From assembly GCA_964017185.1 (NCBI GenBank), contig OZ024871.1:8734214-8798213 (forward strand): a stretch of 64,000 bases of DNA. The letters run 5' to 3'. The notes beneath the pieces are model-generated. The model was not told where the DNA came from and searched no databases. It saw only the letters and a list, made by a program, of their open reading frames with translations. Made by a program: the position numbers and the translations under genes. The number at the start of each line of letters is the position of its first letter. Position 1 is the stretch's first letter. Positions 1 to 64,000 of the stretch are shown here, in pieces. This DNA is from Rugalucina vietnamica. Lineage: Eukaryota > Mollusca > Bivalvia > Lucinida > Lucinidae.

Positions 1-3000
1 TCTGTGCCTTCTATTCGTATTTTATGTTATGGTCACTCTAGAGCCTCCAAATTTGATTGTACAATCTATGTGCCTTCTATTCGTATTTTATGTTATGGTC
101 ACTCTAGAACCTCCAAATTTGATTGTACAATCTGTGTGCTTTCTATTCATATTTTATGTTATGGTCACTCTAGCACCTCCAAATTTGATTGTACAATCTG
201 TGTGCCTTCTATTCGTATTTTATGTTATGGTCACTCTAGGATCTCCAAATTTGATTGTACAATCTGTGTGCCTTCTATTCATATTTTATGTTATGGTCTC
301 TATAGCACCTCCAAATTTGATTGTACAATCTCTGTGCCTTCTATTCGTATTTTATGTTATGGTCACGCTAGGACCTCCAAATTTGATTGTACAATCTGTA
401 TGCCTTCTATTCGTATTTTATGTTATGGTCACTCTAGGATCTCCAAATTTGATTGTACAATCTGTGTGCCTTCTATTCGTATTTTATGTTATGGTCACTC
501 TAGGATCTCCAAATTTGATTGTACAATCTGTGTGCCTTCTATTCGTATTTTATGTTATGGTCACTCTAGGATCTCCAAATTTGATTGTACAATCTGTGTG
601 CCTTCTATTCGTATTTTATGTTATGGTCACTCTAGGACCTCCAAATTTGATTGTACAATCTCTGTGCCTTCTATTCGTATTTTATGTTATGGTCACTCTA
701 GGATCTCCAAATTTGATTGTACAATCTGTGTGCCTTCTATTCGTATTTTATGTTATGGTGACTCTAGGACCTCCAAATTTGATTGTACAATCGTTGTGCC
801 TTCTATTCGTATTTTATGTTATGGTCACTCTAGGACCTCCAAATTTGATTGTACAATCTGTGTGCCTTCTATTCGTATTTTATGTTATGGTCACGCTAGG
901 ACCTCCAAATTTGATTGTACAATCTGTATGCCTTCTATTCGTATTTTATGATTTGGTCACTCTAGGACCTCCAAATTTGATTGTACAATCTGTGTGCCTT
1001 CTATTCGTATTTTATGTTATGGTCACTCTAGGACCTCCAAATCTGATTGTACAATCTGTGTGCCTTCTATTCGTATTTTATGTTATGGTCACTCTAGGAC
1101 CTCCAAATTTGATTGTACAATATGTGTGCTTTCTATTCATATTTTATGTTATGGTCACTCTAGGATCTCCAAATTTGATTGTACAATCTGAGTGCCTTTT
1201 ATTCGTATTTTATGTTATGGTCACTCTAGAACCTCCAAATTTGATTGTACAATCTCTGTGCCTTCTATTCGTATTTTATGTTATGGTCACTCTAGAGCCT
1301 CCAAATTTGATTGTACAATCTATGTGCCTTCTATTCGATTCGTATTTTATGTTATGGTCACTCTAGAACCTCCAAATTTGATTGTACAATCTGTGTGCTT
1401 TCTATTCATATTTTATGTTATGGTCACTCTAGCACCTCCTAATTTGATTGTACAATCTCTGTGCTTTCTATTCGTATTTTATGTTATGGTCACTCTAGGA
1501 CCTCCAAATTTGATTGCACAATCTTTGTGCCTTCTATTCGTATTTTATGTTATGGTCACTCGAGCACCTCCAAATTTGATTGTACAATATGTGTGCTTTC
1601 TATTCATATTTTATGTTATGGTCACTCTAGCACCTCCAAATTTGATTGTACAATCTCTGTGCCTTCTATTCGTATTTTATGTTATGGTCACTCTAGGACC
1701 TCCAAATTTGATTGTACAATCTCTGTGCCTTCTATTCGTATTTTATGTTATGGTCACTCTAGGACCTCCAAATTTGATTGTACAATCTCTGTGCCTTCTA
1801 TTCGTATTTTATGTTATGGTCACTCTAGAACCTCCAAATTTGATTGTACAATCTCTGTGCCTTCTATTCATATTTTATGTTATGGTCACTCTAGGACCTC
1901 GAAATTTGATTGTACAATCTGTGTGCCTTCTATTCATATTTTATGTTATGGTCACTCTAGGACCTCCTAATTTGATTGTACAATCTCTGTGCCTTCTATT
2001 CGTATTCTATGTTATGGTCACTCTAGCACCTCCAAATTTGATTTACAATCTGTGTGCTTTCTATTCATATTTTATGTTATGGTCACTCTAGGACCTCCAA
2101 ATTTGATTGCACAATCTCTGTGCTTTCTATTCGTATTGTATGTTATGGTCACTCTAGGACCTCCAAATTTGATTGCACAATCTTTGTGCCTTCTATTCGT
2201 ATTTTATGTTATGGTCACTCTAGGACCTCCAAATTTGATTGTACAATCTCTGTGCTTTCTATTCATATTTTATGTTATGGTCACTCTAGGACCTCCAAAT
2301 TTGATTGTACAATCTCTGTGCCTTCTATTCGTATTTTATGTTATGGTCACTCTAGGACCTCCAAATTTGATTGTACAATCTCTGTGCTTTCTATTCATAT
2401 TTTATGTTATGGTCACTCTAGCATCTCCAAATTTGATTGTACAATCTCTGTGCCTTGTATTCGTATTTTATGTTATGATCACTCTAGGACCTCCAAATTT
2501 GATTGTACAATCTGTGTGCTTTCTATTCATATTTTATGTTATGGTCACTCTAGAACCTCCAAATTTGATTGTACTATCCCTGTGCCTTCTATTCGTATTT
2601 TATGTTATGGTCATTCTAGCACCTCCAAATTTGATTGTACAATCTCTGTGCTTTCTATTCGTATTTTATGTTATGGTCACTCTAGCACCTCCAAATTTGA
2701 TTGTACAATCTGTGTGCCTTCTATTCGTATTTTCTGTTATGGTCACTCTAGGACCTCCAAATTTGATTGTACAATCTCTGTGCCTTCTTTTCGTATTTTA
2801 TGTTATGGTCACTCTAGGACCTCTAAATTTGAATGTACAATCTGTGTGCCTTCTATTCGTATTTTATGTTATGGTCACTCTAGGACCTCCAAATTTGATT
2901 GCACAATCTCTGTGCTTTCTATTTTTATTTTATGTTATGGTCACTCTAGAACCTCCATTTGATTGTACAATCTCTGTGCCTTCTATTCATATTTTATGTT

Positions 3001-3170
3001 ATGGTCACTCTAGGACCTCCAAAGTTGATTGTACAATCTCTGTGCCTTCTATTCATATTTTATGTTATGGTCACTCTAGGACCTCCAAATTGGATTGTAC
3101 ATTCTCTGTGCCTTCTATTCGTATTTTATGTTATGGTCACTCTAGCTCCTCCAAATTTGATTGTATTGCC
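1..3170 (+). repeat. 66-bp tandem satellite, block 1 (about 48 copies)
   Basis: The unit reads roughly GTGCCTTCTATTCGTATTTT, ATGTTATGGTCACTCTAGGA, CCTCCAAATTTGATTGTACA and ATCT(C/G)T. Successive units start 66 bp apart (positions 4, 70, 136 and so on). Because 66 is divisible by 3 and the unit lacks stops in two plus-strand frames, long ORFs appear in both; these are almost certainly artefacts. Two main variants recur, GCCTTCTATTCGT and GCTTTCTATTCAT, with the two changes usually linked. The array is broken by a 5-bp duplication near 1337 and small deletions near 2043 and 2958. It continues off the left edge. Confidence 0.97.
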
Positions 3171-3795
3171 AATTGCGAATTAGTGTCTCCATTTGTCAAA
3201 ATCAAAGACAACCCCAAGATGTTTCAACATCAGACTTCAAAGACTATGAAAACCCTTTGTAGTAAAAAGTGAACCAAGTTAACCTCGAGACAGTGGCATA
3301 GAATTAGCCAATGATAGTTTACTCAAGCTGGTAGATAAACCTAAGTCCCGCCCATATAGTTTATGTGACAGCTGGTCAGTTCACTGACTCAGTTGAATAG
3401 AAGTAAAATCAATTAAATATTTACATGCTTCAAAATATCTAGTCTTCCTATGATTAGATCAAATTGCAAGATTAAATGTTGTTCTTGTCTGTTTAAATGT
3501 GCTTTTGTATGTGTCCACAAGACACACATTTCATGTACTTTATTGAAATAAATTCAGCCACTGACAAGTGACAATAAATAATTATTAGAGGTCAGGTAGT
3601 CCTTCCTCCAGTGGTGGCAGGTGGGCGGAGCTAAACTTGTCCTTAGTAAATGGCTAGTTGGGTAAATTGTTTGTACTGAAAATGAACTGTTATAGTGGTG
3701 CTATTTTGGGAACTCAAATTCTTTGATCTTATGATAAGACAGCATGCAGGTGTTATGTCAGAAACCCACAAAAGGGGCTGGAATATCGCAAACAG
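3171..3795. other. Non-satellite spacer between satellite blocks
   Basis: About 620 bp of unique-looking AT-rich DNA separates the two arrays. Units decay abruptly at 3170 (after 'gattgtattgcc') and resume after 'aacagccatacaatctc'. I see no gene, tRNA or recognisable mobile element; the spacer may be an insertion into one original array. Confidence 0.5.
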
Positions 3796-5115
3796 CCATA
3801 CAATCTCTGTGCTTTCTATTCGTATTTTATGTTATGGTCACTCTAGCACCTCCAAATTTGATTGTACAAACCTGTGCCTTCTATTCGTATTTTATGTTAT
3901 GGTCACTCTAGCACCTCCAAATTTGATTGTACAATCTCTGTGCTTTCTATTCGTATTTTATGTTATGGTCACTCTACCACCTCCAAATTTTATTGTACAA
4001 ACTGTGTGCCTTCTATTCGTATTTTATGTTATGGTCACTCTAGGATCTCCAAATTTGATTGTACAATCTCTGTGCCTTCTATTCGTATTTTCTGTTATGG
4101 TCACTCTAGGACCTCCAAATTTGATTGTACAATCTGTGTGCCTTCTATTCGTATTTTATGTTATGGTCCCTCTAGGACCTCCAAATTTGATTGTACAATC
4201 TCTGTGCTTTCTATTCGTATTTTATATTATGGTCACTCTAGGACCTCCAAATTTGATTGTACAATCTCTCTGCCTTCTATTCGTATTTTATGTTATGGTC
4301 ACTCTAGGACCTCCAAATTTGATAGTACAATCTGTGTGCTTTCTATTCATATTTTATGTTATGGTCACTCTAGCACCTCCAAATTTGATTGTACAATCTG
4401 TGTGCTTTCTATTCGTATTTTATGTTATGGTCACCCTAGGACCTCCAAATTTGATTGTACAATCAGTGTGCCTTCTATTTGTATTTTATGTTATGGTCAC
4501 TCTAGGACCTCCAAATTTGATTGTACAATCTGTGTGCTTTCTATTCATACTTTATTATGGTCACTCTAGGACCTCAAAATTTGATTGTACAATCTCTGTG
4601 ATTTCTATTCATATTTTATGTTATGGTCACTCTAGGACCTTCAAATTTGATTGTACAATCATTGTGCTTTCTATTCATATTTTATGTTATGGTCACTCTA
4701 GGACCTCCAAATTTGATTGTACAATCAGTGTGCCTTCTATTCATATTTTATGTTATGGTCACTCTAGGACCTCCAAATTTGATTGTACAATCTGTGTGCT
4801 TTCTATTCATATTTTATGTTATGGTCACTCTAGGACCTCCAAATTTGTTTGTACAATCTCTGTGCTTTCTATTCATATTTTATGTTATGGTCACTCTAGG
4901 ACCTCCAAATTTGTTTGTACAATCTCTGTGCTTTCTATTCATATTTTATGTTATGGTCACTCTAGGACCTCCAAATTTGTTTGTACAATCTCTGTGCTTT
5001 CTATTCATATTTTATGTTATGGTCACTCTAGGACCTCCAAATTTGATTGTACAATCTCTGTGCCTTCTATTCGTATGTTATGTTATGGTCATTCTTGGAC
5101 CTCCAAATTTGATTG
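3796..5115 (+). repeat. 66-bp tandem satellite, block 2 (about 20 copies)
   Basis: Same unit and orientation as block 1. A local run at about 4830-5000 shares a private variant (TTTGTTTGTAC for TTTGATTGTAC) in three consecutive copies, evidence of recent local amplification. A 4-bp deletion near 4550 shifts the plus-strand frame. Confidence 0.96.
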
Positions 5116-5130
5116 AATCTACTTTAGTTT

Positions 5131-5285
5131 CCCCTTCATAAGGATGCTCCACATGAAGTTTCACCTTGATTGGCCCAGGAGGTTCAGAGGTGATGTTTTA
5201 AAGGTGTGAAGATGGTGACAAGGGAGGATGGAGCATTTGTATACTATAAGCTCACCTCGTGAGCCTAAAGGCTCAGGTACTACTA
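5131..5285 (+). repeat. AGGTCA-family repeat, 3' terminal fragment
   Basis: It contains the family's end: 'aaggatgctccacatgaagt', a variant of 'ttgattggccaagcggtttc', and 'ctataagctcacc...gagcctaaaggctcagg'. Fuller copies occur at 13110-14290, 34690-36475 and 42290-46055. Confidence 0.7.
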
Positions 5286-5465
5286 AAATTGTATGCCCTA
5301 TTTCGACTTTATAAAAGTGGTGTATTAGGGGATATTCATTACAGGGATTTGTTGATAATGAAGACCAAAATCATCCTTTCAAAGACGAATGTGTCTGAAG
5401 CTGATCAAAAAAAACATTTGTAAGTTAAAGCTTAATGGAATCAGAGAAAGAGATTAAATTGATTC

Positions 5466-5740
5466 TTTTTCTTCTTCTTTTTTTTTTATTCAGTTTAACG
5501 TCCCTTTCAAGATTATTTCAGCTCATATGAGATGGGCCAATCAGTAGATGGGGCGAAAACGGGAGAACCCCGAGAAAAAACCACCTGACACACCCGCAAG
5601 CAGAACTTGGCTTGTCTCACATGTGGCCAGAGCGGGGCTCGAACCCACACCAGACACAGCGGTGAGATGATCGAATGGTTGAGTGCAATAATGAAATATC
5701 AGCGCTCTTAACCCCTTGGCCACGGGGGCCGCCCTTTTTC
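5466..5740 (-). mobile_element. tRNA-derived SINE, nearly complete
   Basis: Read on the minus strand, it begins with a tRNA-like head (GTGGCCAAGGGGTTAAGAGC as A box and GGTTCGAGCCCCG as B box), then a central domain (GACAAGCCAAGTTCTGCTTG, CTCGGGGTTCTCCCGTTTTC), then a tail ending GGGACGTTAAACTGAATAAA with a poly(A) run. Head, body and tail order is that of a SINE mobilised by a LINE. Fragments of the same family lie at 10128-10175, 16490-16575 and 31770-31925. Confidence 0.85.
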
Positions 5741-5904
5741 TTATTACCTTTAAGCTTAAAAGATGAAATCTCTCAGGTGAACTACACAACTTTCAAACTT
5801 CTTTTTCGGTCAATTTTGTGCTGAGGCAACACTTCCTGGGTTCCTATACTTCATATAATTTAGAATTATAAGGAAAAGAGCAGCAATTTTTCAAGCTTTA
5901 CAAT

Positions 5905-6070
5905 ATGTACATGAAGGCATGGATGCCATCTTGATCATATGACCTGGAACTTTTATCTTAAGTTTTTGTTCCCCTTCCCACTGAAGCTTCCTGTAAAATT
6001 TGGCTTCAAATTGGCCAAGCGTTTTGGTCAAGAATTTTGAAAATGCTGGAGAGCATGTGGTCTGGGAAAT
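5905..6070 (+). repeat. AGGTCA-family repeat fragment
   Basis: It matches the family segment 'gccatcttggtcatgtgacc' through 'aaaatttggctttgattggc' and 'aagatttttgaa', diverged. No coding potential. Confidence 0.65.
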
Positions 6071-6363
6071 AGAGATACAGCCTGGTTTGTGATATCATGA
6101 GATTTATTTAAATCATGGTCAGTGGTCACAGGCGACATGGATAATTCCGACCATTATGTGCTCATTGTATAGTCTTAAAATGATACTAACTCCATAATTC
6201 ACAATACTAACCTACCACAAATTTTGTGTCTCCTATGCCTATGCTTGTCAATCAATGAAATTTTACTAAAATTAAGCCTTTGAATTTATCCAATTCGTCT
6301 TTGTTTTCGCCTATGCAAAATGTTGGTTTTCTAATGACGAGGCTCACATGAATTTTATAGCCA

Positions 6364-6607
6364 GGACCCAGTTGTTCAAAGCATCGTTAGCTTAACGATA
6401 TCGTTAAGACATAAATTTGTTAAGCAAATATCAGCTAAAGTAACAAATACACTGTTATTTTTTGTTGAAAAAATGTGAGAATCCTTTGCACTGCAAAGGA
6501 TTCTCACATTTTTTCAACAAAAAATAACAGTGTATTTGTAATATTAATGTTTGAAATTTTAACGAAACGTTAACTAACGACATCGTTAGTTTTGAACAAC
6601 TGGCCCC
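6364..6607. mobile_element. MITE with a perfect 47-bp internal palindrome
   Basis: The ends are inverted (GGACCCAGTTGTTCAAA at left, TTTGAACAACTGGCCCC at right). The centre, 6444-6490 and 6492-6538, is a perfect inverted repeat with a 1-nt spacer. A second, imperfect copy lies at 26928-27170. A non-autonomous DNA transposon is the most likely nature; no unambiguous target duplication was found. Confidence 0.85.
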
Positions 6608-6759
6608 AGTATGAAGAACAATAGGACTAGCTTTTCCCCAGCAAGGTAGCTATCAAGCTAGCTTTAACTCAGTACAAAGATGGAGATAACAATAGAGACA
6701 GACAGAATAAACAGATACTTGACTGAGATCAATCACAGCAGAACCACCTTCATAACCAA

Positions 6760-6935
6760 AACTTGACCATGCAATATACATGTATAGAGATTTTTTCAAA
6801 AGCAAAAACTAAAAATTTCACTGGAAAGATTTTGATATTTTTAATAACTTTGCACAAAACATTGATTGTGGGTACACGTTAGAACCACCTTGTCAAGGTG
6901 TTTCTAATGAGTACCCACAGTCTAGGTTTTAGATA
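6760..6935. mobile_element. Palindromic MITE family B
   Basis: It shows the family B core: 'gattgtgggtacacgttaga', an 'accacctTGtcaaggtgttt' centre, then 'gtacccacagtct'. Fuller copies at 41795-42060 and 51665-51945 show arms ending in 'gcatgggcatgttttcataa'-like sequence. Confidence 0.75.
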
Positions 6936-6947
6936 AACTAGAAATGC

Positions 6948-8572
6948 GTGTTTGTAAAACACTATGCCCCCAACTGTATGCTTGTCCCTAAACTGGCAGT
7001 TTGTATGATTCATTTATTTCATTTGAATGCAGTCAAATTTAATTTCCTGAAGAAGCTGTTCGGTTGCGTCTGTTTTGACCTCGATCCAGAAACAGAATGT
7101 AAGCTTTTTTGCAGGCGAGTTATAAATGAAGTAAAAATTTAAAAATGGAGTAATTTTGTCAAAATTTGACAGAGAGTTCTCAAAAGTTAATCAAGTCATC
7201 TACTTCTCAGCCCCAACAAGTGTACCAAATATGAAGGCTCTAGCTAGCTAGCTCAAATACGTTTTGAGATATCTTGCACACAAGATTTTCAAAATTTATT
7301 TTGACAAACGTTAATCAGGTGATCTTCTCAGCCCCAACCAGCATACCAAATATGAAGGCTCTAGCTAGCTAGCTCAAATACGTTTTGAGATATCTTGCAC
7401 ACAAGATTTTCAAAATTTGTTTTCAAAGGGACATTATTCCAACAAGGGGCATAACACGTACATGAAAAAATACAGGCCAACTATTTTTTCATGAGGAATC
7501 TGTATATGAAATTTCAAAACCCTATAATTCACCGTTCAAAGGTTTCAAATTTCACCGAAAAGTGGAAAAATCAATCAAAATTTCAAAATTCTGTATTTTT
7601 GTAAAAATTTGACAGAAAGTTCTCAAAAGTTAATCAAGTCATCTACTTCTCAGCCCCAACAAGTGTACCAAATATGAAGGCTCTAGCTTCAATACTTTTT
7701 GAGATATCTTGCACACAAGATTTTCAAATTTTGTTTTCAAAGGGACATAACTCAAAAAAGGGGCATAACTTGGTCATACAAAAAATATGGGTCAACTATT
7801 TTATCATGATGAATGTGTATATGAAATTTCAAAACCCTAGCATTCACCGTTCAAAAGTTTCAAATTTCACCAAAAAGTGGAAAAATCAATCAAAATTTCA
7901 AAATTCCGTATTTTTGTAAAAATTTGACAGAAAGTTCTCAAAAGTGAATCAGGTCATCTACTTCTCAGCCCCAACAAGTGTACCAAATATGAAGGCTCTA
8001 GCTTCAATACTTTTTGAGATATCTTGCACACAAGATTTTCAAATTTTGTTTTCAAAGGGACATAACTCAAAAAAGGGGCATAACTTGGCCATACAAAAAA
8101 ATACGGGTCAACTATTTTATCATGAGGAATGTGTATATGAAATTTCAAAACCCTAGCATTCACCGTTCAAAAGTTTCAAATTTCACTGAAAAGTGGAAAA
8201 ATCAATCAAAATTTCAAAATTCCGTATTTTTGTAAAAAATTGATGGAAAGTTCTCAAAAGCTAATCAGGTCATCTACTCCTCAGCCCCAACAAGTGTACC
8301 AAATATGAAGGCTCTAGCTTAAATACTTTTTGAGATATCTTGCACACAAGATTTTCAAATTTTGTTTTCAAAGGGACATAACTCAGAAAAGGGGCGTAAC
8401 TCGGACATGAAAAAAAATACGGGTCAACTATTTTTTCATGAGGAATGAGCATATGAAATTTCAAAACCCTAGCATTTACCATTCAAAAGTTAACACACAC
8501 ACAAACGCACAGACACACAGACAAGCCGAAAGCAATATGCCCTTCCAACTTTTTCAAAGTTGGGGGCATAAA
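6948..8572. mobile_element. Inverted-end element carrying ~314-bp tandem units
   Basis: It begins 'aacactatgcccccaac' and ends 'gttgggggcata', inverted to one another. Inside, a unit starting 'tttgacagaaagttctcaaa' recurs about every 314 bp (near 7607, 7921 and 8235, plus partial earlier units). Just before the right end is a CA/GA-rich microsatellite. Short ORFs repeat because the unit repeats. The element at 40248-41535 has the same architecture. Confidence 0.75.
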
Positions 8573-8919
8573 AAATAGGTACACCCCTGTAAACTCCAGT
8601 GTTACTGGGGTTATTCATTTCATGGACATCAGGTTTTCCTGATATTGGCATAGTCAGTAAGGAAATTAATGAAAGACTTAAAATGATTGTACAAGGCACC
8701 AATCTTCACCTTAAGTCTGCAAATTTTGGTGGTTCTGATAGTTTAAATATCTCAAAATTTAATACAACCAACAAGCAAAATGTAAAATACAACACATAGG
8801 ATGAGAACGAAAGCACAAGTTGTTATAGAGTGGTTCTAATTAACGCTTCCTAGCTTGTTAATGAAGGATCACAGACGGAACATATGTTAGCACTGTGATA
8901 AAAAAAAAAAATCAAATGA

Positions 8920-9625
8920 TGGACATCCTTAAATCAGCCTATTTATGGATATCCTAAATTCAAATAATTATGGATATCCTTAGTTCGAATTATGGATATC
9001 CTAAATTCATGACTATTTTTGGTTATCCATAAATACATTTCAGGATATCCTTAAGTAAGCTGATTTAAGGATATCCATATGGATATGGATATCCTTAATT
9101 CAGCATGATTTTTGGACAGCATGATTTTTGGTACAAGTAGGCAAAGATCAGGAAAAGGCGCAATCAGAAAAAGATTCCCACTCCAAAAACCGAGGTGGGA
9201 AAAAACCAAACTAACAATCAGGTACTTATACCATGAAACATATCGTAAGCCGAATGAGCAGCTATTTTCCCAATAGGTGGCCACTCAGTTACCTTAACTA
9301 AAAATATGAAAACATACATAAGGCGCCAACAGCACAAAAAATTTTTTAAACACCAAGACATAAAACAAAAAGAACCACTACAGAAGTATCGACTTGGAAC
9401 GATCAGTAACACAAAGTTACTGGCGGGCTTTATAATGTATTTATAGATATCCTCAATTCATTTATGGATATCCTATATTCATTTTCGGATACCCATAATT
9501 CATTTATGGATATCCTTAAATATTTTAGGATATCCAAAATTATTTTCCTTAATTCAATTTAGGATATGCATAAATGATATATGGATATCCAAAAATGAAT
9601 ATAGGATATCTATAAATAAGGAATA
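8920..9625. mobile_element. GGATATCC-rich element with a unique core
   Basis: Two clusters of the palindrome GGATATCC and close variants (8925-9100 and 9440-9615) flank a core at 9125-9425. The core matches 52570-52850 ('aagtaggcaatgatcagg' through 'acataaaacaataagaacca'), so it is itself a dispersed repeat. I see no coding capacity. Confidence 0.6.
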
Positions 9626-9853
9626 AATAGTAAAATGGTACCCCATACAGAGAACCCTATTTGTCATATAAAGATTCGGATAAGGACTATTAAACAAAAA
9701 CAATGTTAAAGTCTAAAATCTTTACTTAAAATAAATATTTTATAAAATAAAACAACTCTTTATATATCTTTGAACGTTCAAGCAAAATAAGGTTATAATG
9801 GAGTTAAACATTAATGAATTTTGAAAGTGGGGAGGTAAATATCAAAAACATAA

Positions 9854-10063
9854 GAGCCACCGCATTATAAAAACCAACAATCTACATAGGCGAAAACAAA
9901 GGCGCTGATCAGCGCCTTTGTTTTTGCTAGACGGATAATATAATTCCTCTACTTTCTAAATCCATAATTTCCCGCCTCTAACCATCTTCTTAGACTGTAC
10001 AGGCCGGTTTGTGTCAGACCTGGTCGGAACCAAAATTTTTGGTTTTCTCACGCACAGGCTCAT
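9854..10063 (+). mobile_element. Hairpin MITE family A
   Basis: It begins 'gagccaccgcattataaaaa' and ends 'ttttctcacgcacaggctca', the two ends being inverted repeats. Internally the family carries a hairpin formed by GCGAAAACAAAGGCGCTGAT and its complement around 'cagcttcgcagt'; here the hairpin is shortened. Confidence 0.85.
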
Positions 10064-10127
10064 AAGGTTTTCTAGAACATGCGACCTACATCCTCCCAAC
10101 ATAAGTGAACAAACAATGTCACTGGCT

Positions 10128-10175
10128 GGCAATGAAAACGGGAGAACCCCGAGAAAAAACACCCGGCACACCGAT
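10128..10175 (-). mobile_element. SINE fragment
   Basis: Contains 'gaaaacgggagaaccccgag' and 'aaaaaacacccggcacacc', the central domain of the SINE seen complete at 5466-5740. Confidence 0.6.
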
Positions 10176-10589
10176 TCACAGATTAAAAAGTTTTAGGCGT
10201 TTGAAATTCTGAAGAGGTGTGCAGTAAGCATATTGAAAGGTCAGAGGACAGAGGCAATCCAAAAATGTTATATTTTCACATTACTGAAGAGGTGTTCAGT
10301 AGTAAGCAAATGGAAAGAGCAGTGGCAATCCAAAAACCTTATATTTTCATGTGAAAATATAACCTTTTTTCACATGTGAAAATATAACATTTCACATATA
10401 AGTTATATTTGATAAATATTTCTCTATATTTTATGACTTAGTATATAATAAAAAGCTGAAACATGATTGGTAATATAAATGTAAATATAAGAATTGAAAT
10501 TCAGATTTTTAGCTGTCACTGGATGATGAAAAACATTAGCAGTTTTAATGTCTCCGAGATGCTTCATACACAGAAAGTAAGCCTAATTT

Positions 10590-11085
10590 TTCATTATCCA
10601 GTACAAGCTAACCAGAGGACCATTGACCTTGAGAACGCTCACCTGAGATTTGGTCTTTGAATTTGACCAAAATGACCTTGACCTTGAATACTCTCATGTA
10701 AGTTTGTTAACACAGAATTAAACCTAAACTGTCTGTATCCATTGGTCACTTTTTTCTCCATTGAAAAGCAAATGTAACTTAATTTGACTTTGCCAGTCAA
10801 CCTAAGGTAATGATTTATATAAATGCAACATGCCATGTTTCGTTGAAATCAGTTCACCAGTTCCCAAGAAAAATATTTTTGAACAGCTTTTATCTATATG
10901 GGCATGTGGCCATCTTAGTCACGTGTCCTGGATTGTTTATAAACACATTAACTCCCCCTCTATATGGATGCTTCATTTAAAATTTGGCTTGGTTTCAGAG
11001 ATCTTTGAAAATGGTGGAGGACGAAGGCGACATACAGATGCCAAGCCCCTGCCTATCCTATAAGCTCATCTGTGAGCTAAAAATC
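10590..11085 (+). repeat. AGGTCA-family repeat, diverged
   Basis: It contains 'tgaccttgagaacgctcacc', 'aatgaccttgaccttgaata', 'gccatcttagtcacgtgtcc' and an end 'tataagctcatctgtgagct'. Family order is preserved but substitutions are frequent. Confidence 0.75.
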
Positions 11086-11121
11086 TGAATATCAGTCCTT
11101 TCTCAGCAACACTTCATACTT

Positions 11122-11352
11122 GAGCCACGATGCAAGAAAACCGGTCTTCGGGTGTTTCGACCAGGTCTAACACAATCCGGCCTGGGCAGTCACAGAAGCA
11201 GGCTAGAGGCTTGAAATTTTGGGTATAAGTAGAGGAGGAATTGTACTATCTTTGTAGCGAAAACAAAAGATGCTGATCAGCTACGCAGTTACTGCGAAGC
11301 TGATCTGTGCCTTTGTTTTCGCATAGGCAAAAATCTGTTTTTCTCATGATGT
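11122..11352 (-). mobile_element. Hairpin MITE family A
   Basis: It runs from 'gagccacgatgcaagaaaac' to 'ttctcatgatg'. The central hairpin CTACGCAGTTACTGCGAAGC is present. Its orientation is opposite to the copy at 9854. Confidence 0.82.
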
Positions 11353-11359
11353 ACCCACA

Positions 11360-12060
11360 ATCAATGTTTTGGCAAAAATAAGAAAATATAAAACAAAATC
11401 CAATGAATTTTTCAATTTTTACAGATGAAAAAAAAATCTCTATAGATTGCATGGACATATTTTCATAATGTACTACTCAAAGTCTGGTGGGATAAGAGTA
11501 AAACATTTCACTGTTGACAAATATTGACAGTTTAGATGTTTATTGGCAGAATAAAATAAATGGTTATGTTTGGTAATTTAAACCTAAACTACTCCTTAAT
11601 TATCAGTTGAGTATTGCAATTTTCATAAGCAGCTCCATTCTATTCTCAGCTTAGTTGAGCATGATAAACATCTTAAAACATTAAAATGGGGCTAAAAATG
11701 CTAATATGAAATAAATAGGTTTTACCTATTGCCGTGCATCCTAAACACACAACAATGAAAACTTTAAAATAAAATAATATAAATGCTATGCAATAAATGA
11801 TCTTACACGAGTACTTATTTCACAACTCACCAAAGTATTCTTAAATAAGTTTCATATGATATGACCATGAGTGTTAGATATATAAAATACCGAAAAACCT
11901 TACCATAATAATGTAGAAAAATATTGCACCCTTCAAGTGTTCAACGTCAGAAACCCGGAGATGCACAAGGTGCAGGGTGCTAAAAGTGCAATAAGCAACT
12001 TATTATATGGTTCGTCCGTGTGTACATACGATAACCACTCCCTTAGAGCTTGTGTAGATA
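11360..12060. other. AT-rich stretch, mostly without recognised features
   Basis: AT-rich DNA. Only the first 100 bp resembles family B arms. I see no coding exon or RNA gene. Confidence 0.4.
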
Positions 12061-12067
12061 AAAAAAA

Positions 12068-12176
12068 GGCTTTGGTTGGCCAAGGGATTTCAGAGAAGAA
12101 GATTTTTGAAAATATGACTGTACGGACGCACGCCGACTCGAGTACCATACTATAAGCTATCTCATGTCAGCTAAAA
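12068..12176 (+). repeat. AGGTCA-family 3' end fragment
   Basis: Contains 'ttggttggccaagggatttc', 'agagaagaagatttttgaaa' and 'actataagctatctcatgtc', the typical terminal order of this family. Confidence 0.65.
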
Positions 12177-12382
12177 TCGTTGAATTTTGCAACAGAAAAT
12201 GCAAAATAAATACTGTCTATTGTGAAACTATACAAGGGATAATTTGACTAATTCCTCCCTGGTAAGTTTCTGCCATTCCCCACTTTTGCATTTTCGATTT
12301 AGTCAAACAAAAATGAAAGTTTCATTCTTTATTGAAATAATCATGCGAAAAACATTAAAGAACAATTAATTTTCATATATAT

Positions 12383-12614
12383 GAGCCGCCGCATCAGAAA
12401 ACCAACAATCTGCATATGCGAAACCAAAGGCACAGGTCAGGTGTGCAGTAACTGTACAGCTGATCAGCGCCTTTCTTTTCAGTACAGGAATAGTAAAATC
12501 CCTCTTCCTGTTAAATGAAATTTTCAAGCTTCTTAAATCTAGGACTGTACAGACAGATATTTGTCAGGCCTGGTAAGAAACCCAGATTGTTGGTTTTCTC
12601 GTGCGAAGGCTCAT
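12383..12614 (+). mobile_element. Hairpin MITE family A
   Basis: 'gagccgccgcatcagaaaac' to 'ggttttctcgtgcgaaggct', with the 'gcgaaaccaaaggcacaggt'/'cagcgcctttcttttcag' hairpin in the centre. Confidence 0.83.
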
Positions 12615-13109
12615 ATACGACACCTGACACCCTGATTATTTGATACAAAATAATAATAACAAACATCCAACTATCAAACACAATCACAGATCAGCTTAAT
12701 CACATACAAAACAAATCAGCCTGATTACTTTTCATTGCATAAAGGCCCTGATAGTACATGTATGTGTGAGTGAGAGCTTCCCTGGTATTGACTGACCTGC
12801 GTCATCTGAAAAACTGGATTTTTGCATAGCTGTTCAATCCCTATAACGTTTGTTAACCCAAATTTCCAAATCTAGAGCTATTTTCTGTGGTTGTATAATA
12901 GCTTTCAGATCTGGTCAAAACACCCAGGACCTGGTCAGAACAACCAAATACCAATTTTCTCGTAACACAGCTCGTACATTTATACTTTCTAAGAACAATG
13001 TACTGCTCATGATGCATTTACAGTGTGATAAACTAGATGGTAACGTAACAATTCTCATTTATATTGGGTAGTCATAAAATTTAAAAGAAATAAATAAAGA
13101 GAAAAAAAA

Positions 13110-14290
13110 AAGACATCAAACTATGACCAAAGCAAACTTTGAAATCGGTCCACCAGTTCTGGAGAAGATTTTTGAAGAGTTTTTACCGTATATGGGCTTG
13201 GCGGCCATCTTGGTAATGTGACCTAGATTATTTATATATGCACATTGATTCCCCCATTCTATAGATGCGTCACATAAAATTTGGCTTTGATTGGTCAAGC
13301 AGTTTCACAGGAGAAGATGTGTGAATATTATGGTAATATACATATACAATACCCCAAGGTGGGGGCAGATGAGGCCCTTGGGTCCAATTTTGTTTTCAGA
13401 ATCATTAATATTCAGTCCTACTGCCTATTTCCTGCAAGACTTTCACTTTAAATGACTTTTTAAAAGTTTTCTCCATTCAAATGCATTGGGGACCTATGTT
13501 GACCTTGCCGTAAAATAGGCCAAGGTCATCCCAGGGTCATGATTCATATATACTTTGTAGTACTTGAGCCATCGATACTTTAGGCCAGGTTTCATTGAAA
13601 TCGTTTTACTGGTTCTGGAGAAGAAGATTTTTGAAGGGTTTTTACCATACATGGGCATGGCGGCCATCTTGGTCATGTGACCTGGATTATATTTATATAC
13701 ACATTGGTTACCCCTTCCTGTTGATGCTTCACATAACATTTGGCTTTGTTTGGCCAAGCGGTTTCAGAGGAGATGTTTGAATATTATGGAGATATACATG
13801 TATATTGCCACGGGGTGGGGCACATGAGCCTCTGTGGTCCAATTTTTTTCAGAATCATTAATATTCAGTCCTACTGCCCATTTCCTGCAAGACTTTCACT
13901 TTAAATGACATTTTAAAAGTTTTCCTCATTCAAATGCATTGGCGACCTATGTTGACCTTGCCGTAAAGTAGGTCAAGGCCATCAATGCTTCATGCCAAGT
14001 TTCTTTGAAATCGGTCCACCGGTTCTGGAGAAGATTTTTGAAGGGTTTTTACCATATATGGGCGTAGTGGCCATCTTGGTCATGTGACCTGGATTTCTTA
14101 TATACACATTGGTTCCCCCTTCCTATAGATGCTTCATGTAAAATTTGGCTTTGATTGGCCAAGTGGTTTCATAGGAGAAGATCTTTGAAATTGTGGACGG
14201 ACAATGACGACAGGTGACGGACGGACGCCAGAGCATGGCTATCCTATAAGCTCATTATGTGAGCCTTCAGCTCAGGTGAGCTAAAAAAGG
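13110..14290 (+). repeat. AGGTCA-family repeat, three tandem units
   Basis: Three successive units of about 450 bp carry 'gttctggagaagatttttga', 'gcggccatcttggtcatgtg', 'ttgaccttgccgtaaaatag' and, at the end, 'ctataagctcattatgtgag' plus 'gagccttcagctcaggtgag'. The units hold GTCAAGGTCA-type sites. Internal ORFs are short and shared between copies through homology only. Confidence 0.85.
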
Positions 14291-14749
14291 CAAATAGAAC
14301 ATACTTTGTGGGTATTCATTAAAATCATGAATTTAAACAATTTATTCATCAACCCTCAATACAATCAAAAGTGTGACTACGTTTCAGAAATAGGCAACAT
14401 TTTGTAACCCTCATTAAAGTCTCTTGTCACCCTCATTAAAATCTAAAGGTAAACAAAGTCACCAAAATAAAATCAACCAACAATTATGATAACAAACATC
14501 GATTTTTTGGTCAAAATTGATCATTTTGTTTATATCCAATCAAATTTGTGTGCCTTGATTTTTCATCAAAAATATCATAAACTTAAGAATCGCCTATATC
14601 AACAACTGTGGGCTTCAGCTAATATCTCAAATAAACATTACAGTTGGCGAAATAAGGCCGTCTCTCACCAAGCACTGCCCTACCAGACTCTGTATCAGAC
14701 TGCTCAGGCGGAGTGCAGCAATTGTGTTCAGCTAGTTCCAGCTTAGGTT

Positions 14750-15150
14750 TCATAGGGCACTAGATTTTCCTTTGGAGGATCTAATATGAACAGCAGCTAC
14801 TCGCTTCTGAATTTCACTTGAAGCAACCTTATACTTCTGTACACTTTTCTCAGATCTATGTCCAGTCCTTTGCATTATTTCTTGCTCATCCACCCCTGCC
14901 ATGTAGAGTTGTGTCACACACGTTCTTTTACCGCTATGATTGGTATAATTCCCAGGAAGTTCAGCATGTGCCCATATTACTTTTATCATGTTTTTTATGT
15001 TTATTTACTCCAATGACTTGACTGCCATAGCGTATAGGGAGTCCAGCTAGTGGTCTTCGGTAGAAAGCGCCTCTATTTAACGCCACCAAATATTTCTTAA
15101 AAGATCTGCAATTGGTTTTCTCATCTGAAAAAAAAACACCAAAAAAACAC
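14750..15150 (-). pseudogene. Crypton/DUF3504-like tyrosine recombinase, C-terminal part, frameshifted
   Basis: Two overlapping minus-strand frames together cover the catalytic C terminus seen in Crypton recombinases and their domesticated relatives. The upstream frame gives FKKYLVALNRGAFYRRPLAG and GSQVIGVNK. The downstream frame gives TNHSGKRTCVTQLYMAGVDE and IMQRTGHRSEKSVQKYK, with the H-x-x-R style motif and terminal Tyr of tyrosine recombinases. The switch occurs at an A-run near 14990 and needs a 1-nt indel. A 3' acceptor-like tract ('tttttttcag') precedes the segment near 15130. The break makes this copy, as read, unlikely to be functional; a sequencing slip in the A-run is the alternative. 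Confidence 0.75.
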
Positions 15151-15164
15151 ACCATCAAGAAGAC

Positions 15165-15375
15165 ATGTCCGTGAAATAAATACCCCCTTGAACCCCTATT
15201 TTATACAGTAAAACAGGAGTTTACAGGGATGTGCCTATCCAAAGCATAGATTGTGGGTACTCGTTAAAACCGCCTCAGCGAGGCGGTTCTCAAGTGTTCC
15301 TACAATTAATGTTTTGAGCACATAAAATAAACATATCATAATTTTTCTAATGAGATTTCAATTTTTACAGAGCTG
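15165..15375. mobile_element. Palindromic MITE family B
   Basis: Contains 'ttgtgggtactcgttaaaac', the centre 'cgcctcagcgaggcgg', and 'tacaattaatgttttgagca', plus the outer arm 'gtttacagggatgtgcctat'. It sits between the two pieces of the Crypton-like gene. Confidence 0.78.
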
Positions 15376-15496
15376 CAATGATCTCAATTTCAATTTTTCG
15401 TATAAATGCTAAGAATCGGACTATTTGGTACAATTTAATTCAGACATCAGTTCCACTTGTTTACACAAATTATTTCTATAATACTTACTGTCCAAA

Positions 15497-15668
15497 CATG
15501 GGCAGATCCAGAGGGGGGGGGCCGGGGGTCCCCCCCCACCTGGAATTGCCAGATTATATGTTTTTGCCATGTTGAAATTTTCCGTCAGACCCCTTCTGAG
15601 AATTTGGACCCCCCCACACACCCACACACACACACACCCCTGGGAAAATTATCTAGATCCGCGCATGC
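15497..15668. mobile_element. Short inverted-repeat element with G/C runs
   Basis: Ends are 'gggcagatccagaggggggg' and 'attatctagatccgcgc' (inverted around GGATC). Inside are runs of G, C and a CA microsatellite. This is a small non-autonomous element; superfamily not determined. Confidence 0.6.
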
Positions 15669-16038
15669 CAAACACAATCTTTCAGAATCTTTTTTTCAAA
15701 ATAATTACTTCCCTTGCTAACATTTTCTCAAATTTATTTTCTCCACCGGAAATTCTTGGATTTTTTTTTTATTTCAATACAGGTTTTCATTCTATTTATG
15801 TGACAACTTTTTGAACGTGACAGAATGACAAATTTTCCTTCAGGTGCTCCACAAAAGGGTGAATTTACAAACGCAGTTTCTGAAATACGAGCCATGTTGG
15901 CATGACATTCAATGACAAAATATAACAAAAAGATACATACCATTTAGGCTGTAATGTCTTATCCGTTTGTTAGAGAGTTCCAAGTCCTTTTAGCCCCCTT
16001 TGTATGTTTTGGAGCTTTGTCTACTAAACTCGACATAC

Positions 16039-16321
16039 TTCCCATGGGCGATAGGGTTTGACTTCTTTCTTCCGTGCTTCCACCACAAATCTGCTCAAAT
16101 AATGGTTCATCTGCTCCACTGTCATTAACTGTATTTCCGGCATGAATTCAGGTCCAGCAGCATTTCTCCAAGAGGAAAAGACCCCTGCAGCCCAGTTTGT
16201 GTTTTTCTTTGTGTTTCTGTTCTTATGGTTCTCTATGAGCTGACGGATCTCGTAATCGGATACTGTCGGCACAAATCGGGATGTGGCGGTTTCAGCACCC
16301 GTTTCAGCAACAGTGGCATCG
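16039..16321 (-). CDS. Putative Crypton/DUF3504-like exon (N-terminal domain)
   Basis: An open 283-nt block lies between a good acceptor ('ttttgttttag', AG at 16323-16322) and a good donor (GTATGT from 16038). The frame reads ATSRFVPTVSDYEIRQLIEN, then HKNRNTKKNTNWAAGVFSSW and MNHYLSRFVVEARKKE. The 'N-P-N-T-K-x-x-T' style start and 'LxxYLSRFxxxxRKKxG' end resemble the N-terminal region of the DUF3504 family. With 14750-15150 on the same strand it suggests one broken gene, but I found no middle exon at 15150-16038. Confidence 0.6.
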
Positions 16322-16489
16322 CTAAAACAAAAATATAAATATCAAAGATTTTCGTTTTATCAAAAGGTGTTAACTGAAATTTTAAATTGTTACAGCTTAT
16401 AAAACCGCAGTTACATCTTGGACCGTATATCTATTTATCCTTATATTTGGCGGTTCTAGCGTGTACCCTAGATCTATGACCAATCAGTA

Positions 16490-16575
16490 CTTTATGTGGG
16501 CAGAAACAAGAGAACCCCGAGAAAAAACACCTGGCACACCCGTAAGCAGAACTTGGCTTGTCTCACACATGCTAG
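16490..16575 (-). mobile_element. SINE fragment
   Basis: Contains 'agagaaccccgagaaaaaac', 'acctggcacacccgtaagca' and 'gaacttggcttgtctcacac', the central body of the SINE at 5466. Confidence 0.75.
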
Positions 16576-16759
16576 TGGATAATTTCCTGTCATAAAAAGT
16601 GTTATGAACACACATGACATGTATTATCACTTTTATGGGAATATGAGACGTATGTAAAAACAATGTAATATGAATATTACACTCATGGTTATTTCCATAT
16701 ATATCCGTATGAAACTTATTGTTGCTTTGTATAGAGGCGTACAATTTTTTAGTCATGAT

Positions 16760-16922
16760 GTCAAGATGGACCCAACTCTTCCTGGGTTTAACCAGTACTG
16801 TAGGGAGTTAATGTGTCTTGCTCAAGGACACAACAGGGTGACGCATGTGGGGATTGAAACCAGGACCTCTCTATTCGGAGTTCCACACTCTACCACTACG
16901 CGGCCATTGTCATGATTGTACC
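16760..16922 (-). mobile_element. Second tRNA-headed SINE type
   Basis: On the minus strand, a tRNA-like head ('atggccgcgtagtggtagag', B box GGTTTCAATCCC) is followed by 'gtgtccttgagcaagacaca', a block known from several animal SINEs. The tail is not clear. Confidence 0.65.
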
Positions 16923-17034
16923 CCCTATAAAATTTATTAAATTTATGCAAGATGCTGGGGTGGGATTAATGCTTCGTCATCAATGTAACATTACTATCAC
17001 TGAAAAACTTAAATATCTTGCATAACATCAGAAA

Positions 17035-17193
17035 TAACATATCAATGATATGTATGCCCCCATAAACCCCACTTCTATATATAGAGAAACTGGAGTTTGC
17101 AGGCGGTATACCTATTTTTCTTATTTTTGATACAAAACATAGATTGTGGGTGTTAGAAATGCCTAGCCAAGGCACAGGCGCTCGACGACTGGA

Positions 17194-17243
<50 letters not shown>

Positions 17244-18340
17244 ATTTTCACCCGTTTGGAGACCCTTACGATATGTTCATGCAATTATTTAACCTTTAAA
17301 GCCTTTTCTATCAATCCTCAATCAACCCTCGTCTATGGGCTACTATATAGACAAGGTCGGAAACGCGGTGTCCTAGTTTAATTGGGGTCATGGGATTCCC
17401 CGCATCTCAAACTCATACTTCACCCTTTACCGTTATTTCAATGCTGGCTGTCAACACATGAGTGTCTTTGTAAATGGTCTCGCCCATTGCCTTCATTCAA
17501 AATAAGCACAACCGCCCGTATAAACTGACAATTAAAGCATTCTACAGAATTGGAGGACATCCCGAATGAAATCGGCAATCTAGCTGTGACATTACTATAA
17601 ATACACTGGTCACACGACGTGTTACGCCAGCGCGTGATATGTGTTACGTTGGTTTTCATAGGTTGCTTGCTTTAATATCCAATCAAAACACTTTGTGATC
17701 TAGTGTCATGGCAACAATGCAATACAATTATCCAGTAGGATTGATTCTTTCATACGATATTTACAGTGACCTTCCACTGATTTCTAGAAACGACAGGTCA
17801 CCATACAAAAACATTCGGGATCCCATCCAAGTAGACAGGTGGTGGTATAAAATATAAGTTTACGGGCGACTATGCTTATTTTTGACGAAGGCAATAGGTG
17901 AGACCTTTTACAAAGTCGCTCATAAGTAGACACTCAGCGTTGAAATAACGGTAAAGGGTGAAGTACTAGTTTGAGATGCGGGGAATCCCATGACCCCAAT
18001 TAAACTAGGACACCGCGTTTCCGACCTTGTCTATATAGTAGCCCATAGACGAGGGTTGATTGAGGATTGATAGAAAAGGTTTTAAAGGTAAAATAATTGC
18101 ATGAACATATCGTAAGGGTCTCCAAACGGGTGAAAATGCAAAAAAAAAAAAAAAAAAAAAAAAATGAGTCCAGTCGTCGACCGCCTGTGAGCCAAGGCGG
18201 TTCTAACATGTACCCACAACCTATGTTTTGAGAAAAATTATCAATATTTTTCCAATGAAATTTTCAATTTTTACGGCTGAAAAGAATCTAGAGATGTATA
18301 TTGTATCCATGGTAAAGTTTTCATAATGATGGCTAAAGAC
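17035..18340. mobile_element. Palindromic MITE family B, split by a nested element
   Basis: The left arm ('ctatatatagagaaactgga', 'cataGATTGTGGGTG') ends at about 17172. The right arm resumes after 18197 ('cggttctaacatgtacccac' then 'ttgagaaaaattatc'). The gap is filled by the hAT-like element at 17173-18189. Confidence 0.75.
17173..18189. mobile_element. hAT-like foldback element with poly(T)/poly(A) arms
   Basis: The ends are CACAGGCGCTCGACGACTGG and its near-complement finishing CGCCTGTG. They are flanked by an 8-bp duplication AGCCAAGG (17165-17172 and 18190-18197), the length used by hAT transposases. Nearly the whole element folds: 17200-17525 is inverted against 17855-18165. A long T run (from about 17197) at the outer edge of the left arm is mirrored by an A run (from about 18140). 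No transposase is present, so it is non-autonomous. Confidence 0.85.
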
Positions 18341-18359
18341 CATAGCTGTATGTTTCAAT

Positions 18360-19060
18360 GTTTCATTCCAAGGTTAAAAGGATAGTAAACAAAACTTACC
18401 CAAATTACTCTGTAACTGTTTCACCAGTCTAACTACAGTACTTTTAACCTCTGTGAATCACTACAAAATAGAAAAACAAATAGAGAATCTTACACTGGAA
18501 AATAACAACATCATATGATAATTCTAACACACCTCACCTATATTACACATGTTATAATATTGTGCAATAATTTCACTGGGCCAATACGCGTAATTACTTT
18601 GCGCCTTCTGTGATATCAGCTATTCCATCAAGCAGCGTTAGACGGGGTAACGTGGTTTTAGAGCATAAAAAACACAATAAATGTGTAAATACCTGCTTAA
18701 CAGTCAAATATTTGACGGAGATTATCTACAATGCAATTGCGGAAAGCTGAACGATATTGACGTTTTCAGTGACTTATTCCGTTTATTGTGTGTTTACTGT
18801 TAGAATCGTAATAGATCAGCTTAAGTACATGTGAACTGTTGAGTAATTATTCAGTTTTTTTGGTCAGTTGTAAGAATATGCGCTCGTGATTTGATCCTCT
18901 TTACTGATCTCCAAACAGTAAATTATTACTCAACAATTCACTGCTAGAGCTGATCCAAGAGTGATCAGCATTCAGCAGTCAAACAGCTGGTATTCCACAG
19001 CTCCTGAGGTAATGGTCAGAAATTGATCGACTCGGTAAACGGTAAAAAAAGATATATCTG
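18360..19060. other. AT-rich DNA with one inverted repeat
   Basis: An imperfect hairpin pairs 18833-18865 ('gaactgttgagtaattattc') with 18917-18950 ('attattactcaacaattcac'). Nothing else was recognised. Confidence 0.45.
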
Positions 19061-19061
19061 C

Positions 19062-19680
19062 TTAAGCCCCTATCTCACTGGAATGAGACAACTGGAGACT
19101 AGTTCGTGAATAGTTTGCCACTATTTTTCGACAAAATTTAAAGATACAAACACAACATTCACGTTGCAGCCTCGCTGAATGGATGTTTATGAAACAAATT
19201 CGGGAGTTTCAATCTAATTTTGAAAATATATCTCGCGACTGTCGCACGACAGTCACGAGACATTCATGAGAGTGTTTTATGAGTTATGAGTTTAGTTTTA
19301 TTTTCTTGCCAGATAGTCGCGAGGTGTTCGCATTTTTTTTCTCAAGACTGTTGCGCGAACTTCATACCACACACGCACGACATTCATACGAGCGTCGCAA
19401 AAAATTTGCATTGTAAATTTGCCAAAGTTTTGCGGCGACAAGTTCGCGACACTCCCACGAACGTCCCACGAGTAGCGTGACAGTCTTGCAAAATATTTTG
19501 GTGAAAAAACTCGCATAAAATTTTTAAACAAGTTTAAAAATTTCGTGACCAGTTCGCGACACATGAAATACTTGTGACACTCATGCAACACTGACCAGTA
19601 CGAATGTTGTGTGAAAGTCCGCGACAAAATTCGCAAAACAGTCGCCAGAAATTCGCATGCCAGTGAGATACTAGCTTTAC
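19062..19680 (-). mobile_element. TCGCGAC-rich inverted-repeat element, copy 1
   Basis: The ends TAAGCCCCTATCTCACTGGA and 'gccagtgagatactagcttt' are inverted. The interior is full of variants of CACTCGTACGAATGTCGCGA. A 128-residue frame is open on the minus strand (19298-19684) and resembles the frame of copy 2 at 39669-40082. See the finding on the shared frame. Confidence 0.75.
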
Positions 19681-19689
19681 TCAACCCCT

Positions 19690-20490
19690 CAAATTATTAT
19701 TTAGCTGACAGAATGAGGGACTTCGATTTCAGACCATAGACTAGTCCTGGAAGGTCGAACAATGTTTGGTTGGTATATATGGAAGCTAATATGGCGGCGC
19801 CCATGGTCAACTGTCTTGTATTTGTTAAATTTCAAAATAAAGAAGAGAGAATATTTCAGAGGATTGAAAAACATGAGAATATGCATCAGAGAAACAAGAA
19901 AAAGTAACAAAATCCCCCCCCCCCCCTGATCATCGTTTTTCGATTAATCAAATGTATTATTATAAAGGACCAGGAAATATTTTCAACACTGTCGGTCATA
20001 CCAGGGAACTGCCAGGTTAACAGTCCCTGGTCATACATGGTCCGGCGAAACCATTCAGAACTATGATATCAGGGAAATGACATCAGACAAACTGATGTGT
20101 ATCAAAGCATAAAGTCTATAGTCTCCGATCGAAGTCGGTCTATAATTGACATCTGCGAACGCAGAGCCAAGGGCGACAATGCGATTAACAGATTATACTT
20201 TATTTTTTGTTCTTCTGTCATTCCATTGACATTCTTTATATCGGACTGCAATGCACAAGTTTATGCGATGGGAATAGCTTGTACTCAGCGAAATCAATGC
20301 AATATTTAGCTGTCTGCTAGAAAGTTTTGTCTTATGTTATGCAATTCAATATTCTGAGGTGATGATCAGAAATTGATCGACTCAGTATCTGAAGAAAGAA
20401 AAGAAAGAAACAAGTCTATAATGAAACGAAACATAATCCTCGCGAGAGGGTGCTGCAGTATATATAGAAAGAAGGAAAGAGAGGGCAATT
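19690..20490. other. No recognised feature
   Basis: AT-rich DNA with a C run at 19913-19926. No exon, RNA gene or identifiable mobile element seen. Confidence 0.4.
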
Positions 20491-20494
20491 TCAT

Positions 20495-20830
20495 CATGCA
20501 GAGTGTTTCTTGTGCTAGAGGTCCCGGGTTCGATCCCCGCCGGCGGCGAGGAAAATTTGTTGGTCCGAACTTGCTTCCCTTCGTGTCATTTGCAGGAATG
20601 ACATGATACAGTGCGCCGACCTTCGGATCGGGACGTTAACTGGGGGCCCCCTGTGCAGGGACAGTCATCCCCTAGACAGGTGCAGGTTAAAGATCCCTAC
20701 ACAGGTTCTATCCTCATGCATGTAGGCTCATCCTGCAAAACACACCGGAGTGTACAATGTACACCTCCCATGAATAATCAGAAATGGATTGATGGGAGTA
20801 ACAGGAAAAAAAAAATGATTATTACATAAA
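20495..20830 (+). mobile_element. SINE with a strong B box
   Basis: GGTCCCGGGTTCGATCCCCG near 20520 is a canonical tRNA T-arm/B box. It is followed by a body 'tcggatcgggacgttaactg', 'gggacagtcatcccctagac' and 'gttaaagatccctacacagg', and an A-rich end near 20805. The A box upstream is weak ('agagtgtttcttgtgctaga'). A tRNA gene is unlikely because the 5' half cannot form a cloverleaf. Confidence 0.7.
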
Positions 20831-20839
20831 CAAGACGCC

Positions 20840-21680
20840 ACACGTGTCCGCTTTAATTGACCGTAGCCAACATCAAAGGTCCTTGTTGTATGAGTAGGCC
20901 TATTATATCCTAGTGTAAGCAATAATCACGCACATAACACTTCCCTGCTCATTTAAAATACAAGCATAGACCAAGCAATTAATGTATCTTTATTCTATAT
21001 TCACTCATCTAAGTCCTTGCTCCATGTCCAGTGCCAAATTTAAAAAGCACCTTTTTACATGATATATCTGACTTTGAAAAATCCCAAATAAATATGGCGG
21101 CTTGCTGTGTACGTCATCAAAAATCACTCACTTCAAAAATAATTGAATTTATGGGCAGACAAACACACAACAAGTCTAAACTGTATTGCAATTTAAAACC
21201 TAGTATTTTGGCTATACAGGAAGCAAATTGAAAGTTTGCAACTGCTAAATCTTCTAAGTAACTGGTAATTCAACACAGACATAGTAACTACACAAAGAGA
21301 AACCAAGGCTGAGACTCATGAAAATAAATGACTGCTCATTCCATCATTACCGTGAAGTATCTATCTGACTTTAAAGAAAATAATTTGGCGTCAATCGAAA
21401 ATTAGACTTCACGCCCGATTTATTGATCATGCCTGTTCCTTGGTAAAAATTAGTTGTGATGAACTCGCTGACAGTGGTCAATGAAAATTATCAGTATTTT
21501 ATTTTACATAAGAAATAAGGTAAGTGTGGATGCCTATATATTCTTAAGTAGGGCGAGTAATCATAAAATGTTGACATGATTTGGTAGCCTGGATGTTAAC
21601 AAACACAGCAGACCAACTGTCAAAATTTTAGGGTAATTGAAAAAAATATTATTGGCTCGAGTTGAGTTTCAAAATTTTGG
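20840..21680. other. No recognised feature
   Basis: AT-rich DNA with short ORFs only. No splice-bounded exon or mobile element recognised. Confidence 0.4.
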
Positions 21681-21686
21681 GTATAA

Positions 21687-22713
21687 TGCACCAGTCATTT
21701 GCAACCACGGCCCCCTCGGGGCCGGGAAATAGCGGGGATATTGACTTTTCCATTTGCAAAGCCCAGGTATAAGCCCTGCACTGCGGGGACTTCTTTTCGG
21801 TAAAATCCCTGCAAAAAGCCCCTGCACTGCGGGGATTTTCCCAAAATTTCGGCCCAACTTGACCCCCACAAACTGGGCCCCCTGAAAAATTTCGGCCCAA
21901 CTTAACCCCCTACAAACTCGGCCCCCAATCTTTTGGCCCAACTTACCCCCCCCCCCCCTTACAAACTCAGCCCCTAACAAACTTGGTCCCTGACAAACTC
22001 AGCCCCAAAAAATTGTAGGGACTAGGGGGTCTAGTTGGGCAGACATTTTGGGGGCCGAGTGTCAGGAGGCCAAGTTTGTAGGGAGTCATGTTGAGAGCCG
22101 AGTTTGTCAGGGGCCGAGTTTGTAGGGGGTCAAGTTTGGCAAAAATTTTAGGGGCCGAGTTGTCCAGTTACCAATTGCTCTTGTTTGCCCTTCTGACCCC
22201 TTGTTGTGATGTTTGGGTTCTGGTTCAACAACATTTTGATTCTATCAGTTCATTTAATGTTTTATTCGCTCTCATTTGATTTTCTTCAGTGCTGCTTTAA
22301 TATTTATGCATCATTTTTTCATTTTTGTAAAAGAAATTGTGTGATAAAAACAGTCTAGAAATTTCTATTCGATATTGAAAAGATATCAAGATCGCGAAAA
22401 CCGGTGACATCCTAGCTTGTATACTCCATGGTGAGGTGCATGACAACTAACGAAATATGTATGCCTGCAATCTATTTTAAGTACGCGATACTTCAAAACA
22501 CGGCCAAAATTCGGATAAAACATGGTACTGTAGACAGGTAAACCCCGGTCAAAACGCCCCGCTATTTCCCCCACTGTTTTGGCGGGAATCAAAAGCCCGG
22601 CCTTACCACGGCACTGCCGGGACACCTCGAAGGTAAAATCCTGGTACTTTAGCCCCGCTATGCCCCCGCTATTCCCGGCCCCATAGGGGCCGTGGTTGCA
22701 AATGACTAGTGCA
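21687..22713. mobile_element. PIF/Harbinger-like MITE with internal insertion
   Basis: The ends are TGCACCAGTCATTTGCAACC and 'gcaaatgactagtgca', flanked by a TAA duplication. Complete smaller copies lie at 38638-38927 (TTA) and 59604-59917 (CTA). This copy is about 700 bp longer. The extra part (about 21840-22500) contains a minisatellite built of variants of 'acaaactcggccccc' and a unique stretch. Confidence 0.8.
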
Positions 22714-22729
22714 TAAGAAAAACGACACT

Positions 22730-23442
22730 GGCTATCCGCACGACGGTCGTGCCGATAACGCTGCTTATCGGCACGACCGTCGTGCGGATAAGCGGCGTTA
22801 TCCGCACGACAGGGAAATCGATATCCAAACGTTAAAAATGTTTAGAAATGGATACATTTTAAGTTGATACATATATTACGCTGGCTTCAAAACTGAAACA
22901 GAATATTACACATGCATGATTTTTTAATTTAATTATTAACAAAATTGTTATTTTGCTGAAATTGGCTTACCTGTGAATTCACCTGTATAAATTAGTCATG
23001 CGTATGCGGAAATGAGAGTAATTATCGAAACCTAAAATAATGTGGTAATCCGCCAAAAGAATAAACAGCCTTTGATTTTAACAATAGAGTATGGAAACAT
23101 TTCAGTAACACAATTAAAGAAAATGCAATGGTTATAATTTTCTCCGCTGTTAGAAATCTTAGCTGGATTAATCAAGTCAAACTAATTTTCTTATTCATAA
23201 TTAACAAAAATGTTAATTTCGAATGTATTTCAATAGCTTAACACATAATTAATTTATCTAATGACAAATTAATAGTTTAATACATGCGTAAGCTTGTTAG
23301 AAAATCTAACACTCCCGTCGTGCCGATAGCCAATACCTGTAGCATTGGCTATCCGCACGACGGTCGGGCCGATAACGCCGCTTATCCGCACGACCGTCGT
23401 GCGGATAACGCCGCTTATCGGCACGACCGTCGTGCGGATAGC
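22730..23442. mobile_element. Element bounded by GC-rich palindrome clusters
   Basis: Cluster 1 (22730-22811) and cluster 2 (23313-23442) are built of GCACGACCGTCGTGC palindromes joined by GATAACGCCGCTTATC. Read inward from both ends the sequence is GGCTATCCGCACGACGGTCG, so the clusters act as terminal inverted repeats of about 75-110 bp. The 500 bp between is AT-rich and non-coding. Confidence 0.65.
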
Positions 23443-23507
23443 CTCAGCCAAGAAAAACATACCAAAAATGACACTGGGTATGGTACTTAGCCCAGTTTTC
23501 GTGGGGG

Positions 23508-24062
23508 TTCCAGTTTTCGTGGTATACATGTATTTCAGCTTAAGCTGTATTTTCTCATAAAATGTCACGTTTACTGGCGTCTACCATCCACATTGTGCAA
23601 GAAAAATAACAAAGATTGTTTTTATGAGGGTTGTTCAATATTTTTCATTGATTTGAATCTCAATATGGGGCTTATACTTTATTCAAAATGGGTAGATGTT
23701 TTTTAAAATATTTCAGCATCACACCTGACAGTGAAATATTTTCAAAGTTACTTACTTCAATTCACAAGGTGTAATAAAATATTGAAACATTAAAATATGA
23801 CAAGAATTTTTTGAAGCATTGAAATTGACAGTCTGTTTTTGAATGACCCACGAATTCTGGTGCCTTACTTTTGATGACGTCAAAGATCAATACGTCATAC
23901 AAAATGGCGTCTGTGTAAGCAATTAACAGAATTGCAATGAAAAGGTAAACTGGATATTAAATACCAATGATTATTATGCATCATTCCATATTTATTCAAG
24001 ATCTGACCTGTTTCTATCACCCTGGAGTTGCCTTTGAATTATTAGTACCACGAAAACTGGAC
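23508..24062. mobile_element. Small inverted-repeat element
   Basis: CCAGTTTTCGTGGTA at 23510 is matched by TACCACGAAAACTGG at 24046-24060. The interior is AT-rich and without coding signal. A target duplication was not resolved. Confidence 0.5.
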
Positions 24063-25037
24063 CAACCATCATACATGATTTGACCATGAACTTATCGAAA
24101 CATTTATTAATTTCCACATAATAACCCTGAGCGAAAGTAGAGAACATGTGGTTTCTAAAAATAAATGCGTCATATCATCACTTTTTGTATAAACAGCAGG
24201 AGAGGCTCGAGAACAAAGGTGCGTGATTATTGTGTAGCGTGAAAAAGCATACTCGTTTGGGATCGCACAAATCGGGTTTTGTTGGCAAGACTAAAGATTA
24301 CGCTGGTCGTGATGCTCAGGTCGGGTGTCGCGCTAACGCGCGACACCCTCTGTCATCGTTTTGAGTGACAAGTCCGTTCAATTATCAAATAAACACCTGA
24401 AAAAGTGCTCTGTCTGTGGCTTTTGAAGCTTCAAAAATGGCGGCGGTAAACAGCTGACAGACCTCTGTCAGTGGGCGGAGCATGCCAATGCGCATTGCGC
24501 AGTCGAAAGATTAGCCCGCTTTCCTGGCGAGTTCATTCAAAAGATCATCTTTGATTGGACGATTGGGAGCATGCGCGAGGGTGTTTCCGCGGTCCGTGCG
24601 CGACGCAGTCTCGTGATCTAAACCACACTTTGCACGCAATGGATTATGGGAATTTAGACATACGATGAGTGGGAAGAAAGCAAAGTACTCCGCATATATT
24701 TTCAATATGCCGCGACAGGGTTGCACCCAATTATACAGGGCGCGGCCATTTAATGAATCAGTCCGAGTCCTTCGGTTCTTTTCCTTATCCTTTTGACAGA
24801 CACTTTCTTGGAGCCTAAGTACAACGTATAACGTGCAACCTAAAGGATGCACGTATTACATATGCTGTCCTCAGTGTCATTCCATTGAAAAACCTGATGT
24901 CATCTGAGTTAATTGATCTGATTTCTAATGACAGACGTTTTTTTGCATGTGATGGTATACAAATGACAACAGCACAGATAATCGCATTAGATTTACCCAT
25001 GTGAAAAAGACCTCCTTTCTTTTAGTTTCTCTTTTCT
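24060..25037. other. 3' flank of TMEM104, CpG-richer segment
   Basis: This is the presumed 3'UTR and downstream region. A more CpG-rich stretch lies at about 24220-24730 and contains a strong GC hairpin (24315-24347). An open minus-strand frame here has no recognisable domain. An ATTAAA-like hexamer occurs near 24750 on the minus strand, but no poly(A) site can be assigned with confidence. Confidence 0.3.
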
Positions 25038-25798
25038 CTATTTCCTTGATATAATATGGTTTACAGTGACAAAACCTATTGCAGCAAATGCCCATATACA
25101 CACAATTAATATCCACACTATTCCCCTAAACGGTGAGGAATGTATATTTGGCTCTATAAACAGTGAAGACACCTGTTTCCGTGAGCAGTATACCAGGAGT
25201 GCTGGGATGATGTACTGGATCCCGGCCCCAGCGTACGACCCCGTGATCCCTACCAGAAACTCCACCTCATCGGTAATCAGGGCAACGATCATGGGCGGGA
25301 CTATCGCCAGTAGTGGGAACACGATCCTGTCAACCGACCAGCTGTATGGCTTCTCTGGGTTGTAACCTATTGCTTTCAAATTGTTCCGCAAGGTTATGCT
25401 GATAATTGGAAAATTTGTACTTAAGGTAAACACTGGAAATAAGGCTAAGAAGTACTGAATAAATTTCACACTTGTAATGGATTTCGAGCTATCACACTCA
25501 TCTGGTAAAAAGTTCAATGTATAGACATCTTCGAGTTTGTTGAAGGCGTATATTCCAGTGAACGCTAGCAGCATGTAGAACAGCAATATGAGGACATAGT
25601 CGGCAGCTAGAAGCTTGAACAACTTTGATTTATCCCTGATAGGGGTGACCAGCGACGGCAATGAGTGATGACACATGAAGGAGTACACACACACACCAAA
25701 CAAGTTGGGTATTCCATCCAATTGGGCAGCCGCTGGGTGACCTTCACCTTCGTTCTTAGCCAATCTCATCACAGCTAGGACTACCATCATACTGAATG
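25038..25798 (-). CDS. TMEM104: TMEM104 exon 10 (last coding exon, stop codon)
   Basis: The 761-nt terminal exon holds the C-terminal half. The acceptor AG is at 25800-25799 (the open frame continues into the intron, so the first Met in this frame is not a start). Visible blocks are GVCVYSFMCHHSLPSLVTPI, DYVLILLFYMLLAFTGIYAF, YTLNFLPDEC, FPVFTLSTNFPIISITLRNN, VDRIVFPLLAIVPPMIVALI, VGITGSYAGAGIQYIIPALL and a final transmembrane helix. The stop TAG is at 25040-25038. About five hydrophobic segments are evident. Confidence 0.97.
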
Positions 25799-28700
25799 CT
25801 GAAATATGATTCAAACAAACAAACAAAAAAATGAAAAACTTTGTATTTGAATTTTTTTTTGAATTGTTGCTTTACCTCTTAGTCAACAGCTAAGGTCATG
25901 TCGGGACGTTGCCTCCATTTTATGGGACCTTTACCCAAAATGAAGTTGTCATGACATTCAACAAGTGCTTGTAATATGACCATCCAACTAAGCCAGAAAA
26001 GGCTTATACGTATGAATGGTTTGACTTTTCCTGGGCAGGCACAGACCTGAGCAGTTAACCAGTAATCTGATGGTCAGTCAGTAGTGAATAAGCTTTGCCT
26101 GGAGGCACAAGCAGCCCATCTATTTCTTTAGGCCCAAAAATGAAAAACAAACATGGATCTTTTAATAGATAATATCTCACTGGTCCCTGATTGTTTGTTT
26201 GATTGATTTAATGATTTAGCGTCCCAGTCAACAGCTATGGCTCCTAATTGGATTTCTGTGGTATTTTGTGTTTTACTTTGTGTGAAAACTTTTCTTTGGA
26301 ATTTCCAACCAGATTTGACACAAGATGACATGAAGTATAGCAACTGAAGATGGTTAGAGGCCTGAAAACATGTACTAATCAGCTTCCAACCATATATGGA
26401 AGGTGGAAATTCTTATCTATCCCTGGTTGTCTGGCACTGCTTTTTCGTGTCTGTTTTTTTTTAAAAATTGGTTGTATAGGACGTCATGTAACTAAGATGG
26501 TCTTCAAGCGCACACATCAGGACCACATCAGAAACAATCTATTTCAAAATGGCCGACCTGACTGCAGTGTTATGTCAATGTAAATGTTATGAAATTTAAG
26601 CGTTGTCGCATTACGGCATGCAAGAAAAAGAATCTGTCATGTGTGTAAAGTAGGGATAAACAAATCTGTCCCTTGGGTCACAGTTTGGCATCACTCCGCT
26701 AGCCTAGTGATGCCAAAGTGACCCTCACAACAGATTTGTCTATCCATCCCTGGCAGTCATGAACGGTTCTAATATTCTGATGTTGAAAGCCTATCTAGAC
26801 GTTTACCTACCTATCCATCTAGAAGCTGTTGTTATTAGCTGTAGATATTTAGTTTTCTGTACATTGAAGAAACTAAACCAACCAAGAGTCACAAAAAACA
26901 CAGCCTGAAATATACATCAAACTAACTGGGCCCAGTTGTTCGAAACATTGTTAGCTTAAGGCTGTCGTTAAGCCCTCATTTTGTTAGCTATATATCAACT
27001 TCAAAAGTAAATACACTGTTATTTTTGGTTGAAAAAATGTGAGAATCCTTTGCAATGCAAAGATTCTCACATTTTTTCAACAAAAAATAACAGTGTATTT
27101 GTAATATTGCTATTTGAAATTTTAACAAATTGTTAACTAACCACATCGTTAATTTTGAACAACTGGCCCCTGAAGTTCAAGGTACCAAGTTGTGGATTAT
27201 GTTTAATCAAGTATATACCTATGGATGTTCTGTGGAAGAGAGTTAAGGTCATGGGTGTTGTAAAAAAAGCCACCCAAGATTTTTTTTATATTTTCTGCAT
27301 TAAATGCTACCCCACTGGAATATATACAATAACGGCTATCACAGGACAGCGTGATCAACTGCTTCTGGCCTTTGTCAAACATTAGGGCAAACTCGACTTG
27401 GAACCCACAGCATCATGCTCTTACATCTTTTTGCCTTGCACGGCAAAATCACTGAATCATGAAATTAGGCCACACTCTGCTACAGTGACCTAAGATTACT
27501 TTGGAGTCAAAGGTCGGGTCAAACTCACTCATACTGCGAAAGAAGTAGGATCATATACTGAGTGATGGGATATAAGGCAAACTCACTGAACCGTGAAATT
27601 AGGTCACCGTGACCTAGGATTACTAAAGGATCAGAAGTCTGGCCATATGCAAACATATTGTGAAAGAAGTTTGTTGATATATCAATTGAGTGCCAGTAAC
27701 CTCTAAGTACTTTAGGCATACTCACTTATAACCTGAAACACTAGTTTGTGTCAGACCTAGTCATACACTTAAATTGTTGGTTTTCTCATGCAAAGGCTCA
27801 TTTTCAATGTCCACACATACAGACTATTTGAACAGCATCATGAGAAAAACCAGTTTTTGGGGTTTCCAACCAGGTCTGACACAAATTGGACTGTACAGTC
27901 ACAGTCACAGAAGGCTATTCATATTTGTGTAGAGAAAACAAAGACACTTATTAGCTGTGAAGTTACTGCATAGCTGATCTGCATCATTTTTTTTATTTAT
28001 TTTTTTTTGCATATGCAAAAATCTGATTATCTCATGCTATGGTTCATTTAATAAGCATGACATACCACAAAGATCCTATAGCTGTTCTTCCTGTTGATGG
28101 AACTCCCTGTCCAGCAGGGGTCACTCTCTACCAGGGTTCTGTTACAGGTACCACCTGACGTGTTCTGTGGAGGTAGTTTGTATGTACTGGAATAAAAAAT
28201 GGAGCCCCGTCACCATAGGAGCCACGACGCGAGAAAACCGGTCTTCGGGGGTTTCTGACAAGGTCTGTACAGTCACAGAAGAAAGCTAGACTCTTGAAAT
28301 ACTTGGTATAGGTAGAAGAGGAATTGTACTATCCGTGTAGCAAAAACAAAGGCGCTGAAGTGACTGTGAAGCTGATCTGCGCATTTGTTTTCGCATAGGC
28401 AAAATCCAGTTTTCTCATGACGTGGCTCATAGAAAAAAATGTCTCAAGGGTTTCTGACCATATCCGACACCAAGTGGCCTGTGTGGTAATGGAAGAAATC
28501 TTAAAATTTGAAATTTAGACTGATGGTTTCACCATCCAAGAAGTGAAAACAAAGGCCTTGATCAGCTGTGCATTAACTACACAGTTGGTATATATACTTT
28601 TTCACATTTGCAAAATGTCAGTTTTCTGGGTGTGGTGTGTCTACCTTGTAGTCTTGTACCCACAATCTATGACTTGATATAGGAGCCGCCGCATGGGAAA

Positions 28701-31700
28701 ACCAACAATCTGCATAGGCGAAAACAAAGGCGCAGATCAGCTTCACAGTAACTGCGAAGCTGATCAGTACCTTTGTTTTCGCTACACGGATAGTACAATT
28801 CCTCTACTTTCTATATCCAAGATTTCCAGCCTCTAACCATCTTCCGTGACTGTACAGCTCGGTTTGTGTCGGACCTGGTCAGAACCCAAATTGTTGGTTT
28901 TCTCATGCACAGGCTCATATGATATAGGTGTGAGAGCTGATGAGAATGTGTCTGATTCTGATTGATGTACTTTTTTATCCCATATTTGAAGAATGGGTTT
29001 TCCAATCATTATCATTTGGGTGAGTCCATTCTAATTTTGGGGGGCTTTAAAACTTTATTCTATTTTTTGACGAACAGAATAGCCCCAGATGGGACGACGC
29101 GTTCTGCAGCATCACATCTGGGTCTATTCTGTTTGCCTATGTCCCATAAAAGGGACGACAGGTTTAAATGAGTTAATAGGCGAGACGCTAGATTCTGTAT
29201 CTACCGTATTTAACGAAATCGCACAACACCCTCCACATACTTTGTTTGCAGTATGCAATTGGTCTATTGGTCATCCTAGATGAGTTCTAGGCACGTTGTC
29301 GCCCCGGCAAGTGGTGCACAATATTTCTGTAGCTCGTTACATAAGTTACATGTTCAAAATATATTTGTATCAACAAAATAGCGAAACCTACTATGCTCCG
29401 ACCATTTAAATCATGCAACAACACTAATCATATCACATACTAGAACAATTTAACAGACATGCTTTATGATCTTTAAAAGTTGAAATAAGACATTATACGG
29501 TGTTACAAACGTTATTTCTACATCTATGGCGTGAAAATAGGGGTTTGGGTTCAAAAACGTTTTTGTTTTTGGCATTTCTCTCTTCATATTCCAAAAACGA
29601 TAGGTCCTTTATTACTAAACAATAGTTCAACTTGGCTACTACACAAAATCATATATTTATATCAAATATTTAATGTATTTTATTTAAATAATTTAACATT
29701 TCCTAAGGGTACCGCCATATGCTGTAACATTTGAAAAGTAGGCGTTTCAACAAAAATATCAAACTGAATGACTGTTATATGTATGTGTAAATCATTTAGT
29801 TCTATTTTACACACCCTATGATAAATACATGTTTAGTGTGCTAAAATACACAGCCTGTGACTTGCAAGTATGCTCATGGTAACATATGTAACACCTTAAA
29901 GTTCAAACATGGGTAGATTTCATTTTGGTGATTATAAATGTATATATAGTGAGGCGCTTCATGCGAAAACCAGATTCTTCCTATATGAAAACAAAGATGC
30001 AGTTACTGCACAGCTGATCAGCACACTTGTTTACTCAGCACAGATAATTCAAGCTTCTTCTTAAATCCGAAATTTCAAGCGTCTAAATTCTGTGACTGTG
30101 TAGAAGGAATATTGTCGGAAGAGGGGTTTTCGCGCGCTGCGGCTCACGTGAAAGTGGTCTCACATTATTATCTGCAAAGGTTTTTGCACAGAACACAGTA
30201 AGGCGTTTGGAATATGTTGACCCACTGGTGACTTGTCAGTATACTCATGGTAACTTATGTAACACCTTTTTCATATAGGGCACTGTAAGGTATATATTAT
30301 GAGTTGGTGACCCATCGTTAAAGCGTCCGCTCCTGATTGCGAGTTTGTGTTGTTCGACATATTCGGTGCCATGTTGTATCCTTGAACAGGATCCACGATC
30401 CACGATGAATCTTTCACATATGCGAACTTAATGACTTAGGAAGACAAAGACTTCGCAAATATCACACTGACAGATATTATCCTCAAACTCCTAGACCCAT
30501 TTATTTTATACTATATGTGGCATTCCTTACAGCTTGTGTGCGCTTTTCGAAACTTTTGATTTGGCGTAGTGTTTGATATATACCTGTAGAGTAAATCCAT
30601 CAGATCGGATGAACGAGAAAGAAGGACATTATCTAGCCCTGCGACACCAGTTCCCCGGGAGTGGCAAAATCCAACGTAAAGCAGTAATAACACAAAATGT
30701 GAATTTCTTGAGGGCCCTCGGTGTGAAATCCGAACATAGAACAGGATATTCAAACAACGTGTATTCGTTTTTACATTTCTTGCCAGGGATGACGTAACTG
30801 TACTTTAGACAATGAAGACTCAGAATGCTTCTGACGGTACAATCATCTGAATCAGATGTCTTGGTTTTTGCTGTCTATTCTAGCCAAATGATTGCAATAC
30901 ATTATGGTTCCACGCTGGAAATCCTGAAAAAGCACGATACTAGCAGTCTGTCGTTTTGAGCAAGCCTTGATGTCCTTGTGAGACTCTCGACCATACCACA
31001 TCTTCAAGAAAATAGAAGTTATGACTACACAATAAGGCAATTTAGGTGAGACTCCACACAATGGCATTGGTAAAACGAAAGCTTGGAATGTTGCTGAGAA
31101 AAGCGGGCAATCACAAACTATCTTGTGCAAACAGACGATAACACTCCCCACAGCACATAAGAAGGTGTACGAAAAACCATTTGCCGATTCTGTTCATCTA
31201 CTGGGCAATCTGGTTCAAGTGTAAACAGTGTCCGTCACTTGTTCTGTTGCCATTAGCGCTACACAAATGTACCACCAAAGCATGGTCGTTTGATGACACA
31301 TTTATAACGTGAAAATAGTTAGCAGAAATGCTCAACCGCATCAGCCTAAGCAGAATCCCTCAGAAGGTCGGACGGGTGGGAATATGGGCCCCGCTCATCG
31401 GGTCCTTAAGAAATAGATGGGCTTCTTTTGCCTCAAGGCATAGCTTATACGCTACTTACTGACCATCTTATTACTGGTTAACCGCTCAGGTCTGAGCCTG
31501 ACCAGGAAAAGTGTTTTAAAATCAAACCATCCATACGTATAAGCCGTAGTGGCTTACTTGGGTGGTTATATTTAAAGCATTGTTTTGATGTCATGGCATC
31601 CGATTTTCGGGCAAAAGTCCCATAAATTGGAGTCAACGTCTCAATATGACAATAGCTGTTGACTAGGCTGTTAAGTATCAACTCAAAATCAAACAAAACA

Positions 31701-34700
31701 ACCCCATCAGGCAGTGTCTGGAACATCAATGGTACTTATATTGAAGCAGTGCTCATGACCAAGGACTGAACAATTTTTGTTCCGTTTAACGTCTCTTTCA
31801 ATATTATTTCAGCTCATATGAGACGGGCCAACCGGTAGGTGGGGCGAAAACTTGAGAACCCCGAGAGAAAAAAACCTGGCACACGCGCAAGCAGAACTTG
31901 GCTTGTCTCACATGTGCCCCGAACCCAGACAAAATGAACGAGCATGCGCAGAGTTGTGCTTTTGTCTGGCCGGCGAGTCATTTCATTATCCGGAAATCGG
32001 AAAACAATCTTAAGGTGACGATTATTATATCTTTTTACTTGTTGTTTTCCTTAGGTTTTAACACCTAAACTTTTAAGCGAAAAATGTGTTTCATACGTTA
32101 CCATTAAATCGCCCGTCACCCGCATTGATATTTGCTTACTAATATTGGCAAGCTTTGTAAAATGTAACTTAAGAAATAGTGACCGACGGTATTGATAATG
32201 TCATTTCATAACACTGGATACTAACAATATTATGGTGTAAAACATGCTTTGGGATTTTGTGGTTTGGGTGTGCGCGCTTTAAGTTCACTGACAACCGGAT
32301 TACACTCTTGACTATTTACTTTATCTTATATGATTTCTAAATTAGTGCTAAATCATAATTACATACAGCGATGAGCATTTTATCGGCATTAAAATCATTA
32401 AAACTGATTTTTGATATTTAATAATTATATGTTACATACGTTACGATATTTACCAATCAATTACACATTTCTGGCAAAGCAGCGAGCATTCAACTTAAAG
32501 AAGGCATATAATTTTATGTTATTGATCTACAACAAGATGATTGTATATTTTTTTTTCTTCTTTTCTTCAAACTTAACTGTTCATAGTTGACTTTGAACAC
32601 TTTATTCTTTCATAATCTGAAGTGAGCTACTGTGGACTATATGCAATAACTTTCGACTAAGGAATGACATAATGATTAGATTTTTCAGGTTTGTAAAAGA
32701 AAAGGAATAAGTGTTTTTAGACCAGTGTATCTAAAATATAATTTGCAAAGAAAAGTATATTAAAATAGCTTACTGTTCTGTAATTAAACTCTGAACAGTC
32801 TGTTTTGAAAATGTAACATACGTAACACAATTGATGCATATATGTGATTAAAAGTATCAACACATGTGCCAGTAACATTCTTTCATCAGATGACATTAAT
32901 ATATTTAGGTTTGGAATTTATTTTAGAGATTCATAGTGCATTTTTCAAACTTAGAGTATATTTCTGTTTTGGAATTGGTAACATACGACGTGCGTAACGG
33001 CTTCTGGAGGGCAAATGCACCATACCATTGGGCGACAACGTGCATGGAAAATCTTTATATTGATCAACTAAGCCACCCGTAGTGTATTAAAAGTAAAATT
33101 CGCAAAGAAAAGTATATTAAAATAGCTGACTGTTCTGTAATTAACATTTACACAGGCTGTTTTGAGAATGTAACATACGTAACACCATTGATGCATGAAA
33201 ATGATTAAATATATCAATATATGTGCCCGTAACATTCATTCATCAGATGATATGGATACATTTAGGTTTGGAATGTAGATTAGAGATTCATAGTGTATTT
33301 TACAAACTTAGAGCACATTTCTGGTTTGAATGGGTAACATACGTAACGGCTTCTGGAGGACAGATGCACCATATCACAAGGCGACAACGTGCCTAGAAGC
33401 TCTTTATATTGACCAAAGAAGCCACCCATAGTATCAAACCTAGTATGTGGAGGGTGTTGTGCGAAACGAAAAATTTCCCTACCCACCGTCTCCTCTATAA
33501 GGTTTAACCTGAAGCTTGGTTTGTTCTGAAGCTATTCTGAGGCAACTTTATCATATGAGCCACGTCACGAGAAAACCGGCTACCAGGTCCGACACAAAAT
33601 GGTCTTTACAGCCACAAAAGCATGCTAAAAAATTTAAAATTCCAGATTTAAGAAAAGGAGAAAGTGTAGTATCCAAGTACTGAAAACAAAGGTGATCAGT
33701 AGATCAGTTACTGCACAGCTGATCTACGCCTTTGTTTTCACATACCATATTCATTCTAATTAGCACACATGGTCCAATAAGCACACACACCGATCGTTTC
33801 CGAAAAACACATGCATAAGCGCACACTGCTCGAATAGTGTATTGCTATGCTACACCAGTTCTACACATTAATACCGCATTAGACGCATTACAATAACCTT
33901 AAATGATCAAAATACTACTTCGCAACAATTCGAACACTTAAATGACATCTCTACTGATAGATTTGACTGCATGGTTATTTCTGCATTTTGATGTGTAGTT
34001 TTCGCTTTAATATTAGAACGATATTTTGTTACCTTAACTTTTATTTATTTTGAAAAGTTAAGCGCACTGTGCACTAATTAGAATGAATATGGCAAAAATC
34101 CAGTTTTCTCATGATGCGTCTCATACCAGAAACCATGGAAAAAAGGGAGCACAACGGCCTAGTGGTTAAAGCATATGACTCAGAACTAAATGGTCCTGGG
34201 TTTTTACACCACATGGTTCCAGACCATGTCCTTCAGCTAGACAGATTCACATCCAGCAGTACTATTCAATTGACTCCTCCGCCAGGAAGGTAAAACCACG
34301 CCCATCCCAATTTCCTCAGACAAACATTGTGTTTTGCACCTATATTTACCTGTAAAAAACGTGTTGGTTTGTTTGTCTAACTCCTTGTGGTCTAATCGTC
34401 ATTGACCTTTAGCAATTGTTCTGATTTGAATGGTCAATTTAAAAATGAATATTTATGATGGGTGGTTTGACGGAGGACTCAATTCTGAGAAAGTGGTGAC
34501 TCCATCCCAATATGACAAAAAACTGTTGAATGGGACATTAAACCACAAAACAAGTAAACAGTGGACATTACCAGGCAACATCCCTGATAGACTTTGGCAC
34601 TGCTGCAGCATAAATAGCCAGGTCACCATAGAGGTATATCACTATACATAGGTTGAACAACAGAACACCAACTGAAACACAGATAAGCCATCACGTGAAA

Positions 34701-37700
34701 AAAACAGAGGACCAATGGTCCTATAAACGCTCACCTGAGATCTGGGATATGTGACTTAAGTTGACCTTGCCATAAAATGGGTCAAGGTCATCCCAGGGTC
34801 ATGATTTATATAAACTTTATAAAGCTCTATTGCCTGATGCTTCATGCCAAGTTTCAAAATCATAGGCCTTCTGGTTCTGGAGAAAAAGATTTTTTAAGGT
34901 TTTTGCTATTTATAGCCATGGCAGCCATCTTGGTCATGTGACCTTGACCTTTGATATAAATTTTCATTCCCTCTTCCTAACAATGCTCCACTTAAAGTTT
35001 GGCTTTTATTGGTATAGAGGTTTCAGAGAAGTAGGTGTTTGAATATTATGGTCATATACATGTATACAGCCCCAGGGCAGGGACAGACAACCTCCTGGGG
35101 TCAATTTTTTTTCCATAAACATAAATTTTCTGTCCATTTGCATACTCCCAGCAAGTTTCCTCCATTTAATTCCATTTTACTATTTTTTTCCCAATCGAAT
35201 GCATTAGTGAACTATGTTGACCTTGCCGTAAAATAGGTCAAGGTCATCCCAGGGTCATGATTTATACAAACTTTGTAGAGCTCCATTGCCTGCTGCTTCA
35301 TGCAAAGTTTCAAAATCATAGGCCTTCTGGTTCTGGAGAAGAAGATTTTTAAAGGTTTTTGCTATTTATAGCCATGGCGGCCATCTTGGTCATGTGACCT
35401 TGACCATTTATACAAACTTGCATTTCCTCTTTCTAAGGATGCTCCACATAAAGTTTGGCTTTGATTGGCCAAGCGGTTTCAGAGAAGAAGGTGTTTGACT
35501 ATTATGGTCATATACATGTATATAGCCCCGGGGCAGGGGCAGACAACCCGCTGGGCCCAAAATATTTTCCTAAACATAAATTTTCTGTCCATTTGCTCAT
35601 TCCTAGCAAGTTTTTTGCCATTAAATGAAATTTTACTATTTTTCCCATTCAAATGCATGGGTGTCCTAAGTTGACCTTGCCGTAAAAAAAGGTCAAGGTA
35701 ATCCCATGGTCATGATTTATATAGACTTTGTAGAGCTCCAGTGCCTGATGCTTCACACCAAGTTTCAAAATCATTGGCCTTCTGGTTCTGGAGAAGAAGA
35801 TTTTTAAAGGTTTTTTCTATTATAGCCATGGCGGCCATCTTGGTCATGTGACCTCGACCATTTATATACACTTTCTTTCCCCCTTCCCAAGGATGCTCCA
35901 TATGAAGTTTGGCTTTGATTGGCCAAGCTGTTTCAGGGGATAAGATGTTTCATTATTATGGAAATATACATGTATATAGCCCCGGGGCAGGGGCAGACAA
36001 CCCCCCAGGGGTAAAATTTTCCATTAACATTAATCTTCTGTCCAATTTGCCTATTCCCAGTACATTTTACCCATTAAAATAACATTTTACTATTTTTTCC
36101 CATTCAAATGCATTGGCGACCTAAGTTGACCTTGCCGTAAAATAGGTCAAGGTCATCCTAGGGTCATGATTTATATAAACTATGATGGGCCCATGTCCCC
36201 AATGCTACATACCAAGTTTCATGGAAATCGGCCCACTGGTTCTGGAGAAGAAGATTTTTAAAGGTTTTTGCTATTTATAGCCATGGCGGCCATCTTGTTC
36301 ATGTGACCTGGACCATTTATATAAACTTTCGTTCCCCCTTCCTAAGGATGCTCCACATGAAGTTTGGCTTTGATTGGCCAGAGGAGAAGATCTTTGAAAT
36401 TGTGAACGACGGACGGACGGACGACGGACGGACTACGGAGCATGGGTATACTATAAGCTCGGCTCAGGTGAGCTAAAAACAACAATCTGAGTTTCTCACA
36501 CAAACTGTCTGTAGTAACCCTGTAGCAAAAACAAAGGCGCTGATCAGCTGTGCAGTTACTTATTTGTTTATGCATATGCAAATTGCTGGTTTTCTGGTGC
36601 ATTGACTCATATTATAAGCCTTCGCATGGAAAAAAAACAAACAATCTGAGTCTGACACAAAATGAACTGTACAATCATTTGTACTGTGTAGCCAAAACAA
36701 AGGTGATGATCAATTCTACTTCTTTTAAAATCTGAATATTTAACTGTGAAAACTCAATAGAAAACCATACATCACGATTACAAACCCACTTTTGTTCATC
36801 TTTACAAAAAGTCACTGTATTTTACTCAACAAAATTGGTTTCAAGGGGGTATACTTTTCATGGACATGTTTCCCCGATGTTCATGTCATTAAAACTGTTT
36901 CCTCAAGATAAAAGGAACTGGCAAACTTACTTTTATTGAAGAACAGAGAAGCCATCTGGCCCTGAAAGTACATATTTCATTATTTTAATTAACCCATATT
37001 TGACGAATGGATTCTCCCATCATTATCAGTTGGGTGAATCCACTTTCATTTTAGGGGTGTTAGGAATGATTTTTATTTTTTATCTAATTTTTCGATGAAA
37101 TTTCTCTGTGCAAACAGAATAGCCCCATGTGGCGTCCCATCTGGTGCTATGCTGTTTGCTTATGTCCCACATAAAGGACGCCAGGCTTAAATGAGTTAAC
37201 ATGCACTAAACAAATCATTTCAATATTTTCAGCTATCCAAATCATAATGATTGCAATGTCTTCTGCTTTATTTGCAAAATATCAGCTAAACAAATCATTG
37301 CAATATTTTCGTCCATACAAATCATTACATTATAACACTGAAATTCAGCTAGACAAATCGAAATTTTTTCAGCTATACAAATCACTGCAATACTTTATAT
37401 GAATCATTGCAATATTTTCAGCTACATGTATAGGAATTAAAGCAAAACATTCAGCTATATACAAATCATTGAAATATTTTCAGCTACATGTATAGGAATT
37501 TAATCAAAACATTCAGCTATATACAAATCATTGCAATATTTTCAGCTACATGTATATATGAATTCAATCAAAACATTCAGCTATATACAAATCATTGCAA
37601 TATTTTCAGCTACATGTATATATGAATTAAAGCAAAACATTCAGCTATACAAATCATTGCATAATATTTTCAGCTATATTAATGGAAGGCATTTAACAGA

Positions 37701-40700
37701 GTGTGGGTACATTTTATTTTGCCTTTCTAAAATTTACATTTAGATGTTCTTGAGCAAATCAAAGTATTAGGAGCTGAGTCATAATACATGTCATAATAAT
37801 GCCTAGTTTTTGCACTATAGATGTGAAAACAAAATGTACATCAGCTGCAAGTATTGTCACCTTGTTCACATTATAAATACATGTAGAACAGTTTGTATAG
37901 TTCAAAATTTGCAACATTCATACGCAATAAACCCTAAAGAAATTAGCCGCCACATGACAAAACCAGCAATCTGGGTTTCCAACCAGGTACAACATAAACT
38001 GACCTGTAAAGTCACAGAAGCAAGCTAGAAGCTTGAAATTTCAGATTTAGGAAGAAGAGGCATTCTACTATCTACTGAGTGAAAACAAAGGCATTGATCT
38101 GCGCCTTTGGTTTCTTCTATGCGTATTATTGGTTTTCTAATGCAGTGGCTCATTAATGTTTTTTTTTCACAGAACAACTCGTTTCTCACCAGTTCAACCC
38201 TTTGTGTAATCTCAAATGGACTGGAAATATTTCTGTCTTCTGAAATATAACAGAAACATTGCTATTCAATTGCTATAAAACTGCAATTTCAACATATGAT
38301 ATGAGCCACCTCGTGGGAAAACCAACAATGTGGTTTCCGAACAGGTCCGACACAAACCGACCTGTACAAGCACAGAAAAGAGCTGGAAGCTTGAAACTTC
38401 GGATTGAAGTGGAAGAGGAATTGTACTATCCGAGTAGCGAAAACAAAGGCGCTGATCAGCTTCACGGTTACCGCGAAGCTGATCTGCGTCTTTGTTTTCG
38501 CCTATGCAAATTGTTGGTTTTCCCATGAGGCGGCTCATATATGAAAATTGACAATTTACAGATAAAAAAAAGAAGTCATACTTTATCTCATTTCTGAAAA
38601 GCATCATTATCTGACAGAGGATCATTATGCACCAGTCATTTATAACCATGGCACCCCCACCTACGGGGAAGGGTGGGGTATAGCGGGGCTAAAGTGCCGG
38701 GCAATTATTTTTTAATTGTCCCGGCAGTGCAGTGAAAATGACAGGGTTTTGATGTTCTGATCCTTACCCCAGGGAGACTTTCTATTGAGAGGGGCAGGGC
38801 AAAGAGCACAGTTTGACCTCCAGTTTGTCCCCTGGGTTTCGGGGTCTATAGCAGGGCATTGAAAACTGGACAGTCATAATCCCTGCACTTCCCAGGTGGG
38901 GAGCCGTGGTTACAAATGACTTGTGCATTATCAAAACTGCTCATAATTTAAGTTCATACACATCACAAACTGTATATAAATGTTGATTTTTTTAACTTTT
39001 CTTTATAGAAAAGTTCAACTTAAACATTTTTTTCATAACACCATACAATCCAAATGCTGTGTTTTATTTTGTTGTTTAGTATTTTACATAATACTAGTCA
39101 TGTCAGGATGCTAAATGCCATTAAATGTTGGGATTGTGCTTAAGAATATAAACATGGACAGCTTTAATATTTCTAATGAAGATTTTTCATTATCAACATG
39201 AAACTACACTTTTCTTTCAAGCATTCCGATTAACAATTGAGCTGTATCATGAGAACCAAAAATGTGGTTTTTCGAACAGGTCCAACACAAATCGAACTGT
39301 ACACGCAAAGAAGACTGCTAGAGGCTGGAAATTTTAGAATTAATAAGTAGAGGAAGTGTATTATCCATGTAGCAAAAACAAAGGCGCTGACCAGCTTCCC
39401 AGTTGATCTGCGCCTTTGTTTTCACATATGCAGATTGTTGGTTTTTTCATGATGCAGCTCAATATTACTATGTACCTTTGCCACCACCACCAATACAATG
39501 ACAATAACAAACTATGTGTGTTCTAAACTACAAAGCAAACTCTGTCCTAGTAAAGCTAGGATGAATAAAGAAGTAAACTAGCATCACATGGATATGTATC
39601 TAATTGGCATGCAAATTCCTCGCACATGTTTTGCAAATTAAGTCGCGGCCCTTTCACACGACATTCTCGTGCGAGTGTTGCACGATTGTTGCGAGAATAT
39701 TCATGTGTCACGAACTAGTCGCAAACTAGTCGCAAAGGTTTTAAACATGTTTAAAAATTTTGTGCAAATTTATTCGCCAAAATATTTTGCAAGACAGTCA
39801 TACCATGTTCGTGCAAGTGTTGCGAACATGTCGCCAAGGAATTTTGGCAAATTTTCAATGCAAAAATTTTGCGACACTCGTACTGGCGAGAAAATAAAAC
39901 TTAGAGACATTCGTATTAATGTCGTGAGGCATTCTCATGAATGTCTCGCGACTGTCTTAAGAATGAAAATAAAACTAAAAGTACATTCGTGGGAACTTCA
40001 TGAGACACTCTCAAAATGTTGTGCGACAGTCACGAAATATGTTTTCAAAATTAGACCAGATTTCACGAATTTGTCACATTAATGCCCATTCACTGAGACT
40101 GCAACATGAAAGTTGAGTTTATATCATTAATCTTTGTCGCGAAATAGTCGCAAACTAGTCTCCAGTTGTCGCATTCCAGTGAGATAGGGGCTTAATTGTG
40201 TGTAAATAATAAACAATAACTAGAATTTGTTTTCTATGTGAAAACTGATGTCTCCCCCCTTTCTACGTGCATGTCCAAAATATGCAAGCAAGAGTTATAG
40301 TTCTTGTGCATCACATATCCTGTCATTCTGTTTTATAAGTGTACCAAGTTTCATTGAAATATCTCTTACGGTTTTCAAGTTATAGAGGGGGCACGAAAGT
40401 GTTTGGAAAATAATGAAAGGGAAATAACTCCAAAGATATGAAAGCAAGAGTAATGATTCTTGTGCATCATGCTTTATAAGTGTACCATGTTTCATTGAAA
40501 AATCTGTAATGGTTTTTGAGTTATAGAGCAGACAAGAAATTGAATGAAAAATAATCAAAGGGAAATAACTCCAAAGACATATAAGCAAGAGTTATGGTTC
40601 TTTAGCATGACACATCATCTCATCATGCTTTATAAGTGTACCAAGTTTCATTGAAATATTTCTTATGGTTTTCAAGTTATAGAGCGGACATGACATTGTA

Positions 40701-43700
40701 TGGAAAAATAATCAAAGGGAAATAACTCCAAAGATATGAAAGCAAGAGTTATAATTCTTGCGCATGACACATCGTCTCATCATGCTTTATAAGTGTACCA
40801 AGTTTCACTGAAATTTCTCTTACGGTTTTCAAGTTATAGGGTGGACACGAAATTGTATGGAAAATAATCAAAGGGAAATTACTCCAAAGATATGCAAGCA
40901 AGAGTTATGGTTCTTTAGCATGACACGTAATCTCATCATGCTTTATAAGTGTACCAAGTTTCATTGAAATAACTCTTACGATTTTTGAGTTATAAAGCGG
41001 ACATGAAATTGTATAGAAAATAATCAAAGGGAAATATCTCATAAAATACTCAAGCCAGAGTTATGGTTCTTGTGCATGACACATTGTCTGATCATGCTCA
41101 ATAAGTGTAACAAGTTTTATTGAAAAATCTTAAACGGTTTTCAAGTTATACAGCGGACACGAAATTGTATCGAAAAATAATCAAAAGGAGATAACTCCAA
41201 AAATACTCAAGCCAGAGTTATGGTTATTGTGCATGACATATCGTCTCGTCGTGGTCTACACGTGTACCAAGTAATACAGCGGACACGAAATTGTATCGAA
41301 AATAATCAAAGGGAAATAACTCCAAAAATACTCAAGCTAGAGTTATGGTTCTTGTGCATGACACATCGTCTCGTCGTGGTTTACAAGTGTACCAAGTTTC
41401 ATTGAAAAATCTTTAACGGTTTTCAAGTTATAGAGTGGACACGATTTGTGACGGACAGACAGACAGACAGACAGACGGACAGTCACACGCACGAGGAAAA
41501 ACAATATGTCTCCCGACCCTGTCGGGGGGAGACATAATTCACAGGACAACAAAAGTGTTTGTGAAAGAGCCCTTTGGTGATGCCACACATAAACATTTAT
41601 GATGCCCGAGAATGATTCCACAGAAAAGCATTGCAGAAATATGAATTTCTGTCTATCTTTTTGGTCATGTTAGAATGGAAGAAAACTTTATTTTTTTTGT
41701 CTTTGTGAATCATCTTTGTAAAAAAAAAACATGATGTTATCAGGTGTGGCAATTCGCTTCAGCTGCACCATCACAAATTAACATCAGGAACACATGTCCA
41801 TGAAAAGTATACCCACTTGAACCTAACTTTTATATAGAAAAACTGGCGTTTGCAGGGATATACCTACTTTTTCTTATTTTTGCTCCAAAACGTAGACTGT
41901 GGGTACTCGTTAGAACCGCCTCACCGAGGCAGTTCTAACCTGTACCCACAATCAATGTTTTAAGCAAAAATAAGAAAAATAATAATTTTTTTTTTGATGA
42001 AAATTTTCATATATTAGAACTTTTAAAATCTCTGTATATTGCATGGGCATGTTTTGGCACTGATGATAATTTACAAGCCACCCTCAGAATCCCTAGATTA
42101 ATAAAAAAAAAATGCAGTAAAGAAAAAACATATTTCTTAAATAAAACAGGGAGTAAGTAAATATATAGAAAGGTTTATATACTGTTATATAATTCATATA
42201 ATTATAATATATAAATCCAAAGAAAAGTGTCGGCAATTTTTTACACGTTGAGAAACATTAGGAGCAGCATCTGTTTTTGTTGCATTTTTAGCTCACCTGA
42301 GCCGAAGGCTTACAAGGTGAACTTATAGGATGGCCATGATCCGGCGTCCGTCCGTCCTTCGTCCGTCTGTCCATCGTCCACAATTTCAAAGATCTTCTTC
42401 TCTGAAACCACTGAAATGATCAAGTTGAAATTTTATGTGGAGCCTCCTTGGGTAGTGGCATTTATGTTTTGTTTGCGGTAACTTGATCACATGACCAAGT
42501 TGGCCGCCACACCCATATTTGATAAAAACCCTTCAAAAATCTTCTTCTCCAGAACCGGCAGGCCGATTTTCACGAAACTTGATATGTAGCATTTGGGACT
42601 CCAGCCCATCATAGTTTGATCAAATGATGACTGTAGGATGACCTTGACCTATTTTACGGCAAGGTCAATTTTGGAAACCATAGGCTTTTACATGGGAAAA
42701 AGTGAAAACTACGGATTTTTTTAAAACAATTGCAGCCTGAAACCTGAAAAGTGGTAGATGCAAACAACTAATGGAGTAGATGAAGGGTATGTGATTAATT
42801 TAGGTCAAGGTCATTTCTTGACCTTGGCCAGTCTGTAGTCCATACACACTTTTCAAAGATTTTCTTCTCTGAAACTGCTTGGCCAATCAAAGTGATATTT
42901 TATGTGGAGCATCCATGGTAGGGGGAACGAAAGTTTGATCATGAAATCCGGGTCACATGACCAAGATGGCCGCCATGCCCATATATGGTAAAAAACACTC
43001 AAAAATCTTCTTCTCCAGAACCGGCAGGCCGATTTTCACCAAACTTGGTATGTAGCATTTGGGACTTCAGTCCATCACAGTTTAATCAAATGATAGGCCT
43101 AGGATGACCTTGACCTATTTTACGGCAAGGTCAATTTTTGAAACATGGCTTTTACATGGAAAAAGTGAAAACAGGCTGTCAACCAAGTCTTCTAAAAAAT
43201 ATAGGAGTTTAAGTAGGAATTTTTTCTAAGAAATATAGGAGGTTTTAGCTCATTTTGAGGAAAAAATATAGGAGTTTTCTCGTGAAAATTGCTTCATTCT
43301 ATGCTCTTATACTAACAATCCTTACCTCCACTCTCACTTTTTCTACATTAATTAATGCCTAAAGTATCTAGATAAGGCTATAACCATTCAGTTCCACAGC
43401 ATCACAATCCAGACAGGTGACCATTCATGTGATAATGAAGTTTGCTGAAGCATTATGCAGGATGGTGATACTACACAGGCCCATTAGCTGACTCTCACAG
43501 AATTAAAGGTTTTTTTTTTTTTTATATAAGGGTTTTTCATTGAAAATATATATATACAAGAATAAAGTGAAAATTAAAGTCAACTTTTTCTCTACATCTA
43601 AACTTAGACCTCCTTTTATTTTTCACACTGATCATTTATAAAAGAAGAAAATATAAAATTTTCATATAGTGAAAGAGTGAGTTATCATATTCTTTCTCAA

Positions 43701-46700
43701 ACGTAAAATAAATCTACAACTCTGAATCTTAGCTGAAATTCCAAAGTCCATTATATGGCACCGAATGCAGAATGTTTTATCCCCGGGTTTTTATCAAAAC
43801 ATGTACTGTATGTAATAATCTCTTAAAATTAGGCGGGGGGTCTGGGGGCCGCTAAGGCCCCCTGAAGCTCTAGAATACATACCTTTGTCTCCTGTGATCT
43901 CAGCCTTTCCTGGGATCAATTGTACACTGTACAGTCGCATCAATTTACAACAAAATTAAGGCATAGGAAGAAAGAAAATGGATAAAAAAGACACAATATA
44001 AAAAACATGACAACTTTCATGGAAACTAGGATATATAATTTATTAATTGTTATGAAAATGGGACTAGCTTTGGACTTAAAAGTAACCCTAAGGAGTGACA
44101 TAATGACCATTTATGCACTATATAATATACAGTATGAATATAATTTTAAGAATGAAGAATAAAGAGGCAAAAGGCAGTTTCAGAGCACTATTATTTACTA
44201 TATATGATCATTCATTGGCAACAAATTTTCCTAAAAATATAGGAAATATGTTCAAAATATAGGAGAATTTACAGGAATATAGGAGGTGCTTTAAAATATA
44301 GGATTTGGTCCCAAAATATAGGAGTTTAATAGGAATATAGGAATTGGTTGACAGCCTGTGAAAACTATGGATTTTTTGGAAAACTATTGCAGCCTGAGAC
44401 CTGAAAAGTGGTAGATGCAAACAACTAATGAAGTAGATGAAGGTATATGATTAATTTAGGTCAAGGTCATCTCTTGACCTTGGCCAGTCTGTAGTCCATA
44501 CACACTTTTCAAAAATCTTCTTCTCTAAAACTGCTTGGCCAATCAAAGTGAAATTTTATGTGGAGCATCCATGGGTAGGGGAACGAAAGTTTGATAGCAA
44601 AATCTGGGTCACATGACCAAGACGGCCGCCACACCCATATACGAGGTACAGTCGGAAAGTTCCCGGACTGGTCCATTTCAAATGATAGTTGACGTTAAAT
44701 CAATTTGAAATTTTTCAAATAACAAATCCCATCTATTTCCTTTATTTTTCGGATAAATTAATAAAAGAATATGCAATAATTGTTTTAAAATGCCGATTAA
44801 CGAACGGCATATACGAGGGTACGGAGCACTTTGAAAATCCGCTAAATCAGATTTTTTGATGTTCTGAATCTCTGCCCATTCCTGTATAAAACGGTGCCAC
44901 AACGGCGTGAATTTTTGCATGATGTCATATCAACAGTATTTTGATTCAACTACAAAGAATCAGAGTGATAACATAACAATCGCAATTTTGACAGTGTTTT
45001 GAACAGACATGGGTGAATTTTCGAGCGTTAAAAAAGCTGACGTCGTCGGAACGTACGGAGCAGCGCGCGGTAATTTAGTATGGTAAAACAGCAGAAAAGA
45101 CCCTACAAACACTTTGAAATTCATAAAACTCAAGGAAAGTGCATAGAAAATGCTGAGGAGTCTTGTGGCCCATTGGGATATGCTAAGGACGCGCGGATAT
45201 TAATGACGATCGCAAAAGCGGGAGGCATAGGGAGGAAATGGTCGGGGTTTGACATAAAAAGTCGGATTTTTCAAGAAGACAACGCCATCCGCTCATCGAT
45301 AGTAACATGCATTGACGACTATTGATTTCACAGGATACAAGAGACCACGGCATGCGCCATATACCCGCGATTTAGCCCCTGTGGATCTTTCCTCGTTTGA
45401 AATCTGAGTTTGACGACACGCTCAGGTATGAAGGTTGTTAACATCAAAATAACGTTGTTAAAATAACGTTGTTAACGTCAAACTGCTCCATACGTTGTTA
45501 GTGTTCATACTTTGAGCCCTAAATTTTATGTAGTTTGATGAAAAAGCCCCTAAATGTATATATTGTTGTGTAGAAAAATGTTTTCTCCACTAGTGTGCGA
45601 AGTTTTGACGTCCTCAAAAATCTTCTCCACAACCGGACGGCCGATTTTCACGAAACTTGGTATGTAGCATTTGGGACTCCAGTCCATCATACTTTGTTCA
45701 AATGATGACCCTAGGATGACCCTGACTATTTTATGGCAAGGTCAATTTTGGATAAGTAGGCATTTACATGGGAAAAGGCAAAAACAATTGATATATTGTA
45801 AACTATTGCAGCCTGAGACTTAAAAATTGCAAGATGCAAACAACCAATGGAGTCCATGAAGGTACATGACATTAAGGTCAAGGTCATTTGTTGACCTTGA
45901 CCCAAGGTCATTTAGATATCAAAATTTAGATTACGGTTCTCTCAGAAACCACTGGCTTTCAATAAAGGTGTGTGAATATTCAAGGTCAAGGTCATTTTAT
46001 GATGACTTAATGCTCCAAGATCAGGCTTCAGGTGAGCATTCTCGGGACCAATGGTCCACTGGTTTTTTTAATTGCAACCCCCTCTAAATGAAAAATTCAA
46101 ACTTTCTCACCCATTTCACTGCATACAATACACTTCAGGTCCTAACTATGTACCTTGATAAAAATTAAGTTCTGTGACATAAGAAACTGAAGAATACAAA
46201 AATACTTCCCCCACAGTGTCAAAAAGTGACTAGCCACAAATCTAGTATTAGAACTGCCACCAAAAGTAAGGAAAAAAGTATGTACATGTGGTTTTCAACT
46301 TCAGCTGAATGTTTCAAATTATGAAATGTTTTGTATAGATGTAACATTTTCTCTCTAATTGTACAAAACAATTAGCAGATACCTAATACTTTGATATGAG
46401 TGTAGGACAAAACACCTCTCGGACAAAACTCCCTCACTCATTTTCGCATACATGGACAAAATCCCCCTCATGATTTTTTAATGTGAACAAAATACCCCCT
46501 GCAGATTTCAAACTCCTAAATGAAATCATAAATAATTATTATGATTTCTTGCATTTCACATTTCTTTGGAATTATTTTCATAAAAAAACCCAACATGATC
46601 AATGTCTTATTTCTCAACTACAACAAGTCGGAGCTACATGTACAGTTGGGGTGCAGGACATTTCATCTAAAACCATTTTGTCTAAATGCTGTTTCATCTA

Positions 46701-49700
46701 AACAACATTTAACATTATTTCATTATAGGTTTGCATGACATTTCCATCTAACACCTCTTGCAAAATTAATAAACAACATATTTCTCGTCATTTTTAAGTA
46801 CAGACAGATTAAGGTATAAAATGACCCCACCTGGCTGAAAACCTAATGCAGCCTTTCCCCCACCTCAAGGATGCTCAGATAATTTGATCACCAGGGGTTT
46901 TAGAGATATTCGTGTTAGGAAGTGTTACCGAAAATGGATGCAAGGGGGTGTTTTGTGCACATTGAGAAAATCATGAGGGGGATTCTGTCCACATATGCAA
47001 AAATGAGGGGTGGGAGGGAGTTTGTCCAAGGGGTGTTTTGTCCTGTTTGAAAGACACACATACTACTATTTAAACTATGATTAGTGAAGAAACACTGTCA
47101 AGCACGTTACCAGAAATCAATGGTGTGGCCTCATCAAGCAAAACCTATAAAACATTGAGCTCATCTATACACATGCATGTTATACTGTCACCAACAGAGA
47201 CCCATTTTGAGAAAACCTGTTTTTCGGCACATGTGAAGGCGCTGAACCCACAATCTACGTTTTGAGAAAAAATAAGAAAAATATCAAACTTTTCCTATGA
47301 AATTTTCAATTTTTACCACTGAAAAAATTCTCTGTATATTGCATGGGCAAGTTTTCTAGATCCAAAATTTCATGTCCCTTGCCTTTTTTTCTGTGGCTGC
47401 CAAGCCAAGAGAACAGGTTTTCTCATAGTGGGCTCAACATAATTATTTTTGAACAACAGGAAATATTCCATCTATGAAAGTTTGCGTATAAGTTCAGTAA
47501 ATGCTCCATGCTTAAAATTCAGCACTGTGCTTCCAAAATCAACAGATCTATAACCTTTTTCAAAATTCAGTCCAAACATTACTGCTACTCAGAAGCTTTC
47601 AAAAAGAACCATTTATTTTTTCAGGATCAAGAGCCATCAGGATAACATGCCCATTAAGTGAATACCCCTTAAACCCAACTTTTATATATTAAAACTGGGG
47701 TGTACAGGGGTATACCTATTTTTCTTACTTTTGACCCAAAACATAGATTAAGGGTATTCGATTAGGCAATTCTAACGTGTACCCACAATCAATGTTTTGA
47801 GCAAAACTATTGAAAATATCAATTTTTTTCTAATGACCTTTTCAAATTTAAGCTGTAAAATATCCTTGTTTTCATAATGATTATTCAAACTTGAAAGCTA
47901 TGCAGAACAGTAAGCATGCAATAACCCTGCAACAAAGTTTAGTGAAAATCACTGGTGTTTATGAGTACAGTGTAGCTTGCGTAGATGGAATATTTCCTAT
48001 CTTGCTGCACATTGCAATTTGCTCCTAAAAAGCAATATGGCATTCTGTTGGCGCTGTACCTTGTGACGGTTAAGAAGCCTCTGAGAATAATTAGTCAAGC
48101 ATTCACAACAGGACCATGTTCCAATGCTTTTACTAGAAAATTACAACAGACAAGTTCGGAAACTTGGAACACACATTACCTTACAGTGAAGCTGGAATAT
48201 AGGTTACCTACCATTTTCAATATTGTTTATGAGCGGTGTAGTTTCTTCTACATCTTCCGGGACATGTATGTCTTCATTAATACTCTAAACAATATACATT
48301 TTGTAACTGACTTGTATCATGTGAAATCCCATCTTTGGCGTTTCCACACAGGTTTGAAACAAACCAGACTGTACAGCTACAGAAGATAGCTAGGAGGCAT
48401 AGGAATTGCAGATTGTACTGTACATATTGTAAAAACAATGGTGTAAATCAACAGTTAATGTATAAATAATATGAGCCGAGTCATGAGAAAACCAACATTG
48501 TGCATATGCGAAAACAAATGAGCAGATCAGCTTCGCAGTAAGCTGATCAGCGCCTTTGTTTTTGCTACATGGATAGTATAATTCTCCTACTTTCTAAATC
48601 CAAAATTTCCAGCTGCTAGCCATCTTTGGTGCTTGTACAGTTAGGTTTGCATTGGCCCTGTTCAGAAACTAAATTGTTTGTTTTCTCATGAGGCAGCTCA
48701 TATATAAAAAGTTATTTCTTTTATGTATGCGAAAAGCAGATTTCTCATATGGTAATAAATATACTTAAATAATTAACTCTGCAAACTGTAAAATTAAAAG
48801 TATGGTTATGCAATCTTTAAGCTTGCAACTGATCTTTCTAAGATGGTGCTTCTTTTTAACTCTTAATTCAAGTCATATCAACCATTTGTTTGAAGTCTTT
48901 TATACCATGTAATTTTGAATGATGTTTGTTCCATACTGACCATTTTCAATCTTATTGTTTTAACTTATATCATTGACTGAATCTCAAAGGATAACATACC
49001 CGTGTCCTGTAGACCTCTGTCCTGAGTAGGGCATTAGACGTTGCCATGGTTTCTGTTACAAACGTCACAGTGAGGTAGCTGAATCATAAGCAATAAACAA
49101 TCCATGTTACAATACATTTTATTATACCTCATTAATATTCATTGGCTGAGTGTGGATTTTGATTGGTCCAGAGCAGGTCAAGCGGAGGGTGCTATTCTGT
49201 CATCATATTACCCTCTGACATCATATCTGCCTAAAAACCGCCGCAGCACTTGTAGTCACATGCATTTGTTTACAGTGTGCACACAATTTTATTTTACTTC
49301 ATTATTTTGACTCAGATGGAAAGAAACAGAACAAGACTCAGTAGTAACAGAGCATAACATGAATAAGCTACAGGGCAACTAGACTTCTCCATAATGTCAG
49401 CTGAGGGAAAAGTGAAAATGTAAAGAACGTAAAGCAAACATAGCAGGAAAATGAAATCAATTTCCAAATTTACAGAAGAGGGGGAGGGGGTGGGGAGCAG
49501 CTGGATGAAACTTCTTCCTAAAATTCTTCATTTTATTATTCTTGACTAGCTAATGAACCCTGACTGCAGCTAATCACATAAAAACATTTTATATATGAGC
49601 CGCCGCATCCGAAAACCAACAATCTGCATAAGCGAAAACAAAGGCGCAGATTAGCTTCGCAGTTAACTGCGAAGCTGATCAGCGCCTTTGTTTTCCCTAC

Positions 49701-52700
49701 ACGGATAGTACAATTCCTCTACTTTCTCAAACCAAAATTTCAAACCTCTAGCCTGTTTCTGTGACTGTACAGGCCGGTTTGTGTCCGACCCGGTCGGAAC
49801 CTAAATTGTTGGTTTTCTCGTGCACAGGCTCATATTTATTATTATGATCTTCCATGCTGCTTGGCCCCTAACAGATTAAGTATTTTCAACATGATTTATG
49901 AGAGACATACCTCATAAAGGCTAGAAGACTGACAGCCACTAAACTGACTATCCATCCAGCAGTACTAAAGGCCTGGGGCATTGTCAAGGCCCCTGTCCCT
50001 ACTATCAAGTTGAACACATAGATCAGCCCCACCTACAAGATAGAAATAAAATAGAGCCGCCTTGTGGGAAAACCAACAATGTGTTTTCGACCAGATCCGA
50101 CACAAACGGACCCGTACAGTCACAGAAAAGAGCTAGAATCTTGAAATTTTGGATTAAAGTAGAAGAGGAACTGTACTATCCGAGTAGCGAAAATAAAAGG
50201 CGCTGATCAGCTTCGCAGTTACTGCGAAGCTGATCTGCACCTTTGTTTCTGCCAAGGCAGATTGTTGGTTTTCCCATGTGGCAGCTCAAATAAGTCAGAA
50301 GTTGATAATCTTGCATCAGAGAAAACTAAAATGACTTTAACTGAGAACAAGTAACATGGATAAAATCAATATATTTTATATAATTTTAAAGCTTGAAATT
50401 TCGGATTTAAGAAGAAGAAGAATTGCACTGTCCGAGGAGCGAAAACAAAGATGCTGATCAACTTTGCAGCTACTGCAAAGCTGATCTGCCCCTCTGTTTT
50501 CGCATAGGCAAAAATCTGGTTTTCTCATGATGCAGCTCAATTTGTTTCCCCTTACCGGACCATGTTTCTCAGACATTATTCTAATATAACTAAAACTGAT
50601 TACACAAATGTTGCTTAACTTGAAGATGTACATGTACATGTACTTTGTAAGGTTAAAACATTTTTCCCTTCTAAAAATTGTTTTATTATATTTGAAAATA
50701 AAAATTATAAAAAATAAACAAAAATCTTTCTAGGGAAATTAGTATTGAAATACATGTATTTGGGTTGGGACAATTTTTTAAGGTTGGTCAGGAAAGGGGA
50801 AACAAATATGAGCCACCGCATTGGAAAACCATGCATAGGAGTAAACAAAGATGCAGATCAGCTTCGCAGTAACTGCGAAGCTGAACAGCACCTTTGTTTT
50901 CGCTACACAGATAGTACAATTCCTCTACTTTCTAAATCCAAATTTCCAGCCTCTAACCATCTTCTGTGTTTGTGTCTGACCTGGTCGGAACCCAAATTGT
51001 TGGTTTTCACACGCACAGGCTCATATGATATTAATTTTGGTCTAGAACTGCAGTATGTAAATACCTATCTGGGAACAACATTCCAGGGATTGGAATGACA
51101 TGATGTGGAAAGTTGTTCTTGCCCTAGGACTGTCACAGTGCCCGGAGTGAGGGTCAAATCCAGGATCTCTTGATTCAGAGTCTGACGCTTAACCAATAGA
51201 CCACCATGCTCCCATTTATTCTGTTTTTCACTTCTAATGTTACAAACACATCAAAACTTCATCTTACCCCAATACCAAATTCCATTTTATTTATAATAAA
51301 AATCAAGTGATTAAAAACACATATTAAGATATGAGTATGACTTTTTGCTCTATTTTTTGTCCTGTATAATTCATTTCCTTGTCCTTACATTCCTTGTAAC
51401 TATGAAAGTAGTCTCATCTAGAGAAAAACAGTCTATCAGGTTTTCCAGTCTGGTCTGCTACTGCACAAGATAGCTCTACATGACTGAAAATTTGTTATCA
51501 CCTTTACTAGTAGTTCTACAATCTGGTGGCAAAGACATCAGCATGACATCATTGCATGAAGAACATTTTTCCTATATATATATATTGTACAAAATAATGT
51601 TTCTCACGAATGGACTCTTAACACTAAAAAGATTGTAAAGGCTCTTGAAGCAATTATTTCACTTTACATTATGAAAACATGCCCATGCAATATACAGAAA
51701 ATTTTTTCAGAAGCAAAAATTGAAAATTTCATTTAAAAAAATTTGTCATTTTTCTTATTTTTGCTCAAAACATAGATTGTGGGTACACGTTAGAGTCGCC
51801 TCACCGATGTGGTTCTAAGGAGTACCCACAATCTATGTTTTGAGCAAAAATAAGGAAAATATCAAAAATTTTCAGCTGAATTTTTTCATTTTTTATAGCT
51901 CAAAAAATCTCTGTGTATTGCATGGACAAGTTTTCGTAATGCTTTCACTTTATACCGGAACTTGAATTAGATTGGTTGAAGTTTGATATATGTCCTAACA
52001 AGCACTGTAAAAGATTTAAAATGGTTCAAAACCAAAGTCCAGTAATAATGTAGTTTGTGTTGCCAGACCAAAAGATATTTTATCTTATGGCTTTTGAGAT
52101 TTTCTAGCTCTGCAGTTTCTAGTCAATGTTAAACTGATCACATCTTGTGGGAAAAAAATAGGATTTCTGCAGCACTATTTTATGTTTAGGCCAGAGTTTT
52201 TTTTGTTTGTTTTTTTTTTTTGTATTCTGGTATACGGAATTTTATGTAAAAGTCTTAATAAGGACTCAGGAGGGAATAAAACTAGAAAATGAGTTTATGA
52301 AACACTATGCCTCCAATTGGTACCTCACTTTCAAAATGTGAAAATGTTCAAATAATGACTATGCTCAAATTGCAAAAAAAGTGACAAAAATTAATCTGAG
52401 GAGTATATCCCAGCCACGTGCAATCTTCAAAGCATGGTCCCAATGTCTGTAAAGTATATCCATTCACTAAAATTATATCACCCTGCTTTGATGTTATTTA
52501 GTCGTCTACTTTCGATAGCAAAGACTTCCTTTATTACTTGGCTTTCGATATACCCCTTTCCATTGAACAGATATAAAATGGTAAAAGTAGGCAATGATCA
52601 GGAAATGGCACAATCAGAAAGAAATTGCCATGCCAAAAACTTAATTAACAATCAGGTACTCATACTACTAAGAAAAACACTGTAAGCCGAGTTAGCTTTT

Positions 52701-55700
52701 ATATTCCCTATGGGTGGCGACTCAGTTATCAAAACTTAACTAACGCTATGAAAACGTACATAAGATACTAACCTGCTAACAGCACAAAAATACACCAATA
52801 ATAGACATAAAACAATAAGAACCACCACAGAATGACAGTAATACCGCATTATTATTATACTAAAATTGATAAATGATAAAATTGATAAATACGTTCCGGT
52901 ATAGAGAACAAAGTTAGACTGGGTGTTATAGTTCCCGGACGATCAGAGCATTACGAAAACATGCCTTGCATGCAACATACAGAGATTTTAAAAATTGTAA
53001 AAAATTAAAATTTTCAGTAGAAATTTTGATATTTTTTCTTATTTTTGCTCAAAACATAGATTGTGGGTACAAGTTAGAACCGCCGGTCAGCCGGTTCTAA
53101 CGAGTACCCACAATCTAAGTTTTTGTAGTAGGACGCCCGTGGGTCGGGACAACGCTCACTAAAAGTAAACTCGAGTGCATAAGCACTAAAACTGAACGAC
53201 GGACAGAGCCGGTTAAACTGGTGCGATCAGGTGAGCGATACGCACAAAAGGCAAACCCGAGTCCCACAAGTATGCCTAGGGTGACTTTGACTGGGCCGCT
53301 GTCACCCCCGTGGACCGTATAGTGTAGGTTCGATCTCAAGGATACAAGATGGTTGTTTTGTGGGGAGCAAAGTCAGTGAAAATGCAGTTTAAAATTTAAC
53401 TATTTTATTTACAATTAATTCCAAGTGATTTAATGAAGTAATGAACTGAATTTGATTTAGAATTGAAGTTAAAGCTGCATTTTTAATGTTTAGTTTGAAT
53501 TATCCTAGCGGATTGGTTATGAAATATGAGGTGAAACCAAATGGGCTTAAAATTTAGGGGGTGGGAGAATTTAGAAAAAAGGATCCAAAGTTTGGGCGTG
53601 AGTTACAGCATATAGCATGCCGTTCTTTCAGCACATCGCGTGCCGACCTTTCACATTTAAAAACTAGGGCCAAAAGGGACAGCGCGCATACATGCAAATA
53701 TTTTGCCAAAGTTACTACATAGTTAAGCCAAGAAAGTATTGATTTGATTTACAAGTATATCAAACTCAATTACACTAGAAAAAGGTGCAAAGTACAAAAT
53801 CACTAATTTTAGTGTAAACAAAGTTCAACAAATGTTATCAATTAATCATCGCATTTGAACTAAGAAATGTAATTCAATTCAAGAATTACTTATTGAAAGT
53901 AAAATTTATGACAAAACATCAAGTTTTCATAAATGAAATTGCCAAAGTTAAAGTTACTTCCCTTGAAATTCAAGTAAACTTTTAACAAGTTACGGCTTTT
54001 CAAATGAAAATTGCTCTCAATAGGCAAATGTAGATAAATTTCAAAATCACTGCAAAGCAGTCCTACTACATTCGTCCATTCTTTCTGATAAAAATATGCA
54101 ATATTTTTAAGGAAAACAAAATCAACAGTATGACAATACAATGAATTTCAAAATTGCAATGTTGTAAGCATCATGGTAATCATCATCGGATCACATCTGG
54201 ACAGCGATTGTCAGCGACATCAGGCTTCGTCTCATCAACCGTCTAGTGGGCATGAACCATCTCACATCTGGGGTAGGATAATGCTTTGTATAACGTTAGC
54301 ATTATGTACACAGGATGTCAACATCGAAAGGAAACATCAAGTTGTACCATTGCCATAGCATATACATGTACCAGTATGTATCCCATTAATTGCAGATGGT
54401 ATTCGATTGTCAAGGTCGCCATATGACCATTTACCAAAGACAGGCTGTACCATATACCAAAACGTAAACGTTGTACACCATATACCAAAGTAACAAAGTC
54501 ATCATCATTTCGTTGTACCATTTAGTTGGCATTCTATTATCAGTTAGGTTGTAAATAATTATAATCATCTGCTATCCCATGTAGCAATGACATGATAAGA
54601 TGTGTACCAAACATCTGAATGTAGTCTATGATGTGTACCAAACATCTCAATGTAGTTTGTTTCAAACATCATCATGTACCAAAGACTGACATGAGGAACC
54701 AAAAATTGTCATCATCAGTTGTACCAAAGACCTATGTCATCAGCTGAACCAACACTCAAAGCCATCAGGAACCGATGTCGTACCATATGCCAAGACAATT
54801 TAGAAATATTTAAAATATACTCATATTCCAATGAGTATGAAATATAATTGTCATTGTTTTCTGAATATAAATTTTTGCATCTCTAACCAATCCATATATT
54901 TACAATCAGTGCTTTTGACTACAGACTTATGTAATTAATAAACAAACATTTTTATTTGATTTTTAGTTTATAGTAGTTTTTATTTGATTTTATTTTTATT
55001 TTTCATTTTGTCTGTATTTTATATGTTTTGTCAGCACTGACAAATACTGATTTTAAAAGGTAAAAATTAATCAGGTCTGTATTCGGCAAGAGAGCTGTCA
55101 CATATTCTATATTTGGTCAGTGACAAAAGACAAGTCGGATTAGACATGCTTATACCAAAGACTCTTTGACCTAGTTTCTGACTGTCACATATCAAAGATG
55201 CTGTTGCATTTGCAAATGTGAACTGTCTTTGACAGCTTCTTGGACACAGATATTCTGATATGAGCTCAAATATAAAGGCAAGCATAATGAATGCTCCCTC
55301 ATACTTGATATCTGATCCCTGAGTTGTGTCATTGATATCATTGTATGGCCTTTCAGAATTGCTCTGGACTGAAACTCCGGCCTCGAGATCAGTCCTATCT
55401 CTTTTACTGGAATGTTGCTTTCAGCATGCTCAGAGAAAAGTCTATCTAAATAGAGAGGACTGTCTGAGTATGTTATGTCACTCATCACAGACTCAACAAG
55501 TGTCTCTCTATCAGATTTGTCACAGTAAAATTTGTCAGTTACACTGTCATTACCACTGAACCCTGACTCCTGTGATATCAAATTACAACTCCGAGCAGAA
55601 ACTATTTGCTCAGGTGAATACACACTTTCAGGATCAGGTATTGCTGCAATCAGCTGACTTTGTATTGAGTCAATGTCTTTTATTGTGCTATTCATTTCAG

Positions 55701-58700
55701 AAACTGAACAAGCATACTGAGCATTTTCAGAATTATGGTTGCTTTTCAGATTGTCAGATTTGATCTCAAGCTGTATGATTTGATTAAATTGCTTAGATTC
55801 AATGCCATTTATGATCTGATCTGATTTTGTATCGGTGATTTCGGAATTTAACTCATTTTCGCAGCTGCTCAGCAATGAATCGTTTGATTCTGTTTCAGTG
55901 TTTTGTGATTTGATATCATTTTGACAGTCATTTATCAATGAGTCACATGAATCTGGTTCTATGACTTGTTCAATAATTTCAATTTGTGATTCAGATTCTG
56001 ATTCAATACTGCTTTGCTCATCTTTGCTTTGAGTTAAATACAGTTTAGCTAAGGCAATTTGAGTATTATATAAGATTTCTGCTAACTCTAAATTGTGCTT
56101 AACTGTTTTAGCTTCTTTGCTTGCAGTGCACCCTACCTCATGAGTCATTTGATTTGATTGACTGTACCCTGGATTAACAGTTTTAATGTCTTTAGGATAA
56201 CAGTATTCTTGCGTTACAGTTTTGGTTTGCATTGTCTGACTGTAACCTTCATTTGCAGTTGCAATGCTATTTGATTGACTGTATCCAGGAGTATTAGTTT
56301 CAATTTCTTTTCGTTGACTGTAACATTGAGGTGTAGTCTTATTTTGAATTGTGTGACTGTAACCATTAGTAGCAGACACATTTTGATTTGGTTGACTGTA
56401 ACCATGAGTAACAGTATCAGTTTCACTTGAATGACTGTAACCTTGAGATGAATTACTGTACTCTTGAGGTTTAGTTTTATTTTGCATTGGCTGACTGTAA
56501 CCATGAGTTGCAGTTGCAATTTTATTTGATTGACTGCAACCTTGAGTTGCAGCTTCATTTGAATACCCATACTCTTGGGTTGCAGATCTATTTTGCATAG
56601 GCTGACTCAGACTGTAGCCTTGCATAGTATTTTCAACTTTGTTTAGTTGACTGTAACCTTGAGTGTCTTCCCTCACACAAGTGGGGCTAGCCTGGGATGT
56701 AAGGACTGGCTTTGAATACCTTCGGTACAGATGGGTACATATGATCATTAGATCCTGGGAGCCTTTCGTCCCTATAATGTGTATGTGGGGTAAGGACATG
56801 AGCCCTATAAGGTTCTGTGAACCGCTGTTCCTCAAAGTGTGAGGATGGTATATGGTCTAAATGACCTAGTTGACCTCTATTCCCTACAGTAAATGTGGGT
56901 AAGGCATGTGGTCTATGAGTAAACAACTCTTGATAAGGCCTATCCCTAACATGTGTAGGGGGTATATTATGAACAGGGCCATGAGTGAATAACTCTGGAT
57001 GAGGCCTATCCCTTACATGAGTAGGGGGTATATTATGAATAGGGCCATGAGTGAGTAACTCTGGATGAGGCCTATCCCTAACATGAGTAGGGGGTATATT
57101 ATGAACAGGGCCATGAGTGAATAACTCTGGTTGAGGCCTATCCCTAACATGAGTAGGAGGTATATTGTGAATAGGGCCATGAGTGAGTAACTCTGGTTGA
57201 GGCCTATCCCTAACATGAGTAGGGGGTATATTATGAATAGGGCCATGAGTGAGTAACTCTGGTTGAGGCCTATCCCTAACATGAGTAGGGGGTATATTAT
57301 GAATAGGACCATGAGTGAGAAACTCTGGTTGAAGCATATCCCTAACATGAGTAGGGGGTATAGTATTAAAAGATCCATGAGTGAGAAACTCTGGATTAAT
57401 TCTATCTCTAGCATGAGTAGGGGCTATATTTTGAACAGATCCATGAGTAAGTAACTCTGGATAAACCCTATCTCTAGCATAGGCAGGGGACATATTGTGA
57501 CTAGGCATTCCTGCACAATATTGTCTATCACTGTGATATTGAAAGCTCATTTTGTAATGAATTTCACAACTGAATTCTATATGCAGTAATGGCTATTTTG
57601 AACACTTAAACTAAGTGTAATTTCGTTTGATTTTAATTCTATTTCACTGTAAATGCAGTTGAACCTTAAGTTATATTTGATAATGACCATTTGATTTGAT
57701 TTGATTCAATTTTATTAGAAACTATTTCAAATTTTATTTCCGTACACAATGATAAGTAATTCCTATCTTGACTTTACATTAAGCCTACAATTTAATTTTC
57801 AGATCCTACAATTTATTTCTTTTCTTTGCTTCGCGTTGTGTTTGATTTTTAAAGTTTAATTTGCATACTAAGCTTGAACACTTGATATGCTATGATATTT
57901 TCCTAAGAAAGAAATACTATTTTATTTCTGACTATGCTTAACCACAAACACCAAAGCTTGTATCCTGGTCACTACGCACCAATGTAGTAGGACGCCCGTG
58001 GGTCGGGACAACGCTCACTAAAAGTAAACTCGAGTGCATAAGCACTAAAACTGAACGACGGACAGAGCCGGTTAAACTGGTGCGATCAGGTGAGCGATAC
58101 GCACAAAAGGCAAACCCGAGTCCCACAAGTATGCCTAGGGTGACTTTGACTGGGCCGCTGTCACCCCCGTGGACCGTATAGTGTAGGTTCGATCTCAAGG
58201 ATACAAGATGGTTGTTTTGTGGGGAGCAAAGTCAGTGAAAATGCAGTTTAAAATTTAACTATTTTATTTACAATTAATTCCAAGTGATTTAATGAAGTAA
58301 TGAACTGAATTTGATTTAGAATTGAAGTTAAAGCTGCATTTTTAATGTTTAGTTTGAATTATCCTAGCGGATTGGTTATGAAATATGAGGTGAAACCAAA
58401 TGGGCTTAAAATTTAGGGGGTGGGAGAATTTAGAAAAAAGGATCCAAAGTTTGGGCGTGAGTTACAGCATATAGCATGCCGTTCTTTCAGCACATCGCGT
58501 GCCGACCTTTCACATTTAAAAACTAGGGCCAAAAGGGACAGCGCACATACGTGCAAATATTTTGCCAAAGTTACTACATAGTTAAGCCAAGAAAGTATTG
58601 ATTTGATTTACAGGTATATCAAACTCAATTACACTAGAAAAAGGTGCAAAGTACAAAATCGCTAATTTTAGTGTAAACAAAGTTCAACAAATGTTATCAA

Positions 58701-59983
58701 TTAATCATCGCATTTGAACTAAGAAATGTAATTCAATTCAAGAATTACTTATTGAAAGTAAAATTTATGACAAAACATCAAGTTTTCATAAATGAAATTG
58801 CCAAAGTTAAAGTTACTTCCCTTGAAATTCAAGTAAACTTTTAACAAGTTACGGCTTTTCAAATGAAAATTGCTCTCAATAGGCAAATGTAGATAAATTT
58901 CAAAATCACTGCAAAGCAGTCCTACTACATTTTGTAGCAAAAATAAGAAAAATAGGTAAACCCCCGCAAACCCCAGTTTTTCTATATAAAAGTGGGGTTT
59001 AAGGGGGTATACATTTCACGGACATGTTTTCTTGATGGTAGACTTTCGTCACAGCATTTACCGTTATAAATAAATATGAATGACACCCCTATTCTTATTG
59101 ATCAAATACATTCATTCCATTCATATGTATAACGGTCAACCTGTGACTTAAGTCTACTCTGATCGTCCGGGAACTATACCAGGTCTGAATTATGGCGGTC
59201 TAAATGTAAATAATATATCTGATTTATAATTTCAAATCTTAATCTATTACATTTACACTTTGTTTTTTTTCCGCTGAGCACTTCATAAGTTCAGCCAAAA
59301 AAGACCACTCCTCAGCCCAGAAAAGCTACTCGTCCCATAGGGCGAGCATATGGAAACTTCCACTCGTGAAACCACCGCGTTCAGGCGACAGCCAGACCAC
59401 ATACTTTCCTTCAGGTTCTTGATTAATTTCTTTTCAGAAATATTAGTCCATATGCTGGGATGCAACTGTGCACCGCAACCTACAAAATAGGTATGTAGCA
59501 CAGAAATTCCTGTACAAAACCACAGAGCTATTGAAATGCCCTTCCGCATTATGACTGACCCTGATGCGTTTTTTACGCAAGAAATTAAGAATGGCAGAAC
59601 CTATGCACCAGTCATTTGCAACCACGTCCCCCTCGGGGCCGGGGAATAGCGGGGATATTGACTTTTCTCTTTCCAAAGCCCGGGTATATGCCCAGCACTG
59701 CAGGGATACTCTTATGGTCAAAGCTCTGCGAAAGTCCCCGCTCAAATCCCGGCAGGTAAATGTAAATTTTCATGGCCATTTTGGGACAGGAATCAAAACC
59801 CCTGCTATTCCACGGCACTGCGGGGACAATGCTGAAGTCAAAACCCTGCAGTTAAGCCCGGCTATGCCCCCGCTATTCCCGGCCCCGAGGGGGCCGTGGT
59901 TGCAAATGACTGGTGCACTAAATCTGTAAGAAATAACTCACACCAGTGGAATATTGGGTTCCAGTGTCTGTGATCCCAGCCAT
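25038..59983 (-). CDS. TMEM104: TMEM104 orthologue, complete 10-exon gene (spans include introns)
   Basis: Multi-pass integral membrane protein of the amino-acid/auxin permease superfamily; the substrate of TMEM104 is not established. I assembled it exon by exon from conserved blocks, in order: GLIYVFNLIVGTGALTMPQA in TM1, an acidic cytosolic linker, PFEITQRVELGQM, YLYGDLAIYAAAVP, an extracellular-type loop with NTS and NRT sequons and a CW, FFNVQKTKYLQ, GVCVYSFMCHHSLPSL, FPVFTLSTNFPI and VGITGSYAGAGIQYIIPA. The joined frame is 1473 nt (490 residues plus stop), close to the roughly 496 residues of the human protein. All nine introns are GT-AG, and the phases (0,2,0,1,0,1,2,0,1) are mutually consistent, which is strong evidence for an intact functional gene. 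Introns total about 33 kb and are mostly transposon. The 5'UTR, any upstream non-coding exon and the poly(A) site were not determined. Confidence 0.93.
25865..26140 (+). mobile_element. SINE-like family G repeat
   Basis: Contains 'agtcaacagctaaggtcatg', 'acgtatgaatggtttgactt', 'cagacctgagcagttaacca' and 'gtaatctgatggtcagtcag'. An inverted copy lies at 31390-31730 and another at 63565-63760. It starts about 65 bp from the acceptor of TMEM104 exon 10. Confidence 0.7.
26811..26904 (-). CDS. TMEM104: TMEM104 exon 9
   Basis: 94 nt; acceptor AG at 26906-26905, donor GTAGGT from 26810. It encodes AVFFVTLGWFSFFNVQKTKY then LQLITTASRWI, matching FTFFDVQKTKYLQ...MRWI. It ends in phase 1 and joins exon 10 to give Ala. 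A hairpin MITE (26928-27170) starts 23 bp before the acceptor. Confidence 0.94.
26928..27170. mobile_element. Hairpin MITE (second copy of the 6364 family)
   Basis: Same ends (GGGCCCAGTTGTTCGAAA... and ...TTTTGAACAACTGGCCCC) and the same central hairpin as 6364-6607, here with a few mismatches. It lies 23 bp from the acceptor of TMEM104 exon 9. Confidence 0.82.
27836..28047 (-). mobile_element. Hairpin MITE family A
   Basis: Diverged copy: 'catgagaaaaaccagttttt' to 'ctcatgctatggttcat'. It ends 18 bp from the donor of TMEM104 exon 8. A truncated neighbour lies at 27742-27803. Confidence 0.75.
28066..28186 (-). CDS. TMEM104: TMEM104 exon 8 (lumenal/extracellular loop)
   Basis: 121 nt; acceptor AG at 28188-28187, donor GTATGT from 28065. 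It encodes the loop TYKLPPQNTSGGTCNRTL, then VESDPCW and NSYRIFV. Two N-glycosylation sequons (NTS, NRT) and the Cys/Trp pattern match the vertebrate loop. Hairpin-MITE copies end 18 bp beyond the donor and start about 30 bp before the acceptor. Confidence 0.92.
28219..28432 (-). mobile_element. Hairpin MITE family A
   Basis: 'gagccacgacgcgagaaaac' to 'ttctcatgacgtggctcat'. It starts about 30 bp before the acceptor of TMEM104 exon 8. A diverged third copy continues at 28433-28640. Confidence 0.82.
28683..28918 (+). mobile_element. Hairpin MITE family A, well preserved
   Basis: 'gagccgccgcatgggaaaac' to 'ttctcatgcacaggctcat', with the hairpin arms CAAAGGCGCAGATCAGCTTC and 'gaagctgatcagtacctttg' around 'acagtaactgc'. 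Confidence 0.87.
28975..29175 (+). repeat. Dispersed repeat H, copy 1
   Basis: 'gaatgggttttccaatcatt', 'tgggtgagtccattctaatt', 'cagaatagccccagatggg' and 'aggtttaaatgagttaa' recur in the same order at 36985-37200. Nature unknown; possibly SINE-like. Confidence 0.6.
29951..30105 (+). mobile_element. Hairpin MITE family A, diverged
   Basis: 'gaggcgcttcatgcgaaaac', 'gttactgcacagctgatcag' and 'aatttcaagcgtctaaattc' follow family order, with part of the hairpin lost. Confidence 0.6.
31390..31730 (-). mobile_element. SINE-like family G repeat, inverted copy
   Basis: Reverse complement of the repeat at 25865: 'gaaatagatgggcttctttt', 'cttattactggttaaccgct', 'aggtctgagcctgaccagga' and 'ccatccatacgtataagccg'. 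Confidence 0.7.
31770..31925 (-). mobile_element. SINE, 5' truncated
   Basis: Carries tail and body ('gtttaacgtctctttcaata', 'gctcatatgagacgggccaa', 'gaaccccgagagaaaaaaac', 'gaacttggcttgtctcacat') but lacks the tRNA head seen at 5466-5740. Confidence 0.8.
31930..32690. other. AT-rich DNA inside the 4.3-kb element
   Basis: No ORF of note. Copies of the GTTACATACGTTACG motif occur near 32092 and 32432. Confidence 0.4.
33557..34124 (-). mobile_element. Hairpin MITE family A split by a nested element
   Basis: The MITE runs 33557-33744 and resumes at 34093 ('caaaaatccagttttctcat'). Its sequence is contiguous once the insert at 33745-34092 is removed. Confidence 0.8.
33745..34092. mobile_element. 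348-bp inverted-repeat element nested in a MITE
   Basis: The ends are CCATATTCATTCTAATTAGC and 'actaattagaatgaatatgg', inverted. The interior is AT-rich and non-coding. It must be younger than the MITE it interrupts. Confidence 0.75.
34140..34560 (+). mobile_element. tRNA-headed SINE-like repeat
   Basis: The head 'acaacggcctagtggttaaa' (A-box-like) with 'ggtcctgggtttttacacca' (degenerate B box) is followed by 'cctccgccaggaaggtaaaa'. The tail 'gaatgggacattaaaccaca' ends about 10 bp before the TMEM104 exon 7 donor. Confidence 0.55.
34572..34671 (-). CDS. TMEM104: TMEM104 exon 7
   Basis: 100 nt; acceptor AG at 34673-34672, donor GTAATG from 34571, phase 1 to phase 2. It encodes IGVLLFNLCIVIYLYGDLAI and YAAAVPKSIRDVAC, a highly conserved transmembrane block. 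A SINE-like tail ends about 10 bp from the donor. Confidence 0.94.
34690..36475 (+). repeat. AGGTCA-family repeat, four tandem units
   Basis: Four units of about 440-460 bp, each with 'ttgaccttgccgtaaaatag' then 'gtcaaggtcatcccagggtc' (34781, 35238, 35690 and 36148 regions), 'tggttctggagaagaagatt', 'gccatggcggccatcttggt' and 'tatacatgtatatagccccg'. It ends with a GACGGACGGAC microsatellite and 'actataagctcggctcaggt'. Confidence 0.88.
36480..36735 (-). mobile_element. Two degraded hairpin MITE family A copies
   Basis: 36480-36612 ('gtagcaaaaacaaaggcgct', 'ttgctggttttctggtgcat') and 36615-36735 ('ccttcgcatggaaaaaaaac', 'ccaaaacaaaggtgatgatc') keep family order but have lost large parts. Confidence 0.65.
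36931..36961 (-). CDS. TMEM104: TMEM104 exon 6 (31-nt micro-exon)
   Basis: Acceptor AG at 36963-36962, donor GTAAGT from 36930. It encodes GQMASLFFNK plus the first base of the next codon; GQMAxxFFNK is invariant in the family. At 31 nt it is easily missed by automated gene finders. Confidence 0.93.
36985..37200 (+). repeat. Dispersed repeat H, copy 2
   Basis: Same order of blocks as at 28975-29175, ending 'ggcttaaatgagttaac'. It lies 24 bp from the acceptor of TMEM104 exon 6. Confidence 0.6.
37205..37690 (+). repeat. Tandem repeat, ~62-67-bp unit
   Basis: Imperfect copies of 'atacaaatcattgcaatatt', 'ttcagctacatgtatatatg' and 'aattaaagcaaaacattcag' recur six or seven times. The left copies are shorter and more diverged. 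Confidence 0.85.
37944..38153 (-). mobile_element. Hairpin MITE family A (36 bp from TMEM104 exon 5)
   Basis: 'tagccgccacatgacaaaac' to 'ggttttctaatgcagtggct'. The central hairpin is reduced. Confidence 0.8.
38190..38239 (-). CDS. TMEM104: TMEM104 exon 5
   Basis: 50 nt; acceptor AG at 38241-38240, donor GTGAGA from 38189. It runs phase 1 to phase 0 and encodes EDRNISSPFEITQRVEL, matching PFEITDRVEM of human TMEM104. Copies of the same hairpin MITE lie on both sides: one ends 36 bp beyond the donor, the other starts 63 bp before the acceptor. Confidence 0.93.
38303..38537 (-). mobile_element. Hairpin MITE family A, well preserved
   Basis: 'gagccacctcgtgggaaaac' to 'ttttcccatgaggcggctca', with an intact hairpin (GCGAAAACAAAGGCGCTGAT / 'ctgcgtctttgttttcgc') around 'cacggttaccgcg'. 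Confidence 0.87.
38638..38927. mobile_element. PIF/Harbinger-like MITE with TTA duplication
   Basis: TGCACCAGTCATTTATAACC at left, 'acaaatgacttgtgca' at right. TTA is present on both sides (38635-38637 and 38928-38930). A 290-bp GC-richer interior, non-coding. Confidence 0.85.
39238..39461 (-). mobile_element. Hairpin MITE family A
   Basis: 'gagctgtatcatgagaacca' to 'ttttcatgatgcagctca', with the partial hairpin 'gcaaaaacaaaggcgctgac' / 'tgatctgcgcctttgttttc'. Confidence 0.83.
39640..40195 (+). mobile_element. TCGCGAC-rich inverted-repeat element, copy 2
   Basis: The right end 'attccagtgagataggggct' matches the left end of copy 1 (19062). The interior is the same CACTCGTACGAATGTCGCGA-like material. 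A 137-residue frame is open on the plus strand at 39669-40082. Confidence 0.75.
40248..41535. mobile_element. Inverted-end element carrying ~150-bp tandem units
   Basis: It begins 'atgtctccccccttt' and ends 'gggggagacata'. About eight units of roughly 150 bp carry 'gcaagagttatggttcttgt', 'ttataagtgtaccaagtttc', 'ttgaaatatctcttacggtt' and 'ggaaataactccaaagatat'. A CAGA microsatellite (41455-41475) precedes the right end, paralleling the element at 6948-8572. Confidence 0.82.
41795..42060. mobile_element. Palindromic MITE family B, near full length
   Basis: Outer arm 'tttatatagaaaaactggcg', inner arms 'gtgggtactcgttagaaccg' and 'tctaacctgtacccacaatc' around the centre 'cctcaccgagg', closing 'tattgcatgggcatgttttg'. 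Confidence 0.83.
43173..44357. mobile_element. Non-autonomous hAT-like element (1185 bp)
   Basis: A 14-bp perfect TIR AGGCTGTCAACCAA is flanked by the 8-bp duplication GTGAAAAC (43165-43172 and 44358-44365). Subterminal copies of AATATAGGAG crowd both ends, more densely on the right. Deleting the element and one duplication restores the interrupted AGGTCA-family repeat exactly. No transposase ORF. Confidence 0.92.
44644..45609 (+). pseudogene. Decayed mariner-like transposon
   Basis: A left terminal-like sequence (TACAGTCGGAAAGTTCCCGG at 44646) is followed by plus-strand fragments. These include IFQEDNAIRSSIVTCIDDY (mariner-type 'QDNA..H.S' catalytic Asp block) and, after a stop, YTRDLAP, which matches the Y-S-P-D-L-A-P-C-D hallmark with lesions near 45365-45415. 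Multiple stops and frameshifts make it dead. An opposite-strand ORF at 44678-44920 is unassigned. Confidence 0.6.
46404..47044. mobile_element. Inverted-repeat element with GGACAAAACACC ends
   Basis: AGGACAAAACACC at left and GGTGTTTTGTCCT at right. The next ~90 bp inward also pair ('cggacaaaactccctcactc' with 'gggagggagtttgtccaagg'). Interior non-coding. No clear target duplication. Confidence 0.7.
47200..47435. mobile_element. Family B core inserted in hairpin MITE family A remnants
   Basis: Family A start ('gagaaaacctgtttttcgg') and end ('ggttttctcatagtgggctc') flank family B material ('cccacaatctacgttttgag', 'tattgcatgggcaagttttc'), suggesting nesting with deletions. Confidence 0.5.
47650..47900. 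mobile_element. Palindromic MITE family B, diverged
   Basis: 'ttatatattaaaactggggt', 'gattaagggtattcgattag', 'taacgtgtacccacaatcaa' and 'tgttttgagcaaaactattg' keep family order. Confidence 0.7.
48212..48284 (-). CDS. TMEM104: TMEM104 exon 4 (acidic cytosolic linker)
   Basis: 73 nt; acceptor AG at 48286-48285, donor GTAGGT from 48211. Only one frame is open. It reads SINEDIHVPEDVEE then TTPLINNIEN and ends in phase 1. The sequence is poorly conserved but acidic, as is the corresponding linker of other TMEM104 proteins. It is placed by splice-site quality, order and phase rather than by identity. Confidence 0.78.
48335..48702 (+). mobile_element. Hairpin MITE family A, fragment plus full copy
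   Basis: 48335-48442 is a half copy ('gtttccacacaggtttgaaa', 'actgtacagctacagaagat'). 48473-48702 is a full copy ('gagccgagtcatgagaaaac' to 'ttctcatgaggcagctcat') with the hairpin present. Confidence 0.78.
49000..49078 (-). CDS. TMEM104: TMEM104 exon 3
   Basis: 79 nt; acceptor AG at 49080-49079, donor GTATGT from 48999. The first base completes the Ser codon split from exon 2. It encodes YLTVTFVTETMATSNALL and RTEVYRTR, equivalent to the FVTTTFVIEAMAAANAQL region of vertebrate TMEM104. It ends in phase 0. Confidence 0.92.
49597..49833 (+). mobile_element. Hairpin MITE family A, well preserved
   Basis: 'gagccgccgcatccgaaaac' to 'ttctcgtgcacaggctcat'. The hairpin CAAAGGCGCAGATTAGCTTC / 'gaagctgatcagcgcctttg' is nearly perfect around 'gcagttaactgc'. 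Confidence 0.88.
49911..50032 (-). CDS. TMEM104: TMEM104 exon 2 (TM1-TM2)
   Basis: Acceptor AG at 50034-50033, donor GTATGT from 49910. The 122 nt encode the family-defining segment VGLIYVFNLIVGTGALTMPQ followed by AFSTAGW and a second hydrophobic stretch. The exon ends in phase 2 (ATG AG). A hairpin MITE begins only 21 bp upstream of the acceptor (50054), so it must overlap the branch-point region. Confidence 0.93.
50054..50288 (-). mobile_element. Hairpin MITE family A (21 bp from exon 2 acceptor)
   Basis: 'gagccgccttgtgggaaaac' to 'ttttcccatgtggcagctca'. The hairpin core 'cagcttcgcagttactgcga' is perfect. Confidence 0.88.
50383..50541 (-). mobile_element. Hairpin MITE family A, truncated
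   Basis: Starts inside the family at 'aagcttgaaatttcggattt' and runs to 'ttctcatgatgcagctca', retaining the hairpin. Confidence 0.78.
50810..51024 (+). mobile_element. Hairpin MITE family A
   Basis: 'gagccaccgcattggaaaac' to 'ttttcacacgcacaggctca', with hairpin 'cagcttcgcagtaactgcga'. Confidence 0.85.
51075..51215 (-). mobile_element. tRNA-headed SINE fragment
   Basis: On the minus strand, 'gcatggtggtctattggtta' followed by 'agcgtcagactctgaatcaa' and 'tcctggatttgaccctcact' has A-box and B-box spacing. The 3' body is short and degenerate. A genuine tRNA gene is unlikely: no pairing acceptor stem was found. Confidence 0.55.
51665..51945. mobile_element. Palindromic MITE family B, full length
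   Basis: A long palindrome from 'aaaacatgcccatgcaatat' to 'tattgcatggacaagttttc', centred on 'agtcgcctcaccgatgtggt'. One of the best-preserved copies. Confidence 0.85.
51950..52560. other. No gene; partial similarity to the 6948 element
   Basis: AT-rich. 'gtttatgaaacactatgcct' near 52292 resembles the left end of the element at 6948. No exon signal. Confidence 0.4.
52570..52850 (+). repeat. Dispersed repeat matching the 9125-9425 core
   Basis: Shared blocks include 'aagtaggcaatgatcaggaa', 'taacaatcaggtactcatac' and 'acagcacaaaaatacaccaa'. Here the GGATATCC clusters are absent, so the core moves or is copied independently of them. Confidence 0.6.
53124..54070 (-). repeat. 3' LTR of the retroelement
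   Basis: Same length and termini as the 5' LTR. The offset between the two is exactly 4859 bp at both ends, so there is no net indel between them. Confidence 0.9.
54071..55191 (-). other. LTR-element interior, non-coding part
   Basis: AT-rich. It contains short repeats of 'tgtaccaaacatct' and 'ataccaaa' (54410-54790). No ORF of note. It lies between ORF2 and the 3' LTR, where pol would be expected in an autonomous element. Confidence 0.5.
55192..56835 (-). CDS. LTR-element ORF2, GYSQ-repeat and acidic protein
   Basis: Open for 547 codons, overlapping the end of ORF1 by 149 nt in the +1 frame. No ATG is at the 5' edge; the first is at 56799. The first ~200 residues carry about 15 copies of a GYSQ-centred unit (for example THGYSQPMQNKT), rich in Q, N, S, Y and T and resembling low-complexity prion-like regions. 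Next comes a predicted helix (NLELAEILYNTQIALAKLYL). The rest is acidic and Ser/Asn/Glu rich. No enzymatic motif is seen. It may be expressed by frameshifting from ORF1, or the two may be one ORF broken by a 1-nt indel. Confidence 0.55.
   Translation of the reverse strand: MRNSGSQNLIGLMSLPHIHIIGTKGSQDLMIICTHLYRRYSKPVLTSQASPTCVREDTQGYSQLNKVENTMQGYSLSQPMQNRSATQEYGYSNEAATQGCSQSNKIATATHGYSQPMQNKTKPQEYSNSSQGYSHSSETDTVTHGYSQPNQNVSATNGYSHTIQNKTTPQCYSQRKEIETNTPGYSQSNSIATANEGYSQTMQTKTVTQEYCYPKDIKTVNPGYSQSNQMTHEVGCTASKEAKTVKHNLELAEILYNTQIALAKLYLTQSKDEQSSIESESESQIEIIEQVIEPDSCDSLINDCQNDIKSQNTETESNDSLLSSCENELNSEITDTKSDQIINGIESKQFNQIIQLEIKSDNLKSNHNSENAQYACSVSEMNSTIKDIDSIQSQLIAAIPDPESVYSPEQIVSARSCNLISQESGFSGNDSVTDKFYCDKSDRETLVESVMSDITYSDSPLYLDRLFSEHAESNIPVKEIGLISRPEFQSRAILKGHTMISMTQLRDQISSMREHSLCLPLYLSSYQNICVQEAVKDSSHLQMQQHL
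56687..57550 (-). CDS. LTR-element ORF1, 24-residue tandem repeat protein
   Basis: 287 residues from an ATG at 57550-57548 with A at -3, 432 nt downstream of the 5' LTR. After a short N terminus (MSFQYHSDRQYCAGMPSHNM), residues 20 to about 215 consist of eight or nine copies of a 24-residue unit (THGPIHNIPPTHVRDRPQPE plus LL). The DNA unit is 72 bp and the central copies are nearly identical. The C terminus is rich in His, Pro and Tyr. No zinc knuckle, capsid-type or catalytic motif is visible. Position suggests a gag-like structural product, but this is inference. I do not recognise the family. Confidence 0.6.
   Translation of the reverse strand: MSFQYHSDRQYCAGMPSHNMSPAYARDRVYPELLTHGSVQNIAPTHARDRINPEFLTHGSFNTIPPTHVRDMLQPEFLTHGPIHNIPPTHVRDRPQPELLTHGPIHNIPPTHVRDRPQPELLTHGPIHNIPPTHVRDRPQPELFTHGPVHNIPPTHVRDRPHPELLTHGPIHNIPPTHVRDRPHPELFTHGPVHNIPPTHVRDRPYQELFTHRPHALPTFTVGNRGQLGHLDHIPSSHFEEQRFTEPYRAHVLTPHTHYRDERLPGSNDHMYPSVPKVFKASPYIPG
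57983..58929 (-). repeat. 5' LTR of the retroelement
   Basis: 947 bp, TG...CA, with an 11-bp terminal inverted repeat TGTAGTAGGAC/GTCCTACTACA. It differs from the other LTR at about four positions by eye (two near 58545-58552, one near 58614, one near 58661), implying recent insertion. Confidence 0.9.
59604..59917. mobile_element. PIF/Harbinger-like MITE beside TMEM104 exon 1
   Basis: TGCACCAGTCATTTGCAACC and 'ttgcaaatgactggtgca' ends, flanked by CTA on both sides (59601-59603, 59918-59920). The donor of TMEM104 exon 1 begins 24 bp away. Confidence 0.88.
59942..59983 (-). CDS. TMEM104: TMEM104 exon 1 (start codon)
   Basis: The ATG is at 59983-59981. Fourteen codons read MAGITDTGTQYSTG, matching the N terminus of TMEM104 (MAGxITxTGxxYS). 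The donor is GTGAGT at 59941-59936, phase 0. A competing GT two bases earlier would break the frame with exon 2. A 314-bp PIF-like MITE ends 24 bp inside the following intron. Confidence 0.88.
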
Positions 59984-62390
59984 TGTGAAAACAAGATATA
60001 GGAAAAGATTCTTTATTGTTTATTTATGGTCAGGTGCGTCATAATTTTCGATATTCTTCAGCTCTTCTTTCAACTTTCATGCCGTAGAGACAGCTAAAGT
60101 GTAAATGGGGTGCAGTGACACTTGTGTTTTGACAGATTTGACACTTGAACCCAAAGATCACATGGATGGCCGCTTACAACAAATTTGATATAAACAACTG
60201 TGAATTCGATTCGCTTCTGTTTAAAATGTACATTTATAGCATATGCAATCTTACTTTGTTTGCTTGTTTAGTTCCAGTGATTCATTTTGTGTAATTTTAA
60301 CATAAAAATTTAAATTTACTACAACAAATTTTCAGCGATGTAAGCGGCTAATGTCAAGTCGCCTGACATTTCTTTCAATTTGGAAGAAAAAACTCATTTT
60401 AGCACAGTGAAAGACTATTGATTTTTAAAGGTAACCGGTTCAGCGAATTAAACGATAATCGTTTGTCACATATTCATTTGAAGGGAGTGGCAGCTTGTAG
60501 ATAATAGTAAAAAAATCGAATTTTTAAAATGTCATAAGTTTTCGCGGCTCATCTGAATCTGGATAGTTTACTGGTGACACGCCGAATGACTATATTTCGC
60601 CAGGGGGTTCGGATGGGGGAGAAATTAGTCCCTTGAACACACGAGTGAAGGGAACTTGGACACACAATCATCTGACATTTCAGCCAGAGCCCCAGATAAG
60701 GGTCGTATTTGCGTATTTTACTACCCTAAAATCAGCAGATACGCCTCTGACTGAAATTTGATGAGTACCATTTACGCATGCAATTTCTAATATACGCAAC
60801 AAATCCAAATTGACGTCGTAGGCTATCGCCATCTTAATCCAATCTAAACAAAAACAGATGCTTGCATGCTTTCCAGAAAAGTATCTGAATACTTTTGTCA
60901 AGCCTTTATCAAACCACGATGCCCGGACCATCGGCTAATCTTGATTTTTATTGGACGATGGTGTTGCACTTGATTTTGCGTGTTGTGTTTTAAGATACTT
61001 GGTCTGTGACGATTCCTTCCATGACAAAATACAACACTTTCGAACACACCCTTTTTTAATGTGATTTCTTTCACTGCCAAAATGTTCGATTTGTTTACTT
61101 TATCCCGATTACAAGTACAGATTTTTCTTTGTTCAAAAACATTTTTATCGAACCTTCAAATAACGATTCTGATTTGAAGTTATCTTTGTATTAAAAGCTG
61201 CCAAGACTAATTTCATTTGTTATATTTTTCTCGTTCGGACTAAAAATGTAATTTTTTTCCAACTGAAAAACCCTAGAATGGAATGTGGAAGTGTCAATGT
61301 GATAATTGTCACCAATTAACTAAAACAACATTCCATTTTTCAAGAGTCAATGGAGCGTGAACAGATATTGCCCCTTTTCCTGATCACTGCATACTTATTT
61401 CTTTGTATACTATCTTTGTTTGAAGTGAGCATTATCTGTAATTAGGCTTGCCAGTTTTTAATTGGTAATTAAGTTTTGAAGGAAACGACAGGGAAAAACT
61501 TAGTGGCTTCTCTTAAGAATTTATTGCCAGTTTGTGCTCTAATTATTAGTCATAAACACTGGAAAGAATAACAGATTTTAATAAAGTTTCGAATTAAAAA
61601 AATAGTGGATCATGCATTTGTTAATGAATTACATATAGCATAGTGGCGACAGATATCATCCTTGGTTGACCGTAGATGTACCCGCAAAAAATAGAGTTGA
61701 GTGATCTTAATTTTATTACCTAAAGCTAGTTTTGATAGTTTATTTCGGTGATAAACTCAATTCAGGTGAACAAACTCACACGATATGCCCCATTCGAAAG
61801 TCCCGAATCAGATTCATTCGCGCCATTGAACAGACTCGGCCGAAGTGAAAAAGGTACGAAACGACCTTGTAAGTATGCAACGGCTTATCGTAAAAAATCA
61901 ATATCAAGTACAACAGTAAAACGAAACTAGATTTCTAAACAACAAAACACTATCAACCCGCTATTTGACAGTTTGACCTCTGCCTTCAAATGCTCAAAAA
62001 CTGTTCAACGCAACTTAGTGGACTCATTCACAGGATGTTGATCAGCAGTATATGCCAATAACACTTTTCAATTGGATGTCACTTTTAGTCTTAACCCGAG
62101 TCTTCTCTGGCTGTCTGACCCATAAAGGGTTATAATAGCCGCCAGTCAAAAATAATCGAAGGCTATTTAACGTCAGAGCAGTCTCGGATTATTTTAGTCT
62201 TAAACCAAGAATCAAGAATCAAAAGTTAATGGCAATACAATTGTATATTGAATTTGTTTGTTTGGTGTTTAAATTTATAAGCCAATTAGTTTTAACATTA
62301 TTTTAAAAAAATATTATTTGATCATTGCGCGCCAAAATACTCCTACGACAAAAACTTCATGATTAAAAAAAGGCTTTTTACACCTTGTGA
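59984..62390. other. 5' flank of TMEM104, no certain gene
   Basis: Presumed promoter and intergenic DNA, notably poorer in repeats than the rest. Short minus-strand ORFs at 60680-60931 (MAIAYDVNLDLLRILEIACV) and 60898-61080 (MAVKEITLKKGVFESVVFCH) start with plausible ATGs but match nothing I know. A splice-bounded plus-strand block at 61765-61870 is described in the findings. Confidence 0.4.
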
Positions 62391-62397
62391 TGTCATT

Positions 62398-63105
62398 TTA
62401 CTCCTCTGGACAAAATTTCAGGAGTAAAATACTCCTCAGGAAAAAAATTATCTGGGGCTCTGTTTCAGCAGTAGAAAACAGAGAGTCAGGGAGGTCATTC
62501 CAGTCCCTGATAGTCTGGGGAAAGAAACTACATTTATAGGCCTCTATACTAGCAGATGGAAGCTGAAATGCCTTGAAGTGGCTATTTCTACAATGCCTAG
62601 TCTTTGGGATAAGGTCATCTTTAGGTATTCTGGCTTTACCCTTCAGACCTTTGTATAGCAATATAAGTCGATTATCTGTCCTACTTTTCTTGAGAGATTC
62701 CCATTTTAGTTGTTCAAGAATGCCAGTCATACTACCTTCCTCTAAAGTATAATTCCTAGTTACAAATCTAGCAGCACGATTCTGTACCTTCTCCAATTCC
62801 TCTTGGAGGCATTTAGTATGAGGATCCCAAACAGAACTTCCATATACCAGGACTGCTTCTTTAGCATCTTTGGGGCAAGAAAATAAGTTTCTCCTCAAGA
62901 ATCCAAGTGTTCTGTTGGCTTTAGTACAGATATTGTTGATATGGGTATTCCACTTGAGGTCATTTGTAATTGTTACACCTAGATATTAAATGCTATCAAC
63001 ATTTTCCAATACCATTCCCTCGAGGGTGTACGAGGTCTCAATTTTATTTATCCGATTATTTGTCAGCTGCATCGCGTTGCATGTGACAGGTTCAAGACCG
63101 TCGTT
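62398..63105 (-). pseudogene. Non-LTR retrotransposon (CR1-like) reverse-transcriptase C terminus
   Basis: The frame reads KIETSYTLEGMVLENVDSI, stop, YLGVTITNDLKWNTHINNIC, TKANRTLGFLRRNLFSCP, YGSSVWDPHTKCLQEELEKV, QNRAARFV and PQTIRDWNDLP. These are the late-RT and post-RT blocks of CR1/jockey-type LINEs. A TAA stop at 62986-62988 interrupts the frame. About a dozen residues usual between 'CPKDAKEA' and 'L-x-YGSSVWDP' are missing. The 5' part is absent, as usual for truncated LINE copies. Confidence 0.85.
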
Positions 63106-63109
63106 GCCG

Positions 63110-63560
63110 GTGCGGCAGGTCCGGCGAGCGCCGTACCACTTTTTTGGGCGAGCATGCTATCCGCCGTACCATTTTTTTTTGACCGCCGCTTACCTTTAAT
63201 CTTCTCTGATCGCATCATTATACGAGTCTCTTCTTATTGATGAAATTATTATCATCATTCGAAACTCGTGTCATCGAGGCAAAGGTGTGAAAATAAACAG
63301 CTTAGTAATCAATGGGTGTAAAGACAGTACTATCAGTGAAATGACACTTGTTCATTAGATCATCAAAATGATATGAAATAGTCGTAATAAAATCGATGTG
63401 CCACTGCCTGATGAGATTCAAAGAGGGTCAAACATTGTTTTTAAAACCTAAAATATATTCTTATGTTGTCACATAATTCAAAAATATACCCAAATTTGAA
63501 ACAAAAAATGTTCACACAAAAAATATCCATACAATAATTGTTCAAATTTACCGGAAAGTT
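63110..63560. other. No recognised feature
   Basis: Contains two near-copies of 'ccgccgtaccattttttt' around 63130-63180, then AT-rich DNA. No exon or mobile element recognised. Confidence 0.35.
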
Positions 63561-63564
63561 GTTT

Positions 63565-63760
63565 GTTTTCTTGCTTTACGTCCCAGTTAACGGCTATGAT
63601 CATGACGGGGTATTACCTCTTTTTTATGAGACCCATGTAAACAACTTAAGTTTAAATGAACACGTATGGATGGTTTGACTAAACCATGTGCCATGGACAT
63701 GCTTAGACCGACTTAGCTGTATAACTAAGTAGTAATCAGATGGTCGGTAAGTTAATATTC
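63565..63760 (+). mobile_element. SINE-like family G repeat
   Basis: 'tttacgtcccagttaacggc', 'tgacggggtattacctcttt', 'cacgtatggatggtttgact' and 'agtaatcagatggtcggtaa' match the copies at 25865 and 31390. Confidence 0.7.
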
Positions 63761-64000
63761 TATTATAGTATTCTAGAGCATGCTATTGTTGGTATATGAA
63801 TATATTTGTGAGTATACCCTATTCTTTTGAATTACACTGGGGGTGGGGGTGGAAACTATGTAATATAACATCATGCAAATGTGTTCATTGTTGAGGACAA
63901 TATTTTATGGCATTAAGGTGGTCCCTCTGACCACACTGGCAGCCATGAGAATAGGTTTCAGGGATACAAGATTTATCTTATAACTCATCCAAAACCTTGC

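What the first reader, a model, noticed from the sequence alone, without database searches (positions are those of the whole stretch)
53124..58929. Young LTR retroelement with two novel ORFs and no polymerase
The structure is complete: matched 947-bp LTRs differing at about four sites, TTTT duplication, primer-like site and polypurine-like tract. The interior encodes no recognisable pol domain. Instead it carries about 2.36 kb of overlapping ORFs made of repeats unlike the Gag proteins I know. A recently mobile, non-autonomous family with preserved long ORFs suggests the proteins matter for packaging or mobility, or that a host sequence was captured.
Basis: partly seen in the sequence, partly recalled or inferred. 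Interest (0 to 1): 0.8.

Follow-up and report, generated by a model that had tools for sequence, protein, structure and literature searches.

The report
Pol-less LTR retroelement with gag-like gene
This is a young, polymerase-less jumping element of an animal-like genome that keeps one gag-like gene and shares its end signals with complete Ty3/Gypsy retrotransposons in the same genome, which probably move it; such gag-only passengers are known from plants, and this is a variant of that kind.

Summary
In detail: 947-bp LTRs differing at 4 sites, TTTT duplication, no pol, about 2.36 kb of repeat-rich reading frame on the minus strand. The window's own genome (1.09 Gb) holds at least 9 interiors of the family at 8 loci, plus LTR-only copies; no family pol was seen in them. 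The "two ORFs" are one ORF with a frameshift private to this copy; two siblings have it unbroken. Two ORF types exist: type A has a stretch I read as capsid-like (unproven); type B (the window) lacks it. Constraint on the ORF is weak (omega 0.54-0.78) but its indels keep frame. The family is mosaic: ORF ends of the two types differ by 20-24%, their 3' UTRs by 4-7%. A U5-leader RNA helix enclosing the primer site is kept through changes on both sides. A pol-bearing Ty3/Gypsy relative on contig C11 shares LTR, LTR border, U5 hairpins and GYSQ repeats upstream of its protease; a more distant Gypsy lineage with long open pol frames shares border and, weakly, hairpins. Best reading: a non-autonomous, gag-derived passenger mobilised in trans by such Gypsy elements, comparable to plant TR-GAGs. 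New variant of a known kind.

The parts
57983..58929 (-). 5' LTR (element sense), starts TGTAGTAGGAC and ends GTCCTACTACA
   Evidence: same ends in siblings
53124..54070 (-). 3' LTR, 4 transitions from the 5' LTR
53120..53123 (.). target-site duplication TTTT
   Evidence: 4-bp duplications in siblings
58930..58933 (.). target-site duplication TTTT
57967..57981 (-). primer-binding site TGGTGCGTAGTGACC; two siblings have TGGTGCCGTGACC, which I recall as the complement of the eukaryotic tRNA-His 3' end
   Evidence: tRNA assignment from memory, consistent with PMC10886601
58199..58243 (-). 5' arm of the U5-leader RNA helix
57918..57965 (-). 3' arm of the U5-leader RNA helix, just after the primer site
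58076..58194 (-). conserved U5 hairpins (covariance model R1); second copy at 53217-53335
57551..57982 (-). leader between 5' LTR and ATG, includes the primer site
56687..57550 (-). ORF1, 287 aa: 5' part of the ancestral ORF, nine 22-aa PTHVRDRPQPELLTHGPIHNI-type units
55192..56856 (-). ORF2 frame, 554 aa stop to stop: 3' part of the ancestral ORF, GYSQ-type 13-aa units, then a Ser- and acid-rich C-terminal region
56148..56663 (-). 39-nt (13-aa) repeats similar to repeats upstream of the protease in the C11 Gypsy relative
55195..56100 (-). C-terminal coding region, weakly constrained; no relative found outside the family in this genome
54071..55191 (-). 3' untranslated region, 4-7% divergent between ORF types over its last 880 nt
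54071..54086 (-). polypurine-like tract AGAAAGAATGGACGAA before the 3' LTR, similar in Gypsy relatives

Best explanation
A non-autonomous Ty3/Gypsy-derived LTR retrotransposon that lost protease and pol and keeps a single gag-derived ORF. The LTR drives a transcript whose U5 pairs with the leader to enclose the primer-binding site. The RNA is probably packaged in particles of a related autonomous Gypsy lineage of the same genome, primed by a tRNA (probably tRNA-His), copied by the helper's reverse transcriptase with frequent template switching between co-packaged copies, and inserted by the helper's integrase with a 4-bp duplication. The element's own protein most likely acts as a Gag-like RNA-binding or assembly partner. 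Shown here: structure, youth, no pol seen in siblings, frame-keeping indels, mosaic history, the conserved helix, signals shared with pol-bearing relatives. Inferred: transcription, packaging, helper identity, template switching as the cause of the mosaic, protein role.
For: Nine interiors at 8 loci; the frames of 120 aa or more listed from the sibling loci show no pol except element T at C1_889, which belongs to another family. LTR K2P 0.000-0.0078 in 9 comparisons. Unbroken open frames of 788 and 792 aa stop to stop (768 and 788 from ATG) in C1_939 and one C3_149 unit. Type A against B: 5 of 5 C-terminal coding indels are multiples of 3, mixed lengths in the 3' UTR; 0.04% of 5000 neutral simulations stay stop-free; omega 0.54-0.78. 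Pol-bearing relative at C11:41.88 Mb with aspartyl protease, RT, RNaseH and IN, GYSQ repeats in the protease ORF, LTR 93% identical over 541 nt to C2_785's, LTR-border match 18 of 25, 0 of 200 shuffles as good. Second lineage (C11:25.5 Mb), integrase 66% identical, frame 1529 aa: border 20 of 25, 0 of 200 shuffles, U5 model E 0.017, LTR pairs about 10-11 kb apart. Unrelated element T as control: 14 of 25, 196 of 200 shuffles, E 4.4. The U5 model also finds the first relative at E 1e-16, but C2_785, whose LTR is 93% identical to it, was among the 8 training rows. Mosaic distances. Helix energies.
Against: The capsid-like stretch of type A has no Pfam match, no credible structure match and no hhalign match to T's Gag; type B copies, including the window, lack it. 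The GYSQ match is to repeats: another place, C1:46759788, matches about as well by E-value (4.7e-8, 31%, ten in-frame stops) as C11 does (1.8e-8, 40%), so the link to C11 rests on the LTR and border together with the repeats. No relative outside the family was found for the 300-aa C-terminal region. The C11 relative is interrupted by a LINE, shows no 5' LTR hit, and its gag proper was not seen. Omega intervals reach 1 in 4 of 5 comparisons. Five of nine ORFs are broken by frameshift or stop. The window's primer site departs from the recalled tRNA-His complement after about 7 nt. The U5 match to the second lineage is weak. Helper primer site and gag could not be fetched.
Confidence: 0.8

Rival explanations
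1. Plain internal-deletion derivative: the ORF is a decaying remnant of gag without function and mobility depends only on cis signals (LARD-like).
For: Omega is only 0.54-0.78 with intervals reaching 1 in 4 of 5; 5 of 9 ORFs are broken: window, C1_889, C2_785, C2_493 and one C3_149 unit; type B lacks the capsid-like stretch and still moved recently. I raised this from 0.30 after the recount found the break in C1_889.
Against: About 18% nucleotide divergence between types over the whole C-terminal region without stops (0.04% of simulations) and only frame-keeping indels; breaks differ between copies.
Confidence: 0.35
2. Interfering satellite: the gag-derived protein enters or jams the helper's particles and the element lives as a parasite of its helper.
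For: Gag-side origin and shared border and U5 signals with pol-bearing relatives; repetitive, fast-changing ORF.
Against: No direct evidence of interaction; CA homology unproven.
Confidence: 0.15
3. A captured host sequence supplies the ORF.
For: No Pfam match; the C-terminal region is an orphan. The ORF1 search also lists weak matches outside the family on C7, C5, C13, C17, C3 and C14 (E 6e-13 to 7e-4, 14-26% identity, several with in-frame stops), some in open frames of up to 556 aa; these were not read.
Against: Those matches cover the 22-aa repeat region at low identity, as repeats of similar composition would; strong matches are in family copies only; the GYSQ region adjoins a protease in a Gypsy relative.
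Confidence: 0.05

Closest known systems
TR-GAG (terminal-repeat retrotransposons with GAG domain, plants)
   Same: LTRs and a single Gag ORF, no pol; one Arabidopsis copy reported to transpose, with a related autonomous element as possible helper (PMC8704663, passages read)
   Different: Host is animal-like; the ORF is not recognised as Gag by profile, is repeat-rich and comes in two types, one without the capsid-like stretch
LARD / BARE2-type non-autonomous LTR elements (recalled)
   Same: LTR element thought to move in trans
   Different: LARDs have no ORF; BARE2 lacks gag function, whereas this keeps a gag-side ORF and lacks pol (all recalled)
Animal TRIMs: Helenus and biv-TRIM
   Same: Non-autonomous LTR elements; animal Helenus makes 4-bp duplications and is attributed to Gypsy helpers; bivalve Helenus families use several tRNAs including tRNA-His (PMC10886601: abstract, passages, section 16; biv-TRIM, PMC6934838: abstract and one results section)
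   Different: TRIMs are under about 1 kb and code for nothing; here 5.8 kb with a long ORF and no tRNA-like LTR by ARAGORN or Rfam
Ty3/Gypsy retrotransposons (C11:41.88 Mb and C11:25.5 Mb lineages of this genome)
   Same: LTR ends, polypurine-like border, U5 hairpins; GYSQ repeats in the first
   Different: The first carries protease, RT, RNaseH and IN and a GDSL-like ORF; of the second only integrase frame and 3' end were seen

Membership tests
LTR retrotransposon | Paired LTRs, target-site duplication, primer site, polypurine-like tract | tested here: met
   tRNA complementarity not tested against this genome's tRNAs
Ty3/Gypsy (as source) | PR-RT-RNaseH-IN order in a relative with related LTR | tested here: met
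Autonomous element | Encodes pol | tested here: not met
   window frames; sibling frames listed, one type A ORF scanned; pol found in other elements
TR-GAG | LTR element with one Gag ORF and no pol | tested here: inconclusive
   Single ORF without pol met; Gag identity rests on position next to protease in a relative; capsid domain unproven
TR-GAG | Related autonomous element in the same genome | tested here: inconclusive
   A related pol-bearing element exists but is interrupted; a more distant lineage has long open frames and LTR pairs and shares border and U5
LARD | No coding capacity | tested here: not met
   open frames of 788 and 792 aa, frame-keeping indels
Helenus TRIM | tRNA-like sequence in a short LTR, element under about 1 kb | tested here: not met
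   947-bp LTR; no tRNA by ARAGORN or Rfam
Active retrotransposition | New or polymorphic insertions | not testable with these tools
   Only one assembly; LTR divergence suggests recent activity

The most novel reading that the evidence does not exclude
An animal satellite retroelement built as a fixed chassis of cis signals (LTR, U5-leader helix, 3' UTR) into which alternative gag-derived ORFs are exchanged by template switching, and whose own protein is required, together with helper Gag, for its packaging. One of the two ORF types would work without a capsid domain.
Probability: 0.25. Interest if true: 0.65.

Novelty: new variant of a known kind. Interest (0 to 1): 0.45.

Why it matters
It ties a coding but pol-less family to candidate helper lineages in the same genome through several signals, so helper-passenger specificity (LTR ends, U5 hairpins, U5-leader helix) becomes testable. 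In the listings of my searches the TR-GAG term itself appeared in plant papers, and related terms in one brown-alga paper (PMC12477816, not read); I saw no animal case, but these were listings, not an exhaustive search. The compensatory U5-leader helix and the ORF mosaic show what selection keeps and what it lets go.

Tried and rejected
Rejected: the pol between LTRs at C1_889 as family pol. The stretch (T, 2741 bp) is the 3' part of another element: positions 12 to about 2610 recur at three other loci and parts at four more at 94-98%, without our LTR in the listing; no primer site follows our LTR there. T's upstream part was read as a control. Rejected: larger copies as autonomous. Their extra DNA shows tandem satellite, inverted-repeat ends or 2.2-kb direct repeats; three frames from it have no Pfam match; the rest was not scanned. 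Rejected: a programmed frameshift between ORF1 and ORF2 (siblings read through). Rejected: tRNA-like LTR.

Led nowhere: the viral-contig scan with the first 305 aa of a type A ORF found no relative; sequence searches of solved structures gave only Plectin, E 0.18 and 0.91; hhalign of the capsid-like stretch to T's Gag gave nothing. T's Gag is itself not recognised confidently by Pfam (best 0.018, below cut-off), so Pfam negatives on gag carry little weight.

Dropped before counts: searches used 4 of 9 interiors; C5_241, C6_713, C2_785, C2_493 and the second C3_149 unit were left out because of insertions, breaks or near-identity. One search used 7 copies in the C-terminal table, and its C5_241 and C6_713 rows include tails changed by insertions. 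One search used 7 copies: C2_493 left out because its LTR is interrupted there, the second C3_149 unit because it is near-identical. One search did not measure C5_241 and C2_493. Searches scored 40 of 61, 47, 318 and 162 candidates, so copy counts are lower bounds.

Not answered. The pattern search for LTR end plus primer site and the Pfam Retrotrans_gag search did not complete.

Full report
Structure. The element spans 53124-58929 and reads on the minus strand. Its 947-bp LTRs differ by 4 transitions. TTTT flanks both ends. Four-bp duplications also flank C1_939, C3_149, C6_713, C2_785 and C2_493, and 6 of 7 solo LTRs examined; the seventh (L049) and the rearranged C1_889 show none, and C5_241's right end is incomplete. 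The LTR ends are 11-bp inverted repeats, TGTAGTAGGAC and GTCCTACTACA. The window is G000:C3:8734214-8798213 of an unnamed 1.09-Gb genome. That the host is an animal, perhaps a mollusc, is my inference and was not tested.

Family. A search with the LTR gave 49 matching stretches, 40 of 61 candidates scored. Interiors occur at 8 loci, 9 in all because C3_149 is a tandem LTR-interior-LTR-interior-LTR; these are lower bounds. Nine LTR comparisons at 6 loci give K2P 0.000-0.0078; three of them are at the rearranged C1_889 and two at the tandem C3_149. The frames of 120 aa or more listed from the sibling loci show no family pol. The extra DNA in larger copies shows satellite, inverted-repeat ends and 2.2-kb direct repeats. 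The pol fragment between LTRs at C1_889 belongs to another element, T, found at other loci.

The ORF. C1_939 and one C3_149 unit have unbroken frames of 788 and 792 aa stop to stop, 768 and 788 aa from the ATG. C6_713 (719 aa) and C5_241 (694 aa) are open up to extra DNA that cuts the C-terminal end. The window copy, C1_889 (frameshift near the N-terminus besides an insertion; 673 aa open downstream), C2_785, C2_493 and the other C3_149 unit carry frameshifts or stops: 5 of 9. The window's ORF1 and ORF2 are the two halves of this one ORF. Type B (window, C1_889, C5_241, C2_493) has 22-aa repeats. Type A (C1_939, C3_149, C6_713, C2_785) instead has a stretch of about 110 aa that I read as a Gag capsid C-terminal domain; it was found at 5 places, all type A. 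This reading is by eye: Pfam, structure-sequence and hhalign searches do not confirm it, although T's Gag also escapes Pfam.

Constraint. Between types A and B the C-terminal coding region is 82% identical, keeps frame through five indels of 3, 3, 3, 6 and 9 nt, and has no stops; 0.04% of 5000 neutral simulations do so. UTR indels are of mixed length. Omega is 0.54-0.78 in 5 comparisons; the upper bound of the 95% interval lies below 1 in one, at 1.00 in one and above 1 in three. Constraint is visible on frame and weak on sequence, and the many broken copies count against a strong one.

Mosaic history. Types A and B differ by 20-24% in a 690-nt C-terminal coding stretch, but by 3.6-6.9% in the last 880 nt before the 3' LTR. 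C2_785 differs from C1_939 by 0.7% in that coding stretch, 5.0% in the 3' UTR, 5.6% in the first third of the LTR and 28.1% in the last third (windows). Exchange between copies, as by template switching of co-packaged RNAs, is the simplest account. It is inferred, not observed.

RNA structure. The U5-leader stretch of the window folds at -114 kcal/mol, z -4.24, 0 of 100 shuffles as good. U5 pairs with the leader just beyond the primer site in the predicted folds of 7 of 8 copies folded, partly in C1_939; the eighth, C2_493, has its LTR interrupted there. Duplex energies of native arms: five type I copies -31.9 to -38.9; C2_785, with diverged U5 and leader, -33.7. C2_785's U5 with type I leaders gives -22.9 to -25.8, and type I U5 with the C2_785-type leader -25.4 to -29.7. 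C1_939 natively has such a mismatched pair, -26.6. Without the shared core, the WIN and C2_785 pairings beat all of 2000 shuffles each. The helix thus survives through changes on both sides, with C1_939 as an exception.

Relatives with pol. The ORF2 protein hit C11:41890154-41890669 (40%, E 1.8e-8), on the same strand as, and 15 kb upstream of, an LTR of the C2_785 type. A degenerate place on C1 matched the repeats at a similar E-value (4.7e-8, 31%, ten in-frame stops), so the repeats alone would not suffice. The C11 stretch reads, in order: GYSQ repeats and aspartyl protease in one 471-aa frame, a LINE insertion, RT, RNaseH, integrase, a GDSL-like ORF below Pfam's cut-off, and an LTR. Its LTR is 93% identical to C2_785's over 541 nt and 72% to the window's. 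Its LTR border matches the family's in 18 of 25 positions (0 of 200 shuffles). The C11:25.5-Mb lineage, with 66% identical integrase in a 1529-aa open frame, matches in 20 of 25 (0 of 200). Control T matches in 14 (196 of 200). A covariance model of the family's U5 hairpins finds the first at E 1e-16 (its near relative C2_785 was in the training set), the second at E 0.017, and T only at 4.4. The second lineage has LTR pairs 10-11 kb apart at C11:8.74, 19.8 and 25.5 Mb, each LTR 94-100% to the query, so candidate helpers are present, though I read only a 3' end of one. Primer sites and gags could not be read.

Primer site. Two copies carry TGGTGCCGTGAC, which I recall as complementary to the eukaryotic tRNA-His 3' end; the window and others carry longer variants. 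A bivalve Gypsy (Gypsy-39_CGi) is reported to use tRNA-His, and animal Helenus elements, attributed to Gypsy helpers, make 4-bp duplications (PMC10886601, section 16 read). I did not retrieve this genome's tRNA-His.

Judgement. The finding is a pol-less Gypsy derivative with a gag-side ORF, probably moved in trans by relatives that share its end signals (0.8). It resembles plant TR-GAGs, one of which has been reported to transpose (PMC8704663, passages). Formal membership stays open because the Gag fold is unproven. After the recount (5, not 4, broken ORFs of 9) I raised the rival of a functionless remnant from 0.30 to 0.35.

Noticed in passing
window 1-5115: Large 66-bp satellite array, about 48 plus 20 copies in two blocks.
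   Followed up: no
window 34751-36380, 40274-41397 and 7203-8491: Further tandem arrays with periods of about 454, 125/156/313/469 and 121/316 bp.
   Followed up: no
window 52924-53123 and 58931-59181: The insertion site lies in an inverted-repeat structure: 25-bp arms 52924-52948/59157-59181, 22-bp arms next to the element, and a 32-bp hairpin ending at the LTR.
   Followed up: no
window 25038-25871: Frame with an amino-acid transporter domain, Aa_trans E 2.4e-16.
   Followed up: partly
G000:C1:88897241-88916960 (L032, L033): Family LTRs alternate with copies of the 3' part of element T, without a 4-bp duplication; looks like unequal recombination.
   Followed up: partly
L032, about 4574-9436: An insertion with 2.2-kb direct repeats (98%) and about 0.44 kb between them; just outside one repeat is a stretch I recall as a tRNA-Leu 3' end with CCA.
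   Followed up: no
L053 3548-4138: GDSL/SGNH-like ORF between integrase and LTR of the C11 Gypsy, Pfam E 1.9e-4, below cut-off. GDSL-type extra ORFs are, as I recall, known from bdelloid rotifer LTR elements; PMC5408684 was seen in a search listing only.
   Followed up: partly
window 55195-56100: The 300-aa C-terminal region has no relative outside the family in this genome.
   Followed up: partly
G000:C7:6779699-6780280 and places on C5, C13, C17, C3, C14: Weak matches to the ORF1 repeat region outside the family, E 6e-13 to 7e-4, 14-26% identity.
   Followed up: no
primer sites: Three primer-site variants, two of them longer than the recalled tRNA-His complement, among young copies; unexplained.
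   Followed up: no
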